NCBI GenBank assembly: GCA_029782355.1
Contig: JAKOUY010000016.1
Span: 434,001 to 498,000 of the forward strand
Source: Actinomycetes bacterium
Lineage (GTDB): Bacteria; Actinomycetota; Acidimicrobiia; Acidimicrobiales; Ilumatobacteraceae
DNA length: 64,000 nucleotides
Direction: 5' to 3'
The notes under the pieces were generated by a model, which worked only from the letters and a program-made list of their open reading frames with translations, was not told the DNA's origin and did not search any database. The stretch's first letter is position 1; each line of letters begins with the position of its first letter. Shown piece by piece: positions 1 through 64,000 of the stretch. The position numbers and the translations under genes are program-made.

Positions 1-2
1 TC

Positions 3-224
3 TACCGCACAGCCAAGCGCGGCGGTCGTTTCGACGACTTCAGCCATCCGGGCGAGGAGCTGGTCTTCGTGGTCTCGGGACGGATTCGCTACATCGTGGG
101 CAACGACACCTTCGAGCTCAGCGCTGGCGACTCCATCTGGCATCGCAGCGACACGGCTCATCGTTGGGAGTCCATCGACGGAGAGTCCGTCTCCTTGCAC
201 GTCAACAACCCCCCCGTCTGGTGA
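3..224 (+). CDS. Cupin-domain protein, C-terminal part (probable XRE-cupin regulator)
   Basis: The gene enters from outside the window; 73 codons remain before the TGA at 222-224. The visible part is a small beta-barrel cupin: GEELVFVVSGRIRY, then LSAGDSIWHRSDTAHRWES, the usual glycine-rich first motif and histidine-bearing second motif. It ends in HVNNPPVW. Cupins of this form commonly sit behind an N-terminal helix-turn-helix in small regulators of amino-acid or amine catabolism, but the N-terminus is not visible, so regulator versus stand-alone cupin is unresolved. Its stop overlaps the GTG start of the kynureninase gene by 4 bp, so the two are translationally coupled. Confidence 0.75.
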   Translation, partial: YRTAKRGGRFDDFSHPGEELVFVVSGRIRYIVGNDTFELSAGDSIWHRSDTAHRWESIDGESVSLHVNNPPVW

Positions 225-1477
225 TCGCCGATCGCGCTGCGGCGCAGGCACTCGATCGAGCCGATCCGCTGGCCGAGTTCCGAGATCGGTTCCTCATCGA
301 TCCGGCGGTCACCTACCTGGACGGCAATTCGCTCGGAGCGCTGACGGCCGCGACATCCGCGCGCCTCGGCGAGGTGGTCCGCGGCGAATGGGGCGATCGG
401 CTGATCCGCTCGTGGAACGAGGGGTGGACGGACTTGCCGACGGCGGTCGGTGATCTGATCGGGGCCCACCTGCTCGGCGCTGCCGCCGGCCAGGTCGTGG
501 TATCCGACTCGACGACGGTGAACTTCTACAAGCTGCTGGTCGCGGCCCTCGATGCTCGGCCGGGCCGCCGCACCGTGCTCGGCGACCGTCGCAACTTCCC
601 CACCGACCGCTACGTCGTCGATGGGGTCGCCGAGTCCCGTGGGTTGAGGGTGGGCGACGTCGGTGCGGATCCGCTCGGCGGACCGACGCCTGACTCGGTT
701 GCCGCGTCCCTGGACTCCGACACCGCCGTGGTCACGCTCTCCCACGTCGACTACCGGTCTGCGGCGCTCGCCGACATGGCATCGATCACCGCCCTGGCCC
801 ACGAGGCCGGCGCACTCGTCCTGTGGGACCTGTCCCACAGCGCCGGCGTCGTGCCGGTCGAACTCGATCGCAGTGGCGTCGACCTGGCGGTGGGTTGCAC
901 GTACAAGTACTTGAACGGCGGTCCCGGCGCGCCCGCATTCCTGTACGTCCGCCGGGAGTTGCAGCTCGACCTGCGCCAACCCATCTGGGGGTGGTTCGGC
1001 CAGCGCGACCAGTTCGAGATGGGACCGGCGTACCGGCCAGCCGACGGCATCGAACGGTTCCTCACCGGCACGCCCAGCGTGCTCGGACTGCGCGCCGTCG
1101 AGGCCAGCGCGGCCCTCGTGGTGGAGGCCGGGATCGAACGCATCCGAGCCAAGAGCGTGGCGCTCTCGAGCTTCCTCATCGACCTGTTCGATCATCGCGT
1201 GGCAGGGCTCGGATTCTCGCTCGGGACGCAGCGCGATCCCGAGCGCCGCGGTGGCCACGTCACCGTCCATCACCCTGACGCCTACCGGATCTGCCGGGTG
1301 CTGGTCGACCAGGAGCAGATCATCCCGGACTTCCGCGAGCCGGACGGGATCCGACTCGGCCTGTCACCACTGACGACGCGATTCGTGGACGTGTGGGACG
1401 CCATCGACGCGCTCGCCCGGGTGGTGGCCGATGGTCGCCACACCACGCTCGGCACCACCCGCCTGGCGGTCACCTGA
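221..1477 (+). CDS. kynU: Kynureninase
   Basis: A PLP-dependent fold-type I hydrolase that splits kynurenine (or 3-hydroxykynurenine) into anthranilate and alanine in tryptophan catabolism. About 418 aa, the family length. The N-terminal YLDGNSLGAL segment, the LWDLSHSAG motif with the cofactor aspartate (D203), and CTYKYLNGGPGAPAF with the Schiff-base lysine (K229) are all present. I chose the GTG at 221 because it gives a 4-bp overlap with the upstream cupin gene and starts at the normal family N-terminus; an earlier in-frame start at 164 would add unrelated residues. The next gene follows after 16 bp, suggesting one catabolic operon. No kynurenine formamidase or dioxygenase is visible in the window. 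Confidence 0.9.
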   Translation: MIADRAAAQALDRADPLAEFRDRFLIDPAVTYLDGNSLGALTAATSARLGEVVRGEWGDRLIRSWNEGWTDLPTAVGDLIGAHLLGAAAGQVVVSDSTTVNFYKLLVAALDARPGRRTVLGDRRNFPTDRYVVDGVAESRGLRVGDVGADPLGGPTPDSVAASLDSDTAVVTLSHVDYRSAALADMASITALAHEAGALVLWDLSHSAGVVPVELDRSGVDLAVGCTYKYLNGGPGAPAFLYVRRELQLDLRQPIWGWFGQRDQFEMGPAYRPADGIERFLTGTPSVLGLRAVEASAALVVEAGIERIRAKSVALSSFLIDLFDHRVAGLGFSLGTQRDPERRGGHVTVHHPDAYRICRVLVDQEQIIPDFREPDGIRLGLSPLTTRFVDVWDAIDALARVVADGRHTTLGTTRLAVT

Positions 1478-1493
1478 GAGCTGGGAGGCAGAC

Positions 1494-2543
1494 ATGACCG
1501 ACGCGCACGCCATCACCGTGACCGGCCCGATCGCACCGGCGGACCTGGGGATCACCCTCCCCCACGAACACCTGCTGCTGGAGATGATGTGCCGGTACAT
1601 GGCCGCCCCCGACGAGGCCGAGCTGGCGGCGCAGCAGCCAGCGCTCGGGGACCGATGGCGGCTGCTCCGTTCGCCGGCGGGCTACCGGATCAACCTGGAC
1701 GGGACGGATCTCGACGAGGCCGTCACCGAGGCCACGCACTTCCAGCGCGCCGGCGGCAGGACCGTCGTGGACCTGACGCCGCGCGGTCTCGGCGCCGATC
1801 CCGACGGACTGCGCACGATCGCCACCCGCACCAGCCTGAACGTCATCGCCTCCACCGGGCTGTACATCGACGCCTCCCTCCCGGACTGGGTGCGCACCGC
1901 GACGGTCGACGAGATCGCCGACCAGCTGGTCGACGACATCGAGCGCGGTGGCGCCGAGGGGATCCGGCGGGGGGCGATCGGGGAGATCGCCGTCGAGACC
2001 GCCACCGAACTCGAGCTGCGCTGCATCCGCGCCTCGGCGCGGGCCCAGGCGCGCACCGGCGCTCCCTGCTACTGGCACGTGATGTCCGGCATTCTCCCGT
2101 CGTTCCGCCCGCTGACCGACGAGCTGCTGGCCATCTACCAGGACGAGGGTGCTCAGTTGGATCGCCTGGTCCTGTGCCACCAGGACGGCTCCGGGGACGA
2201 TCTCGCCTACCAGCAACGATTGCTCGAGCTCGGGCTGTGGCTGGAGTACGACACCTTCGGGTCGGAAGGGGTCTTCGCCTTCGGTGACTCCTACATCCAG
2301 CTCCCGACGGACTCGCAGCGCATCGCCGAGATCGGCCGGCTGATCGAGGCCGGATTCATCGGCCAGCTGCTGATCTCGCAGGACGTGTGCTATCGCAGCG
2401 CGCGCCGGTCGTGGGGCGGGCACGGCATGGCCCACATCCTCGACACGTTGGCGCCGCGCTTTCGCGCGGCCGGGATCGGCGACGACCAGCTCCACCGGCT
2501 GATGGTCGACAATCCGGCCCGCCTGCTGTGCTTCAGCCGGTGA
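1494..2543 (+). CDS. Phosphotriesterase-family metal-dependent hydrolase
   Basis: A 349-aa amidohydrolase-superfamily protein of the phosphotriesterase/PHP type. The N-terminal metal-binding HEH of GITLPHEHLLLE, GAIGEIAVE in the region of the bridging residue, CYWHVMSG and VLCHQDGSGDD in the central strands, and SQDVCYRSARRSWGGHG near the C-terminus match the family. The start at 1494 is preceded by a clear GGGAGG Shine-Dalgarno; a longer reading from 1431 would overlap kynU. Natural substrates in this family are mostly lactones or organophosphate-like esters and cannot be predicted here. Co-transcription with kynU is likely from the 16-bp spacing and suggests a role in the same catabolic route. 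Confidence 0.85.
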   Translation: MTDAHAITVTGPIAPADLGITLPHEHLLLEMMCRYMAAPDEAELAAQQPALGDRWRLLRSPAGYRINLDGTDLDEAVTEATHFQRAGGRTVVDLTPRGLGADPDGLRTIATRTSLNVIASTGLYIDASLPDWVRTATVDEIADQLVDDIERGGAEGIRRGAIGEIAVETATELELRCIRASARAQARTGAPCYWHVMSGILPSFRPLTDELLAIYQDEGAQLDRLVLCHQDGSGDDLAYQQRLLELGLWLEYDTFGSEGVFAFGDSYIQLPTDSQRIAEIGRLIEAGFIGQLLISQDVCYRSARRSWGGHGMAHILDTLAPRFRAAGIGDDQLHRLMVDNPARLLCFSR

Positions 2544-2591
2544 GCCCGCCGTCCTCCGCCCTGGCACCTGCCCGCACGTGCGCTGCGGCCG

Positions 2592-4256
2592 TCACACGCC
2601 GAGGCGGCGGCGGGCGGCGCCGGTCAGCTGACCGACGCGCTGGCGGCGGCGATGGCGGCGACGGTCGGTCAGGACCTGGCGGACGACGTTGCGGCCGGGG
2701 ATGCCCGTCACGCCCCCGCCACCGTGGGTTCCCGAGCCGGCCTGGTACAGGCCGCTGATGGGCGTGCGCAGATCGGCGTAGCCGGCCGCCGGTCGGGCGT
2801 GGAACATCTGCCCGAGGGTCAGCTCGCCGTGGAAGATGTTGCCGCCGGTCAGGTGGTAGGTGTGCTCCATGTCGTACGGGCCGATCACCTGGCGATCGAC
2901 GACCGACGCGGTGAACCCGGGAGCGATGGCCTCCATCCGGGCGAACAGCCGGTCGGCGTAGGCGTCGAGGTCGGCGCGGTGCGGATCCGTGTTCCAGGTG
3001 TGCGGGACCCACTGGGTGAACATCGACACGACGTGGTGGCCCTCGGGCGCCAGGGTGGGATCGAACACCGAGGGAATGGCGATGTCGGCGAACGGCAGGG
3101 TGGCAGCTCGTCCGTTGACGGCCTCCTGGAACGCGGTCTCGAGGTCGTCGAGCGACTCGGCCAGCACGATCGTCCCGCCGTAGATCTGCGGGTCGAACTG
3201 CGGGTGGCTGGTGAACACCGGGAGGCGGTCGACGGCCACGTTGACCTTCACGGTTCCGGAGCGCGACTTCCACGAGCGGATGTCGGCCAGGAACTCGTCG
3301 GGGAGGTGACCGGGTTCGACCAGACGCAGGAACGACACCTGCGGGTGCGCCGTCGTGATGACCACGTCGGCGGCGACGTCCGTGCCGTCGACCAGGGTCA
3401 CGCCGGTGGCCCGACCGCCGGCCACGTCGATGCGCGCCACCGGCGCGCTGGTGCGGATCTCCACACCCAGCGCCCGGGCCGCGCCGGCGAGGGCCTCAGC
3501 GACTCCTCCCATGCCACCGCGAGGGAATCCCCAGGCGCCGGTGCGACCGTCACCGAGGTCCCCGATGTGGTGGTGCAACGTGACGTACGCGGTACCGGCC
3601 GAGCGTGGTCCGGCCCACGACCCGATGGCGCCCGACACCGACAGCACGCCGCGCATCGCGTCGGACTCGAAGCGCTCCTCGACGAGGTCGGCGATGCTGG
3701 CCGAGAACAGCCGGGTCAGATCGACCGCAGCACGCTCGTCGACCCCCTTGAACCGCCGCAGCATCCTGGCCTGGGCGGCCAGGTCAGCCGGACGGCGCGA
3801 ACCGAGGCGCGGCGGGATGTCGCCGAGCAGCGGGCCGAGCAGGCGACCGAGCCGGGCCATGTCGGCATCCCAGCGCTCGTAGGCCTCGGCGTCGGCGGCG
3901 GAGAACTTGCCGATCTGGGCCCGGCGGGCCGCAGCGTCGTCCGGCAGGGCCAGGTAGCGGCCATCGCGACGCGGCGCGAAGTACGGCCCTTGGGGGTACA
4001 CGTGGTAGCCGTACCGCGCCAGGTCCAGCGCTTCGACGATCGCCGGCGGCAGCAGCGACACCACGTAGGACAGCGCGGTCACCGTGTAGTCCGGGCCGAA
4101 GGGGTGCTCGCTCACTGCGGCTCCACCGACCACCTCGCGGGCCTCGCAGACGCAGACCGACAGCCCGTCCTTGGCCAGCAGCCCGGCGGCGATCAGGCCG
4201 TTGTGCCCACCGCCGACGACGACCACGTCGTAGCGCGGCGCACTCGACTCGACCAT
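2592..4256 (-). CDS. FAD-dependent oxidoreductase of the PYROXD2/phytoene-desaturase type
   Basis: A 554-aa flavoprotein. The N-terminus is a Rossmann dinucleotide-binding site, VVVVGGGHNGLIAAGLLAK, followed by the acidic residue and GG of CEAREVVGGAA. The C-terminus carries the second FAD motif, LYQAGSGTHGGGGVTGIPGRN. This layout and length match proteins annotated as PYROXD2-like or carotenoid-desaturase-like amine/alkene oxidoreductases. No carotenoid genes are nearby, so a carotenoid role is unlikely. The gene converges on the phosphotriesterase gene with 48 bp between stops and appears monocistronic. Substrate unknown. Confidence 0.8.
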   Translation of the reverse strand: MVESSAPRYDVVVVGGGHNGLIAAGLLAKDGLSVCVCEAREVVGGAAVSEHPFGPDYTVTALSYVVSLLPPAIVEALDLARYGYHVYPQGPYFAPRRDGRYLALPDDAAARRAQIGKFSAADAEAYERWDADMARLGRLLGPLLGDIPPRLGSRRPADLAAQARMLRRFKGVDERAAVDLTRLFSASIADLVEERFESDAMRGVLSVSGAIGSWAGPRSAGTAYVTLHHHIGDLGDGRTGAWGFPRGGMGGVAEALAGAARALGVEIRTSAPVARIDVAGGRATGVTLVDGTDVAADVVITTAHPQVSFLRLVEPGHLPDEFLADIRSWKSRSGTVKVNVAVDRLPVFTSHPQFDPQIYGGTIVLAESLDDLETAFQEAVNGRAATLPFADIAIPSVFDPTLAPEGHHVVSMFTQWVPHTWNTDPHRADLDAYADRLFARMEAIAPGFTASVVDRQVIGPYDMEHTYHLTGGNIFHGELTLGQMFHARPAAGYADLRTPISGLYQAGSGTHGGGGVTGIPGRNVVRQVLTDRRRHRRRQRVGQLTGAARRRLGV

Positions 4257-4362
4257 GTGCTGCTCGTCCTCCTCCGGCGACGGCCCGGCCGGTGCCGGGC
4301 ACCGTCACGGTATCGCCCGGCCCGCCGGAGCCCGGTGCCGGCTGATCGCCGCCCGATACCCG

Positions 4363-4860
4363 CTACGGGTAGATGTGCACCTCGAGCCGGCGGGCGGAGA
4401 CCAGGTTGCCCTCGGACCCGGCGACGACCCGGTTCCACAGTGCCTGCGCCGCCCAGTACTGCTCGCGCACGCATCCATGGGAGTCGTAGCCCGGTCCGAC
4501 GTATGGGTAGGCGTGCAGACCCTGACCGTTGTAGAACTCGATGAAGAACTCGAGGCGCTTCTTGTAGGTGATCCGCTGGGCGCCGTAGGCGAGGAAGTGG
4601 CCCTGGCGGGTGATCGAGTCGTTGGTGCTGGTCACGACGCGCGACGAGGTGATCATGTACGGCCCGATGACGGTGCTGCCGACCCGTCCATTGGTCACCC
4701 GCCGCAGGGTGGCGGTCTGCGAGGAGATGTCCACGCAGACGACGTAGCGGGCTCGCCCGGACACGCTGGAGCAGCCGCTGGCGGCGGCCGCCGATTGCGG
4801 ATGCACGAGCAGCGTCGCGGCAAATGCGACTACCAGGCCGAGTCGTCCGAACCTTGCCAT
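4363..4860 (-). CDS. Secreted L,D-transpeptidase-like (YkuD-type) protein
   Basis: A 165-aa exported protein. Residues 1-27 form a signal peptide (basic start, hydrophobic core, AAAASG cleavage region). The mature part resembles the YkuD catalytic domain: the strand pair around ATLRRVTNGRV, a histidine at 116 and the nucleophile motif SHGCVR at 127-132 (Cys130). Such enzymes form 3-3 cross-links or attach proteins to peptidoglycan outside the membrane. The protein lacks Ig-like or peptidoglycan-binding modules and is close to the minimal domain size. A GGAGG ribosome site precedes the ATG. It is transcribed separately from the flavoprotein gene. Confidence 0.75.
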   Translation of the reverse strand: MARFGRLGLVVAFAATLLVHPQSAAAASGCSSVSGRARYVVCVDISSQTATLRRVTNGRVGSTVIGPYMITSSRVVTSTNDSITRQGHFLAYGAQRITYKKRLEFFIEFYNGQGLHAYPYVGPGYDSHGCVREQYWAAQALWNRVVAGSEGNLVSARRLEVHIYP

Positions 4861-4983
4861 GTGTGCCTCCGCTCGCTCTCACTCTGGGCACACCACGCCG
4901 TGGTCCGCCAACTCGCCACACTAGGCCAGATCGGCCGTCCCGAGAAAGGGCCACCGTGACCGGACGCCGGCCGGGGGGCTGCG

Positions 4984-5343
4984 TCAGCCGGCGGGCTCGC
5001 TGAACTCACAGAACGCGTCGTAGGCGCGGGGCGCGTAGATGGTGGCCGGGCCGCCGTTCATCAGCATGGCGACGCCCAGTGCCTCGGCCGCTTCCTGGCG
5101 GGTGGCCCCGGCACGGGCCGCGGCCTGGGCGTGGGAGGCGATGCACCCGTCGCAGCGCTCGATCACGGCGATGGCCATGGCGATCAGCTCCTTGGTCTTG
5201 ACGTCGAGCGCCCCGGGGGCGAAGGAGGCGTCATGGAACACCTTGAACCCGGCGTACACGTCGGGGATCGCTCGGCGCAGCTCGCGATGCAGTGGCTGCA
5301 GCTCGCGCAGGACGCTCTGACCGTGGACGTGCTCGGTGGACAT
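4984..5343 (-). CDS. Carboxymuconolactone decarboxylase / AhpD-like protein
   Basis: A 119-aa all-helical protein with the AhpD redox signature: Glu62, Cys64-x-x-Cys67 and His71 in IERCDGCIASHAQAAARAG, followed by EALGVAMLMNGGPA. The cysteine pair and proton-relay residues favour a peroxidase or disulfide-reductase-type activity over the lactone decarboxylase activity that named the family. The ATG at 5341-5343 has an AAGGAG site just upstream and is preferred to a longer reading. A CsoR-type palindrome lies 32 bp upstream in the promoter, so copper, sulfide/persulfide or related stress control is likely. No CsoR or CstR gene is in the window. Confidence 0.8.
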   Translation of the reverse strand: MSTEHVHGQSVLRELQPLHRELRRAIPDVYAGFKVFHDASFAPGALDVKTKELIAMAIAVIERCDGCIASHAQAAARAGATRQEAAEALGVAMLMNGGPATIYAPRAYDAFCEFSEPAG

Positions 5344-5371
5344 GGTGGCTCCTTGGGCTCGGGGTGTCCTC

Positions 5372-5400
5372 AATATACCCATGGGGGTATCAGTCGACTC
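5372..5400 (-). promoter_or_regulatory. Promoter with CsoR/CstR-type operator for the AhpD-like gene
   Basis: The sequence ATACCCATGGGGGTAT at 5375-5390 has perfect 6-bp inverted arms (ATACCC/GGGTAT) around 4 bp, the form bound by CsoR-family metal or sulfur sensors. Read leftward, a good -10 (TATATT, complement of 5372-5377) overlaps one arm, and the palindrome lies almost wholly in the -35/-10 spacer, where a repressor would block RNA polymerase. The -35 is weak. The same site is also upstream of the divergent polymerase gene. Confidence 0.7.
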
Positions 5401-5425
5401 AGCCCGGCTGGCTACGGTGCCGGCG

Positions 5426-7096
5426 GTGGAGGTCCTCGTCGCCCGCTCGACCGACGGGTTCGAGGTGGCCGAGGTCGCCGAGGTGGACCGAGCCGGCGGG
5501 GGAGCGGCTGCACCACACCGGCTGGCCGATCTCGCCGCCCTGGCCGACTTCGTCGCCGCGCACGAACGTGCCCACCGGCCACGTTGGGTGTGGGCCGACA
5601 CCACCGACCTCTACCCCGAGCTGCTGGGCTGCGGAGTCTCGGTGGAGCGGGCCACCGATCTGCGGCTGTGCCATCGCATCCTGCGCGTCGCTCGATCCGC
5701 TGCCGGCAGCGCCCTGGCCGGTGCCCCGGCCTCCCCCTGGGACGAGTCACCGTCGTTGCCCGACGATCGCCCGCCGAGCCTGCTCGACGAACGCCCGCTC
5801 GGGCGCCCGACGCTTGCCGACGTCGCCGCCGAGGCCGACGCCCAGGAGCGGGCCGTCGCCGGCAGCGCCGCTCCGGGACGCCTGCGCTTGCTGCGACGGG
5901 CCGAGTCGGTGGGGGCGCTGATCGCCGCCGAGATCCACCATGTCGGCCTGCCGTGGAGCGCGACGGTCCACGATCGCCAGCTGACCGAGGCACTCGGTCC
6001 GCGCCCGCCGGCGGGGCACCGGCCACCGGTGTTGCAGGGTCTGGCCGACGAGGTGCGCGCCGCGCTCGGCGTCCCGCAGCTGAACCCGGACTCGCCGGGC
6101 GAGCTGCTGCGCGCCCTGCGCCGGGCCGGACTCGACGTCCGCTCGACACGGCGCCACGAACTCGCCGATCTCGACCACCCGGTCATCGAGCCACTGCTCG
6201 CCTACAAGCGTCTGGCCAGGCTGCACGCCGCCAACGGGTGGGCCTGGTTGGACACCTGGGTGTCCGGCGGCCGGTTCCACCCGGACTACGTGCCCGGTGG
6301 GGTGGTCACCGGGCGGTGGGCCACCCGCGGCGGCGGGGCGTTGCAGATCCCCAAGTCCGTGCGCAGCGCAGTCGTGGCCGAGCCGGGCATGACGTTGGTC
6401 GTCGCCGACGTCGCCCAGTTGGAGCCACGCATGCTGGCGGCGATGGCGGCCGACCCGGCCATGCTGGACGCCTGCCGGCACGTCGACCTGTACGACGACG
6501 TCGTGGCTCGCGGGGTCGTGGCCACTCGCCAGCAGGCCAAGATCGGCATGCTCGCGGCGATGTACGGCGGCACGACCGGGGAGGCCGGTGAGCTGCTGGC
6601 CCGGATGCGCCGGGCCTTCCCCGGGGCGCTGGCCCTGGTGGACGAAGCGGCCCGTGCCGGCGAGCGCTTCGAGCAGGTGGAGACCTGGCTGGGGCGGACC
6701 TCACCCCCGCCCGGCGATCGCTGGCAGTCGATCCAGCAGCGGGCCTACGCCGACGACGCCGATGAGCGCGACCACCAACGGGCCCGCTCGCAGGGTCGGG
6801 GTTGGGGCCGGTTCACCCGCAACTTCGTCGTCCAGGGGACCGCGGCCGAGTGGGCGCTGTGCTGGATGGGCGCGTTGCGCCGCCGGCTGCGGGCGATGAC
6901 CGTCTCGCCACCGCCCGAGCTGGTCTACGTGCTGCACGACGAGGTCATCGTCCACGCGCCCACGGCGCAGGCCGGTGCCGTGGTTGCGGCACTGCACGAC
7001 GCTGCCGACGAAGCCCGCCGGCTGATGTTCCCGGGGGTCGATCTGGCCGTGCCCCTGTCGGTCGACGTGGTCGACGACTACGGGCAAGCCGGCTGA
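5426..7096 (+). CDS. Family A DNA polymerase without 5'-nuclease domain
   Basis: About 556 aa. The C-terminal two thirds are a PolI-type polymerase: motif A in VVADVAQLEPRMLAAMA, the O-helix region around QQAKIGMLAAMYGG, FVVQGTAAEWALCWM, and motif C in YVLHDEVIVHAP with the catalytic His-Asp-Glu. The N-terminal ~180 residues correspond in place to the 3'-5' exonuclease domain, but I see no convincing DxE metal site, so it may be inactive. There is no 5'-nuclease domain, so this is not the replicative-repair PolA. Actinobacteria often carry such a second polymerase. The start is uncertain: GTG 5426 lies downstream of the operator, ATG 5381 lies inside it. Confidence 0.8.
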   Translation: MEVLVARSTDGFEVAEVAEVDRAGGGAAAPHRLADLAALADFVAAHERAHRPRWVWADTTDLYPELLGCGVSVERATDLRLCHRILRVARSAAGSALAGAPASPWDESPSLPDDRPPSLLDERPLGRPTLADVAAEADAQERAVAGSAAPGRLRLLRRAESVGALIAAEIHHVGLPWSATVHDRQLTEALGPRPPAGHRPPVLQGLADEVRAALGVPQLNPDSPGELLRALRRAGLDVRSTRRHELADLDHPVIEPLLAYKRLARLHAANGWAWLDTWVSGGRFHPDYVPGGVVTGRWATRGGGALQIPKSVRSAVVAEPGMTLVVADVAQLEPRMLAAMAADPAMLDACRHVDLYDDVVARGVVATRQQAKIGMLAAMYGGTTGEAGELLARMRRAFPGALALVDEAARAGERFEQVETWLGRTSPPPGDRWQSIQQRAYADDADERDHQRARSQGRGWGRFTRNFVVQGTAAEWALCWMGALRRRLRAMTVSPPPELVYVLHDEVIVHAPTAQAGAVVAALHDAADEARRLMFPGVDLAVPLSVDVVDDYGQAG

Positions 7097-7181
7097 CCGG
7101 CGGCACGCATCCTCGCCGCCGCAGCCGGACCCTTCGACTGGCCAGCGCCACATGAGCCCTGCCACCGTGGTGTTGACCGGT

Positions 7182-7349
7182 CAACTCCTCCACGGTGGCG
7201 GCGACGATGGCGTGGCCGGCGGCGATGGCGATCGAGGTCGACGTCGGACCGACCGGGTGATCCAGACCGGGGATGAACTGGGCGGCGTCCTGCTTCGGAA
7301 CCCCGTTGTCGACGACGATGTCGGCCACCTCGAATAGCCGCTTGCCGGA
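7182..7349 (-). pseudogene. Remnant of a SIS-domain (sugar isomerase) protein
   Basis: About 56 codons read as the interior of a SIS-type phosphosugar-binding protein: SGKRLFEVADIVVDNGVPKQ, then a PGLDHPVGPTSTSIAIAAGH segment ending in ATVEEL. No start codon or N-terminal SIS core exists upstream, because at about 7346-7349 the sequence changes directly into an aldehyde dehydrogenase fragment on the other strand. Downstream of ATVEEL the frame becomes basic and unlike the family. The fragment is therefore truncated at both ends and non-functional. Family assignment rests on recalled motif similarity. Confidence 0.55.
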
Positions 7350-7617
7350 GGCGGTGCGCGCCGCCAACGCCGTCGACTACGGGCTCGCCGCCTACGTGTA
7401 CGGCGAGGACCTGGCCCACGCGCTCGCCGTGGCCGAGCAGTTGCAGGCCGGCGGGGTCGGTGTGAACGTCAACGACGTGTCCGAGTTGCAGGCCCCGTTC
7501 GGCGGGTGGAAGCAGTCGGGCATCGGTCGTGAACTGGGGCCCGAGGGGCTGCACGCCTACCTGCAGACCAAGCACACCAAGGTTCGCCGCCCGACGCTGC
7601 ACGGAGCCGCTTCGTAG
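7348..7617 (+). pseudogene. Remnant of an aldehyde dehydrogenase, C-terminal end only
   Basis: From 7348 the plus strand encodes the last ~89 residues of an NAD-dependent aldehyde dehydrogenase: EAVRAANAVDYGLAAYVY, then a GGVGVNVNDVSEL segment and the hallmark APFGGWKQSGIGRELGPEG, ending in TKHTKVRRP and a normal TAG. The Rossmann domain, catalytic Cys and Glu are missing. It abuts the SIS remnant head to head, so both genes lost their 5' ends at the same point. The coding quality of the tail is still good, suggesting a recent event. Confidence 0.75.
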
Positions 7618-7694
7618 GGATTCGGTAAGAGTTCACCGCGTCCCCTGCCCGCTGGCATGCCCGGGGGTTAGCGTCGGCTCGACCGGGAGGTCGG

Positions 7695-8606
7695 ATGATC
7701 GAGGCACGCGGGTTGACCAAGCGGTTCGGCGACACCGTCGCCGTCGACGGCCTGTCGTTCACCGCGGAGCCGGGTGTGGTGACCGGCTTTCTCGGACCGA
7801 ACGGCGCCGGCAAGTCGACGACGATGCGGATGATCATCGGTCTCGACCGCCCCACCGATGGCAGCGTGACGGTCAACGGCCGCCGCTACGTGGGCAGCCC
7901 GGCGCCGCTGCACGAGGTCGGCACGCTGCTGGAGGCCACCGCGGTGCATTCCGGTCGGTCGGCGCGCAACCATCTGCGCGTCCTGGCCGCGTCGTGCGGG
8001 ATCCCGACCCGGCGGGTCGACGAGATGATCGAGCTGGTGGGCCTCGGCGACGTCGCCGATCGGCGGGCGGGAACGTTCTCGCTCGGCATGGGCCAGCGCC
8101 TGGGCATCGCCGCCGCACTGCTGGGCGACCCGCACACGCTGGTGCTGGACGAACCGGTCAACGGCCTGGATCCCGAGGGCATCCGCTGGGTCCGCCACCT
8201 GTTACGCGGCCTGGCCGCCGAGGGCCGGACCGTCTTCGTCTCCTCGCATCTCATGGCCGAGATGGCGATGACCGCCGACCGGCTGGTGGTCATCGGCCGC
8301 GGCCGGCTGATCGCCGACGGCAGCGTCGCCGAGTTCACCGGCATGGCCGCACGCGCCTCGGTGCGCGTCCGTTCGCCCGGAGCCACGCGACTGGCCGCCC
8401 TGCTGGCCGGCCCCGACGTCCGCGTCACGCCGGTGGCCGCCGACGGCAGCTTCGAGGTCAGCGGGCTGTCCACCGATGCCATCGGCGACACGGCCCTGGC
8501 GCACCAGATCGCCGTGCACGAGTTGACCCAGGGCACGGCGTCGCTGGAGCAGGCCTTCATGGAGCTGACCCAGGACGCCGTCGAGTACCGGTCGGTGTCA
8601 TCGTGA
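7695..8606 (+). CDS. ABC-2 type exporter, ATP-binding protein
   Basis: A 303-aa ATPase of the ABC-2/drug-exporter class. Walker A is GPNGAGKST near residue 36, the signature is the slightly unusual FSLGMGQRLGIAAALLGDP, Walker B is TLVLDEPVNGLDP, and the switch His lies in SSHLMAEM. The ~80 C-terminal residues form the small beta domain typical of DrrA/YhaQ-like exporters. A GGGAGG site precedes the ATG. It overlaps the permease gene by 4 bp (GTGA at 8603-8606), so the two subunits are made together. The exported substrate cannot be inferred. Confidence 0.88.
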   Translation: MIEARGLTKRFGDTVAVDGLSFTAEPGVVTGFLGPNGAGKSTTMRMIIGLDRPTDGSVTVNGRRYVGSPAPLHEVGTLLEATAVHSGRSARNHLRVLAASCGIPTRRVDEMIELVGLGDVADRRAGTFSLGMGQRLGIAAALLGDPHTLVLDEPVNGLDPEGIRWVRHLLRGLAAEGRTVFVSSHLMAEMAMTADRLVVIGRGRLIADGSVAEFTGMAARASVRVRSPGATRLAALLAGPDVRVTPVAADGSFEVSGLSTDAIGDTALAHQIAVHELTQGTASLEQAFMELTQDAVEYRSVSS

Positions 8607-9460
8607 CCACCGTCGCCCCGGCTGGCGATCAGCCGCCGCCCACGCTGGCCGCCGCCGACGTGGCCCGGATCCGGTTGACGCCGTGGCGGGTGCTGCGCAG
8701 CGAGGCGCTCAAGCTGCGCACGGTGCGATCCAGCTGGTGGTCCATGGCCGTCGCGGTGGCCGCCATGGCCGGGATCGGCACGGTCATCTGCTGGTCGACG
8801 GGGCGCGACTGGGCGCATATCCGCCCGCGCCGGCAGATGCGGTTCAACCCGCTGTCGGACAGCCTCGGCGGGTACCTCTTGGCCCAGCTGGCCGTTGGTG
8901 TGCTGGGTGTGCTGGCGACCTCGGCCGAATACTCCACCGGCTCGATCCGCTCCTCGCTGGCGGCCGTTCCGAAACGGCTACCGGTGCTGTGGTCGAAGCT
9001 GGCCGTGGTGGTCACGGTGACCGCGGCGGCGATGATCCCCAGCGCCCTGTTCGCCTTCTTCGCCAGCCAGCGCATCCTCGCCGGCCATGCCGCCGCCGGC
9101 GTCCCCCATGTCGCCTGGTCGATGCCCACCGTGGCCCGCACGGTGATCGGGACCGCGCTCTACCTGATCGTCGTCGCCGTGCTCGGCGTGGCCCTCGGGG
9201 CGATCCTGCGCCACGTCGCCGGCGCCATCGCCGTGCTGGTGGGAGTCCTGCTGATCCTGCCGGCCATCGCCGAGCTGCTCCCCGACACCTGGGCCAACCG
9301 GATCAACAAGTACCTGCCCAGCAATGCCGGACAGGCATTGCTGTCCGTGGGCGGCGACAGCCAGACGATGACGCCGTGGCGTGGCTTCGCCCTGTTCTGC
9401 GGCTACGCCCTCGGCGCGGTGGCGGTCGCCGCCGTGCTGCTCCGCAGGCGCGACGCCTGA
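8603..9460 (+). CDS. ABC-2 type exporter, permease
   Basis: A 285-aa membrane protein with about six predicted transmembrane segments: SSWWSMAVAVAAMAGIGTVI, then LLAQLAVGVLGVLA with the ABC-2 hallmark SAEYSTGSIRSSLAAVP, VTVTAAAMIPSALFAFFA, YLIVVAVLGVALGAIL, AIAVLVGVLLILPAIAELL and GFALFCGYALGAVAVAAVLL. The GTG at 8603 overlaps the ATPase stop and removes a long non-homologous extension seen in this frame. It pairs with the upstream ATPase. Similar two-gene exporters move antibiotics, lipids or peptides. Confidence 0.85.
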   Translation: MTTVAPAGDQPPPTLAAADVARIRLTPWRVLRSEALKLRTVRSSWWSMAVAVAAMAGIGTVICWSTGRDWAHIRPRRQMRFNPLSDSLGGYLLAQLAVGVLGVLATSAEYSTGSIRSSLAAVPKRLPVLWSKLAVVVTVTAAAMIPSALFAFFASQRILAGHAAAGVPHVAWSMPTVARTVIGTALYLIVVAVLGVALGAILRHVAGAIAVLVGVLLILPAIAELLPDTWANRINKYLPSNAGQALLSVGGDSQTMTPWRGFALFCGYALGAVAVAAVLLRRRDA

Positions 9461-9517
9461 CCGGGCCCGCTCACCGTCTGGGTCGTCGTCGGCCGGGGCG
9501 CCGGTGACCCGGCCCGC

Positions 9518-10579
9518 TCAGCCGAGGTCGCCGGCCCGGCTCTCGTCCAGCATGGCGATCTCGCGGGCCTTGGCCCGGGCCTGTCGGTGGCGCAGCGCCC
9601 AGTGCGACGAGGCCACGGCGAGGACGAGGGCGGCGCCGTTGAACACCGGCTCGAACCACACCGGAGCCCCCATCTGCTGGAGGCCGGCGACGGCGATGGC
9701 CAGCGTGTACACGGCGATGATCGTGCCGAGCACGTTGAACCGGCCGGGCTGCACGGTGGTGGCGCCGAGGAACGCCCCGGCGAAGGCCGGCAGCAGCAAC
9801 GAACCGCCGGTCGAGGGCGAGGCGGTGCCCAGCCGTGAACCGAGGATGACCCCGGCGATGCCGGCCAGCACCGCCGAGGCGACGAACGCACCGACCACGT
9901 ACCGATGGGTGTTGATGCCGGTCAGCCGGGCGGCCCGCTCGTTGCCACCGGTGGCGTACATCCGCCGGCCGAGCGGGAGGAACCCGAGCACCACGGCAAG
10001 CACGACGGCCACGACGGCCACGATCAGCACGGCGTGGGGGATCCCGGCCCACCGGCCGCGGGCGATGTCGGTGAAGCTCGACGGGATCTTCCCGAGGATG
10101 CTCTTGCCCTTGGTGTACGCCAGGGCGATGCCGCCGATGACGCTGCTGGTCCCCAGTGTGGCCACGAAGGCGTCGACCTTCAGGCCGACGACGATCAGGC
10201 CGTTGACCAGGCCGGTCAGCGCGGCCGCGACCAGCGTGGCGGCGATGGCCAGCGCCGGCGACCAGCCCTGCTTGATGATCAGGCCGACGGCGAGGACGTG
10301 ACTGATCGACAGGACCGGGGCGACGGACAGGTCGAAGCGCCCGACGATGAGCGGGACCATCGCGGCGAACGCCAGCAGGACCACGATGGTCTGGTTGTCG
10401 AGGATCGAGCGGTAGTTGTCGAGCGTGGCGAACGTCTGGCGCTTGATCAGCGAGAAGGCCACGAGCAGGGCGAGCATGAACAGCAGCAGCCCGTACCGGC
10501 CGAGGATGCCGAACAGCCCGTCCCGTTCCCGGCGGGACTGGTCGACGCCCGGCTCGCTGGATGCTGCGTTACTCATCAT
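9518..10579 (-). CDS. Ribose-family ABC importer, permease
   Basis: A 353-aa permease of the RbsC/BPD_transp_2 family with about ten membrane spans. The family loop is seen as VGRFDLSVAPVLSIS (canonical form GGIDLSVG), and the conserved substrate-path segment as VDAFVATLGTSSVIGGIALAY. The GRRMYATGGNERAARLTGI coupling loop contacts the ATPase. It overlaps the ATPase gene by 11 bp and is last of a three-gene operon reading leftward from 13309. Family members carry ribose, xylose, autoinducer-2 and other small polar molecules. Context (shared regulator with acyl-CoA enzymes) suggests the cargo here may be a different organic acid or polyol. Confidence 0.88.
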   Translation of the reverse strand: MMSNAASSEPGVDQSRRERDGLFGILGRYGLLLFMLALLVAFSLIKRQTFATLDNYRSILDNQTIVVLLAFAAMVPLIVGRFDLSVAPVLSISHVLAVGLIIKQGWSPALAIAATLVAAALTGLVNGLIVVGLKVDAFVATLGTSSVIGGIALAYTKGKSILGKIPSSFTDIARGRWAGIPHAVLIVAVVAVVLAVVLGFLPLGRRMYATGGNERAARLTGINTHRYVVGAFVASAVLAGIAGVILGSRLGTASPSTGGSLLLPAFAGAFLGATTVQPGRFNVLGTIIAVYTLAIAVAGLQQMGAPVWFEPVFNGAALVLAVASSHWALRHRQARAKAREIAMLDESRAGDLG

Positions 10580-12092
10580 GTGTCTCCACTCCGTAGGCCG
10601 CGGACAGCAGCGCCGAGGTGGTGACCTCCGAGCCGCTCAGAACGCCGCGGATCCGACCGTGCTCCATGACGATGGCCCGGTCGCACACCTGCTCGATCTC
10701 CTCCAGATCCGAGCTGACCACGATCACCGCCTTGCCTGCCGAGGCGATCGAGCGGATCCGGGCATGGATCTCCGCTCGGGCCCCGATGTCCACCGCTGCC
10801 GTCGGTTCCTCGAGCACCAGCACCGCCGGGTGGCCCGACAGGCACCGGGCCAGCACCACCTTCTGGGCGTTGCCCCCGCTGAGCGTGGAGAACTCGGCAT
10901 TCGGCAGCGGTGGGCGGACGTCGAATCGGCGCAGCTGGGCCAGGGCGTCACGGGTCTCCCGCCCGCCGCGGATGGGCTCGGCCCACGGTTGTCGGGGATT
11001 CAGGTTGAGGTTCTCGCGCAGCGACATGGTGGGCACCGCTCCGGCCCCGTTGCGGTCCGCGGGCACCAGCGAGCAACCACGACGCACGGCGTGGCCCGGT
11101 GAGCGCGGCTCGAAGGGCGCCCCGTCGATCGTGATCGTCCCCCGGCGAACCGTCTCCAGCCCGAACAGGATCGGTGGGACGGCCGTGTGTCCGGCTCCGC
11201 GCAGCCCGGTGATGCCGAGCACCTCCCCCGCACGCGCTTCGAACGTCAGCGGGCCCACCGGTCCGGCGTAGACTCGGTCGACCACCACGACCGGCTCGCC
11301 GGCGCTCGTTGCCTCGGCGTGACGGGGCGGGAGATCGGCACCGATGATCATCCGCACCAGCTCGCGCTCGCTGACCTGGCGGGTCGCTGCCGTCCCGGCC
11401 ACCCGCCCGTCGCGCAGGACGGTGATCCGGTCGGTGATCGCCATCACCTCGTCGAGCCGGTGGGAGATGACGACGATGCCCACGCCGGCATCGCGCAGCC
11501 TCCGGAGGATGGCGAACAGGGTCTCCACCTCGTGGGCGCCGAGCGTGGCGGTGGGCTCGTCGAGCACCAGCAGTCGAACCTGCGTCACCAGGGCTCGGGC
11601 GATGGCGGTGACCGACTTGAGGGCGATCGGCAGGTTGCCGACCAGCGCGTCCGGGTCGAGGTCCTGGCCCATCTGGGCCAGCGCCTGGCGCGCTCGGCGG
11701 CGGGTGCCCGACCAGGAGATCAGTGGGCCGCGCCGCCCGTAGCCGGCTGCCAGGGCGATGTTCTCGGCCACCGACAAGCTGTCGATCAGCCCGAGGTTCT
11801 GATGGATGAAGCCCACCCCGCGAGCGGCGACGACGTCGGGCGAGAACCGCGGCGGCAACGTCTCGCCGAACAGGGTCAGCGTGCCGGCGTCGGCTGCTTC
11901 GATGCCGGCAAGCAGACGCACGAGCGTCGACTTGCCGGCACCGTTCTCACCGAGGAGACCATGGATCTCGCCGGCACGCATCTCCACGTCGATGTCGGCC
12001 AGGGCGACCGTCCCCCCGTAGACCTTGCGCAACCCCTGGGCGAGCAGGGCCGGCGGGTCGGTCTCGGTCGGTGCCGTCGTGACCGCGTCCAC
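10569..12092 (-). CDS. Ribose-family ABC importer, dual ATPase
   Basis: A 507-aa ATPase with two fused nucleotide-binding domains, as in RbsA/MglA. The first half has an intact Walker A (GLLGENGAGKSTLVRLLAG), Walker B (LLVLDEPTATL) and switch His (VISHRLDE). The second half has a degenerate P-loop region (GITGLRGAGHTAV), an intact signature LSGGNAQKVVLARCL and VLVLEEPTAAVDIGA, the usual asymmetry of this class. The GTG at 12092 sits 5 bp after the stop of the binding-protein gene and starts in the family N-terminus. It energises the permease encoded by the overlapping downstream gene. Confidence 0.88.
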   Translation of the reverse strand: MDAVTTAPTETDPPALLAQGLRKVYGGTVALADIDVEMRAGEIHGLLGENGAGKSTLVRLLAGIEAADAGTLTLFGETLPPRFSPDVVAARGVGFIHQNLGLIDSLSVAENIALAAGYGRRGPLISWSGTRRRARQALAQMGQDLDPDALVGNLPIALKSVTAIARALVTQVRLLVLDEPTATLGAHEVETLFAILRRLRDAGVGIVVISHRLDEVMAITDRITVLRDGRVAGTAATRQVSERELVRMIIGADLPPRHAEATSAGEPVVVVDRVYAGPVGPLTFEARAGEVLGITGLRGAGHTAVPPILFGLETVRRGTITIDGAPFEPRSPGHAVRRGCSLVPADRNGAGAVPTMSLRENLNLNPRQPWAEPIRGGRETRDALAQLRRFDVRPPLPNAEFSTLSGGNAQKVVLARCLSGHPAVLVLEEPTAAVDIGARAEIHARIRSIASAGKAVIVVSSDLEEIEQVCDRAIVMEHGRIRGVLSGSEVTTSALLSAAYGVETHDE

Positions 12093-12097
12093 CTCGC

Positions 12098-13309
12098 TCA
12101 GCTGGCGACGCCCCACAGCTTCAGGTACTGGGCCTTGTAGTCGAGGAACCCGGTGTACACCGGCTTGCCGTCGGCCGGGGTGTTGTCCTTGGTGAACAGG
12201 TGGACACCGATGCCGAGCTTGTCGGACGGGGTGAACCCGCTCTTGGTGATGCCGCGGATGGCCTCGTCGATGCTGGCGTAGGCGATCCACTCGAGCGACA
12301 CGCCGGCGTCGAAGGCCGCGGTCCCGGCGGCGATGGCTGCCAGGCCGACCTCGTCACCGTCCTTGGTCACGATCTTGACCTGATCGGACTTGCCGGCCTT
12401 GCGCACCGCCTCGATCACCGAGCTGAAGCCGATGGTGTACGGCATGACCAGGTAGTTGGCGTCCGGGTTGGACTGTAGGGCAGCCGTGATGGCGCTGTCG
12501 GCCTTGACCGGGTCGAGGGCGTCGGTGATCTGCCAGTCGACCTGCTTGACGGTGCACCCGGAGCACTTCGACATCACCTGCTGGAACTGCTTGTTGCTCT
12601 CCACCAGGTTGGGGAAGGCCGAGTCGTTGAACAGGATGACGTTGGCCTTGCCGCCGGTCTCGTTGATGATGTTGTAGGCGTTGATCTGGTGCATCAACGG
12701 CATCCGGTAGGACACGTAGGCGTCATAGGCGTCCGGGCCGGAGGCGTTCGGCGCGTCGGCCACCGAGATGGTGATGATGCCGGCGGCGCGGGCCTTCTGC
12801 AGGGAGGCGCCGACGACCAGATCGGGGACGGCCATGGTGATGATGGCGGCCGGCTTCTTGGCGATCGCCGTGTCGAAGGCCTGGGCGAAGCTCTCCGGCG
12901 TGCCGGCACCCTGGACGATGTCGGCCGTCCAGCCCGCAGCCTTGGCCGCCTCGGCGGCGTAGTTCGCCGCGGTCTCGCAGGCCGTGCCGGGTGCGCAGGT
13001 GATGATCTGGACGTTGACACCCGCCGGTGGCTTCGGCGTCGACGTCGGCCCGAGCCACGAGGTCTGGGCGACGATGTCCGTCGAGGCCACGTCGGAGTCG
13101 GTGGGGGCGTAGACCAGTCCGGCCTTGGCCAATTCGCTGATCCGCTTGGCCTCGGCGAGGATGTCCGTCGCCGCCGCGGCGGGGGTGGACGGTGGCGTGG
13201 TCGACGGGCGCGCCCCGCCGGCGGCGGCTGCCGCGGCCGACGGTACGAGGACCGCCACTCCGACCAGCGCCGTGAGGTGACGACCCCACTTGTGAGACGT
13301 GCGGACCAT
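12098..13309 (-). CDS. Periplasmic-type sugar-binding protein of the ABC importer
   Basis: A 403-aa exported binding protein of the type 1 (ribose/galactose) fold. An N-terminal hydrophobic segment (LTALVGVAVLVPSAAAAAAGG) acts as signal peptide or anchor, followed by a Thr/Pro-rich linker. The two lobes are recognisable by VNVQIITCAPGTACETAANY at the first strand, AIAKKPAAIITMAVPDLVVG, and VKIVTKDGDEVGLAAIAAG at the second-lobe switch. Four cysteines (CAPGTAC, CSGC) are unusual and may form disulfides. It heads the importer operon; its promoter contains the TetR operator at 13392-13408. Confidence 0.85.
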   Translation of the reverse strand: MVRTSHKWGRHLTALVGVAVLVPSAAAAAAGGARPSTTPPSTPAAAATDILAEAKRISELAKAGLVYAPTDSDVASTDIVAQTSWLGPTSTPKPPAGVNVQIITCAPGTACETAANYAAEAAKAAGWTADIVQGAGTPESFAQAFDTAIAKKPAAIITMAVPDLVVGASLQKARAAGIITISVADAPNASGPDAYDAYVSYRMPLMHQINAYNIINETGGKANVILFNDSAFPNLVESNKQFQQVMSKCSGCTVKQVDWQITDALDPVKADSAITAALQSNPDANYLVMPYTIGFSSVIEAVRKAGKSDQVKIVTKDGDEVGLAAIAAGTAAFDAGVSLEWIAYASIDEAIRGITKSGFTPSDKLGIGVHLFTKDNTPADGKPVYTGFLDYKAQYLKLWGVAS

Positions 13310-13388
13310 GACGACTTCCCCCCTTGCAGTCGGCGTAGGAACCCGCAGCGCGGGTCGTACGTGCTGGCCCCCTATGCCAGGCGGTGGT

Positions 13389-13418
13389 ACCCTAACGAAC
13401 GTTCGACCGGCCTGTCAA
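13389..13418 (-). promoter_or_regulatory. Importer promoter with TetR operator
   Basis: Read leftward, TTGACA (complement of 13413-13418) and TAGGGT (complement of 13389-13394) are separated by 18 bp. The spacer contains CGAACGTTCG (13396-13405), a perfect palindrome, and with its flank gives CTAACGAACG at 13392-13401. The same CTAACGAACG recurs in the promoter at 18428-18480. The site is 45 bp upstream of the divergent tetR start, so it probably also controls the regulator itself. Confidence 0.78.
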
Positions 13419-13452
13419 GGGCTGGGATGCCCGGTGGGATCGGGCGGATTGG

Positions 13453-14052
13453 ATGGGGGCCATGTTGACCAGCCGGCGCGAGGAGATCGTCCATGCCGCC
13501 ACCGAACTGTTCGCCCGTCAGGGGTATCACGCCGTCGGCATGCGCGCCATCGCCGACGCCGTGGGCATCCGCGGCTCGAGCCTCTACCACTACTTCCCGT
13601 CGAAGGTCGAGCTGTTGCACGCCATCGCCTCGGACTCCACCAAGCGGTTCATCGAGCTGCAGCTGGCCGACCTGCGGCCGATGCCCACCTACGCCGAGCG
13701 GTTGCGCAAGCTGCTGGGCGACCACGTCACCTACTTCCACGCCTACCGGTTGGAGGAGGCCGTCGGGCTGCGCGAGCTGCAGGAGCTGAAAGCCAGCGCG
13801 CCCGACTACTACGCCGAGCTGCAAGCGACCCGCCGCTCCTACCAGGACGCTGTGGAGCGGTTGATCCGCGACGGGTGCGCCGCTGGCGAGTTCGACTGCG
13901 CCGACGCCCACCTGGCCGCCCTGGCCATCCTCGGCATGGTCAACAGCGTCAACGACTGGTTCCGCGACACCGGGCGGCAGTCGATCGAAGCAGTCGCCGC
14001 GGCCTATGCGGCCATGGCGGTGGACGGCCTGCTCGGCGCCACGCCGCGCTGA
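13453..14052 (+). CDS. TetR-family transcriptional repressor
   Basis: A 199-aa regulator. Residues ~8-55 are a canonical TetR DNA-binding domain: REEIVHAATELFARQGYHAV, then AIADAVGIRGSSLYHYFPSK with the recognition helix. The C-terminal ligand domain contains FHAYRLEEAVGLRELQELK and NDWFRDTG, reminiscent of regulators of acyl-CoA metabolism (the FadR/KstR2/PaaR-like TetR group), which usually sense acyl-CoA esters. ATG 13462 is an alternative start. It lies between the two operons carrying its likely operator, divergent from the importer and convergent with the ligase end of the mutase operon. Confidence 0.88.
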   Translation: MGAMLTSRREEIVHAATELFARQGYHAVGMRAIADAVGIRGSSLYHYFPSKVELLHAIASDSTKRFIELQLADLRPMPTYAERLRKLLGDHVTYFHAYRLEEAVGLRELQELKASAPDYYAELQATRRSYQDAVERLIRDGCAAGEFDCADAHLAALAILGMVNSVNDWFRDTGRQSIEAVAAAYAAMAVDGLLGATPR

Positions 14053-14067
14053 CCGACGTCGGCAGGA

Positions 14068-15675
14068 CTACGCCGGCTTGGCCGCCGTGTTGGCCTGGCG
14101 GCGCAGCTCGCGCTTGAGCAGCTTGCCCTGCGAGTCCTTCGGCAGCGACTCGACGATGTTGACCACCTTGGGCACCTTGTACCCGGCGAGCTGTTCCTTG
14201 CAGAACGCCCGCAGGGCGTCCGGGTCGGCCGTCTGGCCCGGCCGGGCGACCACGAAGGCGGTGACCACCTGGCTCCAGTAGTCGTCGTCGACGCCGACGA
14301 CGGCCACCTCGAGCACGGTGGGGTGCTGGTACAGCACCCGCTCGACCTCCACCGAGGAGACGTTCATCCCACCCGTCTTGATCAGGTCCTTCTGGCGGTC
14401 CATGAAGTACAGGTTCCCGGCGTCGTCGATGCGGACGTTGTCGCCGGTGTGCAACCAGCCACCGCGCAGCACCTCGGCGGTCTTGTCCGGGTTCTTGTAG
14501 TAGCCGCGCATCACGCCGGGGGAGCGGCAGATCAACTCGCCCTCGGCGGCGTCGTTGCCGTCGGCGTCGACGACGCGCACCTCCAGCTGGGCGGTGGGCC
14601 GGCCGATCCACGACGGATCCTTGCCGGGCACGTCGTCGAGCGAGCGGAACCGGCCGATGGTCGGGGTCTGGGTCAGCTCGGATTGCGACCACAGGGTGAT
14701 CCACTCCAGGTCCGGGGCCACGGTGGCGAAGCCCTCGAACATCGCCCGCGGCATGGTCCCGCCGTAGGTGATCGCCCGGCGGATGCGCGACAGGTCGGTC
14801 TCGGCGAACCCGGCGGCCTGGATGACCTGGAGGTAGAACGTCGGCGTCTGCCCGACGACCGTGACCCCCTCGTCGACGAAGGCGGCCAGGGCCTTCACCG
14901 GATCGACGGCGAAGGGCAGCACGATGGTGTTGCCCAGCGTCAGCAGGCAGATCTGCATGCCCATCCCGGCGATGGTGTGGAACGGCATGGTGTAGTACCA
15001 GACGTCGTCCTCCACCAGGCCGATGCCGGTGGTGTACGACGGGATCATCGACACGAAGTAGTTGCGCTGCGGGATGGCCACGGCCTTCGGCAGCGCCTCG
15101 GTACCGCTGGTGTAGGGGATGATGCCGAGGGTCGACTCGTCGACGTCGACGTCGGGCTCGGCGGGATCGCCGTGCTCGACGAGCGAGCTGAGCCGCAGCC
15201 AGGCGGCCGGCGAGGTGTCGCCATAGGCGTCGTTGACCACCCGCACGCTGAGGTTCGGGAGCGGCTGGTCGAGCGCCTCGATCTTGGCGACGAAGGCGTC
15301 CTCGCAGACGATCGCCTTGGCCTCGGCGTGCTCCAGCTGATAGTGGATCTCCCGGGCGGTGAACGTGTAGTTGACGCCGGTGACCGCCGCACCGAGCTTG
15401 GCCGCGGCCCAGAAGGCGACCACCGACTCGGGGGAGTTGCGCCCCATGGTGGCCACCACGTCACCGACCCCGACCCCGTGCGCGGCCAGCGAGTTGGCCA
15501 GCCGGTTGACCTGGTCGTTGAGCTGGCGATAGGTCAGGACGCGCCGCTCGGCCGCCGGGCTGTGCAGGGCGACGATCGCCGCCCGGTCGGGGACCCGCGC
15601 CGCGTGGCGGCGCAGCTGATCGCCGAAGGTCGCCCGGCGGACCGGCTCGGCGATGGAGGTCGAGTGCTCGTTCAT
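14068..15675 (-). CDS. Acyl-CoA synthetase (AMP-forming ligase)
   Basis: A 535-aa member of the ANL adenylating family that activates a carboxylic acid as acyl-AMP and then acyl-CoA. The ATP loop is IIPYTSGTEALPKAVAI (a Glu replaces the usual third small residue), the A5 motif is around LWSQSELTQTP, A7 is GGWLHTGDNVR, A8 is YFMDRQKDLIKTGGMNVSSV, and A10 with the catalytic lysine is PKDSQGKLLKREL. It is the last gene of the operon starting at the nitroreductase gene, separated from the mutase small subunit by only a few bases. It probably prepares the substrate of that mutase. Confidence 0.88.
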   Translation of the reverse strand: MNEHSTSIAEPVRRATFGDQLRRHAARVPDRAAIVALHSPAAERRVLTYRQLNDQVNRLANSLAAHGVGVGDVVATMGRNSPESVVAFWAAAKLGAAVTGVNYTFTAREIHYQLEHAEAKAIVCEDAFVAKIEALDQPLPNLSVRVVNDAYGDTSPAAWLRLSSLVEHGDPAEPDVDVDESTLGIIPYTSGTEALPKAVAIPQRNYFVSMIPSYTTGIGLVEDDVWYYTMPFHTIAGMGMQICLLTLGNTIVLPFAVDPVKALAAFVDEGVTVVGQTPTFYLQVIQAAGFAETDLSRIRRAITYGGTMPRAMFEGFATVAPDLEWITLWSQSELTQTPTIGRFRSLDDVPGKDPSWIGRPTAQLEVRVVDADGNDAAEGELICRSPGVMRGYYKNPDKTAEVLRGGWLHTGDNVRIDDAGNLYFMDRQKDLIKTGGMNVSSVEVERVLYQHPTVLEVAVVGVDDDYWSQVVTAFVVARPGQTADPDALRAFCKEQLAGYKVPKVVNIVESLPKDSQGKLLKRELRRQANTAAKPA

Positions 15676-16067
15676 CCCTGCTCCTTGTCTGCGTCGGTCA
15701 GTCGCCTGGCACAGGCGACGATGTCCTCGAGGGCCGAGCCCGGCGGGAAGCAGGCCACGCCGCGCCCCTCGAGGTACTCGACCGCGTAGTGCGGCAGCGT
15801 CCCGCCGGCGAACACCGGGGTGTCCACGCCGGCGGCGTCGAGGGTGTCGAGGATCCGCCCGACCACCTCGACCCGCCCGCCGACGTTCAGCCCGATCAGG
15901 TCGACGTCCTCGTCGGCGGCGACCCGGGAGATGGCGTCGGCGGTGATCATCCCGGCCAGGATGACCTCGAATCCCCCGTCGCGCAGGGCCCGGGCGACGA
16001 CGTTGATCCCCCGCCAGTGACCGTCGAGGCTGGTCTTGGCCAGGAGCACTCGCGGAGCTGCGCCCAT
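15672..16067 (-). CDS. B12-binding small subunit of acyl-CoA mutase
   Basis: A 131-aa stand-alone cobalamin-binding domain. The base-off signature DxHxxG is present in KTSLDGHWRGINVVARALRD (D-G-H-W-R-G), followed by a Rossmann-like core (VDLIGLNVGGRVEVV) and the second motif VFAGGTLPHYAVEYL with the GG that packs on the nucleotide tail. The ATG overlaps the stop of the large-subunit gene by one base, so the subunits are coupled. A separate small subunit is the architecture of isobutyryl-CoA and 2-hydroxyisobutyryl-CoA mutases, in contrast to methylmalonyl-CoA mutase, where the B12 domain is fused to the large subunit. Confidence 0.85.
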   Translation of the reverse strand: MGAAPRVLLAKTSLDGHWRGINVVARALRDGGFEVILAGMITADAISRVAADEDVDLIGLNVGGRVEVVGRILDTLDAAGVDTPVFAGGTLPHYAVEYLEGRGVACFPPGSALEDIVACARRLTDADKEQG

Positions 16068-17716
16068 CAGAAGTGCACCGGGAACTTCCACGAGCCGAGC
16101 ACGGTGCGGAACACCTCGCCGACCTCGCCGACAGTGACGTCGGCGCCGACCGCGTCCATCACCGCGGCCATGACGTTGCCGCCCGACTGGCAGACCTGGG
16201 TGAGCTGGTCGATGGCCCTTGCCGCGGCCTCGCCGTCGCGCCGGGCGCGGTGCTGCTCCAGCCGGCGCATGCCCCGCTCCCAGGCGTCGATCGAGCCGCG
16301 GAACCCGTCGATGCCGAACGGATCGTGGTCGCTCTCGTGGACGTTGACGCCCACGATCTGGCGGGTGCCCTCGTTGATCATCCGCTCCAGGCGGAGCTGG
16401 TTCTCGGACGCGACGCGGTGCAGCATGCCGGATTCGAGGGCGGCGATGAACCCGCCCTCGGCCTCGATGTCGGCCAGGAAGGCGTAGGCCCGCTGCTCGA
16501 TCTCGGCGGTCAGCGCCTCGACGTAGTAGCTGCCGCCGAGGGGATCGACCACGGCCGTCAGGTTGGTCTCGTGCATCAGGATCTGCTGGGCGCGGATCGA
16601 CTGCTGGTGGGCCTGCTCGGAGGGCACCGAGAGGGCTTCGTCGTAGGCGGAGATGCCCATCGACTGCACGCCCGCCAGCACCGCCGACATCCCCATGATC
16701 GTGCCGCGCACGACGTTGTTGATCGGCTCCTGGTAGGTCATCGCCGAGCCGGCGGTGACGATGTGGATGCGCAGCCGCAGGGCCCGCTCGTCGGTGATGC
16801 CGTAGCGGGTTCGGAGGATGTCGTGCCACATGGTCCGGGCGGCGCGGATCTTGCAGATGTCCTCGAAGAAGTCCATCGCCATCCGGAAGCTGACCCCGCC
16901 GAGGGCGTAGGCCAGTTCCTCGATCGGCACCGTGCCGCGCCGGCGGACCTCGTCGAGATGGGCGATGTTGCAGGCCATCAGCGCCCCGAGCTCCTGGTAG
17001 GCGTTGAGCCCGCTGTCGGCGCCGTTGTACCCGGCCATCGAGATCGGCACCCAGTTGGGGACTCGCTCGTGGCAGAACTCGACGATGTCGCAGTTGATCT
17101 TCAGCGCCGCGGCCGGCGGGATCTGGTGCAGTGGCGGGCAGCCGATGTAGGTCAGGAAGAAGTCGGCCTGGCCGGTGCCGTTGAGCTGATCGAGGCGCAG
17201 GCCGCGGCGCAGGGCGACGTTCCAGTAGGCGGCCATGGCGAACGGCGCGTGTTGGGCCACCCCGCCGCCGGCGTGGGCGTAGTGGGCGGCCTGGTCGATG
17301 CCCTCGAGCGCCAGGGCGCAGTCCGCCGCCGACATGATCACCGCACCGGAGATGCCGACGTCTTCCCGGCGGGCGACCACCTCGGGGTGGTCGACGTCGT
17401 AGAGGTTGTCGGCCGTCATCCGGTCGTGCTCCATGATGAACCCGGTGCCGCCCTTGGCCAGCAGGTAGCGGATCCGCTCGGCTTCGTCCTCCGGGTTACC
17501 GAACCCGGAGAGCTGGAAGATGCGCCACGGCTTGGAGCGGTACCCGAGCCGGTGGGCCCCACGGGTGAACGGCGCCGCGCCCGGCGGGGCAGCGGTGCGC
17601 GCCGACTCGGGCACGTCCTGCGGGCCGTACGACGCCTGCAGGGGAATGCCCGAAACGGTCTCCCACGCCGGCTGGGTCGCCGCTGGCCCGCCACCGGCTG
17701 GCGGGCTGCTGGTCAC
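16067..17716 (-). CDS. Acyl-CoA mutase large subunit with atypical active site
   Basis: A 549-aa TIM-barrel subunit of the methylmalonyl-CoA mutase family. Family features: WETVSGIPL at the N-terminus, FTRGAHRLGY, YDVDHP, LNGTGQADFF, QELGALMACN, MTYQEPINNVVRGTI, DPLGGSYYVE and a C-terminal GIDGFRGSIDAW region. The substrate-determining positions differ from known classes: Leu69 where methylmalonyl mutases have Tyr, Glu96 where hydroxyisobutyryl mutases have Asp, Cys193 near the usual carboxylate-binding Arg, and Asn231 in GYN where the family has a catalytic GYH. The GTG start overlaps the nitroreductase stop (GTGA). Isomerisation of an uncommon acyl-CoA is likely; methylmalonyl-CoA is unlikely. 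Confidence 0.85.
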   Translation of the reverse strand: MTSSPPAGGGPAATQPAWETVSGIPLQASYGPQDVPESARTAAPPGAAPFTRGAHRLGYRSKPWRIFQLSGFGNPEDEAERIRYLLAKGGTGFIMEHDRMTADNLYDVDHPEVVARREDVGISGAVIMSAADCALALEGIDQAAHYAHAGGGVAQHAPFAMAAYWNVALRRGLRLDQLNGTGQADFFLTYIGCPPLHQIPPAAALKINCDIVEFCHERVPNWVPISMAGYNGADSGLNAYQELGALMACNIAHLDEVRRRGTVPIEELAYALGGVSFRMAMDFFEDICKIRAARTMWHDILRTRYGITDERALRLRIHIVTAGSAMTYQEPINNVVRGTIMGMSAVLAGVQSMGISAYDEALSVPSEQAHQQSIRAQQILMHETNLTAVVDPLGGSYYVEALTAEIEQRAYAFLADIEAEGGFIAALESGMLHRVASENQLRLERMINEGTRQIVGVNVHESDHDPFGIDGFRGSIDAWERGMRRLEQHRARRDGEAAARAIDQLTQVCQSGGNVMAAVMDAVGADVTVGEVGEVFRTVLGSWKFPVHF

Positions 17717-18396
17717 GTGGCGGCGAGTGGGCGGTCGAAGGAGTCGAGGAACGCCATCGACTCGACCGGCTTGCGGAACAGCTTGGTGGGGAACGGCTTG
17801 GCCGGGTAGCCGGCCACGATAAAGGCCGCCGTGGACAGGTTCGCCGGGATGTCGAACAGCTCCTTGATCTGCGGCTCGAACATGCACAGCAGCGTGGTGA
17901 AGGTGGTGGCCACCCCCTGGCCGCGCAGGGCCAGGCAGAAGTTCTGGGCGATGGTGTAGACGGACGCGCCGCCGACGATGCTCAGCCGGCCGAGGTCGGT
18001 GTCGGTCGGGTGGGTCTCCTCCAGGTCGGCCAGGACGATGACGATGGCCGGGTGGTCCTGGTAGTGGTCGGCGAAGTTGTCGGCGTCGGCCAACGACTTG
18101 ACCGGGTTGCTCATGGTGATGTGGGTGGCCTTGACGTCGCCGCTGTCGGCGATGATCTCGTCCTGGCCGGAGCTGGCTGCTTCGTAGTACGCCTTCCACG
18201 GGATCCGGTACCACTCGCCGAGCTGGTTCTTCTTGTCCTGATCGGTGACGATCAGGAACTGCACCGGCTGGCGGTTGCCGCCCTGCGGGCCGAACCGAGC
18301 CGCCTCGACGGCTTGGTAGAAGACCTGCTCCGGGACCGGGTCGGACTGGTAGTAGCGGCAGGCATGCTGCGTCCGCATTGCTTCGCTGAGTTCCAC
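17713..18396 (-). CDS. Nitroreductase-family flavoprotein
   Basis: About 227 aa, an FMN-dependent NAD(P)H oxidoreductase fold. The N-terminal phosphate-binding segment is EAMRTQHACRYYQSDPVP, with FGPQGGNRQPVQFLIVTD in the FMN site and a C-terminal AAFIVAGYPAKPF strand typical of the family. I prefer GTG 18396, which has a GGGGAG ribosome site 5 bp upstream, over GTG 18417. It is first in a four-gene overlapping operon with the mutase subunits and CoA ligase, so it may reduce an enone or double bond of an acyl intermediate. It lacks features I would expect of BluB. Confidence 0.82.
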   Translation of the reverse strand: MELSEAMRTQHACRYYQSDPVPEQVFYQAVEAARFGPQGGNRQPVQFLIVTDQDKKNQLGEWYRIPWKAYYEAASSGQDEIIADSGDVKATHITMSNPVKSLADADNFADHYQDHPAIVIVLADLEETHPTDTDLGRLSIVGGASVYTIAQNFCLALRGQGVATTFTTLLCMFEPQIKELFDIPANLSTAAFIVAGYPAKPFPTKLFRKPVESMAFLDSFDRPLAAT

Positions 18397-18427
18397 GTGG
18401 GCTCCCCAATCGGCCACACGACCGCCC

Positions 18428-18480
18428 CTAACGGTCGTTCGTTAGAAGGCATCCTATGACGACGCCTCCCACCCCGTCAA
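18428..18480 (-). promoter_or_regulatory. Promoter and TetR operator of the mutase operon
   Basis: Leftward -35 TTGACG (complement of 18475-18480) and -10 TAGGAT (complement of 18451-18456) are 18 bp apart. Just downstream, over the expected transcription start, lies CTAACGGTCGTTCGTTAG (18428-18445), with perfect CTAACG/CGTTAG arms. Its complement begins CTAACGAACG, identical to the operator at 13392. Architecture and spacing mirror the importer promoter, indicating co-repression by the TetR protein. Confidence 0.8.
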
Positions 18481-18532
18481 CGGGGCCCTGAACCGGGCGA
18501 CGAACGGACCCGACGCGGTCGAGACGCCGCAG

Positions 18533-18712
18533 TCACGGTCCGACCAGCTCGAACCGTCCACCGCCGATCGGGCGCAGCACATCGACGTACCGGCGGTCGA
18601 GCATGAGGATCGATCGGGTGTCGTCACGGTGGGCGAGAACGACCAGCGAGGCGTCGGCGACGCCGATTGCCTGGTCGCGAGAGCGCAGGACGACGTCGGC
18701 ACGACCTGCAGG
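18533..18712 (-). pseudogene. Remnant of a PIN-domain (VapC-like) toxin
   Basis: A 59-codon open segment, too short for a complete gene, encodes what looks like the C-terminal half of a PIN nuclease: IGVADASLVVLAHRDD with the metal-binding GVADA motif, then SILMLDRRYVDVLRP and a terminal GGGRFELVGP. An in-frame TGA at 18713-18715 closes it upstream, and I find no N-terminal PIN half or antitoxin in any frame nearby. The remaining sequence of 18540-18850 carries nothing else I can support. Confidence 0.6.
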
Positions 18713-18855
18713 TCATTCCCACTGGGTGACGCCAGTTGGTCGGGGGGATCGATCGTGTCGTGTGCGCTACGAACGTCCGGTACCTCCGGTGGCACCAGCT
18801 CGGTGGGCGATCGACGACGTGTCTCACCGGCTCATCGGCCGCGTGAGGTGGGTTC

Positions 18856-18893
18856 TTGACACGGCCGGTCCTATATATAACAGTTAGGTATAT
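18856..18893 (+). promoter_or_regulatory. Promoter/operator region of the padR operon
   Basis: TTGACA at 18856-18861 is followed by an AT-rich stretch with dyad symmetry (TAACAGTTA at 18878-18886 inside TATATAACAGTTAGGTATAT), 25 bp before the GTG start. AT-rich dyads like this are typical PadR-family autoregulatory sites. The exact -10 is unclear: TAACAG at 16-bp spacing is poor, TATAAC at 14-bp spacing is closer to consensus. Confidence 0.6.
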
Positions 18894-18917
18894 GCGATCG
18901 ACCGGCCCGGAGATCCC

Positions 18918-19460
18918 GTGAAGCACGTCGTCCTGGCGATGCTGGCCGACGGCCCGGCCCACGGGTACGAGCTGACCCGGCGATACGACGAGCTGTTCGC
19001 CAGCGTGTGGGGCCCGCTCAACGTCGGCCAGGTGTACGTGACCCTCGGGCGCCTGGAGCGCGACGGTCTGGTGGAGCACCACCGCCAGCGGCAGGCCAAA
19101 GGGGCCGACCGCAAGGTCTTCGAGCTGACCACGCTGGGCCGCAAGTACCTCGACGCCTGGTTGGAGGAGGACGCCGAGCTGCCGACGGCGAAGTCCGAGC
19201 TCGTCCTGCGCCTGGCCTCGGCGGACCTGATCGGCACTCCCGAGCCGCGCACCATCGTCGCCGCCCACCGCCAGCGCTGCCTCCAGGCCCTTCGGGTCCT
19301 CGACCGCCAGGCCGCCGAGCACCCCGTCGGCGGGTTCACCGAGCTGCTCGTCCAGGGAGCGGCGCTGCATCTCCAGGCCGAGCTGCGCTGGTTGGACCTG
19401 TGCGACCAACGACTGCGGGCCCGGCACCGCACGACCTCCCAGGAACGGAGTGACCGATGA
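18918..19460 (+). CDS. PadR-family transcriptional regulator
   Basis: A 180-aa regulator. Residues 1-80 are the PadR winged helix: VVLAMLADGPAHGYELTRRYDELF, then the GQVYVTLGRLERDGLV recognition helix and a wing ending FELTTLGRKYLDAWL. The ~100-residue helical C-terminus corresponds to the dimerisation domain of PadR subfamily 1. Its ATGA overlap with the downstream ABC ATPase gene makes this a three-gene unit of regulator, ATPase and permease, a common layout for drug-inducible efflux. An AT-rich dyad just upstream is the likely autoregulatory operator. Confidence 0.88.
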   Translation: MKHVVLAMLADGPAHGYELTRRYDELFASVWGPLNVGQVYVTLGRLERDGLVEHHRQRQAKGADRKVFELTTLGRKYLDAWLEEDAELPTAKSELVLRLASADLIGTPEPRTIVAAHRQRCLQALRVLDRQAAEHPVGGFTELLVQGAALHLQAELRWLDLCDQRLRARHRTTSQERSDR

Positions 19461-20218
19461 CCGTCGCCTGCCCCGCCGACCGTGGTCCCGTGCTGCGCGC
19501 TCGCGGTCTGGTCAAGCGCTTCCCGCCGGATGCCACCGTGCTGCGTGGCGTCGACCTCGACGTGGCTGCCGGCGAGTGGGTCGCCGTGATGGGGCCGTCC
19601 GGGTCGGGCAAGTCGACCCTGCTCCACCTCGTCGGTGGCCTGGAGACCCCGACGGCCGGCACCGTGCACCTCGTCGGCACGGCGATCGAGGGCCTGGGCG
19701 AGTCGGCCCGGGCCAGGCTGCGACGCCGAAGTGTGGGCGTGCTGTTCCAGGCCTACAACCTCGTGCCCCACCTGTCGGTGACCGACAACGTCGCCCTGCC
19801 CCTGCGTCTCGCCGGGCAGTCCCGCCGCCAGAGCCGAGCGCGAGCCGCCGAGCTGCTGGCCCGCCTCCACCTGAGCGAACTGGCCGGTGCGATGCCCGGC
19901 ACGCTGTCGGGTGGGCAGGCCCAGCGCGTCGCCCTGGCCCGGGCGATCGCGAACGACGTCCCGCTGCTGCTGGCCGACGAACCCACGGGGGCGCTGGACA
20001 CCGACGCGGCCCGTTCGGTGATCCAGCTGCTGCGTGAGGTGCACGCCGCCGGCACCGCCATCGTCATGGTCACCCACGACCACCGCGTCGCCTCGGTGGC
20101 CGACCGGGTGATGTTCATGCTGGACGGCGAGGTGGTCGACGAGCGGGTGCTGTCGGGCGAGGAGGACGACCCCTCGCGGACGACGTTTGCCCACCTGGTC
20201 CCGCTCGAGGCGTGGTGA
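19457..20218 (+). CDS. MacB/LolD-type ABC transporter ATPase
   Basis: A 253-aa ATPase with Walker A GPSGSGKSTLLHLVGGL, Q-loop FQAYNLVPHLSV, signature LSGGQAQRVALARAI, Walker B LLLADEPTGALD and switch VTHDHRVAS. The LSVTDNVALPL segment is typical of ATPases that partner FtsX-type permeases. It starts within the padR stop codon and ends overlapping the permease start. In Gram-positive bacteria such pairs act in mechanotransmission, peptide-antibiotic resistance or lipid handling without moving substrate through the membrane. Confidence 0.9.
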   Translation: MTVACPADRGPVLRARGLVKRFPPDATVLRGVDLDVAAGEWVAVMGPSGSGKSTLLHLVGGLETPTAGTVHLVGTAIEGLGESARARLRRRSVGVLFQAYNLVPHLSVTDNVALPLRLAGQSRRQSRARAAELLARLHLSELAGAMPGTLSGGQAQRVALARAIANDVPLLLADEPTGALDTDAARSVIQLLREVHAAGTAIVMVTHDHRVASVADRVMFMLDGEVVDERVLSGEEDDPSRTTFAHLVPLEAW

Positions 20219-22461
20219 GCGGCGTCGGCACCCTGACGGCCGCCGGACTGCGCCGGCGCCACCGAGGGTCGGCCGTGGTCTTCGTCGCCCTGTGCGCCGC
20301 CGCGGCCACCGCCGTGGTGGGCGGTCTGGGCGTGCTCGGCCTCGGCCCCCGAGCGGTGGACCGAGCCGCGGCCGCCGCCCACGTCTCCCACGTCACCGTG
20401 TCGGCCGAGCCCTCCGCCGTCGCCGCCATCCGCGCCGACGCCCGCCTGGTCGAGGTGGCCGGACCGTTCCCGGTCGTCGCCGCCGAGATCGACCGGCCGG
20501 ACGGGCCGATCTCGGTGCGCGTCGTCGCCCTCGACCGGGACGCGGCCGTGTCCCGGCCGCTGCTGCGCACCGGCCGCTGGCTGGCGGCCACCGACGAGGT
20601 GGTCCTCGAAGCCGGGCTCGGCGTGCGCCTGGGCGGAGGCACGCTGCGGCTGCGGGCCGGTGATCGGTCGTTGCCGGTGCGCGTCGTCGGTTCGGCCGTC
20701 GACCTCACCGACTGCGCCTATCCGCAGTGCTCGGCGCGCCTGTTCGCCTCGCCCGCCGCCGTGGCCGCGCTGGGTGGGACCCGGGTCGAGCTGCGCACCC
20801 GCGTGGCCTCGGCCGACCAGTCCGACCAGGTGGCGGCCGAGTTGCTGGGGCTGCCGGGCGTGCTGAGCACCGAGACGTGGCCGGACACTCGCCGTGACTA
20901 CCTGGCGATCGACTCGATCTTCGGTTCGTTCCTGGTGGCCCTGGGCGTGTTCCTCATGGTGCTGGTGGCCGTGGTGCTGACCGCATCAGCCGCCGCCGTG
21001 GTGATCAGCCGGCGCCGGGAGCTGGCCCTGCTGAAGGCTGCCGGCTCGACGCCGGGCGAGGTCACGCTGGCGGTGCTGGCCGAGCACCTGGTGCTGGGCG
21101 CCGGCGGCGTGGTGGTCGGCTGGGTCGCCGGCACGCTGCTCTCGACCCGCTTGACGGTCGGGGTCGGCCGGGTGCTGGCTCCCGGCACACCGGACTGGTC
21201 GCTCGGTCGGCTGGGCCTGTCCGCAACGATCGTCGGCGGTGCCCTGGTGATCGCCGGCTGGCTGCCGGCGTGGCGCGCCGGACGGACGGCCACGGCTGCC
21301 GTGCTCAGCGACGTGCCGAGTGGGCGTGGCGTCACGATCGCCGATCGAATCGGGCGCCGTCTCAACCTCGGTCCCGGCGCGTCCTACGCCGTGCACGACG
21401 CGTCGGCCCGTCCGAGCCAGAGCGTGCTGGCCGCGGCGACCCTACTGGTCGCCTTGGTCGGAGCGATCACGGCCACCGGGGTGATCAGCTCACTGCGCTC
21501 GGCCGCCAGCGATCCCCACCGCACCGGCGATCCGTGGGACGTGGTCGTCACTCGGGGCAGTGCCTCACCGAGGGCGGTCGAATCGGCCATCTCGGCGACG
21601 CCTGGCATCGCCGCCTGGTACACGCTGACCGACGACCGGGCGACGTTGCGCTCGATGACCTTCCGGGCCCGGGCCGTCGGCGGAGACCCACGCGCCGCCC
21701 GGTACCGGATCGGCGGCGGGCGCGCCGCGACGGCGGTGGGCGAGGCCACGGTCGGGTGGGGGTTCATGCAGCGCTTCGGCGTCCATGTCGGTGATCGCCT
21801 CGCCTTCGACGTCAGCGGCGGTCGAGCGCAGGTGACCGTCGTCGGCTGGCATCGCGACGTCACCGACTCCGGGGAGACGCTGCTGTGGCGCGATGAGCAG
21901 CGCCGCCAGCTGCAGCCCGGTGTCGACGCAGCGACATGGCGGATCGTCGTCACCGCCGGTGCCTCGGATCAGGACGTCCGCCGCAGCCTGGCGGATCGGC
22001 TGGGTGAGTCGGCCCGCGTCCAGACGTACCGGAACACGGTCGATCTCGGCCCGTTCATCGCCGCAATGGTGGTGCTGGTGCTGGTGGGGGCGGGCGTGTC
22101 CGGCCTGTACCTCGCCGTGGCCACGATCGGCAGGTGCCGGGAAGCCGCTCGGTCGATCGGCGTGCAACGGACGTTGGGGAGCACGACCGCCGATCTGGTC
22201 GGCCAGCACGCCCTGAGTGGTGCGCTGGTCGCCGTACCCGCCGCGCTGCTCGGTGTCCCGCTGGGCCTGCTGGTGATGGGCGCGGTCAGCGACGCGATCA
22301 CCGAAGACGCCGGCGCCGGACCGGGATTGATCGCCGCGCCGTCGTTGGTCACCACCGTGACCATCGGGGTGCTTGGGGTGGTGCTGGCGGCTGTGGCCGG
22401 AGGGGTGGGCGTGCTGGGCATCGCCCGCCGGACGACGGCCGAGCTGGTGCGCGGCGAGTGA
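20215..22461 (+). CDS. FtsX-family ABC transporter permease
   Basis: About 748 aa. An N-terminal membrane span (SAVVFVALCAAAATAVVGGLG) precedes a ~200-residue extracellular domain with two cysteines (DCAYPQC). Two FtsX modules follow, one at FLVALGVFLMVLVAVVLTAS with ISRRRELALLKAAGSTPGEV, and one at the C-terminus around MVVLVLVGAGVSGLYLAVA with EAARSIGVQRTLGST. A second extracellular domain lies between them. GTG 20215 gives a 4-bp overlap with the ATPase stop; GTG 20212 is one codon upstream. It forms the membrane partner of the upstream ATPase. Confidence 0.85.
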   Translation: MSGVGTLTAAGLRRRHRGSAVVFVALCAAAATAVVGGLGVLGLGPRAVDRAAAAAHVSHVTVSAEPSAVAAIRADARLVEVAGPFPVVAAEIDRPDGPISVRVVALDRDAAVSRPLLRTGRWLAATDEVVLEAGLGVRLGGGTLRLRAGDRSLPVRVVGSAVDLTDCAYPQCSARLFASPAAVAALGGTRVELRTRVASADQSDQVAAELLGLPGVLSTETWPDTRRDYLAIDSIFGSFLVALGVFLMVLVAVVLTASAAAVVISRRRELALLKAAGSTPGEVTLAVLAEHLVLGAGGVVVGWVAGTLLSTRLTVGVGRVLAPGTPDWSLGRLGLSATIVGGALVIAGWLPAWRAGRTATAAVLSDVPSGRGVTIADRIGRRLNLGPGASYAVHDASARPSQSVLAAATLLVALVGAITATGVISSLRSAASDPHRTGDPWDVVVTRGSASPRAVESAISATPGIAAWYTLTDDRATLRSMTFRARAVGGDPRAARYRIGGGRAATAVGEATVGWGFMQRFGVHVGDRLAFDVSGGRAQVTVVGWHRDVTDSGETLLWRDEQRRQLQPGVDAATWRIVVTAGASDQDVRRSLADRLGESARVQTYRNTVDLGPFIAAMVVLVLVGAGVSGLYLAVATIGRCREAARSIGVQRTLGSTTADLVGQHALSGALVAVPAALLGVPLGLLVMGAVSDAITEDAGAGPGLIAAPSLVTTVTIGVLGVVLAAVAGGVGVLGIARRTTAELVRGE

Positions 22462-22513
22462 CCGGGGGGCCGTCGGTGCGGTCCTGGCGCGGTTGGGCGT
22501 CGCCCAACGTCTG

Positions 22514-22975
22514 GTGGCGGCCGTGCAGCGCGTCACCGAGCGGGTGATCGAAGGCACGCACGGCATTCGCCGGCACCCGGTGTGGTGGGCGTCGGGTGTG
22601 TCGGTGGCGGTCGGGCTCGGCGTGGGCCTGGGCAGTCGGGAGGTGAGCTCTGGGTGGTTGATCCTGGTCAAGACCGAGTTCTTTGCGGCCGGCACGATGG
22701 CGTTCCTGGTGCTCACCAACCGGCGTGTCGGCTTCGTCCGGGTCGCTCCGGCCGGCCGCAACCGGCGATGGTGGGCTGGAGTGGTTGCTGCCTCGGTATT
22801 CGCCGTAGTCGGGCTGGCGTGCCGGGATTGGGTCTGGCGGGCGCTCCGTCTGGGCCGGGCCGTGGACACCCCCGCGCAGCTTGCGGCGGTCGGCGCGGTG
22901 TCGTTGGTGTTCGGGTTTGCCGCGGGATACGGGTGGGCCGCATTGGCCGAGGGGCACGGCGACCGTACGGGTTAG
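22514..22975 (+). CDS. Uncharacterised small membrane protein
   Basis: About 153 aa with probable membrane spans at VWWASGVSVAVGLGVGLG, LILVKTEFFAAGTMAFLVL, WWAGVVAASVFAVVGLA and AAVGAVSLVFGFAAGYGWAAL, and a basic loop (GFVRVAPAGRNRRW) between them. I do not recognise a family. The start is unsure: GTG 22514 is reasonable, and a longer frame back to 22373 would run inside the permease gene. It follows the FtsX gene closely and could be part of that operon. It converges on vapC with a 4-bp overlap of stops. Confidence 0.55.
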   Translation: MAAVQRVTERVIEGTHGIRRHPVWWASGVSVAVGLGVGLGSREVSSGWLILVKTEFFAAGTMAFLVLTNRRVGFVRVAPAGRNRRWWAGVVAASVFAVVGLACRDWVWRALRLGRAVDTPAQLAAVGAVSLVFGFAAGYGWAALAEGHGDRTG

Positions 22976-23397
22976 GGAGCGATGACTTGGTAGTCCACGC
23001 CGATGAGGTCGTACGTGCGACGGGCCCGCAGGTCCCGGGTGAGCAGCCGACGGTGGTTGGTTCGTGCCGCCTCGCCGACCAGCGCGTCGTAGACCGCGCC
23101 GCCGACGATGCCGAGGGTGCGCAAGCGCGCGTGCAGCGCGGTGGTCGCCTTCGGTGACAACCACACAACCTCGGGGAACGTCCGGGCGATGACGTCGGCC
23201 GCGGTGGGGGCGTCGACCGTCAGCTGACCGGGCATTCGGGTGAGCACGGCGAAGCACTCCCACGCGGCGTGCCCGGCCAGCGCCGGTCGCCGTGAGCGCA
23301 CGGCCCGAGCGCATGAACGATGGGCGGCGTGCCCGGCGTCCAGCGCGGCAATGGCCACGCTGGTGTCGACGGCCCAGCCGTCAGCGCTGCTCGGCAT
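22972..23397 (-). CDS. vapC: VapC-type PIN-domain toxin
   Basis: A 141-aa PIN-domain ribonuclease. The first metal Asp is in WAVDTSVAIAALD, the conserved Glu in HAAWECFAVLTR, and the C-terminal acidic cluster in GGAVYDALVGEAARTNHRRLLTRDLRA. VapC proteins cleave tRNA or rRNA when their antitoxin is degraded. ATG 23397 is used; a GTG lies one codon upstream. It overlaps the antitoxin gene by 17 bp, the usual coupled arrangement. The final residues lie over the stop of the convergent membrane-protein gene. Confidence 0.85.
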   Translation of the reverse strand: MPSSADGWAVDTSVAIAALDAGHAAHRSCARAVRSRRPALAGHAAWECFAVLTRMPGQLTVDAPTAADVIARTFPEVVWLSPKATTALHARLRTLGIVGGAVYDALVGEAARTNHRRLLTRDLRARRTYDLIGVDYQVIAP

Positions 23398-23626
23398 CAC
23401 GCCAGCGGTGGACGTCGGCGTCGGTCACGGTGATGCCGGTGACCCGCTGAAGCACTGGCCAACCGTCGTCGTCGACGACCATCCGAGCGGGCGGGCGCTG
23501 CGGGGTGAGGCGGATGCCGTCGGCGTCGACCGAAACCTCCAACTCGCTGTCCGGCCCAATCGCCAGCCGGTCGCGCAACTCCTTCGGGATCACCACCCGG
23601 CCGGCTCGATCGATCGATACCAGCAT
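23381..23626 (-). CDS. vapB: VapB-type antitoxin, AbrB-like
   Basis: An 81-aa AbrB/MazE-fold antitoxin. The N-terminal swapped-hairpin DNA-binding domain reads LVSIDRAGRVVIPKELRDRL, and the C-terminal half is the toxin-binding tail ending in TDADVHRWRD. ATG 23626 matches the family start; ATG 23635 would add three residues. A 17-bp palindrome (23622-23638) covers the start codons and is the probable autoregulatory operator for the VapBC complex. Confidence 0.85.
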   Translation of the reverse strand: MLVSIDRAGRVVIPKELRDRLAIGPDSELEVSVDADGIRLTPQRPPARMVVDDDGWPVLQRVTGITVTDADVHRWRDAEQR

Positions 23627-23638
23627 GGTTACCATGCT
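23622..23638. promoter_or_regulatory. VapBC operator palindrome
   Basis: AGCATGGTTACCATGCT is a perfect 7-bp inverted repeat with a 3-bp centre. It overlaps the two possible vapB start codons, so a bound VapBC complex would also block initiation. The divergent gene at 23749 lies 110 bp away and could share control. Confidence 0.75.
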
Positions 23639-23748
23639 ACCATTCCGCGCTCAGCAGCCGGCGATCGCCTTCGCCCACTCGGGCGAACCACGAGCTGACG
23701 ACCGTCGGGCCACGTCCCGACCGGATCCATTCTCGGTACAGTCGAACC

Positions 23749-24420
23749 ATGGCTGACACCACGTTGCGCGACCGGGTCGAGAACCTGGTGGCCTGGATGG
23801 CAGTCCCACCGGTGGCCGGCCTCCTCGGCGCCGTCGCCCTGGCGCGCTCGGCACGACCGATCCACACCGTCGGGCAGCTGTACCGCGGCGCCTTGTCCGT
23901 CACCGGCGAGTCGGCTACGGGCATCCCCCTGTTCGACCACTCCGGATCGCATGAAGTCGTTTGCCGGGTCTCCCAGGCCATCGCCGTGCGGTCGCCCCGG
24001 AAGCAGGTCTGGGGGCTGGCCATCCGGGTGCCCGGAGCCGGGCGCCGCGGCGGACCCGCCGACCTGTTCGTCGTCACGGCCGATCCGGCATCCAGCGGGC
24101 CCGGGGCGATCCGCCGCCGGGCGACCGTCTGGGACGGCCCATCGACGTCGCTGATCCGATCCGGCACCGACGCGGGTGCCGCGCTGCTCGGGTTCTTCCC
24201 CAGTGCGCCGGGCGTTGGCGAGTTGCGTGTGCTGCACACCGGTTCGGCCGTCCCGGTCGGCCGGCTCGAGATCGACCTGGCGTCGACGGTGCCCGGCGAT
24301 GTTCGCTTCGAGCCGGGTCGTCACGACCTGGTGGGCATGCGCGCCCCCACGTGGCTGACCATCCTGCGTTCCAACGCCTACGCCGCCAGCCGCCTCGCCG
24401 GACGCGGCGCCACCGGCTGA
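23749..24420 (+). CDS. Conserved protein, possible catalase-like fold
   Basis: A 223-aa soluble protein. An N-terminal hydrophobic helix (VAWMAVPPVAGLLGAVALARS) is followed by HTVGQLYRGALSVTG, then GIPLFDHSGSHEVVCRVSQAIA, a GLAIRVPG strand and a LFVVTADPAS strand. The order YRG, L-F, V-x-R-S, G-x-A-I-R-V is reminiscent of the heme-catalase beta-barrel start, but I cannot identify the catalytic His/Asn/Tyr set, so function is not claimed. It is transcribed away from vapBC and ends just before the partial selC repeat. Confidence 0.65.
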   Translation: MADTTLRDRVENLVAWMAVPPVAGLLGAVALARSARPIHTVGQLYRGALSVTGESATGIPLFDHSGSHEVVCRVSQAIAVRSPRKQVWGLAIRVPGAGRRGGPADLFVVTADPASSGPGAIRRRATVWDGPSTSLIRSGTDAGAALLGFFPSAPGVGELRVLHTGSAVPVGRLEIDLASTVPGDVRFEPGRHDLVGMRAPTWLTILRSNAYAASRLAGRGATG

Positions 24421-24443
24421 TCGACCGCTGCCGCACACCGAGC

Positions 24444-24470
24444 TGGTTGGCGGAGGTGGAGGGGAATCGA
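24444..24470. repeat. Partial duplicate of the selC 3' end (left copy)
   Basis: These 27 bases match 24758-24784 with a single difference (24461, G for C) and include the CCA end, acceptor 3' strand and part of the T arm of the tRNA-Sec gene. Weaker similarity continues on the left (CCGCACAC in both). The two copies lie 314 bp apart in the same orientation. This is the arrangement left by an element that integrated at a tRNA 3' end. Confidence 0.75.
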
Positions 24471-24757
24471 GTCGTACCGTAGTTTTCGGTTCTTGCTGAG
24501 CTGGATTGAGTTCAATGAGTAACGAAGCTCGTCCGTATATTTTCATTATTCGTCCGCTCTCTTCAGTCGGCTCCGGACAGGAGCAACCCGAGGGCTGAGC
24601 CCTCGGACACGGCGATGCGCAGCTGAGTTTGGGTCGGCTTCGAATCTGGAAGTGGTGAGCCTTCTGTCCCTGGCGCCAACGCGCTGTCCGACCCGTCGTC
24701 GTGAGTCAAGGCCCGGTCGAGTTCGCGGCCTCGATGTTCGCGTCCGCACACACAATG
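24471..24757. other. Non-coding segment between selC-end repeats
   Basis: About 287 bp, visibly more AT-rich in its first third (runs such as TATATTTTCATTATTC near 24537) than any flanking gene. I find no credible coding frame. A perfect hairpin, CCGAGGGC/GCCCTCGG around TGA, lies at 24588-24606 and could end selC or other transcripts. The segment may be the residue of an excised or decayed mobile element. Confidence 0.5.
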
Positions 24758-24784
24758 TGGTTGGCGGAGGTGGACGGGAATCGA
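24758..24784. repeat. selC 3' end, right copy of the direct repeat
   Basis: The intact tRNA-side copy of the 27-bp repeat described at 24444-24470 (26 of 27 identical). It comprises the bases just after the tRNA, the CCA, the acceptor strand and part of the T stem, the part of a tRNA gene most often used as an attachment site. Confidence 0.75.
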
Positions 24785-24857
24785 ACCCGCCAGGTAGGGA
24801 TCGCCTACCTCAACCGCTTTGAAGGCGGCGGAGTCCACCAGGCACTCGGACACCTCC
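24762..24857 (-). tRNA. selC: tRNA-Sec (anticodon UCA)
   Basis: Read leftward, the 96-nt sequence starts GGAGGTG and ends CACCTCC-G-CCA, a 7-bp acceptor with encoded CCA. The anticodon loop is CTTCAAA (UCA, reading UGA), closed by GCCGC/GCGGT and identical to the loop of E. coli selC. The variable arm is long (AGGTAGG/CCTACCT hairpin), the T arm is CGGG-TTCGATT-CCCG, and the D stem has six pairs with a bulge and a 4-nt loop. UCA plus a long variable arm identifies a selenocysteine tRNA rather than a serine tRNA. No selA, selB or selD is in the window. Confidence 0.92.
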
Positions 24858-24924
24858 GCCCGCCACGCTATCGGCCGGCTCCGGCGAGCACGGAGCAGAC
24901 TGATGGGGCACCACGGAGGTTGCC

Positions 24925-25398
24925 ATGGGTGACGACATGACCAAGCTGGGCAAAGCCCACGCGCATCTCGAGCCGGGCGAGCGAATCATCGCTGCCAGCC
25001 GGTTCGGCCCGCACGGTGCTCTGGGCGTCAGTGCCAAGGCCGCGCTGAAGGGCGCCGGCAACCAGCTCCGGGCCAATCTTCTGGCGGCAGAGGCCGCGGC
25101 GAAGCTGGCTGCGGAGGGCTCAGCCGGAGGCCTCCAGCTGGCTCCGAAGATGGTGCTGGTGCTCACCGATCGGCGGCTGATGGTGTTCGACCAGGGTGGG
25201 CTCAGGGGCGGACCGAACCACCTGATCAGCGCGATCGACCGGCGCCGCGTGGTCGGCGTCGAGGTCGTCGACCGCGGCGCCTTGCGCGATCACGTCGTGC
25301 TGCGTCTCGACGACGGGAGTGCGATCCCGCTCGACCTGTTCCGCCACGCCCGCACCGAGGGACGGGAGTTGATCGAGGCGTTGCGCGCCGGTCGCTGA
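24925..25398 (+). CDS. Uncharacterised protein with PH-like C-terminal half
   Basis: A 157-aa soluble protein. The N-terminal part (KAHAHLEPGERIIAASRFG) and C-terminal strands (MVLVLTDRRLMVFDQGG, RVVGVEVVD, HVVLRLDDGSAIPLDLFRH) look like the bacterial PH/GRAM-type fold, in which the phrase VLTDRRLMVF is common. A helical Ala-rich stretch lies between. GGAGGT precedes ATG 24925; ATG 24940 is a weaker alternative. No partner gene is evident; it sits between selC and the recombination nuclease operon. Confidence 0.6.
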   Translation: MGDDMTKLGKAHAHLEPGERIIAASRFGPHGALGVSAKAALKGAGNQLRANLLAAEAAAKLAAEGSAGGLQLAPKMVLVLTDRRLMVFDQGGLRGGPNHLISAIDRRRVVGVEVVDRGALRDHVVLRLDDGSAIPLDLFRHARTEGRELIEALRAGR

Positions 25399-25444
25399 CG
25401 TCCACCGATGCCGTCCGGGAACCGGCGCGCACCCCCTGAGTACC

Positions 25445-28400
25445 GTGGTCCGGGTGATCGAACGCGTCGATGTCGTCGGCTACGGCCGCCCGGCCACGTC
25501 GGCGCTGTCGGACGCCATCGACCGCGCCCAGGAGGGGCGCCCGCTGGCGCCCGTCACGGTGATCGTCGCCTCCAACCTGGCCGGCCTGGCTGCGCGGCAC
25601 ACCCTGGCCGGTGGCTCGGTGGGTGGACGCCGCGGCCTGGTCAACGTCACGTTCGTCACCGTGCTTCGCCTGGCGCAACTGCTCACCCTGGACACGCCTC
25701 GTGAGCGCCCGCCGTTGACCAACCCGGTGCTGGGATCGGCGGTCCGCCGGGCCCTGCGGGCCGATCCGCGGCCGTTCGCCGGGGTCGCCCAGCACGTGGC
25801 CACCGAGACGGCAGTGGCCGCCACCTATGCCGAGCTGTCCCGGCTGTCTCCGGCGGCCCGTGCCGCGGTGGCGGCCGAGCCGTCGGGCGCATTGGCGGTG
25901 TCGCTGTTCGAGCGGGTGCACGACCATCTCGGCAGCTACGACGACGAGGATGCCGTGGCTCGCGCCGCGGCCACGGACGCCGTGTTACGGCGCAACGCCG
26001 CTTCGCTGGGACACGTCGTGTGGTACCTCCCCGATCAGCTGTCGCCGGCACAGACCGGACTGGTCGCCGCAGTGTTGTCCCAGGCTCCCTCCACGGTGGT
26101 GGTGGGCCTCACCGGAGCCGCCGATGCCGACGAGGGCGTCCGCCGACTGTGTGCCGCGGTCGGCGTCGAGGTCGGCCCCCTGGCCCTGGTGGAGGTACCC
26201 ACCGCTCAGCACCTCGTCAGCGTCGCCGACCCGGAGCAGGAGGTCATCGAGGCGCTCCGTGGCGCGGTCAGCCTGATCGACCGTGGTGTCGTGCCGGAGC
26301 GGATCGGCATCTTCTATCCCACCGCGGACCCGTACGTGCGGCTGATCGAGCAGCGCACCACGGCGGCGGACATCCCGGCCAGCGGGCCGTCTGCCGAGCG
26401 CCTGGTCGACAGCGTCGGGGCTCGGGTCCTGCTGGCCGCGATGTCCCTCCCCGGCCAGCAGTGGCGACGTGATCGGGTCATGGCGTTGTTCGCCTCGGCC
26501 CCGCTGCGCCCGGGCGGCCAGCCGGCTCGCCCGGCCGCCTGGGAGCGGGTCTCCCGCCAGGCCGGCGTGCTGGCCGGGCTGGGCGACTGGCGACGCAAGC
26601 TCACCGGGTTCGCGGCCCACGCCACGGAGGTCGCCCGGCAGGGCGAGCAGACCCGCCACCGGCTGGCCGCCGAGGACGCCCGCCAGGCCGACGACCTGCT
26701 CGGCGCGGTCCGCACCGTCGCCGAAGCCGTGCACGAGGTCGGCCGGGCCCGAACGTGGGCCACGAAGTCCGCCGCCGCCGTCGACCTGCTCGGCGCGCTG
26801 CTGGGTACCGATCGCAGCCACCTCGACTGGCCAGTGGTCGAGCGTGACGATCTCGACCGGGTCGTCGACGCCCTCACCCGCCTGGCCGTGCTCGACGCGC
26901 TGGAGCCGAATCCAGGCAACGAGGTCTTCCGCCGAGCCCTGGAAGCCGAGTTGGACGTCGCCCGGGCCCGGCGGGTGGCGTACGGCAAGGGACTGCTGTA
27001 TGCACCGCTGTCCACTGCGCCCGGCCAGGATCTCGACGCCGTGTTCGTGGTGGGCATGACCGAGGGCCAATGCCCGGCGCCGCGGCGCGACGACGCGCTG
27101 GTGCCCGACGCCGCTCGGGCCGCCGCCGCGGGCGAGTTGGCCACCGCCGCGGACGAGCTGCGCGCCCAGCACCGCGCCGTGCTGGCCGCGCTGGCCGCGG
27201 CCCCGGCCGGCTCCCGGACCATGACCGTGCCACGCGGCGACCTGCGCTCCGGCCGGCACGTGCTGCCCTCCCGCTGGCTGCTCGACTCGGCATCAGCGCT
27301 GGCCGGCCGGCGGGTCTACAGCACCGAGTTCGCTGCGCTCGGCTCCCCGGTGGTCGACGTGGTGCCCTCGTTCGCCGCCGGGTTGCTGCGCGGTCCGTGG
27401 CCGTCGCAGGAGGACGACGATCTCGGCAGCGCCAGCCGTCACGTGACCGCTGGCGGTGACGTCCTCCACCATCCGGCGGCGGCCGGCAGCGCCGGCGCCA
27501 TTGCGGTCCAGCGCCACCGGCGCAGCGGGGCGTTCACCGCCTTCAACGGCAACCTGTCCGGCCAGCGGGTGCCGTCGCCGGCGGACGGGCAGTCCGTCCA
27601 CGCACCCACCGCACTGGAGGAGTGGGCCCAGTGCGGGTTCCGCTACTTCCTGCACCGGTTGCTGGGTCTGGCCGAGGTCGACGAACCCGAGCGGCTGATC
27701 ACCGCCAGCCCGATCGATCGCGGCTCGGCCCTGCACGAGGTCCTGGAGCGCTTCATCGGCGAGGCCAGCGCCTCCGGGACGCTGCCGCTCGCCCACGAGC
27801 CGTGGTCGGCGGAGGCCCGGCAGCGGCTGCACGATCTCGCCGACGAGGTCTTTGCCGAGCTGGAGGGTTCCGGCCGGTCCGGGCGCACCGTGCTGTGGGC
27901 CATGGCGAAGGAGTCGATGCATGCCGTGCTGGACACCTTCCTGTCGACCGACGATCAGTGGCGCGCCGCCGAGGGAGCGGTCCCCACCGAGGTCGAGCTG
28001 GGGTTCGGGCTCGCTGGCTCGTCCGACTCGCCCGTCGAGATCACCCTGTCCGATCAGCGAACCCTGCGCTTCCGAGGGCTGATCGACCGGGTCGACCGCA
28101 CCGCCCGGGGCTACGCGCTGTACGACTACAAGACCGGCAGTGGCCGCAAGTTCGAGCGCCTCGACCGGGACCCGCTGCTGGGCGGGACGGCGCTGCAACT
28201 GGGCGTCTACGCCGAAGCGGTCCGCCGACGCTTCGGCGACCAGCCCGTCGACGTCCGCTACTGGCTGCTCGAGCCGGCCCAGGGCGAGCACCTGCGCGGC
28301 TACCCGTCCGACGCGCCGTTCCGCGCCCGCTTCGACGAGGTGCTCCGGGCCATCACCGACGGCATCGGCGACGGCGTGTTCGCCAGCGAGCCCGGCCAGC

Positions 28401-28561
28401 TGAACACCTGGCGGATGACCCACGAGTCCTGCATGTACTGCCCGTTCGACCGGCTGTGCCCGACCAGCCGCGGGGCGGACGCCGAACGCCTGGCCGGCGA
28501 TCCGGCGGTGGCCGTTCGACGCAGGCTGCGCCCGCCCGAGGAGGTCGACCAGGATGGCTGA
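25445..28561 (+). CDS. AddB-like nuclease subunit with iron-sulfur cysteines
   Basis: A 1038-aa protein. The N-terminal half is an inactivated UvrD-like helicase: at the P-loop position it reads VTVIVASNLAGLAARHTLAG, with no GxGKT. The C-terminal half is a RecB-type PD-(D/E)XK nuclease, with the Asp of GLIDRVDRT and the D-Y-K of YALYDYKTGSG. Four cysteines, one in EEWAQCGFRYFLH (~730) and three in ESCMYCPFDRLC (~1000), form the Fe-S staple known from AddB. It overlaps the helicase gene by 8 bp and works with it in double-strand-break end resection. Confidence 0.85.
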   Translation: MVRVIERVDVVGYGRPATSALSDAIDRAQEGRPLAPVTVIVASNLAGLAARHTLAGGSVGGRRGLVNVTFVTVLRLAQLLTLDTPRERPPLTNPVLGSAVRRALRADPRPFAGVAQHVATETAVAATYAELSRLSPAARAAVAAEPSGALAVSLFERVHDHLGSYDDEDAVARAAATDAVLRRNAASLGHVVWYLPDQLSPAQTGLVAAVLSQAPSTVVVGLTGAADADEGVRRLCAAVGVEVGPLALVEVPTAQHLVSVADPEQEVIEALRGAVSLIDRGVVPERIGIFYPTADPYVRLIEQRTTAADIPASGPSAERLVDSVGARVLLAAMSLPGQQWRRDRVMALFASAPLRPGGQPARPAAWERVSRQAGVLAGLGDWRRKLTGFAAHATEVARQGEQTRHRLAAEDARQADDLLGAVRTVAEAVHEVGRARTWATKSAAAVDLLGALLGTDRSHLDWPVVERDDLDRVVDALTRLAVLDALEPNPGNEVFRRALEAELDVARARRVAYGKGLLYAPLSTAPGQDLDAVFVVGMTEGQCPAPRRDDALVPDAARAAAAGELATAADELRAQHRAVLAALAAAPAGSRTMTVPRGDLRSGRHVLPSRWLLDSASALAGRRVYSTEFAALGSPVVDVVPSFAAGLLRGPWPSQEDDDLGSASRHVTAGGDVLHHPAAAGSAGAIAVQRHRRSGAFTAFNGNLSGQRVPSPADGQSVHAPTALEEWAQCGFRYFLHRLLGLAEVDEPERLITASPIDRGSALHEVLERFIGEASASGTLPLAHEPWSAEARQRLHDLADEVFAELEGSGRSGRTVLWAMAKESMHAVLDTFLSTDDQWRAAEGAVPTEVELGFGLAGSSDSPVEITLSDQRTLRFRGLIDRVDRTARGYALYDYKTGSGRKFERLDRDPLLGGTALQLGVYAEAVRRRFGDQPVDVRYWLLEPAQGEHLRGYPSDAPFRARFDEVLRAITDGIGDGVFASEPGQLNTWRMTHESCMYCPFDRLCPTSRGADAERLAGDPAVAVRRRLRPPEEVDQDG

Positions 28562-31500
28562 CTCCGGGATCACCACCGTGCCGCTCGACGACGAGCCCGA
28601 GCGGCGGCGGATCACCACCACCGGTCTCGGCGAGACGCTGTTCGTCGAGGCCGGGGCCGGCACGGGCAAGACCTCGCAACTGGTCGCCCGAATCGTCAAC
28701 CTCGTGGTCCGCCACGGCGTGCCGCTGGCCTCGATCGCGGCCATCACCTTCACCGAAGCAGCCGCCACGGAACTGCGCGACCGCATCCGCGTTGCGTTCG
28801 AACGGTTGGTCGCCGAGCACGACGATCCGGCGGTCGTCGCCGTGGCCGCACAGGCCCTGGACGACGCCGATCAGGCCGCCTTCACCACCCTTCACGGGTT
28901 CGCCCTGCGGATGCTCAGCGAGTACCCGACGGCGGCCGGGTTGCCGCCGCGCATCTCCGTGGCCGACGAGGTCACGTCGCAGCTGATGGGCGCCGAACGC
29001 TGGCAGCGCTTCGTCGACCGGTTGTACGAGCGTGCCGATCTGGTCCCGCTGCTGCTGCGCGCCGCGGTGCTGGGCATCCCGTTGGAGCCGGCCTACACCA
29101 ACCAGGTCACGATGCGCGACATCGCCGTGATCCTCAACCAGAGCTGGGACCGGTTGATCGCCCTCGGATCCCGTCCGGTCGACCCGCTGCCCGAGGTCGA
29201 CTTCGGCGGCTTCGACCGCGCCGTCCAGCAGCTCGCCGGCGTCTCGGCGTGCTGCACCGATCCCACCGACAAGCTCGCCGTGTGGCTGGCCGACAACCTC
29301 GCACACCTCCGGGCCACCGTCGGGCTCACCGACCCGCTCACCAAGCTGCGCGCCCTCGGCCACCTTCCCAAGCGCAATTCGCGGTTCGGCCGCAAGCAGG
29401 CCTGGAGCATCGACGTCGACCAGGTTCGCCAGCTGGCTGCCGATGTCGACGGCGAGGCCCAGCGGCTTCGCGGAGCGGCGGCGAACGCCGTCCTGCAACG
29501 CCTCGCCACGCTGATCGCCGGCGAGGTGCTGGCGGCGGCCGAGGAACGCCGGCGCACCGGCACGGTCGAGTTCCACGACCTGCTCGTCCTGGCCCGCCAG
29601 GCGCTGCGCACCTCACCGTCGATGCGCCAGCGTCTCGGGCAGCGCTACCAACACCTCCTGCTCGACGAGTTCCAGGACACCGATCCACTGCAGATCGAGC
29701 TCGCCGTGCTCCTCGCCGGCGTGGTCGACGACCCGTCCGCCGAGTGGCAGGACATCGCCGTGCCACCCGGCCGGCTGTTCTTCGTCGGCGACCCGAAGCA
29801 GTCGATCTACCGGTTCCGGCGCGCTGACATCCGTCTCTTCCTGGAGGCTCGCGATGCCTTCGGCGGTCCCTCACCGCATCCCGCCTTGGTCCGGCTGCGG
29901 ACCAACTTCCGGACGGTGTCCCCGATCATCGACTGGGTCAACGAGTTGTTCGCCGGGCTGATGCCCGAGGAACAGACCGGCCGCCAGCCGAAGTACCAGG
30001 CGCTGGTCGCCCACCGCCACCCACCCCAGCGGGACCGGCACCGGGTCATGCTCCTCGGTGGGCCGGTCGAGGGCCCGGCCAGCGAGGTCCGCCGGGTCGA
30101 GGCCGCCCACGTGGGCGCGGTCCTCGACGACATCGCCGCCCGTCCGGAGCAGTGGCCGGTCGAGGACGCCAACGGGTGGCGCCCGGCTCGCCTGTCGGAT
30201 GTCGTCATCCTCGTGCCGGCGCGCACGTCGTTGCCGTTCCTGCGCACCGAGCTGGACCGCCGTGACCTGCCGTACCGGCTGGACACCGGGACCCTCGTGT
30301 TCGACGCCCAGGAGATCCGTGACCTGTTGGCGACGATGCGGGCCATTGACGACTCCAGCGACGAGATCTCCCTGGTGGCTGCGCTGCGCTCCCCGCTGTA
30401 CGGCTGCTCCGACGTCGACCTGTACACCTGGCGCCAGGCCGGCGGGCGCTGGAACATCGGCCGCCAACCTCCGGCGGAGCTTGCTCAGCATCCGGTGGGT
30501 CAGGCGATCGCCCACCTCCACTCGGTGTGGGCCGAGCGCTGGTGGTTGAGCGCCAGCGCGCTGCTGGCCCGGTTGGTCGGCGAGCGGCGGGCGATGATGG
30601 CCGGGTTCGGGGACCCCCGGCCGCAGGAGGTCTGGCGTCGGGTCCGGTTCCTGATGGACCAAGCCCGGGCCTACGACGCCACGCAGGGCGGCGGGGTGCG
30701 CGGCTTCTGCGAGTGGGCCGCGCTGCAGGCCTCGAGCGCGGCGCGGGTCCACGAGCCGCTGGCGGCCGACACGGACGTGCAGGCCGTGCGGATCCTCACC
30801 GTCCACGGTGCCAAGGGGCTGGAGTTCCCGATCACGATCCTGTCCGGCATGAGCGCGATCCGCAGCAGCCGACGCCAGTTCGCCGAGGTGGTGTGGGAGG
30901 GCGATGCCCCGGAGATCAAGATCGGCGCGCACGCCACCCAGGTCTTCGACACCCGGGCCGAGGTCGAGGACGAGATGGACGCCGCCGAGCGGATCCGCCT
31001 GCTGTACGTCGCCACCACCCGGGCGCGTGATCACCTGGTCGTCAGCTGTGTGCACAACGCCCGAGGCACCCACTCGTTCGCCGGGGTCGTCCATGCGGCG
31101 ATGGCGGAGCGAACCGACCTGCACCGGCCGGCGCCTGGCGCCATCGATCCCGTCGACATCGATCGCCAACCGGCCGATCCGTCTCCGGTCGATCCGGCGG
31201 CGGCCGCCGAGCGTGAGGCCGGCTCGGCACAGCGGGCCGAACGCCGGGACCGCCTCCGCGCACCTCGGGTGTGGTCGGCCACGGCCGTCGCCACCGAGCA
31301 GCGCCGTCGTGACACCAGCCGGACAGAGCCGGTTGGCGGTGTCGATGATGCCGACGAGCCGGAGGTGACGGACGAGGTCGACGACCGCGACGACCGCATC
31401 GTGGGGCGCCGTGGTCGGGCGGGCACCGCCATCGGTCGCGCCGTGCACGCCACGCTGCAGTCGCTCGACCTGGCGATGCCGCCCGGCGTCCAGCTGGTCG

Positions 31501-31985
31501 ACGCCATCGTCGAGCGCGAGTGCTGGGCCGAGTCGGTGCCGGATGCCGCGGCGACGGTCCGCTCGATGGTCGACGCCGCGCTGGGCAGCGAGGCCCTGGC
31601 GCTGGCCCGGCGATCCCCACACCACCAGGAGCTGTACGTTGCCGCGGAGCTTGGCGGGCGGCTCGTCGAGGGGTACGTCGACCTGCTGATCGAAACCCCC
31701 GAGGGCCTGGTGATCGTCGACTACAAGACCGACGCCGTACGCAGCGAGGCCGAGATCGACGCCAAGCTGGCCAGCTACGAGGTGCAGGGTGCGGCGTATG
31801 CGGTGGCGGTGCAGGCGGCGTGCGGGTTGGCGGTCGCCGACTGCCGGTTCGTGTTCTGCCGCCCCGGTGGAGCGGTGGAACGTCGGGTGGCCGACCTGGC
31901 CGGCGCCATGCAGCGTGTGGCGGCGATGCTCATCGAGCCGATGGCATCGAGCGGGCCCGCGGCGGTGGGGAGCCCAGCAGGTTGA
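28554..31985 (+). CDS. AddA-like UvrD-family helicase/nuclease
   Basis: An 1143-aa superfamily 1A helicase. Walker A EAGAGTGKT lies at residues 32-40, motif Ia is ITFTEAAATELRDRI, motif II is LLLDEFQDTD, motif III is FVGDPKQSIYRFR, motif IV region RLRTNFR, motif V LTVHGAKGLEFPI and motif VI LLYVATTRARDHLVV. The C-terminus holds a PD-(D/E)XK nuclease (EGYVDLLIETP...VIVDYKTDAV). The gene starts inside the AddB-like stop region and ends overlapping engB by 56 bp on the opposite strand. Together the pair is the RecBCD substitute for homologous recombination. Confidence 0.9.
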   Translation: MADSGITTVPLDDEPERRRITTTGLGETLFVEAGAGTGKTSQLVARIVNLVVRHGVPLASIAAITFTEAAATELRDRIRVAFERLVAEHDDPAVVAVAAQALDDADQAAFTTLHGFALRMLSEYPTAAGLPPRISVADEVTSQLMGAERWQRFVDRLYERADLVPLLLRAAVLGIPLEPAYTNQVTMRDIAVILNQSWDRLIALGSRPVDPLPEVDFGGFDRAVQQLAGVSACCTDPTDKLAVWLADNLAHLRATVGLTDPLTKLRALGHLPKRNSRFGRKQAWSIDVDQVRQLAADVDGEAQRLRGAAANAVLQRLATLIAGEVLAAAEERRRTGTVEFHDLLVLARQALRTSPSMRQRLGQRYQHLLLDEFQDTDPLQIELAVLLAGVVDDPSAEWQDIAVPPGRLFFVGDPKQSIYRFRRADIRLFLEARDAFGGPSPHPALVRLRTNFRTVSPIIDWVNELFAGLMPEEQTGRQPKYQALVAHRHPPQRDRHRVMLLGGPVEGPASEVRRVEAAHVGAVLDDIAARPEQWPVEDANGWRPARLSDVVILVPARTSLPFLRTELDRRDLPYRLDTGTLVFDAQEIRDLLATMRAIDDSSDEISLVAALRSPLYGCSDVDLYTWRQAGGRWNIGRQPPAELAQHPVGQAIAHLHSVWAERWWLSASALLARLVGERRAMMAGFGDPRPQEVWRRVRFLMDQARAYDATQGGGVRGFCEWAALQASSAARVHEPLAADTDVQAVRILTVHGAKGLEFPITILSGMSAIRSSRRQFAEVVWEGDAPEIKIGAHATQVFDTRAEVEDEMDAAERIRLLYVATTRARDHLVVSCVHNARGTHSFAGVVHAAMAERTDLHRPAPGAIDPVDIDRQPADPSPVDPAAAAEREAGSAQRAERRDRLRAPRVWSATAVATEQRRRDTSRTEPVGGVDDADEPEVTDEVDDRDDRIVGRRGRAGTAIGRAVHATLQSLDLAMPPGVQLVDAIVERECWAESVPDAAATVRSMVDAALGSEALALARRSPHHQELYVAAELGGRLVEGYVDLLIETPEGLVIVDYKTDAVRSEAEIDAKLASYEVQGAAYAVAVQAACGLAVADCRFVFCRPGGAVERRVADLAGAMQRVAAMLIEPMASSGPAAVGSPAG

Positions 31986-32544
31986 CGATCATCGCTTCCA
32001 GGTTGTCCAGCCCGGTTCGCTTGCTGGCGCTGACCCAGTAGACGTCACCCTCGTCCAGCCGGCATGCTGCGGCCAGTTGCTGACGCCGTCCGGCCAGCTT
32101 GGACGGTTTGACCTGGTCGGCCTTCGTGGCCACGACCGTGTGCGGCACGGCGCTGGCCCGCAGCCAGTCGAGCATTCGCAGATCGAGCTTGGTCGGTCCG
32201 ATCGCCCCGTCGACCAGCACCAGCACCAGTTGCAGCCCACGTCGTTCGAGCAGGTAGCCCTCGATCATCGCCTGCCATCCGGCTTTGGCCCGGTTCGGCA
32301 CGGCGGCGTAGCCGTAGCCGGGCAGGTCCACCAACGTGCCGCCGGAGGGGTGGGCGAACAGGTTGATCAGCTGGGTTCGACCGGGCGTGCCGGAAACCCG
32401 TGCCAGCTGACGCTGATTGGCCAGGGCGTTGATCAGGCTCGACTTGCCGACGTTGCTGCGCCCGACGACGGCCACTTCGGCCGGCGAGTCGGGCAGGTCA
32501 CGATGCCGCGTCGCCGAGGCGACGTAGCGCAACCGGAGGGTCAC
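31930..32544 (-). CDS. engB: Ribosome-biogenesis GTPase EngB/YsxC
   Basis: A 204-aa small GTPase needed for large ribosomal subunit assembly. G1 is VVGRSNVGKSSLINAL, G2 lies in the GTPGRTQLIN stretch, G3 is VDLPGYGYA, G4 is VATKADQVK, and G5 is around WVSASKRTGL. GTG 32544 overlaps the stop of the upstream lipoprotein gene (GTGA), avoiding a long spurious N-terminus. The family is usually chromosomal and essential. Its 3' end overlaps the helicase gene on the other strand. Confidence 0.9.
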   Translation of the reverse strand: MTLRLRYVASATRHRDLPDSPAEVAVVGRSNVGKSSLINALANQRQLARVSGTPGRTQLINLFAHPSGGTLVDLPGYGYAAVPNRAKAGWQAMIEGYLLERRGLQLVLVLVDGAIGPTKLDLRMLDWLRASAVPHTVVATKADQVKPSKLAGRRQQLAAACRLDEGDVYWVSASKRTGLDNLEAMIVNLLGSPPPRARSMPSAR

Positions 32545-33776
32545 GTGCGGGCGGGCGTGATCGACTCGAAGAAGGCGGCGACGGCCGCGCCGAGCGTCAG
32601 TCCGTTGGTCCCGATGGCCAGGATGAACGACTTGTCGTCGGTGCCGGTGACGAACTCCTCGAAGTTCGACGCGTCCCGGTACTGCTGGCCGGGGATGCCG
32701 GCGACGGTGGATTCGTGGGGCGGGTTCGGGGCCACCTTGGCGATCCAGTCCTTCAGGCTGCCCGGCGCCAGCGGGGTGTCGTAGACGTAGGCCAGCACTC
32801 GCCCGACCTTGATGTTGGTGGTGGTGTCGACGATGTCGATGCCGCCGTACACGCCGGACGAGGCGGCGAAGGCCGGGGTGGCGGACAGCGCCGCCAGGAA
32901 GGTGTCGAGGGCACTCTGGTCGACGACGTTGAACGCGTAGTTCCCCTTCGGCGTGATCTCCTTGGACAGGTCCTCGAAGCGCTTCTGCCCGGCGACGCCC
33001 GGAGTCTGCTGACCGCCGGGGATCGTCAACTGGGGGATCGTCACGTTCGGGATCGTGATGTTCGGGATCGTGATGTTCGGGATCGTGATGTTCGGAATGG
33101 TGATGTTCGGGATCGTGATGTTCGGGATCGTCACCACCGGGGCGGTCACCGGGGGAGTGGTCACGACGGGCAGCGTCGGCGTCGAGACGGTGCCCACCGG
33201 CGGGGTGGTCACGGGGGTCGTGACGTCGGGAACCGTCGGCAGCGTCACGGTTGCCGGGGTGACCGACGGCGCGGTCACCGCCGGCGCGAACAGCGGATCC
33301 AGCGCACAGCGGGTGGCGCCGAGCTGATCGCCCAGCTTGGTGTTGGCGGCGAGCAACCCGTTGACCGTGGCGACTTGGGGTGACGCCGGCGACGGGTTCC
33401 CCGCCGCCAGCTCGGTGAGCAGCTTGGCGGCCTGCTGCAGGTTGGCGGCGAAGGTCGAGGCCTCCGTCGACCGGTTGGCCGGGGCCGACAGCTTGGCTGC
33501 CGCTTGCCCGGCGGTGGCGATCGCTGCTGATGCAGCCGTCGCACTGGCCTTGGCGGGTGTCGGCGGGAGCACGCTCAACGCCTTGTCCAAGGCGCTGCAG
33601 ATCGTGTTCAGCTGGGCGGCGTACCCCGTCGCCTTCCCGTTCCCGTCGTTGCTGGTCCCGCAGGCGGCGAGCGTGATGAGGCCGACCACCGCCAGCGGGC
33701 GGACGACCGACCGGCGACGATCCGGCGACGGGTGTACGAGCGACGACATGGAGCCTCCTGCGACGGTGCGACTCAC
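32541..33776 (-). CDS. Lipoprotein with IPNIT pentapeptide repeats
   Basis: A 411-aa exported lipoprotein. The signal ends in a lipobox, VVGLITLAAC, and the anchored region starts with CGTSNDG. A helical domain (residues ~50-160, with ICSALDKALSVL and a second Cys in GATRCALDPLF) is followed by a Thr/Pro/Val linker and then six consecutive IPNIT/IPNVT units encoded by 15-bp repeats. The C-terminal ~140 residues form an uncharacterised globular domain (KRFEDLSKEITPKGNYAFNV). ATG 33749 is a shorter alternative start. It overlaps engB but is probably unrelated in function. Confidence 0.7.
   Translation of the reverse strand: MSRTVAGGSMSSLVHPSPDRRRSVVRPLAVVGLITLAACGTSNDGNGKATGYAAQLNTICSALDKALSVLPPTPAKASATAASAAIATAGQAAAKLSAPANRSTEASTFAANLQQAAKLLTELAAGNPSPASPQVATVNGLLAANTKLGDQLGATRCALDPLFAPAVTAPSVTPATVTLPTVPDVTTPVTTPPVGTVSTPTLPVVTTPPVTAPVVTIPNITIPNITIPNITIPNITIPNITIPNVTIPQLTIPGGQQTPGVAGQKRFEDLSKEITPKGNYAFNVVDQSALDTFLAALSATPAFAASSGVYGGIDIVDTTTNIKVGRVLAYVYDTPLAPGSLKDWIAKVAPNPPHESTVAGIPGQQYRDASNFEEFVTGTDDKSFILAIGTNGLTLGAAVAAFFESITPART
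33036..33140. repeat. 15-bp tandem repeat array inside the lipoprotein gene
   Basis: Seven consecutive 15-bp units; the central five are close copies of GATCGTGATGTTCGG and the outer two are diverged. The period is exactly five codons, so changes in copy number keep the frame and alter only the length of the IPNIT stretch. This is slippage-prone coding repeat, not CRISPR, as there are no spacers. Confidence 0.9.
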
Positions 33777-33833
33777 TGTACGACACGGCGCCCAGGCCGG
33801 TTCGTGCCACCGGTGGGGCGGCAGCGGGAGGCG

Positions 33834-34520
33834 TCAGTGGGCGTGGGCGGCGTCGATGGCCGACTGCAGCGAGTCGATGTACCCGTACGTCGTGTAGGTC
33901 GCCCCGGACACCGTGTCGATCTGGGCGCTCTGGGCGGTCAGGGTCTCGGCCTGCAAGATCGGGATCGCCCGCCGGTTGATCGCCAGGTCGCGCCGGCTGC
34001 GCGTCGGGTAGACGACGGCGGAGGCCTTGGTGATCGTCCCGTTGGCGTAGGTCACCTGGACCTGGACCGGGCCGTAGCGGGTCTGCACCGGATCGCCGGT
34101 GAACGTTCCGGTGAGCGCCGGCGGGGCCTGCGTCGCCGCCACGGTGCTACTGCTCGGCTCGGTCGCGGCGACGTCCGGTGTCGTGCCGCTGTCGACCACA
34201 TCGGGAGCCGCCGGTTCGGTGGTGACCGGGGCCGTGGTGGTGGTCGTCGTCGTCGTGGCCCGCCGGGGCGGAGGCGGCAGGGCAGCCCGTGGCGCCGGGC
34301 CACCGGAGGCGTCGGCGTGGGCGAACGACCAGGTCAACCCGCCGGTGGCGGCGATGCTGAGCGCCACCGAGGTGACCCGACCGGCCACGGCCACCGGCTT
34401 GCGCCGTGCGCCGGCTCGCGCCGCGGGCGGGGCCGCCGGATCGGTGGGGCCGGTGCTCGGCGGGGTGGCCGGGCGGGCCCGGCCGTGGATCAGTGGATCG
34501 AGCGGTGGTGGCCAGCTCAT
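33834..34520 (-). CDS. FMN-binding domain protein
   Basis: A 228-aa membrane-anchored protein: short cytoplasmic Pro-rich start, one hydrophobic span (VTSVALSIAATGGLTWSFA), a Thr/Pro-rich extracellular linker, then a C-terminal FMN_bind domain with TRYGPVQVQVTYANGTITKA and the flavin-attachment motif DTVSGATYTTYGY, where the Thr of SGATYT normally carries covalent FMN. The ATG overlaps the stop of the upstream membrane protein (ATGA), so the pair likely forms an electron-transfer unit in which heme electrons reach the extracytoplasmic flavin. Confidence 0.82.
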   Translation of the reverse strand: MSWPPPLDPLIHGRARPATPPSTGPTDPAAPPAARAGARRKPVAVAGRVTSVALSIAATGGLTWSFAHADASGGPAPRAALPPPPRRATTTTTTTTAPVTTEPAAPDVVDSGTTPDVAATEPSSSTVAATQAPPALTGTFTGDPVQTRYGPVQVQVTYANGTITKASAVVYPTRSRRDLAINRRAIPILQAETLTAQSAQIDTVSGATYTTYGYIDSLQSAIDAAHAH

Positions 34521-35125
34521 CGGCGACCGACCCCGGACGGAACACGCAGCGGGGCGCCGGTCAGCGTGGAGCGGATCGGGCGGCGGTGGCGCTCGCCGCG
34601 GGCCAGTAGGCGCACGGTGATCGGCGACACGGCCAGAGCCACCAGGACGGCGAACCCGAGGACGAACCACGACGAGCTGGCGTCCGAGCCCATCATCAAC
34701 GAGTGGGCACCGAGGGTGACGATGGCGGCGAAGGACGACAGGTGGATGGCGTGCCAGATCTTGCGTGGGATCCGCCGCCGGACCCTGGCGACCGACGTGG
34801 CCACCAGCACCACGAACAGGTACATGGCCACCACACCCCAGGTGATCGCCCACCGCTGGACGTCGGCCGTGTGCGGGACGAACGCCTGGACCACGCCGAT
34901 CCCGGCGTCGGTGTCGAGGATCGCCATCGTCACGTGGAGCAGGGTGAACACCAGGGTCATCCCGCCGAGCCACTTGTGCATGGTCATCCACCAGTTGGGC
35001 CGCAGCCGGGTGCCGGTGTGGCGGGCGGCGAATCGCAGACCCCAGACCAGCGAGGCCACGGCCAGCAGGGCGGCGACGATGCCCGTCGAGCGGGACAGGT
35101 ACCAAGCCATCGACGCCGCGGGCAT
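34517..35125 (-). CDS. Ferric-reductase-like heme membrane protein
   Basis: About 202 aa with six predicted membrane spans. Histidine pairs expected to bind b-type heme lie in the segments WWMTMHKWLGGMTLVFTLLH and KIWHAIHLSSFAAIVTLGAH, the pattern of the ferric reductase/MsrQ-like transmembrane family. ATG 35125 starts the first span region properly (SMAWYLSRSTGIVAALLAV). Together with the FMN-binding gene it resembles the actinobacterial heme/FMN pairs of unknown acceptor. Lies downstream of a tRNA cluster, transcribed in the same direction. Confidence 0.8.
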   Translation of the reverse strand: MPAASMAWYLSRSTGIVAALLAVASLVWGLRFAARHTGTRLRPNWWMTMHKWLGGMTLVFTLLHVTMAILDTDAGIGVVQAFVPHTADVQRWAITWGVVAMYLFVVLVATSVARVRRRIPRKIWHAIHLSSFAAIVTLGAHSLMMGSDASSSWFVLGFAVLVALAVSPITVRLLARGERHRRPIRSTLTGAPLRVPSGVGRR

Positions 35126-35225
35126 GGCGATCAGTCTCGACCGTCCGGTGTGGCCTTGCTCGGCGAATCCGGTGAGAAGTCGGTGAGAACCGGCGCCCGC
35201 CGCCACGAACCCGGTGACGCGAACA

Positions 35226-35245
35226 GGCGGCCCCGAAGGGCCGCC
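35226..35245 (-). terminator. Hairpin terminator after tRNA-Phe
   Basis: A perfect 8-bp stem, GGCGGCCC/GGGCCGCC, with a CGAA (leftward TTCG) tetraloop, lies 6 bp downstream of the tRNA-Phe 3' end in the direction of transcription. The U tract is poor, as is common in GC-rich actinobacteria. Confidence 0.7.
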
Positions 35246-35251
35246 CGGCGG

Positions 35252-35324
35252 TGGTCGAGACCGGCGTCGATCCGGTGACCCTACGCTTTTCAGGCGTATG
35301 CTCTGCCGACTGAGCTACTCGACC
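35252..35324 (-). tRNA. tRNA-Phe (GAA)
   Basis: A 73-nt cloverleaf without encoded CCA. Acceptor GGTCGAG/CTCGACC, D arm with GCTCAGTCGGCAGAGC, anticodon stem TACGC/GCGTA around the loop CTGAAAA (GAA), and T arm ending in CGCCGGT. It is the last tRNA in a leftward Glu-Asp-Phe cluster. Confidence 0.95.
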
Positions 35325-35386
35325 GGGAGGGAGGGCACCGCCCCGGCGACGGAGCAGCGCTTCCCGTACAAGCCCGAAGGCTTGCG

Positions 35387-35460
35387 CGGTCCCGACGGGA
35401 CTCGAACCCGCGACCTCCGGCTTGACAGGCCGGCGTGAACTCCAACTTCACCACGGGACC
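35387..35460 (-). tRNA. tRNA-Asp (GUC)
   Basis: A 74-nt cloverleaf without encoded CCA. Acceptor GGTCCCG/CGGGACC, anticodon stem CCGGC/GCCGG around loop CTGTCAA (GUC), T arm GCGGGTTCGAGTCCCGT. A small hairpin (CAAGCC/GGCTTG with CGAA loop, 35369-35384) follows it and may help processing between Asp and Phe. Confidence 0.95.
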
Positions 35461-35555
35461 AAACTGACTGGCTGACCAGCAGGTCGGTCGCCCGGCGGCG
35501 CACCGCAGGGCGCCGTGATGCTAGCACCGGTCCTCGGCGATTCCCTCCGCCGACC

Positions 35556-35631
35556 TGGCACCCCCAACGGGATTCGAACCCGTGCCGCCACCTTGAAAGG
35601 GTGGTGTCCTCGGCCGCTAGACGATGGGGGC
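35556..35631 (-). tRNA. tRNA-Glu (UUC)
   Basis: A 76-nt cloverleaf with encoded CCA. Acceptor GCCCCCA/TGGGGGT (first pair G-U), anticodon stem CCACC/GGTGG around loop CTTTCAA (UUC), T arm CACGGGTTCGAATCCCGTT. First gene of the tRNA cluster. Confidence 0.95.
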
Positions 35632-35702
35632 CAGCGCCCCGACGGGGCCGGGCAATGCTACCACCGGCCCGAGCGCCCCTCCCGGCGGTAGGTTGCCCGG
35701 CG

Positions 35703-36131
35703 ATGGGCATGCGGCTGAGCGTGGATCCCGGGCTCGACCCCGCCGGCTACACGTTCCGACACGACATCCGCGTCCGCTTCGCCGAGACCGACGCCATGGG
35801 CATCGTCCACCACAGCCGGTACCTGCCATACCTGGAGGAGGCCCGGGTCGCCTACCTGCGCGACATCGGCCACCCGTACACCGCCTGGCAGGCCGACGGC
35901 ATCGAGTCGGCCGTGTTGGAGTGCTTCGTGCGCTACCGCCAGCCGCTGCGCTTCGACGAGGTGCTCACCGTGCACACCCGGCTGGCGTCGGCCACCCGGA
36001 CCACCTTCCAGATGGCCTACCTGGTCACGGTGGGCGAGGAGGTCCGGGCCACGGCCGTGACCGTGCACGGGCTGACCGTGCAGGGCCGCCCGGTGCGCCT
36101 GCCGGCGTGGTTGTCCGAGCACGTCCGCTGA
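35703..36131 (+). CDS. YbgC-type acyl-CoA thioesterase (hotdog fold)
   Basis: A 142-aa single hotdog domain. The 4-hydroxybenzoyl-CoA thioesterase signature is clear: RVRFAETDAMGIVHHSRYLPYLEEAR, with the catalytic Asp of TDAMG and the following His pair. The rest (ESAVLECFVRYRQPLRFDEVLTVHTRL and the AVTVHGLTV strand) fits the YbgC/YbaW group, which hydrolyses short or branched acyl-CoAs. ATG 35703 is chosen over frames running through tRNA-Glu. No operon partner; it converges on the DUF2017 gene. Confidence 0.88.
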   Translation: MGMRLSVDPGLDPAGYTFRHDIRVRFAETDAMGIVHHSRYLPYLEEARVAYLRDIGHPYTAWQADGIESAVLECFVRYRQPLRFDEVLTVHTRLASATRTTFQMAYLVTVGEEVRATAVTVHGLTVQGRPVRLPAWLSEHVR

Positions 36132-36160
36132 GCGGCGATGCCCGGCCGGGCCGCCCCCGG

Positions 36161-36643
36161 TCAGGACAGGCAGTCGATGGCGTGCTCGAGCAGCCAGCTC
36201 AGGTAGTGGTAGAGGTGCATCTCGCCGGCCAGCGGGTGGTCGTCGGCAACCAGGGCCGGTTCGTCGTCCTCGCTCAGGTCCAGCGCCGTGCCCAGCACCA
36301 GGCGGAGCTGGTTGACGGCCCGGAGGAAGGCCATCGCCCCGGCCTCGTCGAGCAGGGCGTCGTCGTCGATCGCCCGGGTGACCGTGTCGATGGCGTCGAG
36401 CCGGGCGGCCACCAGCTCGTCGCCCATCAGCCGCTGATACTCGGTCTCGGCCCCGGCGTCGATGGCCTGGTGGTACGCCGGTGGGAACAGGCGGCGCAGG
36501 TTCGGTTGGTCGGCTCCCGCCAGGAGCATCGTGCGCAGTTGGTCGAGCAGCCGGCCGAGCAGCTCGCGCTCCGGCTTGGACATGGTGACGCGCACGCCCT
36601 TCGACGTGCGCTGCAGTGGTCCCTTCGGGGATCGCCAGCCCAC
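36161..36643 (-). CDS. DUF2017 family protein
   Basis: A 160-aa helical protein with PERELLGRLLDQLRTML, then FPPAYHQAIDAGAETEYQRLMGDELV and a C-terminal AGEMHLYHYLSWLLEHAIDCL, matching the DUF2017 family found beside clpS in many actinobacteria. GTG 36643 lies 5 bp after the clpS stop and restores the family N-terminus. The conserved linkage hints at a role near Clp proteolysis, but no biochemical function is established. Confidence 0.82.
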   Translation of the reverse strand: MGWRSPKGPLQRTSKGVRVTMSKPERELLGRLLDQLRTMLLAGADQPNLRRLFPPAYHQAIDAGAETEYQRLMGDELVAARLDAIDTVTRAIDDDALLDEAGAMAFLRAVNQLRLVLGTALDLSEDDEPALVADDHPLAGEMHLYHYLSWLLEHAIDCLS

Positions 36644-36648
36644 GGAGC

Positions 36649-36954
36649 TCAGTCGTCCTGCTGCATGGTCGCCCACAGGCCGTGCTCGTGCAGGCGGAAG
36701 ACGTCCATCTCGATCTTCTCCCGAGCACCACTGGCCACCGCCGCCCGACCCTTGTGGTGGACGTCGAGCATCAGCGCCGTGGCCTGGTCGAGGCTGTAGC
36801 CGAACAGCTTCTGGAACACGAACGTGACGTAGCTCATCAGGTTGATCGGGTCGTTCCACACCAAGGCCACCCACGGGCGGTCGAGGTCGACGCGCTCGTC
36901 GGTGATCGGATCGGCGTCGGGCCGCACCGTGGTCGGGCTGGCCGGGGCTGGCAC
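36649..36954 (-). CDS. clpS: ATP-dependent Clp protease adaptor ClpS
   Basis: A 101-aa N-end-rule adaptor that hands substrates to ClpC/ClpA. The ClpS core reads [21 protein letters not shown], followed by [21 protein letters not shown] and [20 protein letters not shown], with the conserved N-D-x-x-N substrate-pocket residues and His of VHHKG. The unstructured ~25-residue N-terminus is typical. GTG 36954 is taken as start. Divergent from ctaB with 30 bp between starts, so the promoters must overlap. Confidence 0.88.
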
Positions 36955-36984
36955 CCCGACATTCTGCCCGTACGATGGGCCGTC

Positions 36985-37932
36985 ATGGCAGTCGGTACCC
37001 GCCCGTTGGTCCCGTCGCGACTGCGGCCGGGCGGGGTGGTCCACGGCTCCAGCCGGCATCCGACCACGGTGCTCGGCGGCTACGTCACGCTGATGAAGCT
37101 GCGCGTCGTCGAGCTGCTGCTGATCAGCACCCTCCCGGCCATGATCCTGGCCGAGCGCGGTTGGCCGCCGACCCGCCTGGTCCTGATCACCTTGGTCGGC
37201 GGGACCTTGGCCGCCGGGGGAGCCAACGCCATCAACATGGTGGTCGACCGGGACATCGACGCCCGGATGGATCGGACCAAGGGTCGCCCACTGGTCACCG
37301 GGCTGATCCGCCCGGTCCAGGCGATGGTCTTCGCCGTCGCCCTCGAGGTCGCCGCGTTCGTCGTGTTGTGGGCCGGGGCCAACCTGCTGGCGGCGTGCCT
37401 GGCGCTCAGTGCGACCCTCTTCTACGTCTTCGTGTACACCCTGTGGCTGAAGCGCTCGACCACCCAGAACGTGGTCATCGGCGGGGCCGCGGGCGCGATG
37501 CCCGTCCTGGTCGGCTGGGCCGCGGTGCGCAACGACGTCGCCTGGGCGCCGGTCGTGCTGTTCGTGGTCATCTTCCTGTGGACGCCGCCGCACACGTGGG
37601 CGTTGGCCATGCGCCACGCCGACGAGTACCGCGCCGCCGGCGTTCCGATGCTGCCCGCGGTGGCCACCCCGCAGGCCACGGTACGGACCATGGTGTGGTA
37701 CTCGATCGCCATGGTCGTGGCCAGCGTGGTCGTGCTGCCGGTCAGCGATCTGGGGTGGATCTACGGGGTCGTCGCCATCGTCTGCGGGGTCCTGTTCGTG
37801 GCCGCCACCGTCGATCTCGGCCGTCGTCCGACACCCCAGCGAGCCATGCGGGTCTTCGCCCTGAGCATCACCTACATCACCCTGCTGTTCGGGGCGATTG
37901 CCGTCGACGTGCTCGTCCGATACGGCGTCTGA
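36985..37932 (+). CDS. ctaB: Protoheme IX farnesyltransferase (heme O synthase)
   Basis: A 315-aa UbiA-family membrane prenyltransferase that makes heme O for the oxidase encoded downstream. The first diphosphate-binding motif is [21 protein letters not shown]; the second is in the [22 protein letters not shown] loop. About nine membrane spans. ATG 36985 follows the short divergent region with clpS. It stands at the head of the oxidase locus, 115 bp before the next gene. No ctaA (heme A synthase) is visible in the window. Confidence 0.92.
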
Positions 37933-38047
37933 ACACCTGCCGATGATTTCGGCGCCCGCAGCACCCTGTGGGTAATGTCGGGGTGCACCATCCGATCCGA
38001 GCATCGGGCCCGCTCCGCAGCGCGCCCGTACGAAACGAGTTCGCCGC

Positions 38048-39661
38048 ATGACCACCGTGGAGACCCATGCTCCGGCCGTCGCCGACGACGGTGCCGGGAC
38101 GCGTGGCTGGTCCAGCGCTGCCGACTGGCTGACCACGACGGACCACAAGCAGATCGGTCGCCTGTTCACCACCGTCGGGCTGGTCAGCGTGGTCGCCGCG
38201 GCGTTCCTCGGGGTGCTCCTGGGCGTCGACCGGGCCGACACGTCGCGCTCGCTGGTGCGCGCCGGCGCAGTGACCCAGATGTTCGCCGGCTACCGGGTGG
38301 CGCTGGTGTGGTGCGGGCTGGCGGCCGTCGTGGTGGGCATCGCCCTGGCCGTCGTGCCGCTGCAGCTGGGCGCCCGGGCCCTGGCCTTCGCTCGGCTCGC
38401 GCTGTTGGGCTGGTGGACCTGGCTCACCGGCACGGTGCTCGTCGTGGTCTCCTTGGCCGCCAACGGTGGTCCCGGCGGCGGCAACCACAAGTTCGTCGCC
38501 CTGTTCCTCCTCGGCCACCTGCTGCAGCTGCTCGGACTGCTCGCTGCCGTCGTCACCCTGGTGACCTCGATCCTCACCACCCGGGCGCCGGGCATGAACA
38601 TGCGCCGGGTGCCCGTGTTCAGCTGGTCGGTGCTCGTCGCCGGCCTCGGGTTGCTCATCGCCCTGCCGGTGCTCGCCGGCAACACCGTCATCGGGTACGT
38701 CGACTACCGCTACGGGCGCTCCGGGTTCGGCGGGAACGACGGCATCCTCGGCCTGCTCGGCTTCGGGCTGACCCAACCGTTCACCTACGTCCTGGCGGTG
38801 CCGGCCTTCGGGTTCGCCCTCGAGGCGCTGGCCACCGCCACCCGCCGGCGCCTCTCCGCTCGTGGCGTGGCGTTCGCCGGCCTCGGCCTGCTCGGCGCCG
38901 GGGTGTTCACGGCCGTCACCCAGACGGATCTCGGCCTGCCGCAGAACGCCTTCCACCTGACGTTCACCACCTGGCTCGGCGACGCCGTCCCCTACGCCTT
39001 CTTCTACCTGGTGCCCATCCTCGGCGCCGTGGTGGTGCTCGGGATCGGTGCCCTGAACCTGCGATCGGCCAAGCCGCGACTGATCTCGCCGCTCGTGTTC
39101 GGGTTGCTGGGCGCCGGGCTGGCCTTCGTCGGGGTCATCGGAACGGCCGTCCAGCACCTCGGCGACGCCCGCCTCGGCGGCACGGTGTTCGACGAGTCGA
39201 TGACGCTCTACGTGGTCGACGGGTCGATCCTGGCCCTCCTCGGTGCCTTCGTCTACTGGTGCCCGAAGTGGACCGGGCGGGCGGCCGACGACCGCAAGCT
39301 GCTGCCGTTGGCCCTGCTCGGTGCACTCGGCACCGTCCTTGCCGCCCTGCCCGAGGCCATCGCCGGGTTCGCCAAGCAGCCGGCTGCGGCCACCGAGTTC
39401 CACATCGGCGGTCCCTCCCAGCTGTGGAACTGGGCCTCGGCCATCGGCCACCTGCTCGTGGCCCTGACGGTGCTGGCCGTGGTGGCCACCCGGCTCGGAG
39501 CCCTGCGCCACGGACCCGCCGCCGGCGACGACCCGTGGGACGGTCAGACCCTGGAGTGGGCCACCTCCTCGCCCGCCCCGACCGACAACTTCGCCGACGT
39601 GCTCACGGTGATGTCCCCCGAACCGCTGCTCGACCTCAAGCCAGGGAGCCAGGCGTCATGA
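38048..39661 (+). CDS. Catalytically inactive cytochrome oxidase subunit I paralog
   Basis: A 537-aa, roughly 12-span protein homologous to CtaD along its length: [16 protein letters not shown] at the start, [44 protein letters not shown] and [16 protein letters not shown] all align with the true subunit I at 42684. Metal ligands are gone: Tyr82 occupies the low-spin heme His (QMFAGY for QMFTMH), the Cu-His motif GHPEVY is LTQPFTY, the HH pair is absent and the H-x-H heme pair is S-M-T. The D-channel Asp is Ala111. It cannot reduce oxygen; a structural or regulatory role is inferred. It overlaps the next gene by 4 bp. Confidence 0.8.
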
Positions 39662-40263
39662 CCATGTCGACCACCTCCAGCGCCCCGCTGGCCCTGCCGG
39701 CCGGCCCGACCCCGGCGCCCCGTCGCCAGGTGCTGGTGGGCACGGTGTTGGCCGCCGCCGCCGGGTCGATGCTGATCTTCGGCGAACTGGCGATGTGGAT
39801 GAAGATGCGCGACCGAGCCCACGACAACGGGGTGGCCTGGATGCCGAAGGGCTCGTCGATCTCGATGGTCACGGCCAACACCATGTTGCTGGCGTTCATC
39901 CCGGCCTGCCTGTTCGCCCAGTGGGCGATCTACTCGGCCAAGCGCGCCGACCGCACCCATCTGCTCCAGGGCATCGGCCTCACCGGCCTGATGGGAGTCG
40001 CCATCGTCAACGCGCAGGCGTTCCTCTACTCGCAGGCCGGGGTCGCCGCCAAGGGCACGGCCTACAACTCGCTGTTCTACGCGGTCACCGGGACCTTCGT
40101 GGTGCTGACGATCGTGGGCATCGGGTTCAGCCTGGTGACGCTGTTCCGGGTCCTCGGCAGCCGCAACGGCGCCGCCGAACTGGTCACCGCCCATGCCCTG
40201 TACTGGTACTTCCTCGCCGCGGCGTACTGCGCGGTGTGGTTCGTGGTCTACGTGACGAAGTAA
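39658..40263 (+). CDS. Heme-copper oxidase subunit III-like protein
   Basis: A 201-aa protein with five predicted spans, resembling a shortened subunit III: VLVGTVLAAAAGSMLIFGELAMW at the first span, SMVTANTMLLAFIPACLFAQWAI, GLMGVAIVNAQAFLYSQAGV, FYAVTGTFVVLTIVGIGFSLV and HALYWYFLAAAYCAVWFVVYV, where the last matches the YWHFVDVVW region of true subunit III. The ATG overlaps the stop of the inactive subunit I, so the two are probably partners. A canonical subunit III occurs at 44683, making this a second copy. Confidence 0.75.
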   Translation: MTMSTTSSAPLALPAGPTPAPRRQVLVGTVLAAAAGSMLIFGELAMWMKMRDRAHDNGVAWMPKGSSISMVTANTMLLAFIPACLFAQWAIYSAKRADRTHLLQGIGLTGLMGVAIVNAQAFLYSQAGVAAKGTAYNSLFYAVTGTFVVLTIVGIGFSLVTLFRVLGSRNGAAELVTAHALYWYFLAAAYCAVWFVVYVTK

Positions 40264-40272
40264 CGGAGCACG

Positions 40273-41418
40273 ATGTTCACCACCGGATCGAAGCTGTTCC
40301 TCGGAGCCACCGCCCTGGCGTTGGTCGCCACCCTGGTCTTCGGCGCCTCCCACGGCGGCGAGCCCGGCTACCTGGGCACCATCACGCTGATCGGGGCCCT
40401 GCTCGCCCTGGCGGCGTTGACCGCGATCAACTTCTTCACCCGTGACGGCAACACGCCCAGCATGGAGCAGGACATCACGCGCACCGCCGCCGCGGCCGCT
40501 CGGGCCCCGCGTCGCAGCGTCGCCCCGGTGCTGGCCGCCGTCGGCGTCGCCCTGCTGGCCATCGGCGCCGAGACCCGCCCGGCGTTCTTCAAGGGTGGCG
40601 TCCTGGTGCTGCTCGTCGCCGCCGCCGAGTGGTTGGTCACCGCCTGGGGCGAGCGGGCGTCCGGCGACGCCACCTACAACGCCGCGGTCAGCAGCCGGAT
40701 GCTCCAGCCGTTCCAGTTCCCGCTGGTCGCCGCCGCCGGGCTGGGCCTGGTGATCTACTCGTTCTCGCGGGTCATGCTGTGGATCAACAAGTCCGGTGCG
40801 CCGGTCATCTTCGGCGTCCTCGGCGCCCTGGTGCTGGTCGGCGGGTACCTCTTGGCCTCCCGTCCCGACGTCAAGACCAGCATGATCACCGGCATCGCCG
40901 CCATCGCCACCCTCGGTCTGGTGTCGGCCGGTGCGGTGATGGCCATCGACGGGCAGCGGACCATCGAGAAGCACCCCACCCCGGCCAGCGACCCGGCCGT
41001 CTGCACGGAGTCCACCAAGGACGCCCACGTCGACAAGCGGGCCCCCGGCTCGGTGGCCTCGATCAGCAGCCCGACGGCCATCGTGGTGGTCAAGGACGGC
41101 AAGCTCGCCGTGTATTCGCAGGGTCTTCGCGGCGCCCGGGCCGACGTGACCATCATCCGCGGTGCCACCAACAACCTGCTGTTCCGGAACGACGACCACG
41201 TCGCCCGGCGGTTCACCCTCAACCTCGGCACGTTCACCGACTCCAGCAGCGGGACGCCGGTGACCAAGAAGCCGCAGGCCTGCACGACGCTCATCGAGCC
41301 CGGTGGCGAGGTGTGGAAGACGTTCCGCCTGACCCAGCCCAGCGCCGCCAGCGCGACCCCCTATACCATCACCGTGCCGGGGATCTCCGACCAGGTCCTG
41401 ACGATGGTGGTGCCATGA
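40273..41418 (+). CDS. Novel oxidase-locus membrane protein with extracellular beta domain
   Basis: A 381-aa protein. The first hairpin (KLFLGATALALVATLVFGAS and LGTITLIGALLALAALTAINF) resembles actinobacterial oxidase subunit IV (CtaF). Five or so further spans follow up to residue ~235, then a ~150-residue extracytoplasmic domain with NNLLFRNDDHVARRFTLNLG and an ACTTLIEPGGEVWKTFRL strand, which looks like a cupredoxin-type sandwich. I do not see a full Cys-His-His-Met copper set, though two Cys and one His are present. Stop overlaps the coxB start (ATGA). Function unknown. Confidence 0.7.
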   Translation: MFTTGSKLFLGATALALVATLVFGASHGGEPGYLGTITLIGALLALAALTAINFFTRDGNTPSMEQDITRTAAAAARAPRRSVAPVLAAVGVALLAIGAETRPAFFKGGVLVLLVAAAEWLVTAWGERASGDATYNAAVSSRMLQPFQFPLVAAAGLGLVIYSFSRVMLWINKSGAPVIFGVLGALVLVGGYLLASRPDVKTSMITGIAAIATLGLVSAGAVMAIDGQRTIEKHPTPASDPAVCTESTKDAHVDKRAPGSVASISSPTAIVVVKDGKLAVYSQGLRGARADVTIIRGATNNLLFRNDDHVARRFTLNLGTFTDSSSGTPVTKKPQACTTLIEPGGEVWKTFRLTQPSAASATPYTITVPGISDQVLTMVVP

Positions 41419-42671
41419 CTCGCAACATCCCATCACCCGAGGTAGCTCCCGTGCACGACTCCCCCCGACGTGTCACCCGGCGCCGCGTCGGACTGGCGGC
41501 CACGGCCACCGGTCTGCTCGTCGCGCTGGCCGGCTGCGCCCGCAACGCCCCCCAGGACACGTTCCAGCCCGCCGGCGAGAACGCCCGGAGCATCGACAAC
41601 CTGCAGCGGCCGGTCTTCTACATCGCCGGGGTGATCGGCATTCTCGTGTTCGCCGCCGTCGGCTACATCGTCTGGCGGTTCAAGGATCGCGGCCAGGAGT
41701 TGCCGATCCAGGGTCACGGCAAGCCGATCCTGGAGATCGGTCCCATCGTGCTGTCCGCCGCCCTGTTGCTGGGCATCGGCGTGCCCACCGTGGCCACCGT
41801 GTTCAAGCTGGCCAAGACCAGCGACACCCAGTGCGTCGTCATCGTCACCGGTCAGCAGTGGTGGTGGGAGTACACCTATCCGGTGCAGCCGGGCTGCGCC
41901 GCCGGCGGGATCAAGCAGCCGATCGTCACCAGCGGTCAGCTGGTCGTGCCGGCCAAGACGCACGTCCTCGCCGAGATCCAGAGCAACGACGTGATCCACA
42001 GCTACTGGATCCCGAAGCTCAACGGCAAGCGCGACGCCGTGCCCGGGCGCACCCACACGCTGCGGCTGGAAGCCGACCAACCCGGCATCTACAGCGGGCA
42101 GTGCACCGAGTTCTGCGGGTTGAGTCACGCCCGGATGCGCATGCAGGTCGCTGCGCTCGACCAGGCCCACTTCGACACCTGGGTGACCAACCAGACCGCG
42201 CCGTACCAGAAGCCCACCGATCCGGCTGCCATCACCGGGGAGGCCACCTTCCAGGCCAACTGCTCGCGCTGCCACCAGGTCGACGGGATGGCCGACTCGG
42301 CCGGCAAGCCGATCATCTCCCAGCCGGAGCTGTACGTGGTGTCGGGCAGTGCCCCGAACCTCTCCCACCTCATGTCACGCAACACCTTCGCCGGCGCGGT
42401 GTGGGACCTGTTGACGCCCGCCTGCCGCGACAAGGTGTGGCACGCCAAGCCGGAGGAGTTCAGCGAGCTGTACCTGCAGGGTGTCAGCCGGGAGTGCCTC
42501 AACGAGAAGGATCTCCGGGATTGGATCCGCGACGCGCCGGCGAAGAAGCCGATGTACTCGAGTGACGCGCAGATCGCCAGCAACAACGGGCTGTCCCGCG
42601 GCATGCCCAACCTGAAGCTGAAGGACGATCAGATCAGTCAGATCATCGACTACCTGGTCACGCGGAAGTAA
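41415..42671 (+). CDS. ctaC: Cytochrome c oxidase subunit II fused to cytochrome c
   Basis: A 418-aa lipoprotein (lipobox LVALAGC, Cys41) with two spans, a CuA domain and a C-terminal cytochrome c. CuA ligands are all present: His195 in DVIHSYW, then Cys230, Glu232, Cys234, His238 and Met241 in GQCTEFCGLSHARM. The electron-entry aromatic patch is QQWWWEYTYP. The cytochrome domain has CSRCH at 283-287 and a probable Met ligand in the GMPNLKL region. An insert between them carries extra cysteines (TPACRDKVW, SRECLNEKD). This is a caa3-type subunit that accepts electrons through its own heme. Confidence 0.92.
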   Translation: MTRNIPSPEVAPVHDSPRRVTRRRVGLAATATGLLVALAGCARNAPQDTFQPAGENARSIDNLQRPVFYIAGVIGILVFAAVGYIVWRFKDRGQELPIQGHGKPILEIGPIVLSAALLLGIGVPTVATVFKLAKTSDTQCVVIVTGQQWWWEYTYPVQPGCAAGGIKQPIVTSGQLVVPAKTHVLAEIQSNDVIHSYWIPKLNGKRDAVPGRTHTLRLEADQPGIYSGQCTEFCGLSHARMRMQVAALDQAHFDTWVTNQTAPYQKPTDPAAITGEATFQANCSRCHQVDGMADSAGKPIISQPELYVVSGSAPNLSHLMSRNTFAGAVWDLLTPACRDKVWHAKPEEFSELYLQGVSRECLNEKDLRDWIRDAPAKKPMYSSDAQIASNNGLSRGMPNLKLKDDQISQIIDYLVTRK

Positions 42672-42683
42672 GGAAGGACGCCC

Positions 42684-44690
42684 ATGGCCATCATCGAACG
42701 CCCATCCACCACTCCCGCCGTCGCTGGATCGGCTCCGAGCTTCGTCGGTCCGGCCGACGCCTACGGTGCGTTCCGCCGCCCGGTCACCAGCCGTGGCTGG
42801 CGCTCCTGGGTCTTCACCGTCGACCACAAGAAGCTCGGGATCATGTACGGCGTGGTCGCCTTCTGCTTCTTCCTGGTGGGCGGCCTCGAAGCGCTGCTGA
42901 TCCGCACCCAGTTGGCCGCCCCGGACAACACGGTGCTCAGCGCCGGCACGTACAACCAGATGTTCACCATGCACGCCACGACGATGATCTTCCTGTTCGT
43001 CATGCCCATGGTCAGCGGGTTCGCCAACTACATGGTGCCGCTGCAGATCGGTGCCCGCGATGTCGCCTTCCCCCGGCTCAACGCCTTCGGCTTCTGGTGC
43101 TTCCTCGTCGGCGGCATCTTCCTGAACACGTCGTGGTTCCTCGGCGGTGCCGCCGACGGCGGGTGGTTCATGTACCAGCCCAACGCCAGCCACCTGTTCT
43201 CGCCCAGCCACGGCGTCGACTACTGGGCGCTCGGCGTGCAGATCACCGGCATCGCCTCGCTCACCGGTGCCATCAACCTGATCGTCACCATCATCAACAT
43301 GCGCGCCCCGGGCATGACGATGTGGAAGATGCCGATCTTCACCTGGATGGTCCTGGTGGTCCAGTTCCTCCTGGTCTTCTCACTGCCGGTCATCACGGTG
43401 GCGCTGTTCCTGCTGACCTTCAGCCGGGTCTTCGGCGGGCAGTTCTTCAACGTCCAGGCGGGCGCCGACCCGTTGCTGTGGCAACACCTGTTCTGGATCT
43501 TCGGCCACCCCGAGGTGTACATCCTGATCTTGCCCAGCTTCGGCATCGTCTCCGAGGTGCTGCCGGTGTTCAGCCGCAAGCCCCTGTTCGGGTACAAGTT
43601 CGTGGCCTTCAGCGGTGCGGCCATCGGCTTCGTCGGCTTCGGCGTGTGGGCCCACCACATGTTCGCCAGCGGACTCGGGCCGCTCAGCGTGGCCGTGTTC
43701 AGCGTCGGCACGATGATGATCGCCATCCCCACCGGCGTGAAGATCATCAACTGGACGCTCACCATGTGGGGCGGCAAGCTGCGCTTCACCACCGCCATGC
43801 TCTTCGCCATCGGCCTGGTGATCGAGTTCACCATCGGCGGCCTGTCGGGCGTGACCCACGCCGTGTCACCCAGCGACACGCAGCAGACCGACACCTACTA
43901 CATCGTCGCCCACTTCCACTACGTGCTGTTCGGCGGGGCCATCTTCGGCCTGTTCGCCGGCTTCTACTACTGGTGGCCGAAGATCTTCGGCAAGCTGCTC
44001 AACGAGCGGATCGGCAAGTGGAACTTCTGGCTGATGGTCATCGGCATGAACCTGACCTTCGGGCCGATGCACATGATCGGTCTCCAGGGCCAGCCGCGGC
44101 GCATGGTCGTCTGGCCGCAGAACCTCACCGGTGACGGCCTGTTCAACCTCGGCTTCTGGAACAAGGTGGCCACGGTCGGTTCCTACATCCTCGGCCTCGG
44201 CGTGCTGACCTTCGTCTGGAACGTGACCCGCACCCACCTGCTGCGCAAGGGTGAGGTCGCCCCGCTCGATCCGTGGGACGCCCGCACCCTGGAGTGGATG
44301 ACCTCCAACCCGCCGAAGGAGCACAACTTCGACGCCATCCCGACCGTGCACGAGGTGGACGAGTTCTTCCACCGCAAGTACGAGGAGGTCGAGACGGACC
44401 ACGGCGTTCGGCTGGTGAAGACCCGCTCGGCGGAGGAGATCCTGGCCGACCAGGAAGCCCATGCCGACGCCCACATCCACATGCCGTCGCCGTCGTACTG
44501 GCCGGTGGTCCTGGCCGTCGGGTTGGTGATCGTCGCCTACGGCGTGATCTACAGCGTGCTCCTGGCGGTGGTCGGGGCCCTGATCACCCTCGGCGCCAGC
44601 TTCGCCTGGGCGCTCGAACCGTCGACGGCCGATCCGAGTGACTTCGATCCGCCCGCCGGCACGCCCGGCAAGGAGTTGGCCAATGTCTGA
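42684..44690 (+). CDS. ctaD: Cytochrome c oxidase subunit I (aa3/caa3 type)
   Basis: A 668-aa catalytic subunit. Heme a ligands His97 and His412, heme a3 His410 (VAHFHYV), CuB His275 with the Tyr279 cross-link partner (GHPEVY) and His324/His325 (WAHHMF) are intact. The D-channel Asp126 (GARDVAF), Glu277 and K-channel Lys353 (IPTGVKIINW) are present, so this is a proton-pumping type A oxidase. The C-terminal ~90 residues add two spans (VVLAVGLVIVAYGVIYSVL), resembling a fused subunit IV. AAGGAAGG lies just upstream of the ATG. Confidence 0.95.
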   Translation: MAIIERPSTTPAVAGSAPSFVGPADAYGAFRRPVTSRGWRSWVFTVDHKKLGIMYGVVAFCFFLVGGLEALLIRTQLAAPDNTVLSAGTYNQMFTMHATTMIFLFVMPMVSGFANYMVPLQIGARDVAFPRLNAFGFWCFLVGGIFLNTSWFLGGAADGGWFMYQPNASHLFSPSHGVDYWALGVQITGIASLTGAINLIVTIINMRAPGMTMWKMPIFTWMVLVVQFLLVFSLPVITVALFLLTFSRVFGGQFFNVQAGADPLLWQHLFWIFGHPEVYILILPSFGIVSEVLPVFSRKPLFGYKFVAFSGAAIGFVGFGVWAHHMFASGLGPLSVAVFSVGTMMIAIPTGVKIINWTLTMWGGKLRFTTAMLFAIGLVIEFTIGGLSGVTHAVSPSDTQQTDTYYIVAHFHYVLFGGAIFGLFAGFYYWWPKIFGKLLNERIGKWNFWLMVIGMNLTFGPMHMIGLQGQPRRMVVWPQNLTGDGLFNLGFWNKVATVGSYILGLGVLTFVWNVTRTHLLRKGEVAPLDPWDARTLEWMTSNPPKEHNFDAIPTVHEVDEFFHRKYEEVETDHGVRLVKTRSAEEILADQEAHADAHIHMPSPSYWPVVLAVGLVIVAYGVIYSVLLAVVGALITLGASFAWALEPSTADPSDFDPPAGTPGKELANV

Positions 44691-45321
44691 CATCGCCGCC
44701 CACCCGGAGGTGATCCACGCCGTCGACGGCCACGACGACGGTCACGCCGGCTCGCACGGCACCAGCACCGGGCTGAGCAACAACAAGCTGGCGATGTGGC
44801 TGTTCCTCGGCAGCGAGTGCCTGCTGTTCGGCGGCCTGATCTCCACCTACATGCTGTACCGCGGCCGCAACGGCACCGGCCCCGGCCCGGACGCCCTGTG
44901 GGACATCCCGCTGACGTCGATCTCCAGCTTCGTGCTGCTGATGAGCTCGCTGACCATGGTGCTGGCCGTCAGCCACGCCCACCAGGGCAACGACCGCAAG
45001 ACCCAGATCTGGCTGTCGGTCACCGCCCTGCTGGGTGCCACCTTCGTGGGTGCCCAGGTGTACGAGTTCACCAGCTTCTACCACGAGGGTCTCGGTTACA
45101 CCACCAGCCTGTTCAGCTCCAGCTTCTACACGCTCACCGGCTTCCACGGCGTCCATGTCAGCGTCGGCATCATCATGCTGATGGCCTTGGTGGCGATGAT
45201 CGGCAAGGACAAGATCCCCGGCAACAAGGCCGAGTCGGTGGAGCTGATCGGGTTGTACTGGCACTTCGTCGACGTGGTGTGGATCGTCATCTTCACCCTC
45301 GTCTATCTGATCCCGGCCTGA
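44683..45321 (+). CDS. ctaE: Cytochrome c oxidase subunit III
   Basis: A 212-aa subunit with five spans and the family landmarks: AMWLFLGSECLLFGGLISTYM at the first span with the conserved Glu, TSFYHEGLGYTTSLFSSSFYTLTGFHGVHV in the middle and LYWHFVDVVWIVIFTLVYL at the end. The N-terminal 30 residues are His/Asp rich. ATG 44683 lies inside the ctaD end (8-bp overlap). It stabilises subunit I and the D-channel. Confidence 0.93.
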   Translation: MSDIAAHPEVIHAVDGHDDGHAGSHGTSTGLSNNKLAMWLFLGSECLLFGGLISTYMLYRGRNGTGPGPDALWDIPLTSISSFVLLMSSLTMVLAVSHAHQGNDRKTQIWLSVTALLGATFVGAQVYEFTSFYHEGLGYTTSLFSSSFYTLTGFHGVHVSVGIIMLMALVAMIGKDKIPGNKAESVELIGLYWHFVDVVWIVIFTLVYLIPA

Positions 45322-45332
45322 GCGAGGTTGAC

Positions 45333-45689
45333 GTGACCGAGACCGCCATCGAGCACACCGCCCACCCAGCCGACCACGACGCCCACGGCGCGGCCGGCCA
45401 CGACACCGGCGCCCACCAGCACCACCCGGACCTGACCTACGTCAAGGTCGCCGGCGTCCTGGCCGTGCTCACCGCGCTGGAGACCGCCACCTACTGGGTC
45501 GACCTGGGCAGCTTCCACACGCCGTTCCTGCTGATCATGATGGTCACCAAGTTCGTCCTGGTGCTGCTGTTCTTCATGCACCTGAAGTTCGACAACAAGC
45601 TGTTCGGCGTGCTGTTCTACATGGGTCTCGGCCTCACCCTGATGGTGTATCTGGCCGTGCTGTTCTCCTACCGGTTCTTCACCCGATAG
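45333..45689 (+). CDS. Cytochrome c oxidase subunit IV-like protein
   Basis: A 118-aa protein with a His-rich N-terminus (about a dozen His in the first 40 residues, perhaps metal-binding) and three spans: VKVAGVLAVLTALETATYW, FLLIMMVTKFVLVLLFFMHLKFD and FGVLFYMGLGLTLMVYLAVLF. The KFVLVLLFFMHLKFD segment is the hallmark of prokaryotic subunit IV (COX4_pro). The GTG start follows the ctaE stop after 11 bp. It probably supports CuB loading or complex stability. Confidence 0.88.
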   Translation: MTETAIEHTAHPADHDAHGAAGHDTGAHQHHPDLTYVKVAGVLAVLTALETATYWVDLGSFHTPFLLIMMVTKFVLVLLFFMHLKFDNKLFGVLFYMGLGLTLMVYLAVLFSYRFFTR

Positions 45690-45699
45690 ACCTGACGGT

Positions 45700-46620
45700 G
45701 TGATGGGTGCCGTGCTCGGTGCGCCGAGCTACCCGAACCCGTGGCGATACCAGGCCAACCCGGAGGTCTGGCTGCTGGTCGCCTTCCTGATCGGCGCCTA
45801 CATCTACGCCGTGCGGGTCATCGGGCCGCGGGCGGTGGCCCCGGGGCAGCCGGTGGTCACCCGCCGCCAGATCGGGTGCTTCATCGGGGCGATGGTGCTG
45901 CTGTTCACCGCCTCGACCTGGCCGATCCACCAGATCGGCGAGGAGTACCTGTACTCGGTGCACATGTTCCAGCACATGATGCTGAGCTACTTCATGCCGC
46001 CGCTCGTGCTGCTGGCCACCCCGGAATGGCTGCTGCGGGCCCTGGTCGGGACCGGCCGCGGCTACCGGGTGCTGCGCTGGCTGACCCGCCCGGTGGCGGC
46101 CGGGTTGGCCTTCAACGCCCTGGTGATGGTCACCCACATCCCCGGCGTGGTGAACGCGTCCGTGCAGAACGCCGCCCTGCACTACCTGCTGCACGTGCTG
46201 GTGGTGACGACCGCGGTGTGGATGTGGACGCCGGTCGTCGGGCCGTTCCCGGAGTGGCGGATCAGCCCGATCAGCCAATGCATCTACCTGTTCGCCAACA
46301 GCGTGGTGGCCATGGTGCCAGCCGGCTGGCTGACCTTTGCCGACGGGGTGGTGTACCGGGTCTACGACCAGCCGGTGCGGGTCTGGGGCCTGACGGTCAC
46401 GTCGGATCAGCAGGCCGCCGGGGCGATCATGAAGGTCGGGGGCACGCTCTATTTGACCTGCGTGATCATCTACATCTTCGCCACCCGCTTCGGCGTCGAG
46501 AACCGCACCAGCTACCGGCGCGGTGCATCGATGCCCACGGCCGAGATCGTCGGCCACGACGAGCACCCGCTGACGTACCAGCAGGTCACCGAGGCCTTCG
46601 AGCGCACGCCCGCCCCGTGA
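45700..46620 (+). CDS. ctaG: Cytochrome c oxidase assembly protein CtaG (caa3 type)
   Basis: A 306-aa membrane protein with about seven spans. The conserved His-rich segment YLYSVHMFQHMMLSYFMPPLVLLATP, then MVTHIPGVVNASVQN and HYLLHVLVVTTAVWMWTPVVGPFPEWR identify the Caa3_CtaG family, which delivers copper to the oxidase. GTG 45700 or the adjacent ATG 45703 is the start. It ends the oxidase operon and is followed by a hairpin shared with the convergent exporter gene. Confidence 0.9.
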   Translation: MMGAVLGAPSYPNPWRYQANPEVWLLVAFLIGAYIYAVRVIGPRAVAPGQPVVTRRQIGCFIGAMVLLFTASTWPIHQIGEEYLYSVHMFQHMMLSYFMPPLVLLATPEWLLRALVGTGRGYRVLRWLTRPVAAGLAFNALVMVTHIPGVVNASVQNAALHYLLHVLVVTTAVWMWTPVVGPFPEWRISPISQCIYLFANSVVAMVPAGWLTFADGVVYRVYDQPVRVWGLTVTSDQQAAGAIMKVGGTLYLTCVIIYIFATRFGVENRTSYRRGASMPTAEIVGHDEHPLTYQQVTEAFERTPAP

Positions 46621-46638
46621 CCCGGTTCGGTCACCGGG
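46621..46638. terminator. Hairpin between convergent ctaG and exporter genes
   Basis: CCCGGT and ACCGGG form a 6-bp stem with a 6-nt loop, placed directly after the ctaG stop and 4 bp before the stop of the leftward permease gene. It could serve both directions; no U tract on either side. Confidence 0.55.
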
Positions 46639-46641
46639 ACG

Positions 46642-47367
46642 TCACTCCCAGCGGAACAGGGTGGCGGCCAGGACCGGGGTGACCACCGCCCACCCACCGA
46701 GGACCAGCCAGCTGGCGCCGGGACGGATGCCGCCGCTGACCAGGGCGTCGCGGAGCACGTCCGACAGCGCCCCCGAGGGCAGCAGGTGGGCGACGGCACG
46801 CAGCGCGCCGGGCAGCTTGGACCACGGCACGACCATCCCACCGAGGAGCAGCAGCACCAGGTACAGGCCGTTCTGGGCGGCCAGGTTGAGCTCGCCGCGC
46901 AGCCGCCCGGCCAGCAACATGCCGAGGCCGGCGAAGGCCACCGTGCCCACCACGACGGCGGCCAGGGCCAGCGCCCAGTTGGTGCGGTGTGGCCGCCACC
47001 CGAGCGCCACTGCCACGGGCACCAGCACGGCGAACTGGATCAGCTCGACCACCACGACGGCGGCGATCTTGGCGGCCAGCAACCGACCGCGGCCGAGCGG
47101 CGTGGCTCCCAGCCGCTTGAGCACGCGGTAGCTGCGCTCGAAGCCGGTGCCGATGCCGAGCGAGACCATCGCCGTGCTCATCACCGCCAGGGCCAGCACG
47201 CCGGGCGCCAGGAAGTCGACCGGGTGGGTCATGCCGGTGGGCAACACGTCCACGGTGCTGAAGAACACCAGGAGCAGGACGGGGATGCCGAGGGTGAGGA
47301 GCAGCTGCTCGCCGTTGCGCATCGTCACCCGCAACTCGGCGGCCAGTTGGGCGCCCAGGCGGCTCAT
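46642..47367 (-). CDS. ABC-2 type exporter permease
   Basis: A 241-aa membrane protein with six spans, including LLLTLGIPVLLLVFFSTVDV, ALAVMSTAMVSLGIGTGFERSYRVLKRLGATPL with the cytoplasmic coupling helix, and LVLLLLGGMVVPWSKLP. The fold matches DrrB/YadH-like permeases. The ATG overlaps the ATPase stop by ATGA. Location beside the oxidase locus is shared with heme/cytochrome-related exporters in actinobacteria, but nothing in the sequence fixes the cargo. Confidence 0.85.
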   Translation of the reverse strand: MSRLGAQLAAELRVTMRNGEQLLLTLGIPVLLLVFFSTVDVLPTGMTHPVDFLAPGVLALAVMSTAMVSLGIGTGFERSYRVLKRLGATPLGRGRLLAAKIAAVVVVELIQFAVLVPVAVALGWRPHRTNWALALAAVVVGTVAFAGLGMLLAGRLRGELNLAAQNGLYLVLLLLGGMVVPWSKLPGALRAVAHLLPSGALSDVLRDALVSGGIRPGASWLVLGGWAVVTPVLAATLFRWE

Positions 47368-48284
47368 GCCCGGTCCTCGCGCTCCGGCGCGCCGGCCGTC
47401 AGCCGGCGGAACACGTCCTCCAGGCGCTGGGCGCCGGCGCGCAGGTCGACCAGCGGCAGGCCCTCGTCGGCCAGCCAGGTGGACAGCTGGGCCATCAGCC
47501 GCGGGTGCGGTGGGGCATCGACGACGTACTCGTCGGCGCCCACCTTGCTGGCCACCATGCCCAGGGCCTGGGCCAGACGAGCGACGTCCAGGTCCGGTCC
47601 GGAGCGGAAGCGGATCTCGTCGAAGCCCCGGCGCAGCTCGCTGAGCGAGCCGTCGGCCACCACCCGGCCATGGTCGACGATGACCACCCAATCGGCCAGA
47701 CGCTCGGCCTCGTCCAGCTCGTGGGTCGCCAGGAGCACGGCACACCCCTGGTCGCGCAGGCCGGCGACGATGCCACGGATGGCGTCACGCCCGTTGATGT
47801 CGACACCCGAGGTCGGCTCGTCGAGGAACGCCACCTCCGGCTCGGCCGCCAGGGCCAGGGCCAGCGACAGCCGTTGCTGCTCACCACCGCTGAGCTTGCG
47901 CCAGGTGGACCCCGCCCGATGGGTCAGCCCGACGGCCTCGATCAACCCGCCGGGGTCGGCGCCGCGTCCGTACAGGGCGCAGTACTGGCGAACCGTGTCG
48001 GCCACCCGGGCGCTCGGATACACCCCGCCGTCCTGGAGCATGACGCCCATCCGCTCACTGAGCCGGCGCTGGTCGGCGGCCGGGTCGAGCCCGAGCACCC
48101 GGACCACGCCGGCCGACGGTGACCGGTAGCCCTCGCAGACCTCGATGGTCGAGGTCTTGCCGGCGCCGTTCGGCCCGAGGACGGCGGTCACCCGGCCGGC
48201 CGCGGCGGTGAAGCTGACGTCGTCGACGGCGACCAGATCGCCGTAGCGGACCGTCAGCCCGACGACTTCCACCGGATCGCCCAC
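47364..48284 (-). CDS. ABC-2 type exporter ATPase
   Basis: About 306 aa. Walker A GPNGAGKTSTIEVCEGY (the EVCEGY end is typical of the daunorubicin/YadG subgroup), Q-loop VMLQDGGVYP, signature KLSGGEQQRLSLALALA, Walker B VAFLDEPTSGVD and switch ATHELDEAERL. A ~80-residue C-terminal domain ends in RLEDVFRRLT. GTG 48284 is taken as start, about 60 bp from the divergent serS. Confidence 0.87.
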   Translation of the reverse strand: MGDPVEVVGLTVRYGDLVAVDDVSFTAAAGRVTAVLGPNGAGKTSTIEVCEGYRSPSAGVVRVLGLDPAADQRRLSERMGVMLQDGGVYPSARVADTVRQYCALYGRGADPGGLIEAVGLTHRAGSTWRKLSGGEQQRLSLALALAAEPEVAFLDEPTSGVDINGRDAIRGIVAGLRDQGCAVLLATHELDEAERLADWVVIVDHGRVVADGSLSELRRGFDEIRFRSGPDLDVARLAQALGMVASKVGADEYVVDAPPHPRLMAQLSTWLADEGLPLVDLRAGAQRLEDVFRRLTAGAPEREDRA

Positions 48285-48347
48285 GGCGATCGACGCTACC
48301 GGCCAATGCCTGGGGCCCGGAAGACGACCCGCCAGTAGCCTGGCGGT

Positions 48348-49640
48348 GTGATCGACGTCCGCCTGCTGCGCACCGATCCGGAGGCGGTCCGGGCCGCGCT
48401 GGCCCGCCGCCGGCAGCCCGATCTGCTGGTCCAGCTCGACCAGGCGATCGCCATCGACGCCGACCTGCGCGAGCTGGTCGGGCAGCGCAACGCCATCCGC
48501 GCCGAGGTCAACGACCTGTCCAAGCAGGTCGGCGCGCTGCGTCGCCAGGGTGACACCGCCGGCGCCGAGGTGCTCCAGGAGCGCAGCCGGGCCCTCGGTG
48601 AGGACGAGCGCCGGCTGGCCGGGCGGACCGACGATCTCGATGCGGCGATCCGCGAGATCCTCCTGCGGATCCCCAACACCCCGAGCGACCTGGCGCCCGA
48701 CGGAGCCGACGAGCACGACAACCCGGTGGTGAAGGGCCCGGTCGGCCTGCCCACCGAGTTCCCCGAGCACCGCCGGGTCCCGCACTGGGAGACGGCCACC
48801 GCGCTCGGCGTGCTCGACAACGAGCGGGCGGTGAAGATCTCCGGGGCGATGTTCACCCTCCAGCGCGGCCTCGGGGCGCGGCTGTCCCGGGCCCTGTGCC
48901 AGCTGGCCCTGGACCGCAACGCCGACGCCTTCGAGGAGATCCGTCCCCCGTCGCTGGTCACCACCGCCACGCTGACGGCCAGCGGGCAGTTGCCCAAGTT
49001 CGCCGACGACGCCTACTCGATCGAGCGCGACGACCTGTGGTGCATTCCCACCGCCGAAGTCCCGCTGACGTCGATGTACGCCGGCGAGATCCTCGACGCC
49101 GAGACCCTGCCGCGGCGGATGATGGCCTACACCCCGTGCTACCGGCGGGAGGCCGGCTCTGCCGGGCGGGATACCCGCGGGATGCTGCGCGCCCACGAGT
49201 TCGACAAGGTCGAGATCCTCGCCGTCGCCACCGCCGAGCAGGCCCCCGACCTGCTGATCGAGCTGCGCGACCGGGCCGAGGGCACGATCGCCAGCCTCGG
49301 CCTGCCGTACCGGATCATCGAGATCTGCACCGGCGACCTCGGCCAGGCCCATCACCGCAGCTTCGACATCGAGGTCTACGCACCGGGCAGCGACGCCTGG
49401 CTGGAGGTCAGCTCGGTGTCGTGGTTCAGCGACTACCAGGCCCGCCGCGCCGACATCCGCGTCCGCACGGCCGGGCAGAAGGGCACCGTGGTGGCCCACA
49501 CGCTGAACGGCTCGGCGCTCGCCGTGCCGCGCGTGTGGGCGGCGATCATCGAGAACTGCCGCCAGCCGGACGGCTCGGTGGCCATCCCCGAGGTGCTCCA
49601 TCCGTACCTGCGCGGCGCCACCACGATCCCGGCGGTGTGA
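48348..49640 (+). CDS. serS: Seryl-tRNA synthetase
   Basis: A 430-aa class II synthetase that charges tRNA-Ser (and tRNA-Sec as the first step of selenocysteine formation). The N-terminal ~110 residues form the antiparallel coiled-coil tRNA arm (RNAIRAEVNDLSKQVGALRR). Motif 2 is YTPCYRREAGSAGRDTRGMLRAHEFDKVE and motif 3 is the NGSALAVPRVWAAIIENCRQ region, both complete; the serine site TAEVPL is present. GTG start. Confidence 0.95.
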   Translation: MIDVRLLRTDPEAVRAALARRRQPDLLVQLDQAIAIDADLRELVGQRNAIRAEVNDLSKQVGALRRQGDTAGAEVLQERSRALGEDERRLAGRTDDLDAAIREILLRIPNTPSDLAPDGADEHDNPVVKGPVGLPTEFPEHRRVPHWETATALGVLDNERAVKISGAMFTLQRGLGARLSRALCQLALDRNADAFEEIRPPSLVTTATLTASGQLPKFADDAYSIERDDLWCIPTAEVPLTSMYAGEILDAETLPRRMMAYTPCYRREAGSAGRDTRGMLRAHEFDKVEILAVATAEQAPDLLIELRDRAEGTIASLGLPYRIIEICTGDLGQAHHRSFDIEVYAPGSDAWLEVSSVSWFSDYQARRADIRVRTAGQKGTVVAHTLNGSALAVPRVWAAIIENCRQPDGSVAIPEVLHPYLRGATTIPAV

Positions 49641-49642
49641 CG

Positions 49643-50293
49643 ATGTCCGACGACTCCCTCGCCTCCCGGCGGATCCAGTACGAGACCCACGGCCTGGACG
49701 TCGCCGATCTCGACCCGGACCCGATCGCCCAGTGGCGGCGGTGGTACGACGAGGCCGTCCAGGCCGGGTGCGTCGAGCCCAACGCCTTCGTCCTGTCCAC
49801 CGTCGACGCGACCGGCCAGCCGCAGTCGCGCTACGTCCTGGCCCGCTCGGCCGACCACCGCGGCTTCACCTTCTACACCAACTACCAGTCGGACAAGAGC
49901 GTGCAGCTCGCCGGCGGTGGGCCCGTCGCCCTGCTGTTCAGCTGGTTGCAGCTGCACCGCCAGGTGCGCATCCTCGGCGTCGCCGAGGGCCACGTCCCCG
50001 ATGCGGAGAGTGACGAGTACCACCGCTCCCGGCCGCGCCCGTCGCAGATCGGCGCGTGGGCCTCGCCGCAGTCGACCCCGATCCCCGATCGGGCCGCGCT
50101 GGAGCAGCGCGTCGCCCAGTTCACGGCCACCTTCGAGCACGTCGAGGAGATCCCCCGACCGGCCTACTGGGGCGGGTGGTTGATCCGCCCGACCCAGTTC
50201 GAGTTCTGGCAGGGCCGGCCCAGCCGCCTGCACGACCGCTTGCGCTACCAGGGCGACGGCGGGTCCTGGGCGATCGGGCGCCTGGCGCCGTAA
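49643..50293 (+). CDS. pdxH: Pyridoxamine 5'-phosphate oxidase
   Basis: A 216-aa FMN enzyme that makes pyridoxal 5'-phosphate. FMN-contact segments SRYVLARSADHRGFTFYTNYQSDKS are split over two strands, LQLHRQVRILGVAEG follows, and the C-terminal substrate/FMN motif is GGWLIRPTQFEFWQGRPSRLHDR. All expected motifs are present. It starts 2 bp after the serS stop and is probably co-transcribed with it. Confidence 0.93.
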   Translation: MSDDSLASRRIQYETHGLDVADLDPDPIAQWRRWYDEAVQAGCVEPNAFVLSTVDATGQPQSRYVLARSADHRGFTFYTNYQSDKSVQLAGGGPVALLFSWLQLHRQVRILGVAEGHVPDAESDEYHRSRPRPSQIGAWASPQSTPIPDRAALEQRVAQFTATFEHVEEIPRPAYWGGWLIRPTQFEFWQGRPSRLHDRLRYQGDGGSWAIGRLAP

Positions 50294-50308
50294 CCGCCCA
50301 CGTTCCGC

Positions 50309-51175
50309 TCACCCGGGCGTCGAGTGCCGGCGCTGGCGCAGCACGGTCACGGCGATCGCCGCCACCACCACGGCGGCCAGCACGGTGACGACCGCAGCTT
50401 GGTTGCGGTCGACGAAGTTCTGCAGCCGGTTCTGCCAGCCGAGAGCCTTGCTGGTGACCGAATCGTCGAGGTTGTCGCGCAGGTCGTTGTACCAGTACCA
50501 GAACAGGTAGAGGCCGGACAGCAGGACCACCACGCCGGCCACCGTCTCGACGTGCTGCATGCCTCGGCGCAGGACGGTGACCAGCCAGCGGTTCGCCGCG
50601 GCGATGCTCACGGTCAAGCCGATGACCACCAGGGCCATGGCCGCGGCGTACATCACGAAGTAGCTGATCCCCGCCACGAAGCCCTCGCGGTTGATCCCGG
50701 CCAGCACGTTGGTCATGAACGGCCCGAGGGTGCACCCGATCGAGGCGATGCCGTAGGCCAGGCCGAACACGAACATCGAGCGCACCGAGCGGTCTCGCCG
50801 GCCGAGCTGCAGCTTCGGTGTGGTCAGCGGCAGGCGGTAGCCGAACACCATGGCCACCCCGAGGATCACCAGCAGGCCGGCGATGACCAGCGAGATCCAC
50901 GGGGCGTGCTCGTAGAACCACTTCGACTTCCATCGGGTGATCGAACCGATCACCAGGAACAGCACGACGAACCCGCCACTGACCGCCGCGCCCACCTGCA
51001 GGGCCCGGCCGATCGAGGCCCGCTGGTCGCCGCCGCGCCCGGCCTCCATGCCGAGGAAGTAGGTCAGGTAGGCGGGGAGCAGGACGAACCCGCACGGGTT
51101 GATGGCCGCCAGTAGCCCGGTCGTGAACGACAGCGCGGCGTGCCCCCACTCGACGGCCAGCACCGCGCCCATCAT
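50309..51175 (-). CDS. ccdA: CcdA-type cytochrome c biogenesis thiol transporter
   Basis: A 288-aa protein with six core spans plus a C-terminal anchor. The two redox cysteines are in AAINPCGFVLLPAYLTYF and ASIGCTLGPFMTNVLAG, exactly as in CcdA/DsbD membrane domains. It passes electrons from cytoplasmic thioredoxin to extracytoplasmic thiol proteins. A TlpA-like lipoprotein gene ends 4 bp upstream, forming the donor-acceptor pair that keeps apocytochrome c (such as the subunit II fusion here) or copper-site cysteines reduced. Confidence 0.9.
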   Translation of the reverse strand: MMGAVLAVEWGHAALSFTTGLLAAINPCGFVLLPAYLTYFLGMEAGRGGDQRASIGRALQVGAAVSGGFVVLFLVIGSITRWKSKWFYEHAPWISLVIAGLLVILGVAMVFGYRLPLTTPKLQLGRRDRSVRSMFVFGLAYGIASIGCTLGPFMTNVLAGINREGFVAGISYFVMYAAAMALVVIGLTVSIAAANRWLVTVLRRGMQHVETVAGVVVLLSGLYLFWYWYNDLRDNLDDSVTSKALGWQNRLQNFVDRNQAAVVTVLAAVVVAAIAVTVLRQRRHSTPG

Positions 51176-51179
51176 CGGT

Positions 51180-51767
51180 TCACCCGGCGAGCAGCTGCGC
51201 GTCGATGGTCGCGCGAAGCGTGGCCTCGTCGATCGGCCCGGTCTGGCGGGCGATGGTGCCGTTGGCGCGGACGAAGACCGTGACCGGGAAGTTGCCCAGT
51301 TGCAGCGCCGTGGTCAGCTCGCCGTCGAGGTCCTTGTACAGCGGGTAGGTCACCCCGAGCTTGCCGGCGAACGCCGCGCCGGCGTCGTCGTCGACCGTAT
51401 TGACGCCGACGAAGTCGACCCTTCCGGTGTACGCCTTGGCCACGGTGGCGAAGGCGGGGAGCTCCTTCTTGCACGGGGCGCAGGCGCTGTACCAGACGTT
51501 GACGACGAGCGGCTTGCCGAGGAGCGAGGCCGTGCGGATCACCCGATCGGCAGCATCGCGGATGGGGACGTCGGGGAACGGTGCGCCGGCCGAGTCGTGG
51601 TTCACCGGGATGCCACCATCGGCCACCCCGCCGGCATCGGCACTGCCCAGCACGACGACGTCGGCGGACGAATCGGCGGGCTTGGCGTCGCCGGACCCGT
51701 CGGCGCAGGCCCCGAGGCCACCGAACGCGATCACCGCCGCCACGGCGACGAGGCGCGGGCGGATCAC
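51180..51767 (-). CDS. TlpA/ResA-like thioredoxin-fold lipoprotein
   Basis: A 195-aa lipoprotein (lipobox FGGLGAC, Cys21) with a low-complexity linker and a thioredoxin fold. The active site is WYSACAPCKKELP (Cys96, Cys99), with the cis-Pro loop in QLGNFPVTVFVRANG. It is paired with ccdA and likely reduces cytochrome c or CuA cysteines outside the membrane. A strong hairpin lies 26 bp before the start on the upstream side. Confidence 0.9.
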   Translation of the reverse strand: MIRPRLVAVAAVIAFGGLGACADGSGDAKPADSSADVVVLGSADAGGVADGGIPVNHDSAGAPFPDVPIRDAADRVIRTASLLGKPLVVNVWYSACAPCKKELPAFATVAKAYTGRVDFVGVNTVDDDAGAAFAGKLGVTYPLYKDLDGELTTALQLGNFPVTVFVRANGTIARQTGPIDEATLRATIDAQLLAG

Positions 51768-51792
51768 GACGTCAGGCTACCGAGCGGCATCG

Positions 51793-51838
51793 GCCCTCTG
51801 CCATCGACCCGGGGGAGGGGGAGTCGATGGCAGAGGGC
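51793..51838. terminator. Long perfect hairpin between whiB and the TlpA gene
   Basis: Two perfect 16-bp arms (51793-51808 and 51823-51838) enclose a 14-nt G-rich loop. In the leftward direction it lies 104 bp after the whiB stop and 25 bp before the TlpA gene, so it may end whiB transcripts or act as a leader structure for the TlpA/ccdA operon. No U tract follows. The 100 bp from 51839 to 51941 hold nothing else I can name. Confidence 0.6.
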
Positions 51839-51941
51839 GTGGCCGCACCAGCCGGGGGCTCGGCAGGCGTCACCCCCGGTCGGACGACGTCGGCGAGCCC
51901 GGCCGGGATGGATGCGGCTCGGGCTCGCCCGCCCGTCGCCG

Positions 51942-52307
51942 TCAGGCGACGAGATGCGGGGGGACGGGCACCTCGTCGATGACGACGACCGGGCGGGGCT
52001 GCTTGGGGGGCCGACCCCGGGGTCGCTTGTTGACGACGACCCGACCGGTCTCGATCAGCTCGCCGCCCCACACCCCCCAGGGCTCCTGGCGCTCGAGCGC
52101 GGTCTCCAGGCAGGCCGCAGCCATGGTGCACTTCGAGCAGATCGCCTTGGCCCGGGCGATGTCCAGGGGGATGTCGGAGAAGAACAGGTGGGTCAGCGTG
52201 CCGTGGCCGTCGGCGCAGCGCGCCCGCGCCGTGGCGGGCACGGAGGTGGTCTCGGTGACGATCGGTTCGGTGTCGATCGCTTCGGTCAGTTCCAGTGTCG
52301 CAGTCAT
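51942..52307 (-). CDS. WhiB-family iron-sulfur transcription factor
   Basis: A 121-aa WhiB-like protein. The four cluster cysteines are Cys31, Cys57, Cys60 and Cys66 (the last three in AKAICSKCTMAAACLETAL), followed by the GVWGG turn at 78-82. The basic tail KRPRGRPPK at 94-102 is an AT-hook core (RGRP) for DNA minor-groove binding. WhiB proteins bind sigma factor A and respond to redox or NO. Start at ATG 52307. The regulator lies downstream of a terminator, so it has its own promoter. Confidence 0.92.
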   Translation of the reverse strand: MTATLELTEAIDTEPIVTETTSVPATARARCADGHGTLTHLFFSDIPLDIARAKAICSKCTMAAACLETALERQEPWGVWGGELIETGRVVVNKRPRGRPPKQPRPVVVIDEVPVPPHLVA

Positions 52308-52361
52308 GGTCTCGTTCGGTTCGTTCGGTTGCGGTCGGGAAGGGAGTCGGAAAAGCGGAAA

Positions 52362-52386
52362 GGCCGCCGGGTGGATCCCGGCGGCC
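52362..52386 (-). terminator. Intrinsic terminator after the small ORF
   Basis: Leftward, a perfect 10-bp stem GGCCGCCGGG/CCCGGCGGCC with a 5-nt loop is followed by TTTCCGCTTTT, the best U-rich tail in the window. It lies 24 bp after the stop of the 61-aa gene and 55 bp before the whiB start. Confidence 0.88.
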
Positions 52387-52410
52387 TCGGAGCAGTTCGC
52401 TCGACGTGGG

Positions 52411-52596
52411 TTACGTCGGCTGCTTCCCGAGGTGCCGGGCGGGGCGCTTGTTGGCGGTGGTGGTCTGGAACGACCCACCCAGTGCGACGCCACGCATGCC
52501 AGCGATGCCCCACGGCTTGCCGAGATCGGCCACGGCGCCGCAACGCGACGCGCCGGCCATCACGGCCTGGTGCTGTGCGTCGAGCGAGCGGATCAT
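52411..52596 (-). CDS. Uncharacterised 61-aa small protein
   Basis: An ATG at 52596 with a GAAGGA ribosome site about 10 bp upstream opens a 61-codon frame ending in TAA, with high G/C in third positions throughout. The protein is basic, soluble and small, with IRSLDAQHQAVMAGASRCG at the start, GIAGMRGVALGGSFQTT in the middle and KRPARHLGKQ at the end. A strong intrinsic terminator follows at once. I know no family. The combination of RBS, codon bias and terminator makes a real gene likely. Confidence 0.7.
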   Translation of the reverse strand: MIRSLDAQHQAVMAGASRCGAVADLGKPWGIAGMRGVALGGSFQTTTANKRPARHLGKQPT

Positions 52597-52769
52597 CGTT
52601 GGGCGGTCCTTCGTGGGTCGGGTGGTCTGCGGGTCTGGGATGGCGCGTGGCGGAACACGGCCGGGTGATAGGCAACCACGTCCCGGCCGTGCCGTCAACC
52701 GATTTACCCGACGGATCCCGACCGAGCGCCGCGAAAGGGCGCCGAGGTGTGGTCGGTAGGCTGGCGGCC

Positions 52770-53744
52770 ATGTCCCAGGCCACCCCCGCGCTGCAGGCCA
52801 ACGACGCCTGCTGGTGCGGGAGCGGGCGCAAGTACAAGCGCTGCCACAAGGGCCGCGAAGGCCGGGTCACCAAGGGCCGGGTGTCGCCGATGCGCAGCGT
52901 CCCGTCCTCGATCGCCCGGCCCCCCTACGCCGACAGCGGCCGCCCCCCACGCCGCGGCGAGGACGACGTCAAGTCCGCCGAGGTCATCGCCCGGATGCGT
53001 CGGGCCGGTGCAGCGGCGGCTGAGATCCTCCGACGGGCGGGCGAGATCGTCGCCCCCGGCGTGACGACCGAGGAGATCGACGTCTTCGTCCACGACCTGA
53101 CCATCGAGCTCGGCGGCTACCCGAGCACGTTGAACTACCACGGGTACCCGAAGAGCCTGTGCACCAGCGTCAACGAGGTCATCTGCCACGGCATCCCCGA
53201 CAGTCGGGCGCTGCAGGACGGCGACATCGTCAACCTCGACGTGACGATCTACCTCGACGGGGTCCATGGCGACACCAACGCCACGTTCTGCGTCGGCGAC
53301 GTCGACCAGCCCAGCCAGGATCTCATCGCTTGCGCCGAGCGCTCGATGTGGCGAGGGATCGAGGCGGTGCGCCCGGGTCGCCCACTGTCCGACATCGGTC
53401 GCGCGATCGAGCAGGAGGCCCACGCGGCACGCTTCGGGGTGGTCCGGGCCTTCGTCGGTCACGGCATCGGCGAGCAGTTCCACAACGACATCCAGGTGCT
53501 GCACTACTACGACGAGCGCGAGACCAAGGTGATGCGTCCGGGGATGACCTTCACGATCGAGCCGATGATCAACGCCGGCGCCTGGCAGCACAAGATGGCC
53601 TTCGATGACGGGTGGACGGCGGTCACCGCCGACGGCAAGCGCTCGGCCCAGTTCGAGCACACCATCCTGGTCACCGAGGCCGGCTGCGACGTGCTGACCG
53701 GCGGTCCCGGGGCGGTGTCCCCATCGGCCCCCTGGCGACGCTGA
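52770..53744 (+). CDS. map: Methionine aminopeptidase with SEC-C zinc motif
   Basis: A 324-aa type I MetAP. The N-terminal SEC-C motif NDACWCGSGRKYKRCHKG (Cys14, Cys16, Cys25, His26) binds zinc and may contact the ribosome. The pita-bread domain has NLDVTIYLDGVHGDTNATF with both metal Asp residues, GHGIGEQFHND with the metal His, then TFTIEPM and QFEHTILVT with the two metal Glu. It removes initiator methionine from nascent chains. ATG 52770; monocistronic. Confidence 0.93.
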   Translation: MSQATPALQANDACWCGSGRKYKRCHKGREGRVTKGRVSPMRSVPSSIARPPYADSGRPPRRGEDDVKSAEVIARMRRAGAAAAEILRRAGEIVAPGVTTEEIDVFVHDLTIELGGYPSTLNYHGYPKSLCTSVNEVICHGIPDSRALQDGDIVNLDVTIYLDGVHGDTNATFCVGDVDQPSQDLIACAERSMWRGIEAVRPGRPLSDIGRAIEQEAHAARFGVVRAFVGHGIGEQFHNDIQVLHYYDERETKVMRPGMTFTIEPMINAGAWQHKMAFDDGWTAVTADGKRSAQFEHTILVTEAGCDVLTGGPGAVSPSAPWRR

Positions 53745-53747
53745 GCC

Positions 53748-53836
53748 CACCCTCCCCGCCCCGCCCGCCCCGGCCGCCCACCCCGCCCCGCCCGGCCGCC
53801 CTCCCCGCCCGCCCCTCCCCGGCCGCCCACCCCGCA
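53748..53836. repeat. C-rich low-complexity tract after map
   Basis: An almost purine-free stretch of CCCCGCCC-type runs. The other strand has many G3-G4 runs close together, able to form G-quadruplexes. No coding signal. Confidence 0.7.
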
Positions 53837-53879
53837 CTGATCAGCGATTGTCGATGCCATGCCGACATTCGCTGATCAG
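53837..53879. repeat. Large imperfect palindrome overlapping the MATE 5' end
   Basis: Two 17-bp arms (53837-53853 and 53863-53879), each beginning or ending with CTGATCAGCGA, differ at one position and enclose 9 bp. The first in-frame ATG (53859) of the MATE frame lies in the loop. Could be a bidirectional terminator for map, a REP-like element or a protein-binding site. Confidence 0.75.
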
Positions 53880-53882
53880 CTT

Positions 53883-53990
53883 GGGGGTGGCGGGGACCAG
53901 GAGGGTCCCGGGGGTGGCGGGGACCAGGAGGGTCCCGGGGGTGGTGGGGGTGATGAGGGTTCCGGGGGTGGCGATGAGCGGGTGGGTGCG
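53883..53990. repeat. Four 27-bp G-rich tandem repeats
   Basis: Units at 53883-53909 and 53910-53936 are identical; those at 53937-53963 and 53964-53990 are diverged but keep the GGGGGTGG start. The 27-bp period is nine codons, giving GGGGDQEGP-like peptide repeats if translated. G runs recur every few bases. Confidence 0.85.
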
Positions 53991-53993
53991 TCG

Positions 53994-55328
53994 GTGGGCG
54001 AGGGGCTGAGGGACGGCGAGCTGCGCCGGCGGATCGTCGGTCTGGCCGTCCCGGCGCTCGGCACGCTGGCAGTCGAGCCGCTGTACGTCCTGGTCGACAC
54101 GGCGATCGTCGGCCGGTTGGGGACGCCGCAGCTGGCCGGCCTGGCGATCGCCTCCACCGTGCTGTTGACCGTGGTGTCGCTGGCCAGCGCCCTGGAGTAC
54201 GGCATCACCCCGGACGTGGCCTACGCCCATGGTGCCGGCGAGCCGGGGCGGGCCCGGCAGGTCTCCGCCGATGGGCTGAGCATGGCGGTGCTGGTCGGGG
54301 TGCCACTGGGTGCGGTGGTGGCCGTGCTGGCCCGCCCGCTGGCCGCGCTGCTGGGCGGCCGCGGCGAGGTGCTCGACGCTGCCGCCACCTATCTGCGCAT
54401 CGCCGCGCTCGGCCTGCCGTTCGTGCTGATCGCCTACGTCGGTCACGGGGTGATGCGGGGCCTCGGGTCGCTGCGCCGCCCACTGGTGGTGGTGCTGGTG
54501 GCCAATGTGGTGAACGTGGTGCTCGAGCTGATCGCCGTGTACGGGCTGCACCTCGGGGTGGCCGGCTCGGCGTGGAGCACGACCATCGTCCAGGCCGGGG
54601 CCGCGCTGGCCTTCCTGGCAATCCTGGCGCCGCACACCGCCAGGATCCGCCCGGCGTGGAGCCGGCTGCGGCCGATGTTCGTCAGCGGCGGTCACTTCGC
54701 CGTGCGTTCGCTGGCCATGTTCGCGGTCTGGAACACGGCGACGTTCGTGGCCGCGCACACGGACACGCCGACGCTGGCGGCGCACCAGGTGCTGACCCAG
54801 CTGTTCATGTTCCTGTCGCTCGGGCTCGACGCCCTCGCCATCCCGGCGCAGATGCTGGTGGCCGGCGCGCTCGGAGCGGGCGACGCCGGACGGGCTCGGC
54901 TGGTCGGCCGACTGTGCACCCGCCTGTCCCTGTGGTGCGCCGGTGGCCTGGCCGTGATCCTGGCGGTGACCAGCCCGTGGGCGGGCGGGCTGTTCAGCCA
55001 CGACGGCGCCGTCCGCCACCGGCTGGTGGGCGGGCTGCTGATCCTGGCCGTGATGCAATTCCCCGGGGCGGTGGCCTTTGCCCTCGACGGGGCGTTGATC
55101 GGCGCCGAGGACGAGCGATGGCTGGCCGGTCGAGCGGTCCGCAACATCGCCGCCTACGCCCCGCTGGCGCTGCTCACCCTGGCGATCCCGCGCCTCGGCC
55201 TGGTGGGGCTGTGGGGTGCGCAGCTGTCGTGGATGCTCCTGCGGGCATGGGTCAACCACCGCCGCTGGCGGTCGCTGGCCGGCGCCGGGTTTCGGCGAGG
55301 GGGATCGACGCCAGCAGTGCCGGGCTGA
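53994..55328 (+). CDS. MATE-family efflux transporter (DinF-like)
   Basis: About 444 aa with twelve spans. The core starts ELRRRIVGLAVPALGTLAVEPLYVLVDTAIVGRLGTPQLAG, given here in parts: PALGTLA, then VDTAIVGRLGT, the MatE signature. The second half repeats the fold (AHQVLTQLFMFLSLGLDALAIPAQM). This fits the DinF subfamily of Na+/H+-coupled drug exporters. Start is uncertain: GTG 53994 or 53982 gives a normal N-terminus, but the frame is open back to ATG 53859 through in-frame Gly-rich repeats. The 3' end overlaps the convergent methyltransferase gene by 77 bp. Confidence 0.82.
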   Translation: MGEGLRDGELRRRIVGLAVPALGTLAVEPLYVLVDTAIVGRLGTPQLAGLAIASTVLLTVVSLASALEYGITPDVAYAHGAGEPGRARQVSADGLSMAVLVGVPLGAVVAVLARPLAALLGGRGEVLDAAATYLRIAALGLPFVLIAYVGHGVMRGLGSLRRPLVVVLVANVVNVVLELIAVYGLHLGVAGSAWSTTIVQAGAALAFLAILAPHTARIRPAWSRLRPMFVSGGHFAVRSLAMFAVWNTATFVAAHTDTPTLAAHQVLTQLFMFLSLGLDALAIPAQMLVAGALGAGDAGRARLVGRLCTRLSLWCAGGLAVILAVTSPWAGGLFSHDGAVRHRLVGGLLILAVMQFPGAVAFALDGALIGAEDERWLAGRAVRNIAAYAPLALLTLAIPRLGLVGLWGAQLSWMLLRAWVNHRRWRSLAGAGFRRGGSTPAVPG

Positions 55329-56475
55329 GCCGGATCACCCCGGCCGACAGGCCGGTGCCGGCGGCGTGGTAGCGCACCCAGCGGGTGGCCTGCTCGGAGG
55401 CCAGCACGGCGCCGACCCGGTCCGGTTCGGCGGTCCGGCAGGTGATGACCGGCACGCACGGCAGCCAGGCCCCGTGGCGGTCGACGACGGCTTCGATGGT
55501 GCGGGTCTGGTTGGCGACGAGCAGCTTGGGCACCAGTTGGTCGGCGGCCCACCGGCGCATAGCCGGTGACAGCAGGTCGAGCTGCACCCGCGGCGCGGCG
55601 TAGACCTGCTTGGCGAAGCGTGCCGGGCGCTGACCCCAGCACACCCGGCCCGGCTCGATCAGCCCGCTGGTGATCAGCGGCGGCCCACTGCCCTCGTCGG
55701 TCACTGCCCCGACCAGGCCGTAGTACTGGTCGCGGAAGCCGGCGGTGAAGGTGGCCAGGGCGCCGAGGGTCGGTCCGTCGGCGGCCGGGGCCGGTTCGTC
55801 GGACAGCAGCCCGGCCCAGTCCCCGGCCAGGTCGATCGCCGGGCGGGCTTGGAAGTCGGTGCCGGTGCAGCGGCGGACCGCGCCCGGCACGCCGCCCACC
55901 TCCCACACGCCGGCCCACACCCGAACCTGGGCGTCGAAGACCTCCTCGTCGGCCCACCACATCCAGCGCAACGCGGCACGGTCGTCGACGAAGCGGCGGA
56001 TGGGCGCGGCATCGCGCCCGGCCAGGATCGACTGTGGCAGGACCATGCCGACCCGACCGCCGGGCCGGGTCAGGGTGACGGCCAGGGCCAGGAACTCCGC
56101 CGCCGCGTCGGCGTACGGTCCGGCACCGAAGCGGGCCGGGCGCCGCCGGCGGGTTGCCGCCGACAGCTGGTTGAGGAACGGTGGGTTGCCGACCACCACG
56201 TCCCACCGCTGCTCGCCCCAGTCGCGGGTCAGGGCGTCGTCGTGGACGAACGGTGTGGCCGGGTCGAGGTCGACGCCGGTCAGCTCGGCCAAGCCGGTGC
56301 CGACGAGGAACCGGCCATCCCCGCACGCCGGGTCGAGCGCCGACCGAGCGCCGGGGAACACCGCTTCGGCGCACACCGCGGCCACCAACTCGGCCGGCGT
56401 GTACCAGGCCCCGAGGCGCTTGCGGCGGGCGGGATCGAGCCCTCCGGGCCGGGCGTCGGGCTTTCCGGTCGGCAT
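55252..56475 (-). CDS. Solitary adenine-specific DNA methyltransferase (N6)
   Basis: A 407-aa gamma-class methylase similar to the type IIG/Eco57I M domain. The SAM motif I is ALDPACGDGRFLVGT, the catalytic motif IV is VVVGNPPFLNQL (NPPF), and the motif X region is RRKRLGAWYTPAELV near the N-terminus. The remaining C-terminal half may be a DNA-recognition domain (TFTAGFRDQYYGLVG, then VNQTRTIEAVVDRHG-like strands). No nuclease motif or neighbouring restriction gene, so it probably acts as an orphan methylase or, alternatively, on another substrate. ATG 56475; 26 bp divergent from coaA. Confidence 0.75.
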   Translation of the reverse strand: MPTGKPDARPGGLDPARRKRLGAWYTPAELVAAVCAEAVFPGARSALDPACGDGRFLVGTGLAELTGVDLDPATPFVHDDALTRDWGEQRWDVVVGNPPFLNQLSAATRRRRPARFGAGPYADAAAEFLALAVTLTRPGGRVGMVLPQSILAGRDAAPIRRFVDDRAALRWMWWADEEVFDAQVRVWAGVWEVGGVPGAVRRCTGTDFQARPAIDLAGDWAGLLSDEPAPAADGPTLGALATFTAGFRDQYYGLVGAVTDEGSGPPLITSGLIEPGRVCWGQRPARFAKQVYAAPRVQLDLLSPAMRRWAADQLVPKLLVANQTRTIEAVVDRHGAWLPCVPVITCRTAEPDRVGAVLASEQATRWVRYHAAGTGLSAGVIRLSPALLASIPLAETRRRPATASGGG

Positions 56476-56501
56476 CGACGAGAGCGTAGGGTGCAGCGCC
56501 G

Positions 56502-57434
56502 ATGGGCGACGTCGCCGGCCGGTACCTGACCTTCGATCGTCGGGAATGGGCGGCACTGCGCGCCGCCACGCCGATGACCCTCGACCAGGCCGATCTCGAC
56601 GAGCTGCGCGGGGTCAACGTGGACATCGACCTCGACGAGGTCACCGCCGTCTACCTGCCGGTCAGCCGGCTGCTGAACCTCTATGTCGGAGCGGCGCAGA
56701 GCCTGCACCAGGCCACGGCGGCCTTCCTTGGCACGACCGCGCCGCGGGTGCCCTACATCATCGGCGTCGCCGGCAGCGTCGCCGTCGGCAAGAGCACCTC
56801 GGCGCGCATCCTGCGCACCCTGATGGCCCGCTGGCCGGCGCACCCGAAGGTCGACCTGATCACCACCGACGGGTTCCTTCACCCCAACCGGGTCCTCGCC
56901 GAGCGCAACCTGATGCACCGCAAGGGGTTCCCGGAGAGCTACGACACCCGCCGGCTGATCGAGTTCCTCCGCCAGCTGAAGAGCGGTATCGCCGAGGTCA
57001 GCGCGCCGCTCTACAGCCACGTGGTCTACGACATCGTCGACGACGCCGAGGTCGTCGTCCGCCGCCCGGACATCGTGATCGTCGAGGGACTCAACGTCCT
57101 GCAGACCGGTCCCACCAGCGACGGCTCGGAGTTCGTCAGCGACTACTTCGACTTCAGCCTGTACATCGACGCCGACGAGGCCGACATCGAGCACTGGTAC
57201 GTGCACCGCTTCCTGGCGCTGCGCGACTCGGTCTTCCAGAACCCGGACAGCTTCTTCCGCCACTACGCCCACCTCAGCCACGATCAGGCGGTCGAGACGG
57301 CGCGGACCATCTGGCGGGACATCAACGGGCGCAACCTGCGCGAGAACATCGAACCGACACGTGGCCGGGCCTCACTGGTGCTGCGCAAGGGCAGCGACCA
57401 TCGGGTCACTAGTGTGATGCTGAAGCGGCTGTAA
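56502..57434 (+). CDS. coaA: Type I pantothenate kinase
   Basis: A 310-aa kinase that starts coenzyme A synthesis. The P-loop is [18 protein letters not shown], followed by [15 protein letters not shown], the [11 protein letters not shown] loop, and [13 protein letters not shown], all strictly as in bacterial CoaA. The ATG at 56502 gives the family N-terminus ([13 protein letters not shown]). It is followed after 15 bp by the first Hsp70-like gene, though a functional tie is not obvious. Confidence 0.94.
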
Positions 57435-57449
57435 AGGGGGCGGCGACAC

Positions 57450-59540
57450 GTGGGGTACGTCCTCGGGCTCGATCTCGGAACATCACGAACGGCCGCGGCG
57501 GTGTGGCGCAACGGTCGTGCCGACGTCATCCCGCTCAGCGATCACGCGGCGACGATGCCGTCGATGGTGTTCGTCCGTGACGGTGACGACGGGTTGCTCG
57601 TCGGCGAGGCCGCCCGCCGGCGGGGCAACGACGACCCGTCGCGGCTGGCTCGCGAGTTCAAGCGGCGGTTCGGGGACGCCACCCCGCTGGTCCTGGGCAC
57701 CCGCTCGCTGTCGGCCGAGCAGCTCACCGTCGCCGTGCTGCGCCACGTCGTCGACTTCGTCGCCCAGCGCGAGGGCGGGGCACCGGACCGGATCGTGGTC
57801 GCCCATCCGGCCAACTGGGGCTCGTACCGCCGCGATCTGCTGCGTGCCGAGGTGACCGCGGCCGGCTTCGGCTCGGTGCGGATGGTGACCGAACCCGATG
57901 CCGCGGCCGTGCACTACGCCAGTGGCGAGCGGGTGGTGGTGGGCGACGTGATCGCCGTCTACGACCTGGGTGGCGGCACGTTCGACGCCTCGGTCCTGCG
58001 GCGCACGGCCGACGGGTTCGTCCAGGTCGGCGAGCCCAAGGGCATCGAGCGGCTCGGCGGGGCCGACTTCGACGAGGCCCTGTTCCAGTACGTGGTCGAG
58101 CAGTCCGGCCTGGACGAGACCCGGCTGACCGCCGCCGACCGGATCGCCCTGCTGCGGGTGCGCGACGAGTGCCGCTCGGCGAAGGAGGCGCTCAGCGACG
58201 ACCTCGAGGCCACCGTCCCGGTGCACGCCGGTGGGGTGAACACCTCGATCAAGCTGACCCGTGCCGACCTGGAGCAGATGATCCGCCCGGCCCTGCGCGA
58301 ATCGGTGCAGTGCCTCCGCACCGCGATCCTCGACAGCGGGGTCCGCACCCAGGACATCAGCGCGGTGCTGATGGTCGGCGGATCGTCGCGCATCCCGCTG
58401 GCGGCGGAGCTGGTCCGCACTGAGATCGGCCGCCCGGTGGTGTACACCTCCAACCCGAAAGAGGCCGTGGCGCTCGGCGCGGCGCGCATCGGCGGCGCCC
58501 AGGACGCCCCGCCCGGCCTGGCCGGTGCCGGACCAGCGTCGAGCACGCCGCGGGCCCCGACCACGACCCTGGCCCACGCCCCCACCGCCGCGTCGGCCGC
58601 GGCGGGGATCGCCGCCGGGGCCGCCGGTCCGGTGACCCGGCCCACCACAGCGGTACCCGGCGCGGCCCCCGCCGTGGCCCAGCGGGTCCCCGCGCCGCGT
58701 GCCGGCGGCCCGGGCGGGCCGGTGGGACCGCCGACTCAACCCGGGCAACGCCCAGGGGCGCCAGCGAGCCTGGCCCCGACCCAGGCCATGCGCACCCAGC
58801 CCCTGCCTGGTCAGCAGCCCCCGGGCCACTATCCGCCCACGGTGCCCGTCCCGGTGTCCGGGGGCCCAGCCCGACCGGCCGGCCGGCGGATCAGCCCGGC
58901 GCTGATGGTGCTCCTGGCCCTGCTGGTCGGCGGTGGCGGGGTCGGCCTGGCCCTCCTGTTGAACCGGTCGGGCTCGCCGACGACCCAGCCCACCACGCCG
59001 GCGCCGCCGGTCAGCGCCCCGCCGAACACGATCGCCTCGACCACCAGCAAGCCGTCCTCGACGACCACCAGGCCGACCTCGCCGCCGACCTCGCCGCCGA
59101 CGACGCCGCCCACCGCTCCGGGCGGGGCCACGGTGCCGCCGGACCCGGTCGCCGTGGCCCAGTTCCAGCTCGGCCAGCTGGTGTCCGGTGACCAGGCCAC
59201 GGTGACCGGCCTGGTCGAGCACTGGGTTCCGCAGCTCAGTGCCAAGCGCAACGGCCTGCACGCCGACGGGATCGTCTACGACCTTCCGGCGATCCTCCAG
59301 GACCATTTGCACTACCGCACCGACTTCGGCGCGGTCATCGCCGACGGCGGGCAGTTCAACTTCCGCTTGAACGGCGGACCGATGACCGGATGGTTCATCA
59401 CGCTGATCCCGGAGGCCTTCCCCGATCCTGCCGGGGCCCTGCAGTGGTGCACCGACCACGCCTTCGGCAAGAACGATTGCGTCGGCAAGTTCCTGAGCGC
59501 CGACCCCAACGTGCACCCGCCGCTCGCCCAGAACCCATGA
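57450..59540 (+). CDS. Membrane-anchored Hsp70-like ATPase protein, copy 1
   Basis: A 696-aa protein. Residues 1-350 form an Hsp70/actin-type ATPase: phosphate 1 LGLDLGTSRTAAAV, phosphate 2 VYDLGGGTFDASVL, adenosine motif AVLMVGGSSRIPLAAEL. There is no Hsp70 peptide-binding domain. Instead come ~130 residues of Ala/Pro/Gly linker, one span (~482-506), a Thr/Pro stalk and a ~130-residue extracellular domain with two Cys (LQWCTDHAFGKNDCVG). Topology implies a cytoplasmic ATPase linked to an outside sensor or effector. GTG start. It overlaps the NagZ-like gene (ATGA). Confidence 0.85.
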   Translation: MGYVLGLDLGTSRTAAAVWRNGRADVIPLSDHAATMPSMVFVRDGDDGLLVGEAARRRGNDDPSRLAREFKRRFGDATPLVLGTRSLSAEQLTVAVLRHVVDFVAQREGGAPDRIVVAHPANWGSYRRDLLRAEVTAAGFGSVRMVTEPDAAAVHYASGERVVVGDVIAVYDLGGGTFDASVLRRTADGFVQVGEPKGIERLGGADFDEALFQYVVEQSGLDETRLTAADRIALLRVRDECRSAKEALSDDLEATVPVHAGGVNTSIKLTRADLEQMIRPALRESVQCLRTAILDSGVRTQDISAVLMVGGSSRIPLAAELVRTEIGRPVVYTSNPKEAVALGAARIGGAQDAPPGLAGAGPASSTPRAPTTTLAHAPTAASAAAGIAAGAAGPVTRPTTAVPGAAPAVAQRVPAPRAGGPGGPVGPPTQPGQRPGAPASLAPTQAMRTQPLPGQQPPGHYPPTVPVPVSGGPARPAGRRISPALMVLLALLVGGGGVGLALLLNRSGSPTTQPTTPAPPVSAPPNTIASTTSKPSSTTTRPTSPPTSPPTTPPTAPGGATVPPDPVAVAQFQLGQLVSGDQATVTGLVEHWVPQLSAKRNGLHADGIVYDLPAILQDHLHYRTDFGAVIADGGQFNFRLNGGPMTGWFITLIPEAFPDPAGALQWCTDHAFGKNDCVGKFLSADPNVHPPLAQNP

Positions 59541-60769
59541 CCGTCGCCCGCGGCAGCCTGGCCGTCCGCCGAGCGGCGACGGCGGCGGTGGTGCTGACCG
59601 CCATCGCCGCGTGCAGCACCTCCTCGGCCGGCGGGCGGCCCGCGGTCGCACGCACCGGGCCCGTGGGCACCGCCCCGGACGGTGCCGCGTCCGGCCCGGT
59701 CGCCAGCGGATCCCCCGGCTCGCCGGTCTCGCCGAGCGAGCCGGATTCGCCCGGCACGCCGGCATCGACGCCCGCCACGCTCCCGGCTTGCGTCGCCGGG
59801 CTCGACCTGCGCGCCAAGGTCGCCCTGGTGGTCTGGCCGGCCGCTGATCCGGCCAACTGGGACGCCGCCCTGCAGGCCGCCGACCAGGGGATCGGTGGGG
59901 TGGTGCTGATGTCGGCGCAGCGCTGGACGCGCGCCCAGATCGGCACCCACCTCACCGAACTGCGCCGCCACAGCAGCCACGGCCTGCTGATCTCGACCGA
60001 CGAGGAGGGCGGGGACGTCCAGCGCTTGCGCCCGCTCGGCCTGCTGCCCTCGCAGCGCGACCAGTCGGCGCTCTCCGCGGACGCCATGCGCGCCCTGCTC
60101 GACCACCATGCCAAGGCGGTCAAGGACGTCGGCGTCGACGTGATCCTCGGCCCGGTGGTCGATGTCCTTCCCGAGCACGGCAAACCGCCGTTGGTCCGGT
60201 CGCGGTTCTACACCGGCGGTCCGGACGAGGTCGCCGCCCGGGCCCGCATCGCCATTGCCGCCTGGAACGAACACGGGCTGGCCGCGGTGATCAAGCACTT
60301 CCCCGGTCACGGGTCGGCCAGTGCCGACACCCACAAGGGCCAGGCCACCACCCCATCGCTGGCCGCGCTGCAGCAGCGGGATCTGCTGCCCTATCGCCAG
60401 CTGGCCGACCTGCACCCGATGGTCATGGTCGGCCACCTGATCGTCCCGGAGCTCGGCCCGCTGCCGGCGTCGGCGAACCGTGAGGCTGTCGCCCTGTTGC
60501 GTGGCTCGCTCGGTTATGGCGACGCCTTGGTGATGACCGACGCGCTGGACATGTTGGGATCGGCCACCCGCAGCCTGGGCGACGCCGCGCTCGACGCCCT
60601 GAAGGCCGGCATCGACGTGGTCATCTTCGGACAGACGTCGTCCACGGCGGCGGTGATCGACCGGCTGGTCGCTGCGGTGCGCAGCAACGAACTGCCTCAG
60701 GCCCGCCTCGACGAGGCTGCGGCCCGCGTCGCCCGGGCGATGCCGGGCGGTCTGCACTGCGCCGCCTGA
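59537..60769 (+). CDS. NagZ-like glycoside hydrolase family 3 lipoprotein
   Basis: A 410-aa lipoprotein (lipobox TAIAAC, Cys26) with a Ser/Pro/Gly linker, then a GH3 barrel. Family motifs: LLISTDEEGGDVQRL, GVDVILGPVVDV, the substrate loop KHFPGHGSASADTHKG (residues 253-268, with the Asp-x-His catalytic dyad as D264-T-H266) and the nucleophile region VMTDALDML. NagZ-type enzymes remove N-acetylglucosamine from peptidoglycan fragments. Lipoprotein anchoring puts this one on the outer face of the membrane. Its ATGA overlap with the Hsp70-like gene suggests a joint function. Confidence 0.88.
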   Translation: MTVARGSLAVRRAATAAVVLTAIAACSTSSAGGRPAVARTGPVGTAPDGAASGPVASGSPGSPVSPSEPDSPGTPASTPATLPACVAGLDLRAKVALVVWPAADPANWDAALQAADQGIGGVVLMSAQRWTRAQIGTHLTELRRHSSHGLLISTDEEGGDVQRLRPLGLLPSQRDQSALSADAMRALLDHHAKAVKDVGVDVILGPVVDVLPEHGKPPLVRSRFYTGGPDEVAARARIAIAAWNEHGLAAVIKHFPGHGSASADTHKGQATTPSLAALQQRDLLPYRQLADLHPMVMVGHLIVPELGPLPASANREAVALLRGSLGYGDALVMTDALDMLGSATRSLGDAALDALKAGIDVVIFGQTSSTAAVIDRLVAAVRSNELPQARLDEAAARVARAMPGGLHCAA

Positions 60770-60895
60770 GCGCCGGCCGGCGCGAACCGGCTGCCGCGGC
60801 GCACCGTTGAACCTGGCGGGTCGGCCGACCGCCTGGCTCACTAGGCTGACCGAACGGTCGGGCGCCCCCGCCGGGCACCCGCGGCAAGGAGTGCA

Positions 60896-63178
60896 ATGGG
60901 TTACGTCCTCGGGTTGGACTTGGGCACGTCACGAACGGCCGCTGCGGTGGCGCGGTCGGGACGAGTCGACGTCGTCCCGCTCAGCGACCACACGGCGACG
61001 ATGCCGTCGATGGTGTTCGTCCGTGACGATGCCTCGATGCTGGTGGGTGAGGCCGCCCGGCGGCGGGGCAACGACGATCCGGCGCGCCTGGCCCGCGAGT
61101 TCAAGCGCCGCTTCGGCGACGCCACCCCGCTGGTCCTCGGCGGGCAGTCGATCACCGCCGAAGCGCTCACCGTCGCGATGCTCCGGCACGTGGTCGACTT
61201 CGTCGCCCAACGCGAGGGTGGACCACCCGACCGCATCGTGCTCGCCCATCCGGCCAACTGGGGGACGTATCGCCGGGATCTGCTCCGCCAGCAGGTCATC
61301 GCCGCGGGATTCCATGCCGTGCAGCTGGTCACCGAACCGGCGGCCGCGGCCGTGCACTACGCCAGCGGTGAGCGGGTGGGGGTGGGCGACGTGATCGCCG
61401 TCTACGACCTGGGTGGCGGCACGTTCGATGCCTCGGTGCTGCGGCGCACCGCGTCCGGTTTCGTCCAGGTCGGCGAGCCCAAGGGCATCGAACGACTCGG
61501 TGGGATCGACTTCGACGAGGCCGTGTTCCAGCACGTGGTCGAGCAGGCCGGGCTCGACGAGGCCCGGCTGACCGCCGCCGATCGCACCGCCCTGGCTCGC
61601 GTGCGCGACGAGTGCCGCTCGGCCAAGGAGGCCCTCAGCGACGATCTCGAGGCCACCGTTCCGGTCCTCGTCGGCGGGCTGAGCACCACCGTCAGGGTGA
61701 CCCGCAGCGACCTGGAGCGGATGATCCGCCCGGCGCTGCGCGAGTCGGTGCAGTGCCTGCGCACCGCGATCCTCGACAGCGGGGTCCGGACCGAGGACAT
61801 CGCTGCGGTGCTGATGGTCGGCGGCTCGTCGCGAATCCCGCTCGCCGCCGAGCTGGTGCGCACCGAGCTGGGCCGCCCGCTGGCGTTCACCTCGCACCCC
61901 AAGGAGGCCGTCGCGCTCGGCGCGGCGCGACTCGCGGCGGCACTCGACGCCGCGCCGCCCACCGCTGGACCGACTCCATCGGCCGGCGGCGGGGGTTCGA
62001 CGGGAGGCGCCGCCGCGGCCCTCGGTGCCGCAGGTGCGGCCGGTGCGAGTGGGGCAGGCCCCGGTGCGACCCGGACAGGTCCGGCCGGCACGGGTCCGGC
62101 CGGTGCGGGTGCGGCGGCGCCGCCGACCCGGCCGACGACGCCGATCCGTCGACCCGGTGCCGAGCCACCCATCACCGAACCCACGGTGCGCCTGCCGGCT
62201 GGTGCGGCCGGCGGCGCCGGGCCTGGTGGGCCACCGACCCGCCCGCTGCCTCCGGTGGGCCGACACCCGGCGGCGGTGCCCACCGTGGCCATGGCCCGGA
62301 CCCAACCCCCGAGCGCGACGATTGCGGCCCAGCCCGTGGCGCCGCGCCGCGGCGCGGGACCGGGCCCGGCCGGCGAGGGTCGGCGCCTCGGGTTGTGGGC
62401 CGCGCTGGCGCTGCTGATGGTCGGGGGCGGGGTGGCCCTCGGGCTGGTGCTGACCAATCAGCACTCGTCCACCACGGCGGTCACCACGGCCGCGACCGCC
62501 ACGCCGCTGCCGACCGTTCCCCAACTGACGACCCCGACCACGAAGCACCGGACGCGCCGCACCACGACCACCACCACGCCCCCGACCACGCCCCCGACGG
62601 CCCCGGCGACGACCCCGCCCACCACGCCGGCGACGACCCCGCCGACGACCCCGCCGACGACTCCGCCCACCACCCCGCCCACCACCCCGCCCACCACCCC
62701 GCCCACGACGCCGTCGACGTCGCTGCTCGTCGAGTACGCCTCGGTGCCGGTCACGGCCACGGTGGTCGACGAGATGATCCCGCCGGCCGATCAATCGACG
62801 CCCATCCCGGACGGCACCTACTTCGGTTCCGTGCAGCTCGCCGGCGGGAGCAGCGTGATCGCCCATCTCATCCCGACGTTCACGGGCGCGGCGTGCGAGA
62901 CCCAGGCCTCACTGGCCGGCGCCGAGTGCCTCGACAACTTCTTCAGTCCCGGTGGCCCGGCCTACGGCGTGCCCCTGGCCGCTGATGCCACGGTGGCCGT
63001 CCAGTCCGGGATCCCGGCGACCGATCTGCGGATCAGCGTGGCCGAACTGCAGCGGCTGGTCAGCGGCCAGCCACCGTCGGCCGCCGCGCCGGCCGGCTAC
63101 GCCTTCCACCCCGACGCCTTCGTGGTCACGGTTGCCGGCGGCCAGGCCGTCGACGTCCAGCAGATCTTCACCCCGTAG
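60896..63178 (+). CDS. Membrane-anchored Hsp70-like ATPase protein, copy 2
   Basis: A 760-aa paralog of the protein at 57450; the ATPase halves are nearly the same (LGLDLGTSRTAAAVARSGR, VYDLGGGTFDASVLRR, AVLMVGGSSRIPLAAEL). The linker is longer and Gly/Ala rich, the span lies at ~498-521, and the stalk is an unusually regular (TTPP)n repeat of roughly 60 residues. The ~150-residue extracellular domain (from about 610) is unlike that of copy 1 in sequence but also has two Cys (ACETQASLAGAECLD). AAGGAG precedes the ATG. The pair arose by tandem duplication around the NagZ-like gene. Confidence 0.85.
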   Translation: MGYVLGLDLGTSRTAAAVARSGRVDVVPLSDHTATMPSMVFVRDDASMLVGEAARRRGNDDPARLAREFKRRFGDATPLVLGGQSITAEALTVAMLRHVVDFVAQREGGPPDRIVLAHPANWGTYRRDLLRQQVIAAGFHAVQLVTEPAAAAVHYASGERVGVGDVIAVYDLGGGTFDASVLRRTASGFVQVGEPKGIERLGGIDFDEAVFQHVVEQAGLDEARLTAADRTALARVRDECRSAKEALSDDLEATVPVLVGGLSTTVRVTRSDLERMIRPALRESVQCLRTAILDSGVRTEDIAAVLMVGGSSRIPLAAELVRTELGRPLAFTSHPKEAVALGAARLAAALDAAPPTAGPTPSAGGGGSTGGAAAALGAAGAAGASGAGPGATRTGPAGTGPAGAGAAAPPTRPTTPIRRPGAEPPITEPTVRLPAGAAGGAGPGGPPTRPLPPVGRHPAAVPTVAMARTQPPSATIAAQPVAPRRGAGPGPAGEGRRLGLWAALALLMVGGGVALGLVLTNQHSSTTAVTTAATATPLPTVPQLTTPTTKHRTRRTTTTTTPPTTPPTAPATTPPTTPATTPPTTPPTTPPTTPPTTPPTTPPTTPSTSLLVEYASVPVTATVVDEMIPPADQSTPIPDGTYFGSVQLAGGSSVIAHLIPTFTGAACETQASLAGAECLDNFFSPGGPAYGVPLAADATVAVQSGIPATDLRISVAELQRLVSGQPPSAAAPAGYAFHPDAFVVTVAGGQAVDVQQIFTP
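62570..62720. repeat. Low-complexity ACSCC-type repeat coding a Thr/Pro stalk
   Basis: Repeated ACCCCGCCC/ACGACCCCG blocks with a basic 12-bp period code for a TTPP stalk in the second Hsp70-like protein. Slippage here would alter stalk length without breaking the frame. Confidence 0.8.
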
Positions 63179-63215
63179 CCCGCTCGGGCTCGGGCGAGCT
63201 GCCACACTGTCGGGC

Positions 63216-63743
63216 ATGGCTCGTCCCGCCGACCGCACCTCGGCCTCCACCAATCGGCTGCTCCTCTGGGTCGTCGGTCTGATCGCCCTGGGGGTGCTGT
63301 ACCTGCTGGCCGTCACGGCCGTACCGCGGTGGTGGGCGCGGCGGATCGGCAACGTGGTCAACGGGCGGATGACCGTCGGGGCGATCTCCGGGGTGGTCAT
63401 CGGCGTGCTGTTCACCGTCCTCCCGCTCCTCGTGCTGTGGCTGGCGTGGCGGATGCGCGACGGGTGGCGACGTGGCCTGTGGTTCGTGGTCGGTGCCGCG
63501 CTGCTGGCCGCACCGAACCTGGCCACCTTGGGCATCGTGTGGGGCACGGGGAACGCGGCCCACGCCGGGGAGCGGACCCTCGACGTCGACGGGCCGGGGT
63601 TCCGCGGCGGATCGCTGGTCGGGTTCGTCGCCGGCGTGGCGCTGGTGGTCTGGGTCGCCTGGCTGGCTGGCTCCCGGCGGCGCCACCGCGACCTCGCCCA
63701 CGGGCTGCGCGACGAGCTGCGCCGCCGCCCGTCGGGCAGCTGA
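63216..63743 (+). CDS. Uncharacterised membrane protein
   Basis: A 175-aa protein with three or four spans: LLLWVVGLIALGVLYLLAVTAV, MTVGAISGVVIGVLFTVLPLLVLWLAW, GLWFVVGAALLAAPNLATLGIVWG and GSLVGFVAGVALVVWVAWLAG. It ends in an Arg-rich cytoplasmic tail (RRRHRDLAHGLRDELRRR). I recognise no family. It lies 37 bp after the second Hsp70-like gene in the same direction and may belong to the same unit. Confidence 0.65.
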   Translation: MARPADRTSASTNRLLLWVVGLIALGVLYLLAVTAVPRWWARRIGNVVNGRMTVGAISGVVIGVLFTVLPLLVLWLAWRMRDGWRRGLWFVVGAALLAAPNLATLGIVWGTGNAAHAGERTLDVDGPGFRGGSLVGFVAGVALVVWVAWLAGSRRRHRDLAHGLRDELRRRPSGS

Positions 63744-63764
63744 GCGCCACCGGCGGCGAGGCCA

Positions 63765-64000
63765 TCACGTAACGTGGTTGGCCGGCTGGACCGATTCGGG
63801 GTGGGTGGTCGGGTCGAACACGTCGGCCGGCAGGATCCGCCTGACGACCGGTCCGCTGCAGATCGTGATCCGTTCGACGAAGCGGGAGCCGCGCCGGCCG
63901 CCGGCCGCCGTCACCCCGCCTGCTCCGCCCCCGATCCGGCGGGCTGCCCCGGCGGCACTCCCGGCCACCGGTTCGGCGTCCACCACGCTGGCAGTGCTGG
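63765..64000 (-). CDS. C-terminal end of an unidentified gene
   Basis: An open frame with coding-type composition enters from the right edge and stops at 63765-63767. The visible ~78 residues have a Gly/Ala-rich part and then FVERITICSGPVVRRILPAD, ending in TTHPESVQPANHVT. No domain can be assigned. A GTG near 63986 could be an internal start, but I assume the gene continues beyond the window. Confidence 0.4.
   Translation of the reverse strand, partial: STASVVDAEPVAGSAAGAARRIGGGAGGVTAAGGRRGSRFVERITICSGPVVRRILPADVFDPTTHPESVQPANHVT

Follow-up and report, generated by a model that had tools for sequence, protein, structure and literature searches.

The window, i.e., the whole stretch of 64,000 nucleotides that was analysed, comes from an Actinomycetes bacterium of the Ilumatobacteraceae (assembly GCA_029782355.1). 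Its positions 9518 to 18480 hold an importer operon, a gene for a TetR regulator, and an operon for a B12-dependent acyl-CoA mutase, with the following features:

9518..10579, minus strand: importer permease, BPD_transp_2, CUT2 type (Pfam PF02653, 114.6 bits)
10569..12092, minus strand: importer ATPase with double ABC domain, RbsA/YtfR type, GTG start (Pfam ABC_tran, two stretches)
12098..13309, minus strand: binding protein, Peripla_BP_4, with N-terminal extension and probably non-sugar pocket (Pfam PF13407, 81 bits; predicted fold; contact positions)
13389..13418, minus strand: importer promoter TTGACA-18-TAGGGT (exact string)
13392..13409, no strand: predicted operator 1, within the importer-promoter spacer, between importer and tetR (18-bp palindrome search)
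13453..14052, plus strand: TetR regulator, TetR_N and TetR_C_24 (Pfam; five orthologs at 41–68%)
14068..15675, minus strand: AMP-forming acyl-CoA ligase (Pfam AMP-binding, 232 bits)
15672..16067, minus strand: B12-binding small subunit of the mutase, motif DGHWRG (Pfam B12-binding, 66.6 bits; TIGR00640 above cut-off)
16067..17716, minus strand: large subunit of the mutase, divergent clade, Asn at the His244 position (PF01642, 453 bits; alignment and tree)
17713..18396, minus strand: nitroreductase-fold flavoprotein, first gene of the mutase operon (PF00881, 67 bits)
18428..18445, no strand: predicted operator 2, 5 bp downstream of the −10 of the mutase-operon promoter (18-bp palindrome search)
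18451..18480, minus strand: mutase-operon promoter TTGACG-18-TAGGAT (exact string and promoter scan)

The mutase operon is read on the minus strand in the order nitroreductase, large subunit, small subunit, ligase, with overlaps of 4, 1, and 4 bp; the GTG start of the nitroreductase was picked by similarity to the related locus L005. The tetR gene lies between the two operons, as the preliminary description had it. Some of the L numbers used for loci below denote the same contigs (L072 = L008, L054 = L007, L035 = L012, L014 = L005).

Promoters, operator, and regulator

Promoters of the form TTGAC(A/G)-18-TAGG(G/A)T, which had been reported for both operons, were recovered at both places by exact string. 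That of the mutase operon is the sole promoter-like match in a scan of positions 9500–18600, where shuffles average 0.4; the importer promoter, whose −10 fits the consensus at 3 of 6 positions, was missed by this consensus scan. No cobalamin riboswitch was matched at the Rfam gathering score in positions 9000–20000.

The inverted-repeat operator said to be common to both promoters is present in two 18-bp copies, and the interval 18428–18480 originally given for the mutase-operon promoter spans promoter and operator together. The window contains two exact copies of the 10-mer CTAACGAACG, but with one mismatch allowed 33 of 100 shuffles equal it, so that the 10-mer alone is not significant. The full 18-bp palindrome CTAACGAACGTTCGTTAG, idealised from the two window sites (neither a perfect palindrome, operator 1 deviating from the ideal by 3 and operator 2 by 2 mismatches), has at up to three mismatches two matches in the window versus none in 100 shuffles. 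In the whole 3.79-Mb genome, only these same two sites are found at that threshold, and the reversed-pattern control gives 0. These statistics, from shuffles and genome, exclude a chance repeat as the source of the paired sites.

All six genomes with an ortholog of the TetR regulator have the operator, whereas the mutase loci that have no such ortholog and were scanned (L013 and L108 not among them) have none; besides the genome of the window, five genomes combine operator, TetR ortholog, and mutase operon. At up to three mismatches, 9 of the 10 sites in the six TetR-ortholog genomes lie at this system, versus 0 of 4 in six comparison genomes. The 18-mer of operator 1 is identical in L005 and L006, and L005, L006, L008, L009, and L012 have counterparts of operator 2 ahead of the nitroreductase gene, that of L012 about 0.26 kb from the called start. 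The layout of promoter and operator resembles that of the window in L005 on both sides and in L006 on the mutase side; in L006 the pattern used picked up no −35/−10 pair on the TetR side. A looser scan of first-order resampled windows (20 each) gave 11 sites with at least 13 matching positions and 2 with at least 14. Because resampled windows yield such 13- to 14-match sites, only sites with at least 15 matches were used as evidence.

The regulator has a TetR_N DNA-binding domain, with palindromic sites near its gene, and its best NCBIfam models are SACE_7040, FadR, FasR, and KstR, all below cut-off. To judge from the sequence, the importer and mutase operons appear to stand under one TetR switch; the two-operon regulon proposed at the outset is supported by the restriction of the operator to these two places in the genome and by its recurrence with the TetR orthologs.

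The mutase and its clade

The main novelty of the locus is the mutase itself, a point absent from its first reading. By its PF01642 large-subunit domain and DxHxxG B12 motif it belongs to the methylmalonyl-CoA mutase superfamily, and its closest solved relative (best PDB match) is the 2-hydroxyisobutyryl-CoA mutase 4r3u. An assignment by best match as an ordinary methylmalonyl-CoA (MCM) or 2-hydroxyisobutyryl-CoA mutase (HCM) was dropped after residue and tree tests. In a tree of 24 clade rows and 12 references (near-duplicate or short loci L038, L040, L043, L046, L048, L051, and L052 omitted, fragments L013, L077, and L108 unused), the mutase falls into a deep separate clade, on a branch of 2.3 changes per site with support 100/100; among the references, one long branch (own L004) and three sequences of unusual composition were flagged when the tree was checked.

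For the active site we assume the numbering and roles of Tyr89, Arg87, and His244 and the position of Arg207 in methylmalonyl-CoA mutase, His244 being presumably catalytic. Arg87 and His244, present in all 12 references, are Phe and Asn in the clade, the Asn in all 27 members aligned, and position 89 is Leu in the clade versus Tyr, Phe, Ile, or Val in the references. In the window mutase the Thr85 position holds Arg and the Asp117 position Glu; one residue is inserted near position 207, where a Gly-Cys is found family-wide, its pairing with Arg207 being uncertain. The residues that replace the known active-site set are themselves invariant in the clade, and the B12 motif DGHWRG is found in 31 of 33 stretches, the remaining two being contigs under 5 kb.

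Methylmalonyl-CoA mutase was rejected, since Tyr89, Arg87, and His244 are Leu, Phe, and Asn in all aligned members. Isobutyryl-CoA mutase, of which Phe at the Tyr89 position is presumably the mark, was rejected for the Leu found there (the tree held no reference annotated as isobutyryl-CoA mutase). In the case of 2-hydroxyisobutyryl-CoA mutase, Ile90 and Asp117, whose roles in that enzyme we assume, are Leu and Glu, and the tree places the window mutase outside at 100/100. Because of the separate clade, the change of His to Asn, and the replaced specificity residues, the enzyme is neither an ordinary methylmalonyl-CoA mutase nor an ordinary 2-hydroxyisobutyryl-CoA mutase.

A variant of the 2-hydroxyisobutyrate route, in which ligase and mutase would interconvert 2-hydroxyisobutyryl-CoA, or a close 2-hydroxy-2-alkyl-acyl-CoA, and a 3-hydroxyacyl-CoA, is unlikely. 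In its favour are, besides 4r3u, an aliphatic residue at 89 and an acidic one at the position of Asp117 (Leu and Glu here, Ile and Asp there) and a Methylibium locus that likewise comprises small subunit, ligase, meaB, and large subunit, which we take to encode the 2-hydroxyisobutyrate route and whose record names the mutase only "methylmalonyl-CoA mutase family protein". However, the window mutase lies outside the group of the Methylibium enzyme and has Asn for His244, Phe for Arg87, Arg for Thr85, and the insertion near 207, and the Methylibium stretch, with its 13 features, includes neither an importer nor a nitroreductase. That the mutase is catalytically dead and acts as scaffold or regulator would fit the Asn in 27 of 27 aligned members, but is quite improbable given the retained B12 motif, the invariance of the replacing residues, and the meaB chaperone gene in three operons, where it follows the ligase (L005–L007). 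The lack of meaB in the window operon is no obstacle, because the genome has one meaB over cut-off elsewhere.

A Lys-type enzyme of the clade shares its operon with the sulfonate-cleaving enzyme Xsc in five genomes; the window mutase is of the Glu type. Its own genome has no Xsc over cut-off, so that sulfonate degradation was rejected for the window and the Xsc association of the sister clade was not extended to it. The clade is apparently uncharacterised: no description of it or of the operator was found among the papers listed from open-licence PMC text, as far as titles and the beginnings of abstracts go. We lean, somewhat beyond even odds, toward the mutase as first representative of a new class among the B12-dependent acyl-CoA mutases, one with Asn for the catalytic His, a rebuilt pocket, Glu- and Lys-bearing enzymes with different substrates, and an undescribed carbon-skeleton rearrangement; the window would hold the Glu type in a dedicated import-and-catabolism regulon.

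Nitroreductase and importer

The Foldseek neighbours of the nitroreductase (predicted model, pLDDT 79) are generic flavoproteins, namely the C-terminal domain of FbiB, BluB, and iodotyrosine deiodinase, with query-normalised TM scores of 0.54–0.59 in the top rows. In most clade loci no nitroreductase was seen in the fetched flanks. It is very doubtful that the enzyme works like BluB in making the lower B12 ligand, in which case the operon would couple cofactor supply and the importer would carry a cofactor precursor. BluB (TIGR02476) is its best NCBIfam model, BluB 2isj appears at Foldseek rank 12, in L039 the gene after the ligase is of cobT type (PF02277), and no BluB over cut-off was found in the genome of the window. 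But the model scores 46.7 bits versus a cut-off of 150, FbiB chains outrank BluB, iodotyrosine deiodinase is close, and a second nitroreductase in L006 stands with a ligase and an Fe-alcohol dehydrogenase, no mutase directly adjoining.

The importer has the CUT2 composition of substrate-binding protein (SBP), double ATPase, and permease, and the best NCBIfam models of its ATPase are sugar-importer ATPases, below cut-off. The predicted fold of the binding protein resembles that of ribose-binding protein (Z 28 in structure comparison). Among 12 positions that we take to be ligand contacts in RbsB, Asp215 alone is conserved throughout the six mutase-linked proteins, and Phe164 in four of them, as compared in two alignment modes, single positions being uncertain at the low identity to RbsB; an Asp lies one column off RbsB Asp89. 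Four Cys are invariant across the seven proteins aligned. The binding protein thus compared seems to be without most ribose-contact residues, and a simple sugar is an unlikely cargo, since these residues seem to be lost. The earlier label of a "sugar-type" importer is possibly misleading: the fold is retained, but most sugar-contact positions differ.

Orthologs of the binding protein are found in 3 and the mutase in 18 of 395 genomes of a class sample, and in 8 and 10 of 397 genomes of an order sample; the mutase is present in 3 of 3 and 7 of 8 carriers, respectively. The nominal Fisher p-values of 8e-5 (class), 3e-12 (order), and 5e-7 (by genus) overstate the association, since the genomes are related to one another and some of them stand in both samples. 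In G884, a genome 88% complete in 640 contigs, the binding protein is present but no mutase was detected. The importer sits within the mutase operon in L007 and about 3.3 kb from the mutase in L073 and L075; near the mutase, L074 has a binding protein and ATPase and L108 a binding protein, both cut by contig ends. The pairing of importer and mutase is thus borne out by co-occurrence in related genomes, and the contrary case, that the two never co-occur, is refuted. At the cut-off used, 17 of the 24 mutase genomes of both samples are without this importer, which is therefore unnecessary for the mutase reaction itself; this would also suit a mere neighbourhood of the two operons, with the regulator common by chance or hitchhiking, but such a coincidence is highly improbable with the pair kept in four genera in three different arrangements and the operator common to both operons.

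Proposed route and known systems

With a probability of roughly three in four, the locus is a regulon of two operons under TetR that serves to take up and catabolise a single small compound, which is probably a branched, oxygenated small acid or its precursor; no fetched neighbour gene fixes the substrate. From the position of the two 18-bp palindromes, TetR would occupy both and repress both operons, and at operator 1 it may also govern its own gene. The importer would take up a polar, probably non-sugar compound, which, directly or via oxidation or hydrolysis, would give a carboxylic acid. The ligase, going by its family, would convert the acid to the CoA thioester, and the B12-dependent mutase would rearrange the carbon skeleton and lead into ordinary acyl-CoA degradation; the nitroreductase-fold flavoenzyme would work somewhere on the same route. 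The ligand that releases TetR is probably one of the acyl-CoAs of the route, to judge from the regulators that TetR resembles.

Few natural reactions are known for B12-dependent acyl-CoA mutases, and each known substrate is tied to a small set of active-site residues. A clade in which the whole set is replaced, including the supposedly catalytic His, makes it possible to test directly how the chemistry is controlled. Because the regulon identifies importer, ligase, and regulator as partners, ligand screening can take the place of guesswork in the search for the substrate. The importer and mutase sets point to an undescribed breakdown route for some small compound.

With CUT2 (ribose-type) ABC importers the system shares one permease, one double ATPase, and one Peripla_BP_4 protein with the ribose-binding-protein fold, but most ribose-contact positions are replaced and the four Cys are invariant. 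Methylmalonyl-CoA and other known acyl-CoA mutases belong to the same Pfam family and likewise have a B12-binding partner, whereas their Arg87 and His244 are Phe and Asn here. The operon of the Methylibium/Aquincola 2-hydroxyisobutyryl-CoA mutase also combines separate large and small subunits, CoA ligase, and meaB; the window differs in a mutase outside that group with other active-site residues, and in its nitroreductase, dedicated importer, and TetR switch. With the TetR regulators of acyl-CoA metabolism (FadR, FasR, KstR, and the SACE_7040 family) the window regulator has the TetR_C_24 domain and its best models in common, but it stays below their curated cut-offs and governs, as it appears, a regulon of two sites.

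Gene order, promoters and operator

The window spans positions 434001-498000 of contig C7; the genome (3.79 Mb) is assembled into 40 contigs. The features concerned are, in window positions:

13309-9518, minus strand: CUT2-type ABC importer with binding protein, double ATPase and permease in that order (profile matches and translation)
13453-14052, plus strand: TetR regulator with a TetR_C_24 domain (profile match)
18396-14068, minus strand: mutase operon with nitroreductase-fold protein, mutase large subunit, B12-binding small subunit and AMP-forming ligase (profile matches)

Successive genes of the mutase operon overlap by 4, 1 and 4 bp. Adjoining it, and apparently unrelated, are a PadR regulator and then an ABC ATPase with an FtsX-type permease (18918-22461). 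At 25445-31985 two large proteins stand side by side whose domains are those of PD-(D/E)XK nucleases and UvrD helicases; the pair resembles the AddAB type.

Both promoters of the preliminary description, TTGACA-18-TAGGGT and TTGACG-18-TAGGAT, are present as exact strings; a consensus promoter scan recovers only the latter. The 10-mer that both carry is on its own not beyond chance, but the longer palindrome CTAACGAACGTTCGTTAG is: at up to 3 mismatches it has 2 matches in the window versus 0 in 100 shuffles, and these two sites are the only ones in the whole genome. With promoter spacers of 18 bp, the operator lies within the spacer at the importer and directly after the -10 element at the mutase operon. 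The layout pattern was run on the window and on two loci of other genomes, L005 and L006; it recurs on both sides in L005 and on the mutase-operon side in L006, where the TetR side has no promoter with the -35/-10 pattern used. The importer-side 18-mer is identical in all three.

When 27 loci plus the window, and then seven further loci, were scanned, operators with at least 15/18 matches were found in the window, L005 and L006 (two each), L008 (contig L072), L009 and L012, which are the loci with a TetR ortholog (41-68% identity). The remaining clade loci scanned gave no match at 13/18 or better, and the Methylibium locus gave one, at 13/18. In L012 the operator stands approximately 0.26 kb upstream of the predicted start of the nitroreductase. 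Among 12 whole genomes, the six with a TetR ortholog have 10 operator sites, of which 9 belong to this system, and the six comparison genomes, without the ortholog at the scanned mutase locus, have 4, none at the mutase; the reversed pattern, as a control, gave 7 matches over the 12. The TetR protein presumably represses the operons, with an acyl-CoA as its putative effector.

Co-occurrence of importer and mutase

Co-occurrence across genomes, proposed earlier as a check of the pairing, was found in samples of 395 class and 397 order genomes (E <=1e-120 for the mutase clade, E <=1e-30 for the binding protein); these and a sample of 396 phylum genomes, in which the mutase was sought, overlap and include the own genome. 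The mutase clade is present in 18/395, 10/397 and 3/396 genomes, respectively (2 of the last 3 already counted). All three class genomes with the binding protein (3/395) also have the mutase, as do 7 of the 8 in the order sample (8/397); the sole exception, G884, is a fragmented genome, 88% complete. Conversely, of the 24 genomes in these two samples that bear the mutase, 7 carry the binding protein. Nominal Fisher values are 8e-5 (class), 3e-12 (order) and 5e-7 (by genus), and are too small because the genomes are related.

The importer adjoins TetR (window, L005), sits in the operon flanked by nitroreductase and mutase (L007), or is divergent and approximately 3.3 kb away (L073, L075). L074 (binding protein and ATPase) and L108 (binding protein), both cut by contig ends, are of this third arrangement. 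The L006 stretch ends approximately 0.5 kb past its TetR-side operator, and an importer there would therefore escape notice; the contig does hold a distant importer (31-34%) at another place. A nitroreductase and a ligase occur together once more in L006 (3197-8353), at 47% and 52% identity to their window counterparts, with an iron alcohol dehydrogenase and another ligase, and another TetR adjoining.

Cargo and substrate

The importer had been described as ribose-type. Its CUT2 make-up and the predicted fold of the binding protein (that of ribose-binding protein, with Z up to 28.5; pLDDT of the model 82) agree with this, but the sugar contacts seem mostly replaced. Among 12 RbsB positions that contact the ligand, Asp215 alone is kept in 6/6 mutase-linked proteins and Phe164 in 4/6, and the six have other residues in common at contact positions. 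AlsB and YtfQ, aligned likewise, retain Asp89, Arg141, Asn190 and Asp215. Single positions are uncertain, given the low identity to RbsB and the presence of an Asp one column away from Asp89; taken as a set, the contact positions make it unlikely that the cargo is a simple sugar.

Neighbouring genes in other genomes give weak hints to the substrate. In the two loci of genus g419, L073 and L075, genes for a GMC oxidoreductase and an NDMA-type alcohol dehydrogenase extend the importer operon. The mutase operon there begins with a protein without assigned family, a luciferase-like oxidoreductase and a deacylase of AstE/AspA type, three genes that recur in part near clade members L036-L041 and L043. 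A protein of approximately 226 amino acids without Pfam or NCBIfam match (L073:12096-12776 and relatives) is found near the mutase in several lineages, together with the luciferase-like oxidoreductase and often the deacylase. In L039 an M20 amidohydrolase (above the NCBIfam cut-off) is directly upstream of the mutase. Sulfoacetaldehyde acetyltransferase (Xsc) and an aminotransferase adjoin the mutase in L047, L048 and L050-L052 (L047 Xsc 791 bits, cut-off 676; the others 93-98% identical). There (e.g., L050:9204-18593) the strand of a Lys-type sister mutase continues with genes for Xsc, a class III aminotransferase, a CoA ligase and an F420-type oxidoreductase, to which L047 and L050 add a thiolase. 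These loci possibly connect B12 mutases with the breakdown of organosulfonates. The window has no GMC oxidoreductase, alcohol dehydrogenase, unassigned protein, luciferase-like oxidoreductase, deacylase, amidohydrolase, Xsc or aminotransferase of this kind. One may conjecture that the substrate is an acid from alcohol oxidation or one freed hydrolytically from an amide conjugate (in the Xsc genomes, one of taurine). The substrate class, the catabolic direction and the role of the nitroreductase-fold protein are all putative.

A divergent mutase clade

The closest solved protein to the window mutase is 2-hydroxyisobutyryl-CoA mutase. All 27 aligned clade members have Leu at the position of Tyr89, Phe at Arg87, Arg at Thr85 and Asn at His244, and an insertion containing Gly-Cys near position 207 (numbering and roles, including the catalytic one of His244, are those of methylmalonyl-CoA mutase). 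A tree was built from 24 clade members and 12 references: the Methylibium enzyme, presumably a 2-hydroxyisobutyryl-CoA mutase, ScpA of E. coli and of a Rhizobium, the own genome's three other mutases, two archaeal and four more. The annotation methylmalonyl-CoA mutase is confined to the two ScpA, and none of the 12 is annotated as isobutyryl- or ethylmalonyl-CoA mutase. The clade is split from the references at 100/100 support, and the branch between them is 2.3 changes per column long; one member (L011) is in a MAG named Gammaproteobacteria. At the position of Asp117 of 2-hydroxyisobutyryl-CoA mutase the clade has Glu (16/24) or Lys (8/24), the Lys-type members forming one sub-clade (98/92). 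By analogy with that Asp, this Glu may bind a hydroxyl group of the substrate. Among the matching open-licence PMC papers listed, none describes this clade.

In the small subunit the B12 motif is retained, as DGHWRG in 31/33 stretches; this argues that the enzyme still works with B12 but on another substrate or by other chemistry. The references differ in both subunits: Arg87 and His244, both replaced in the window clade, are kept in 12/12, and 9/12 reference stretches have DGHDRG in place of the clade's DGHWRG.
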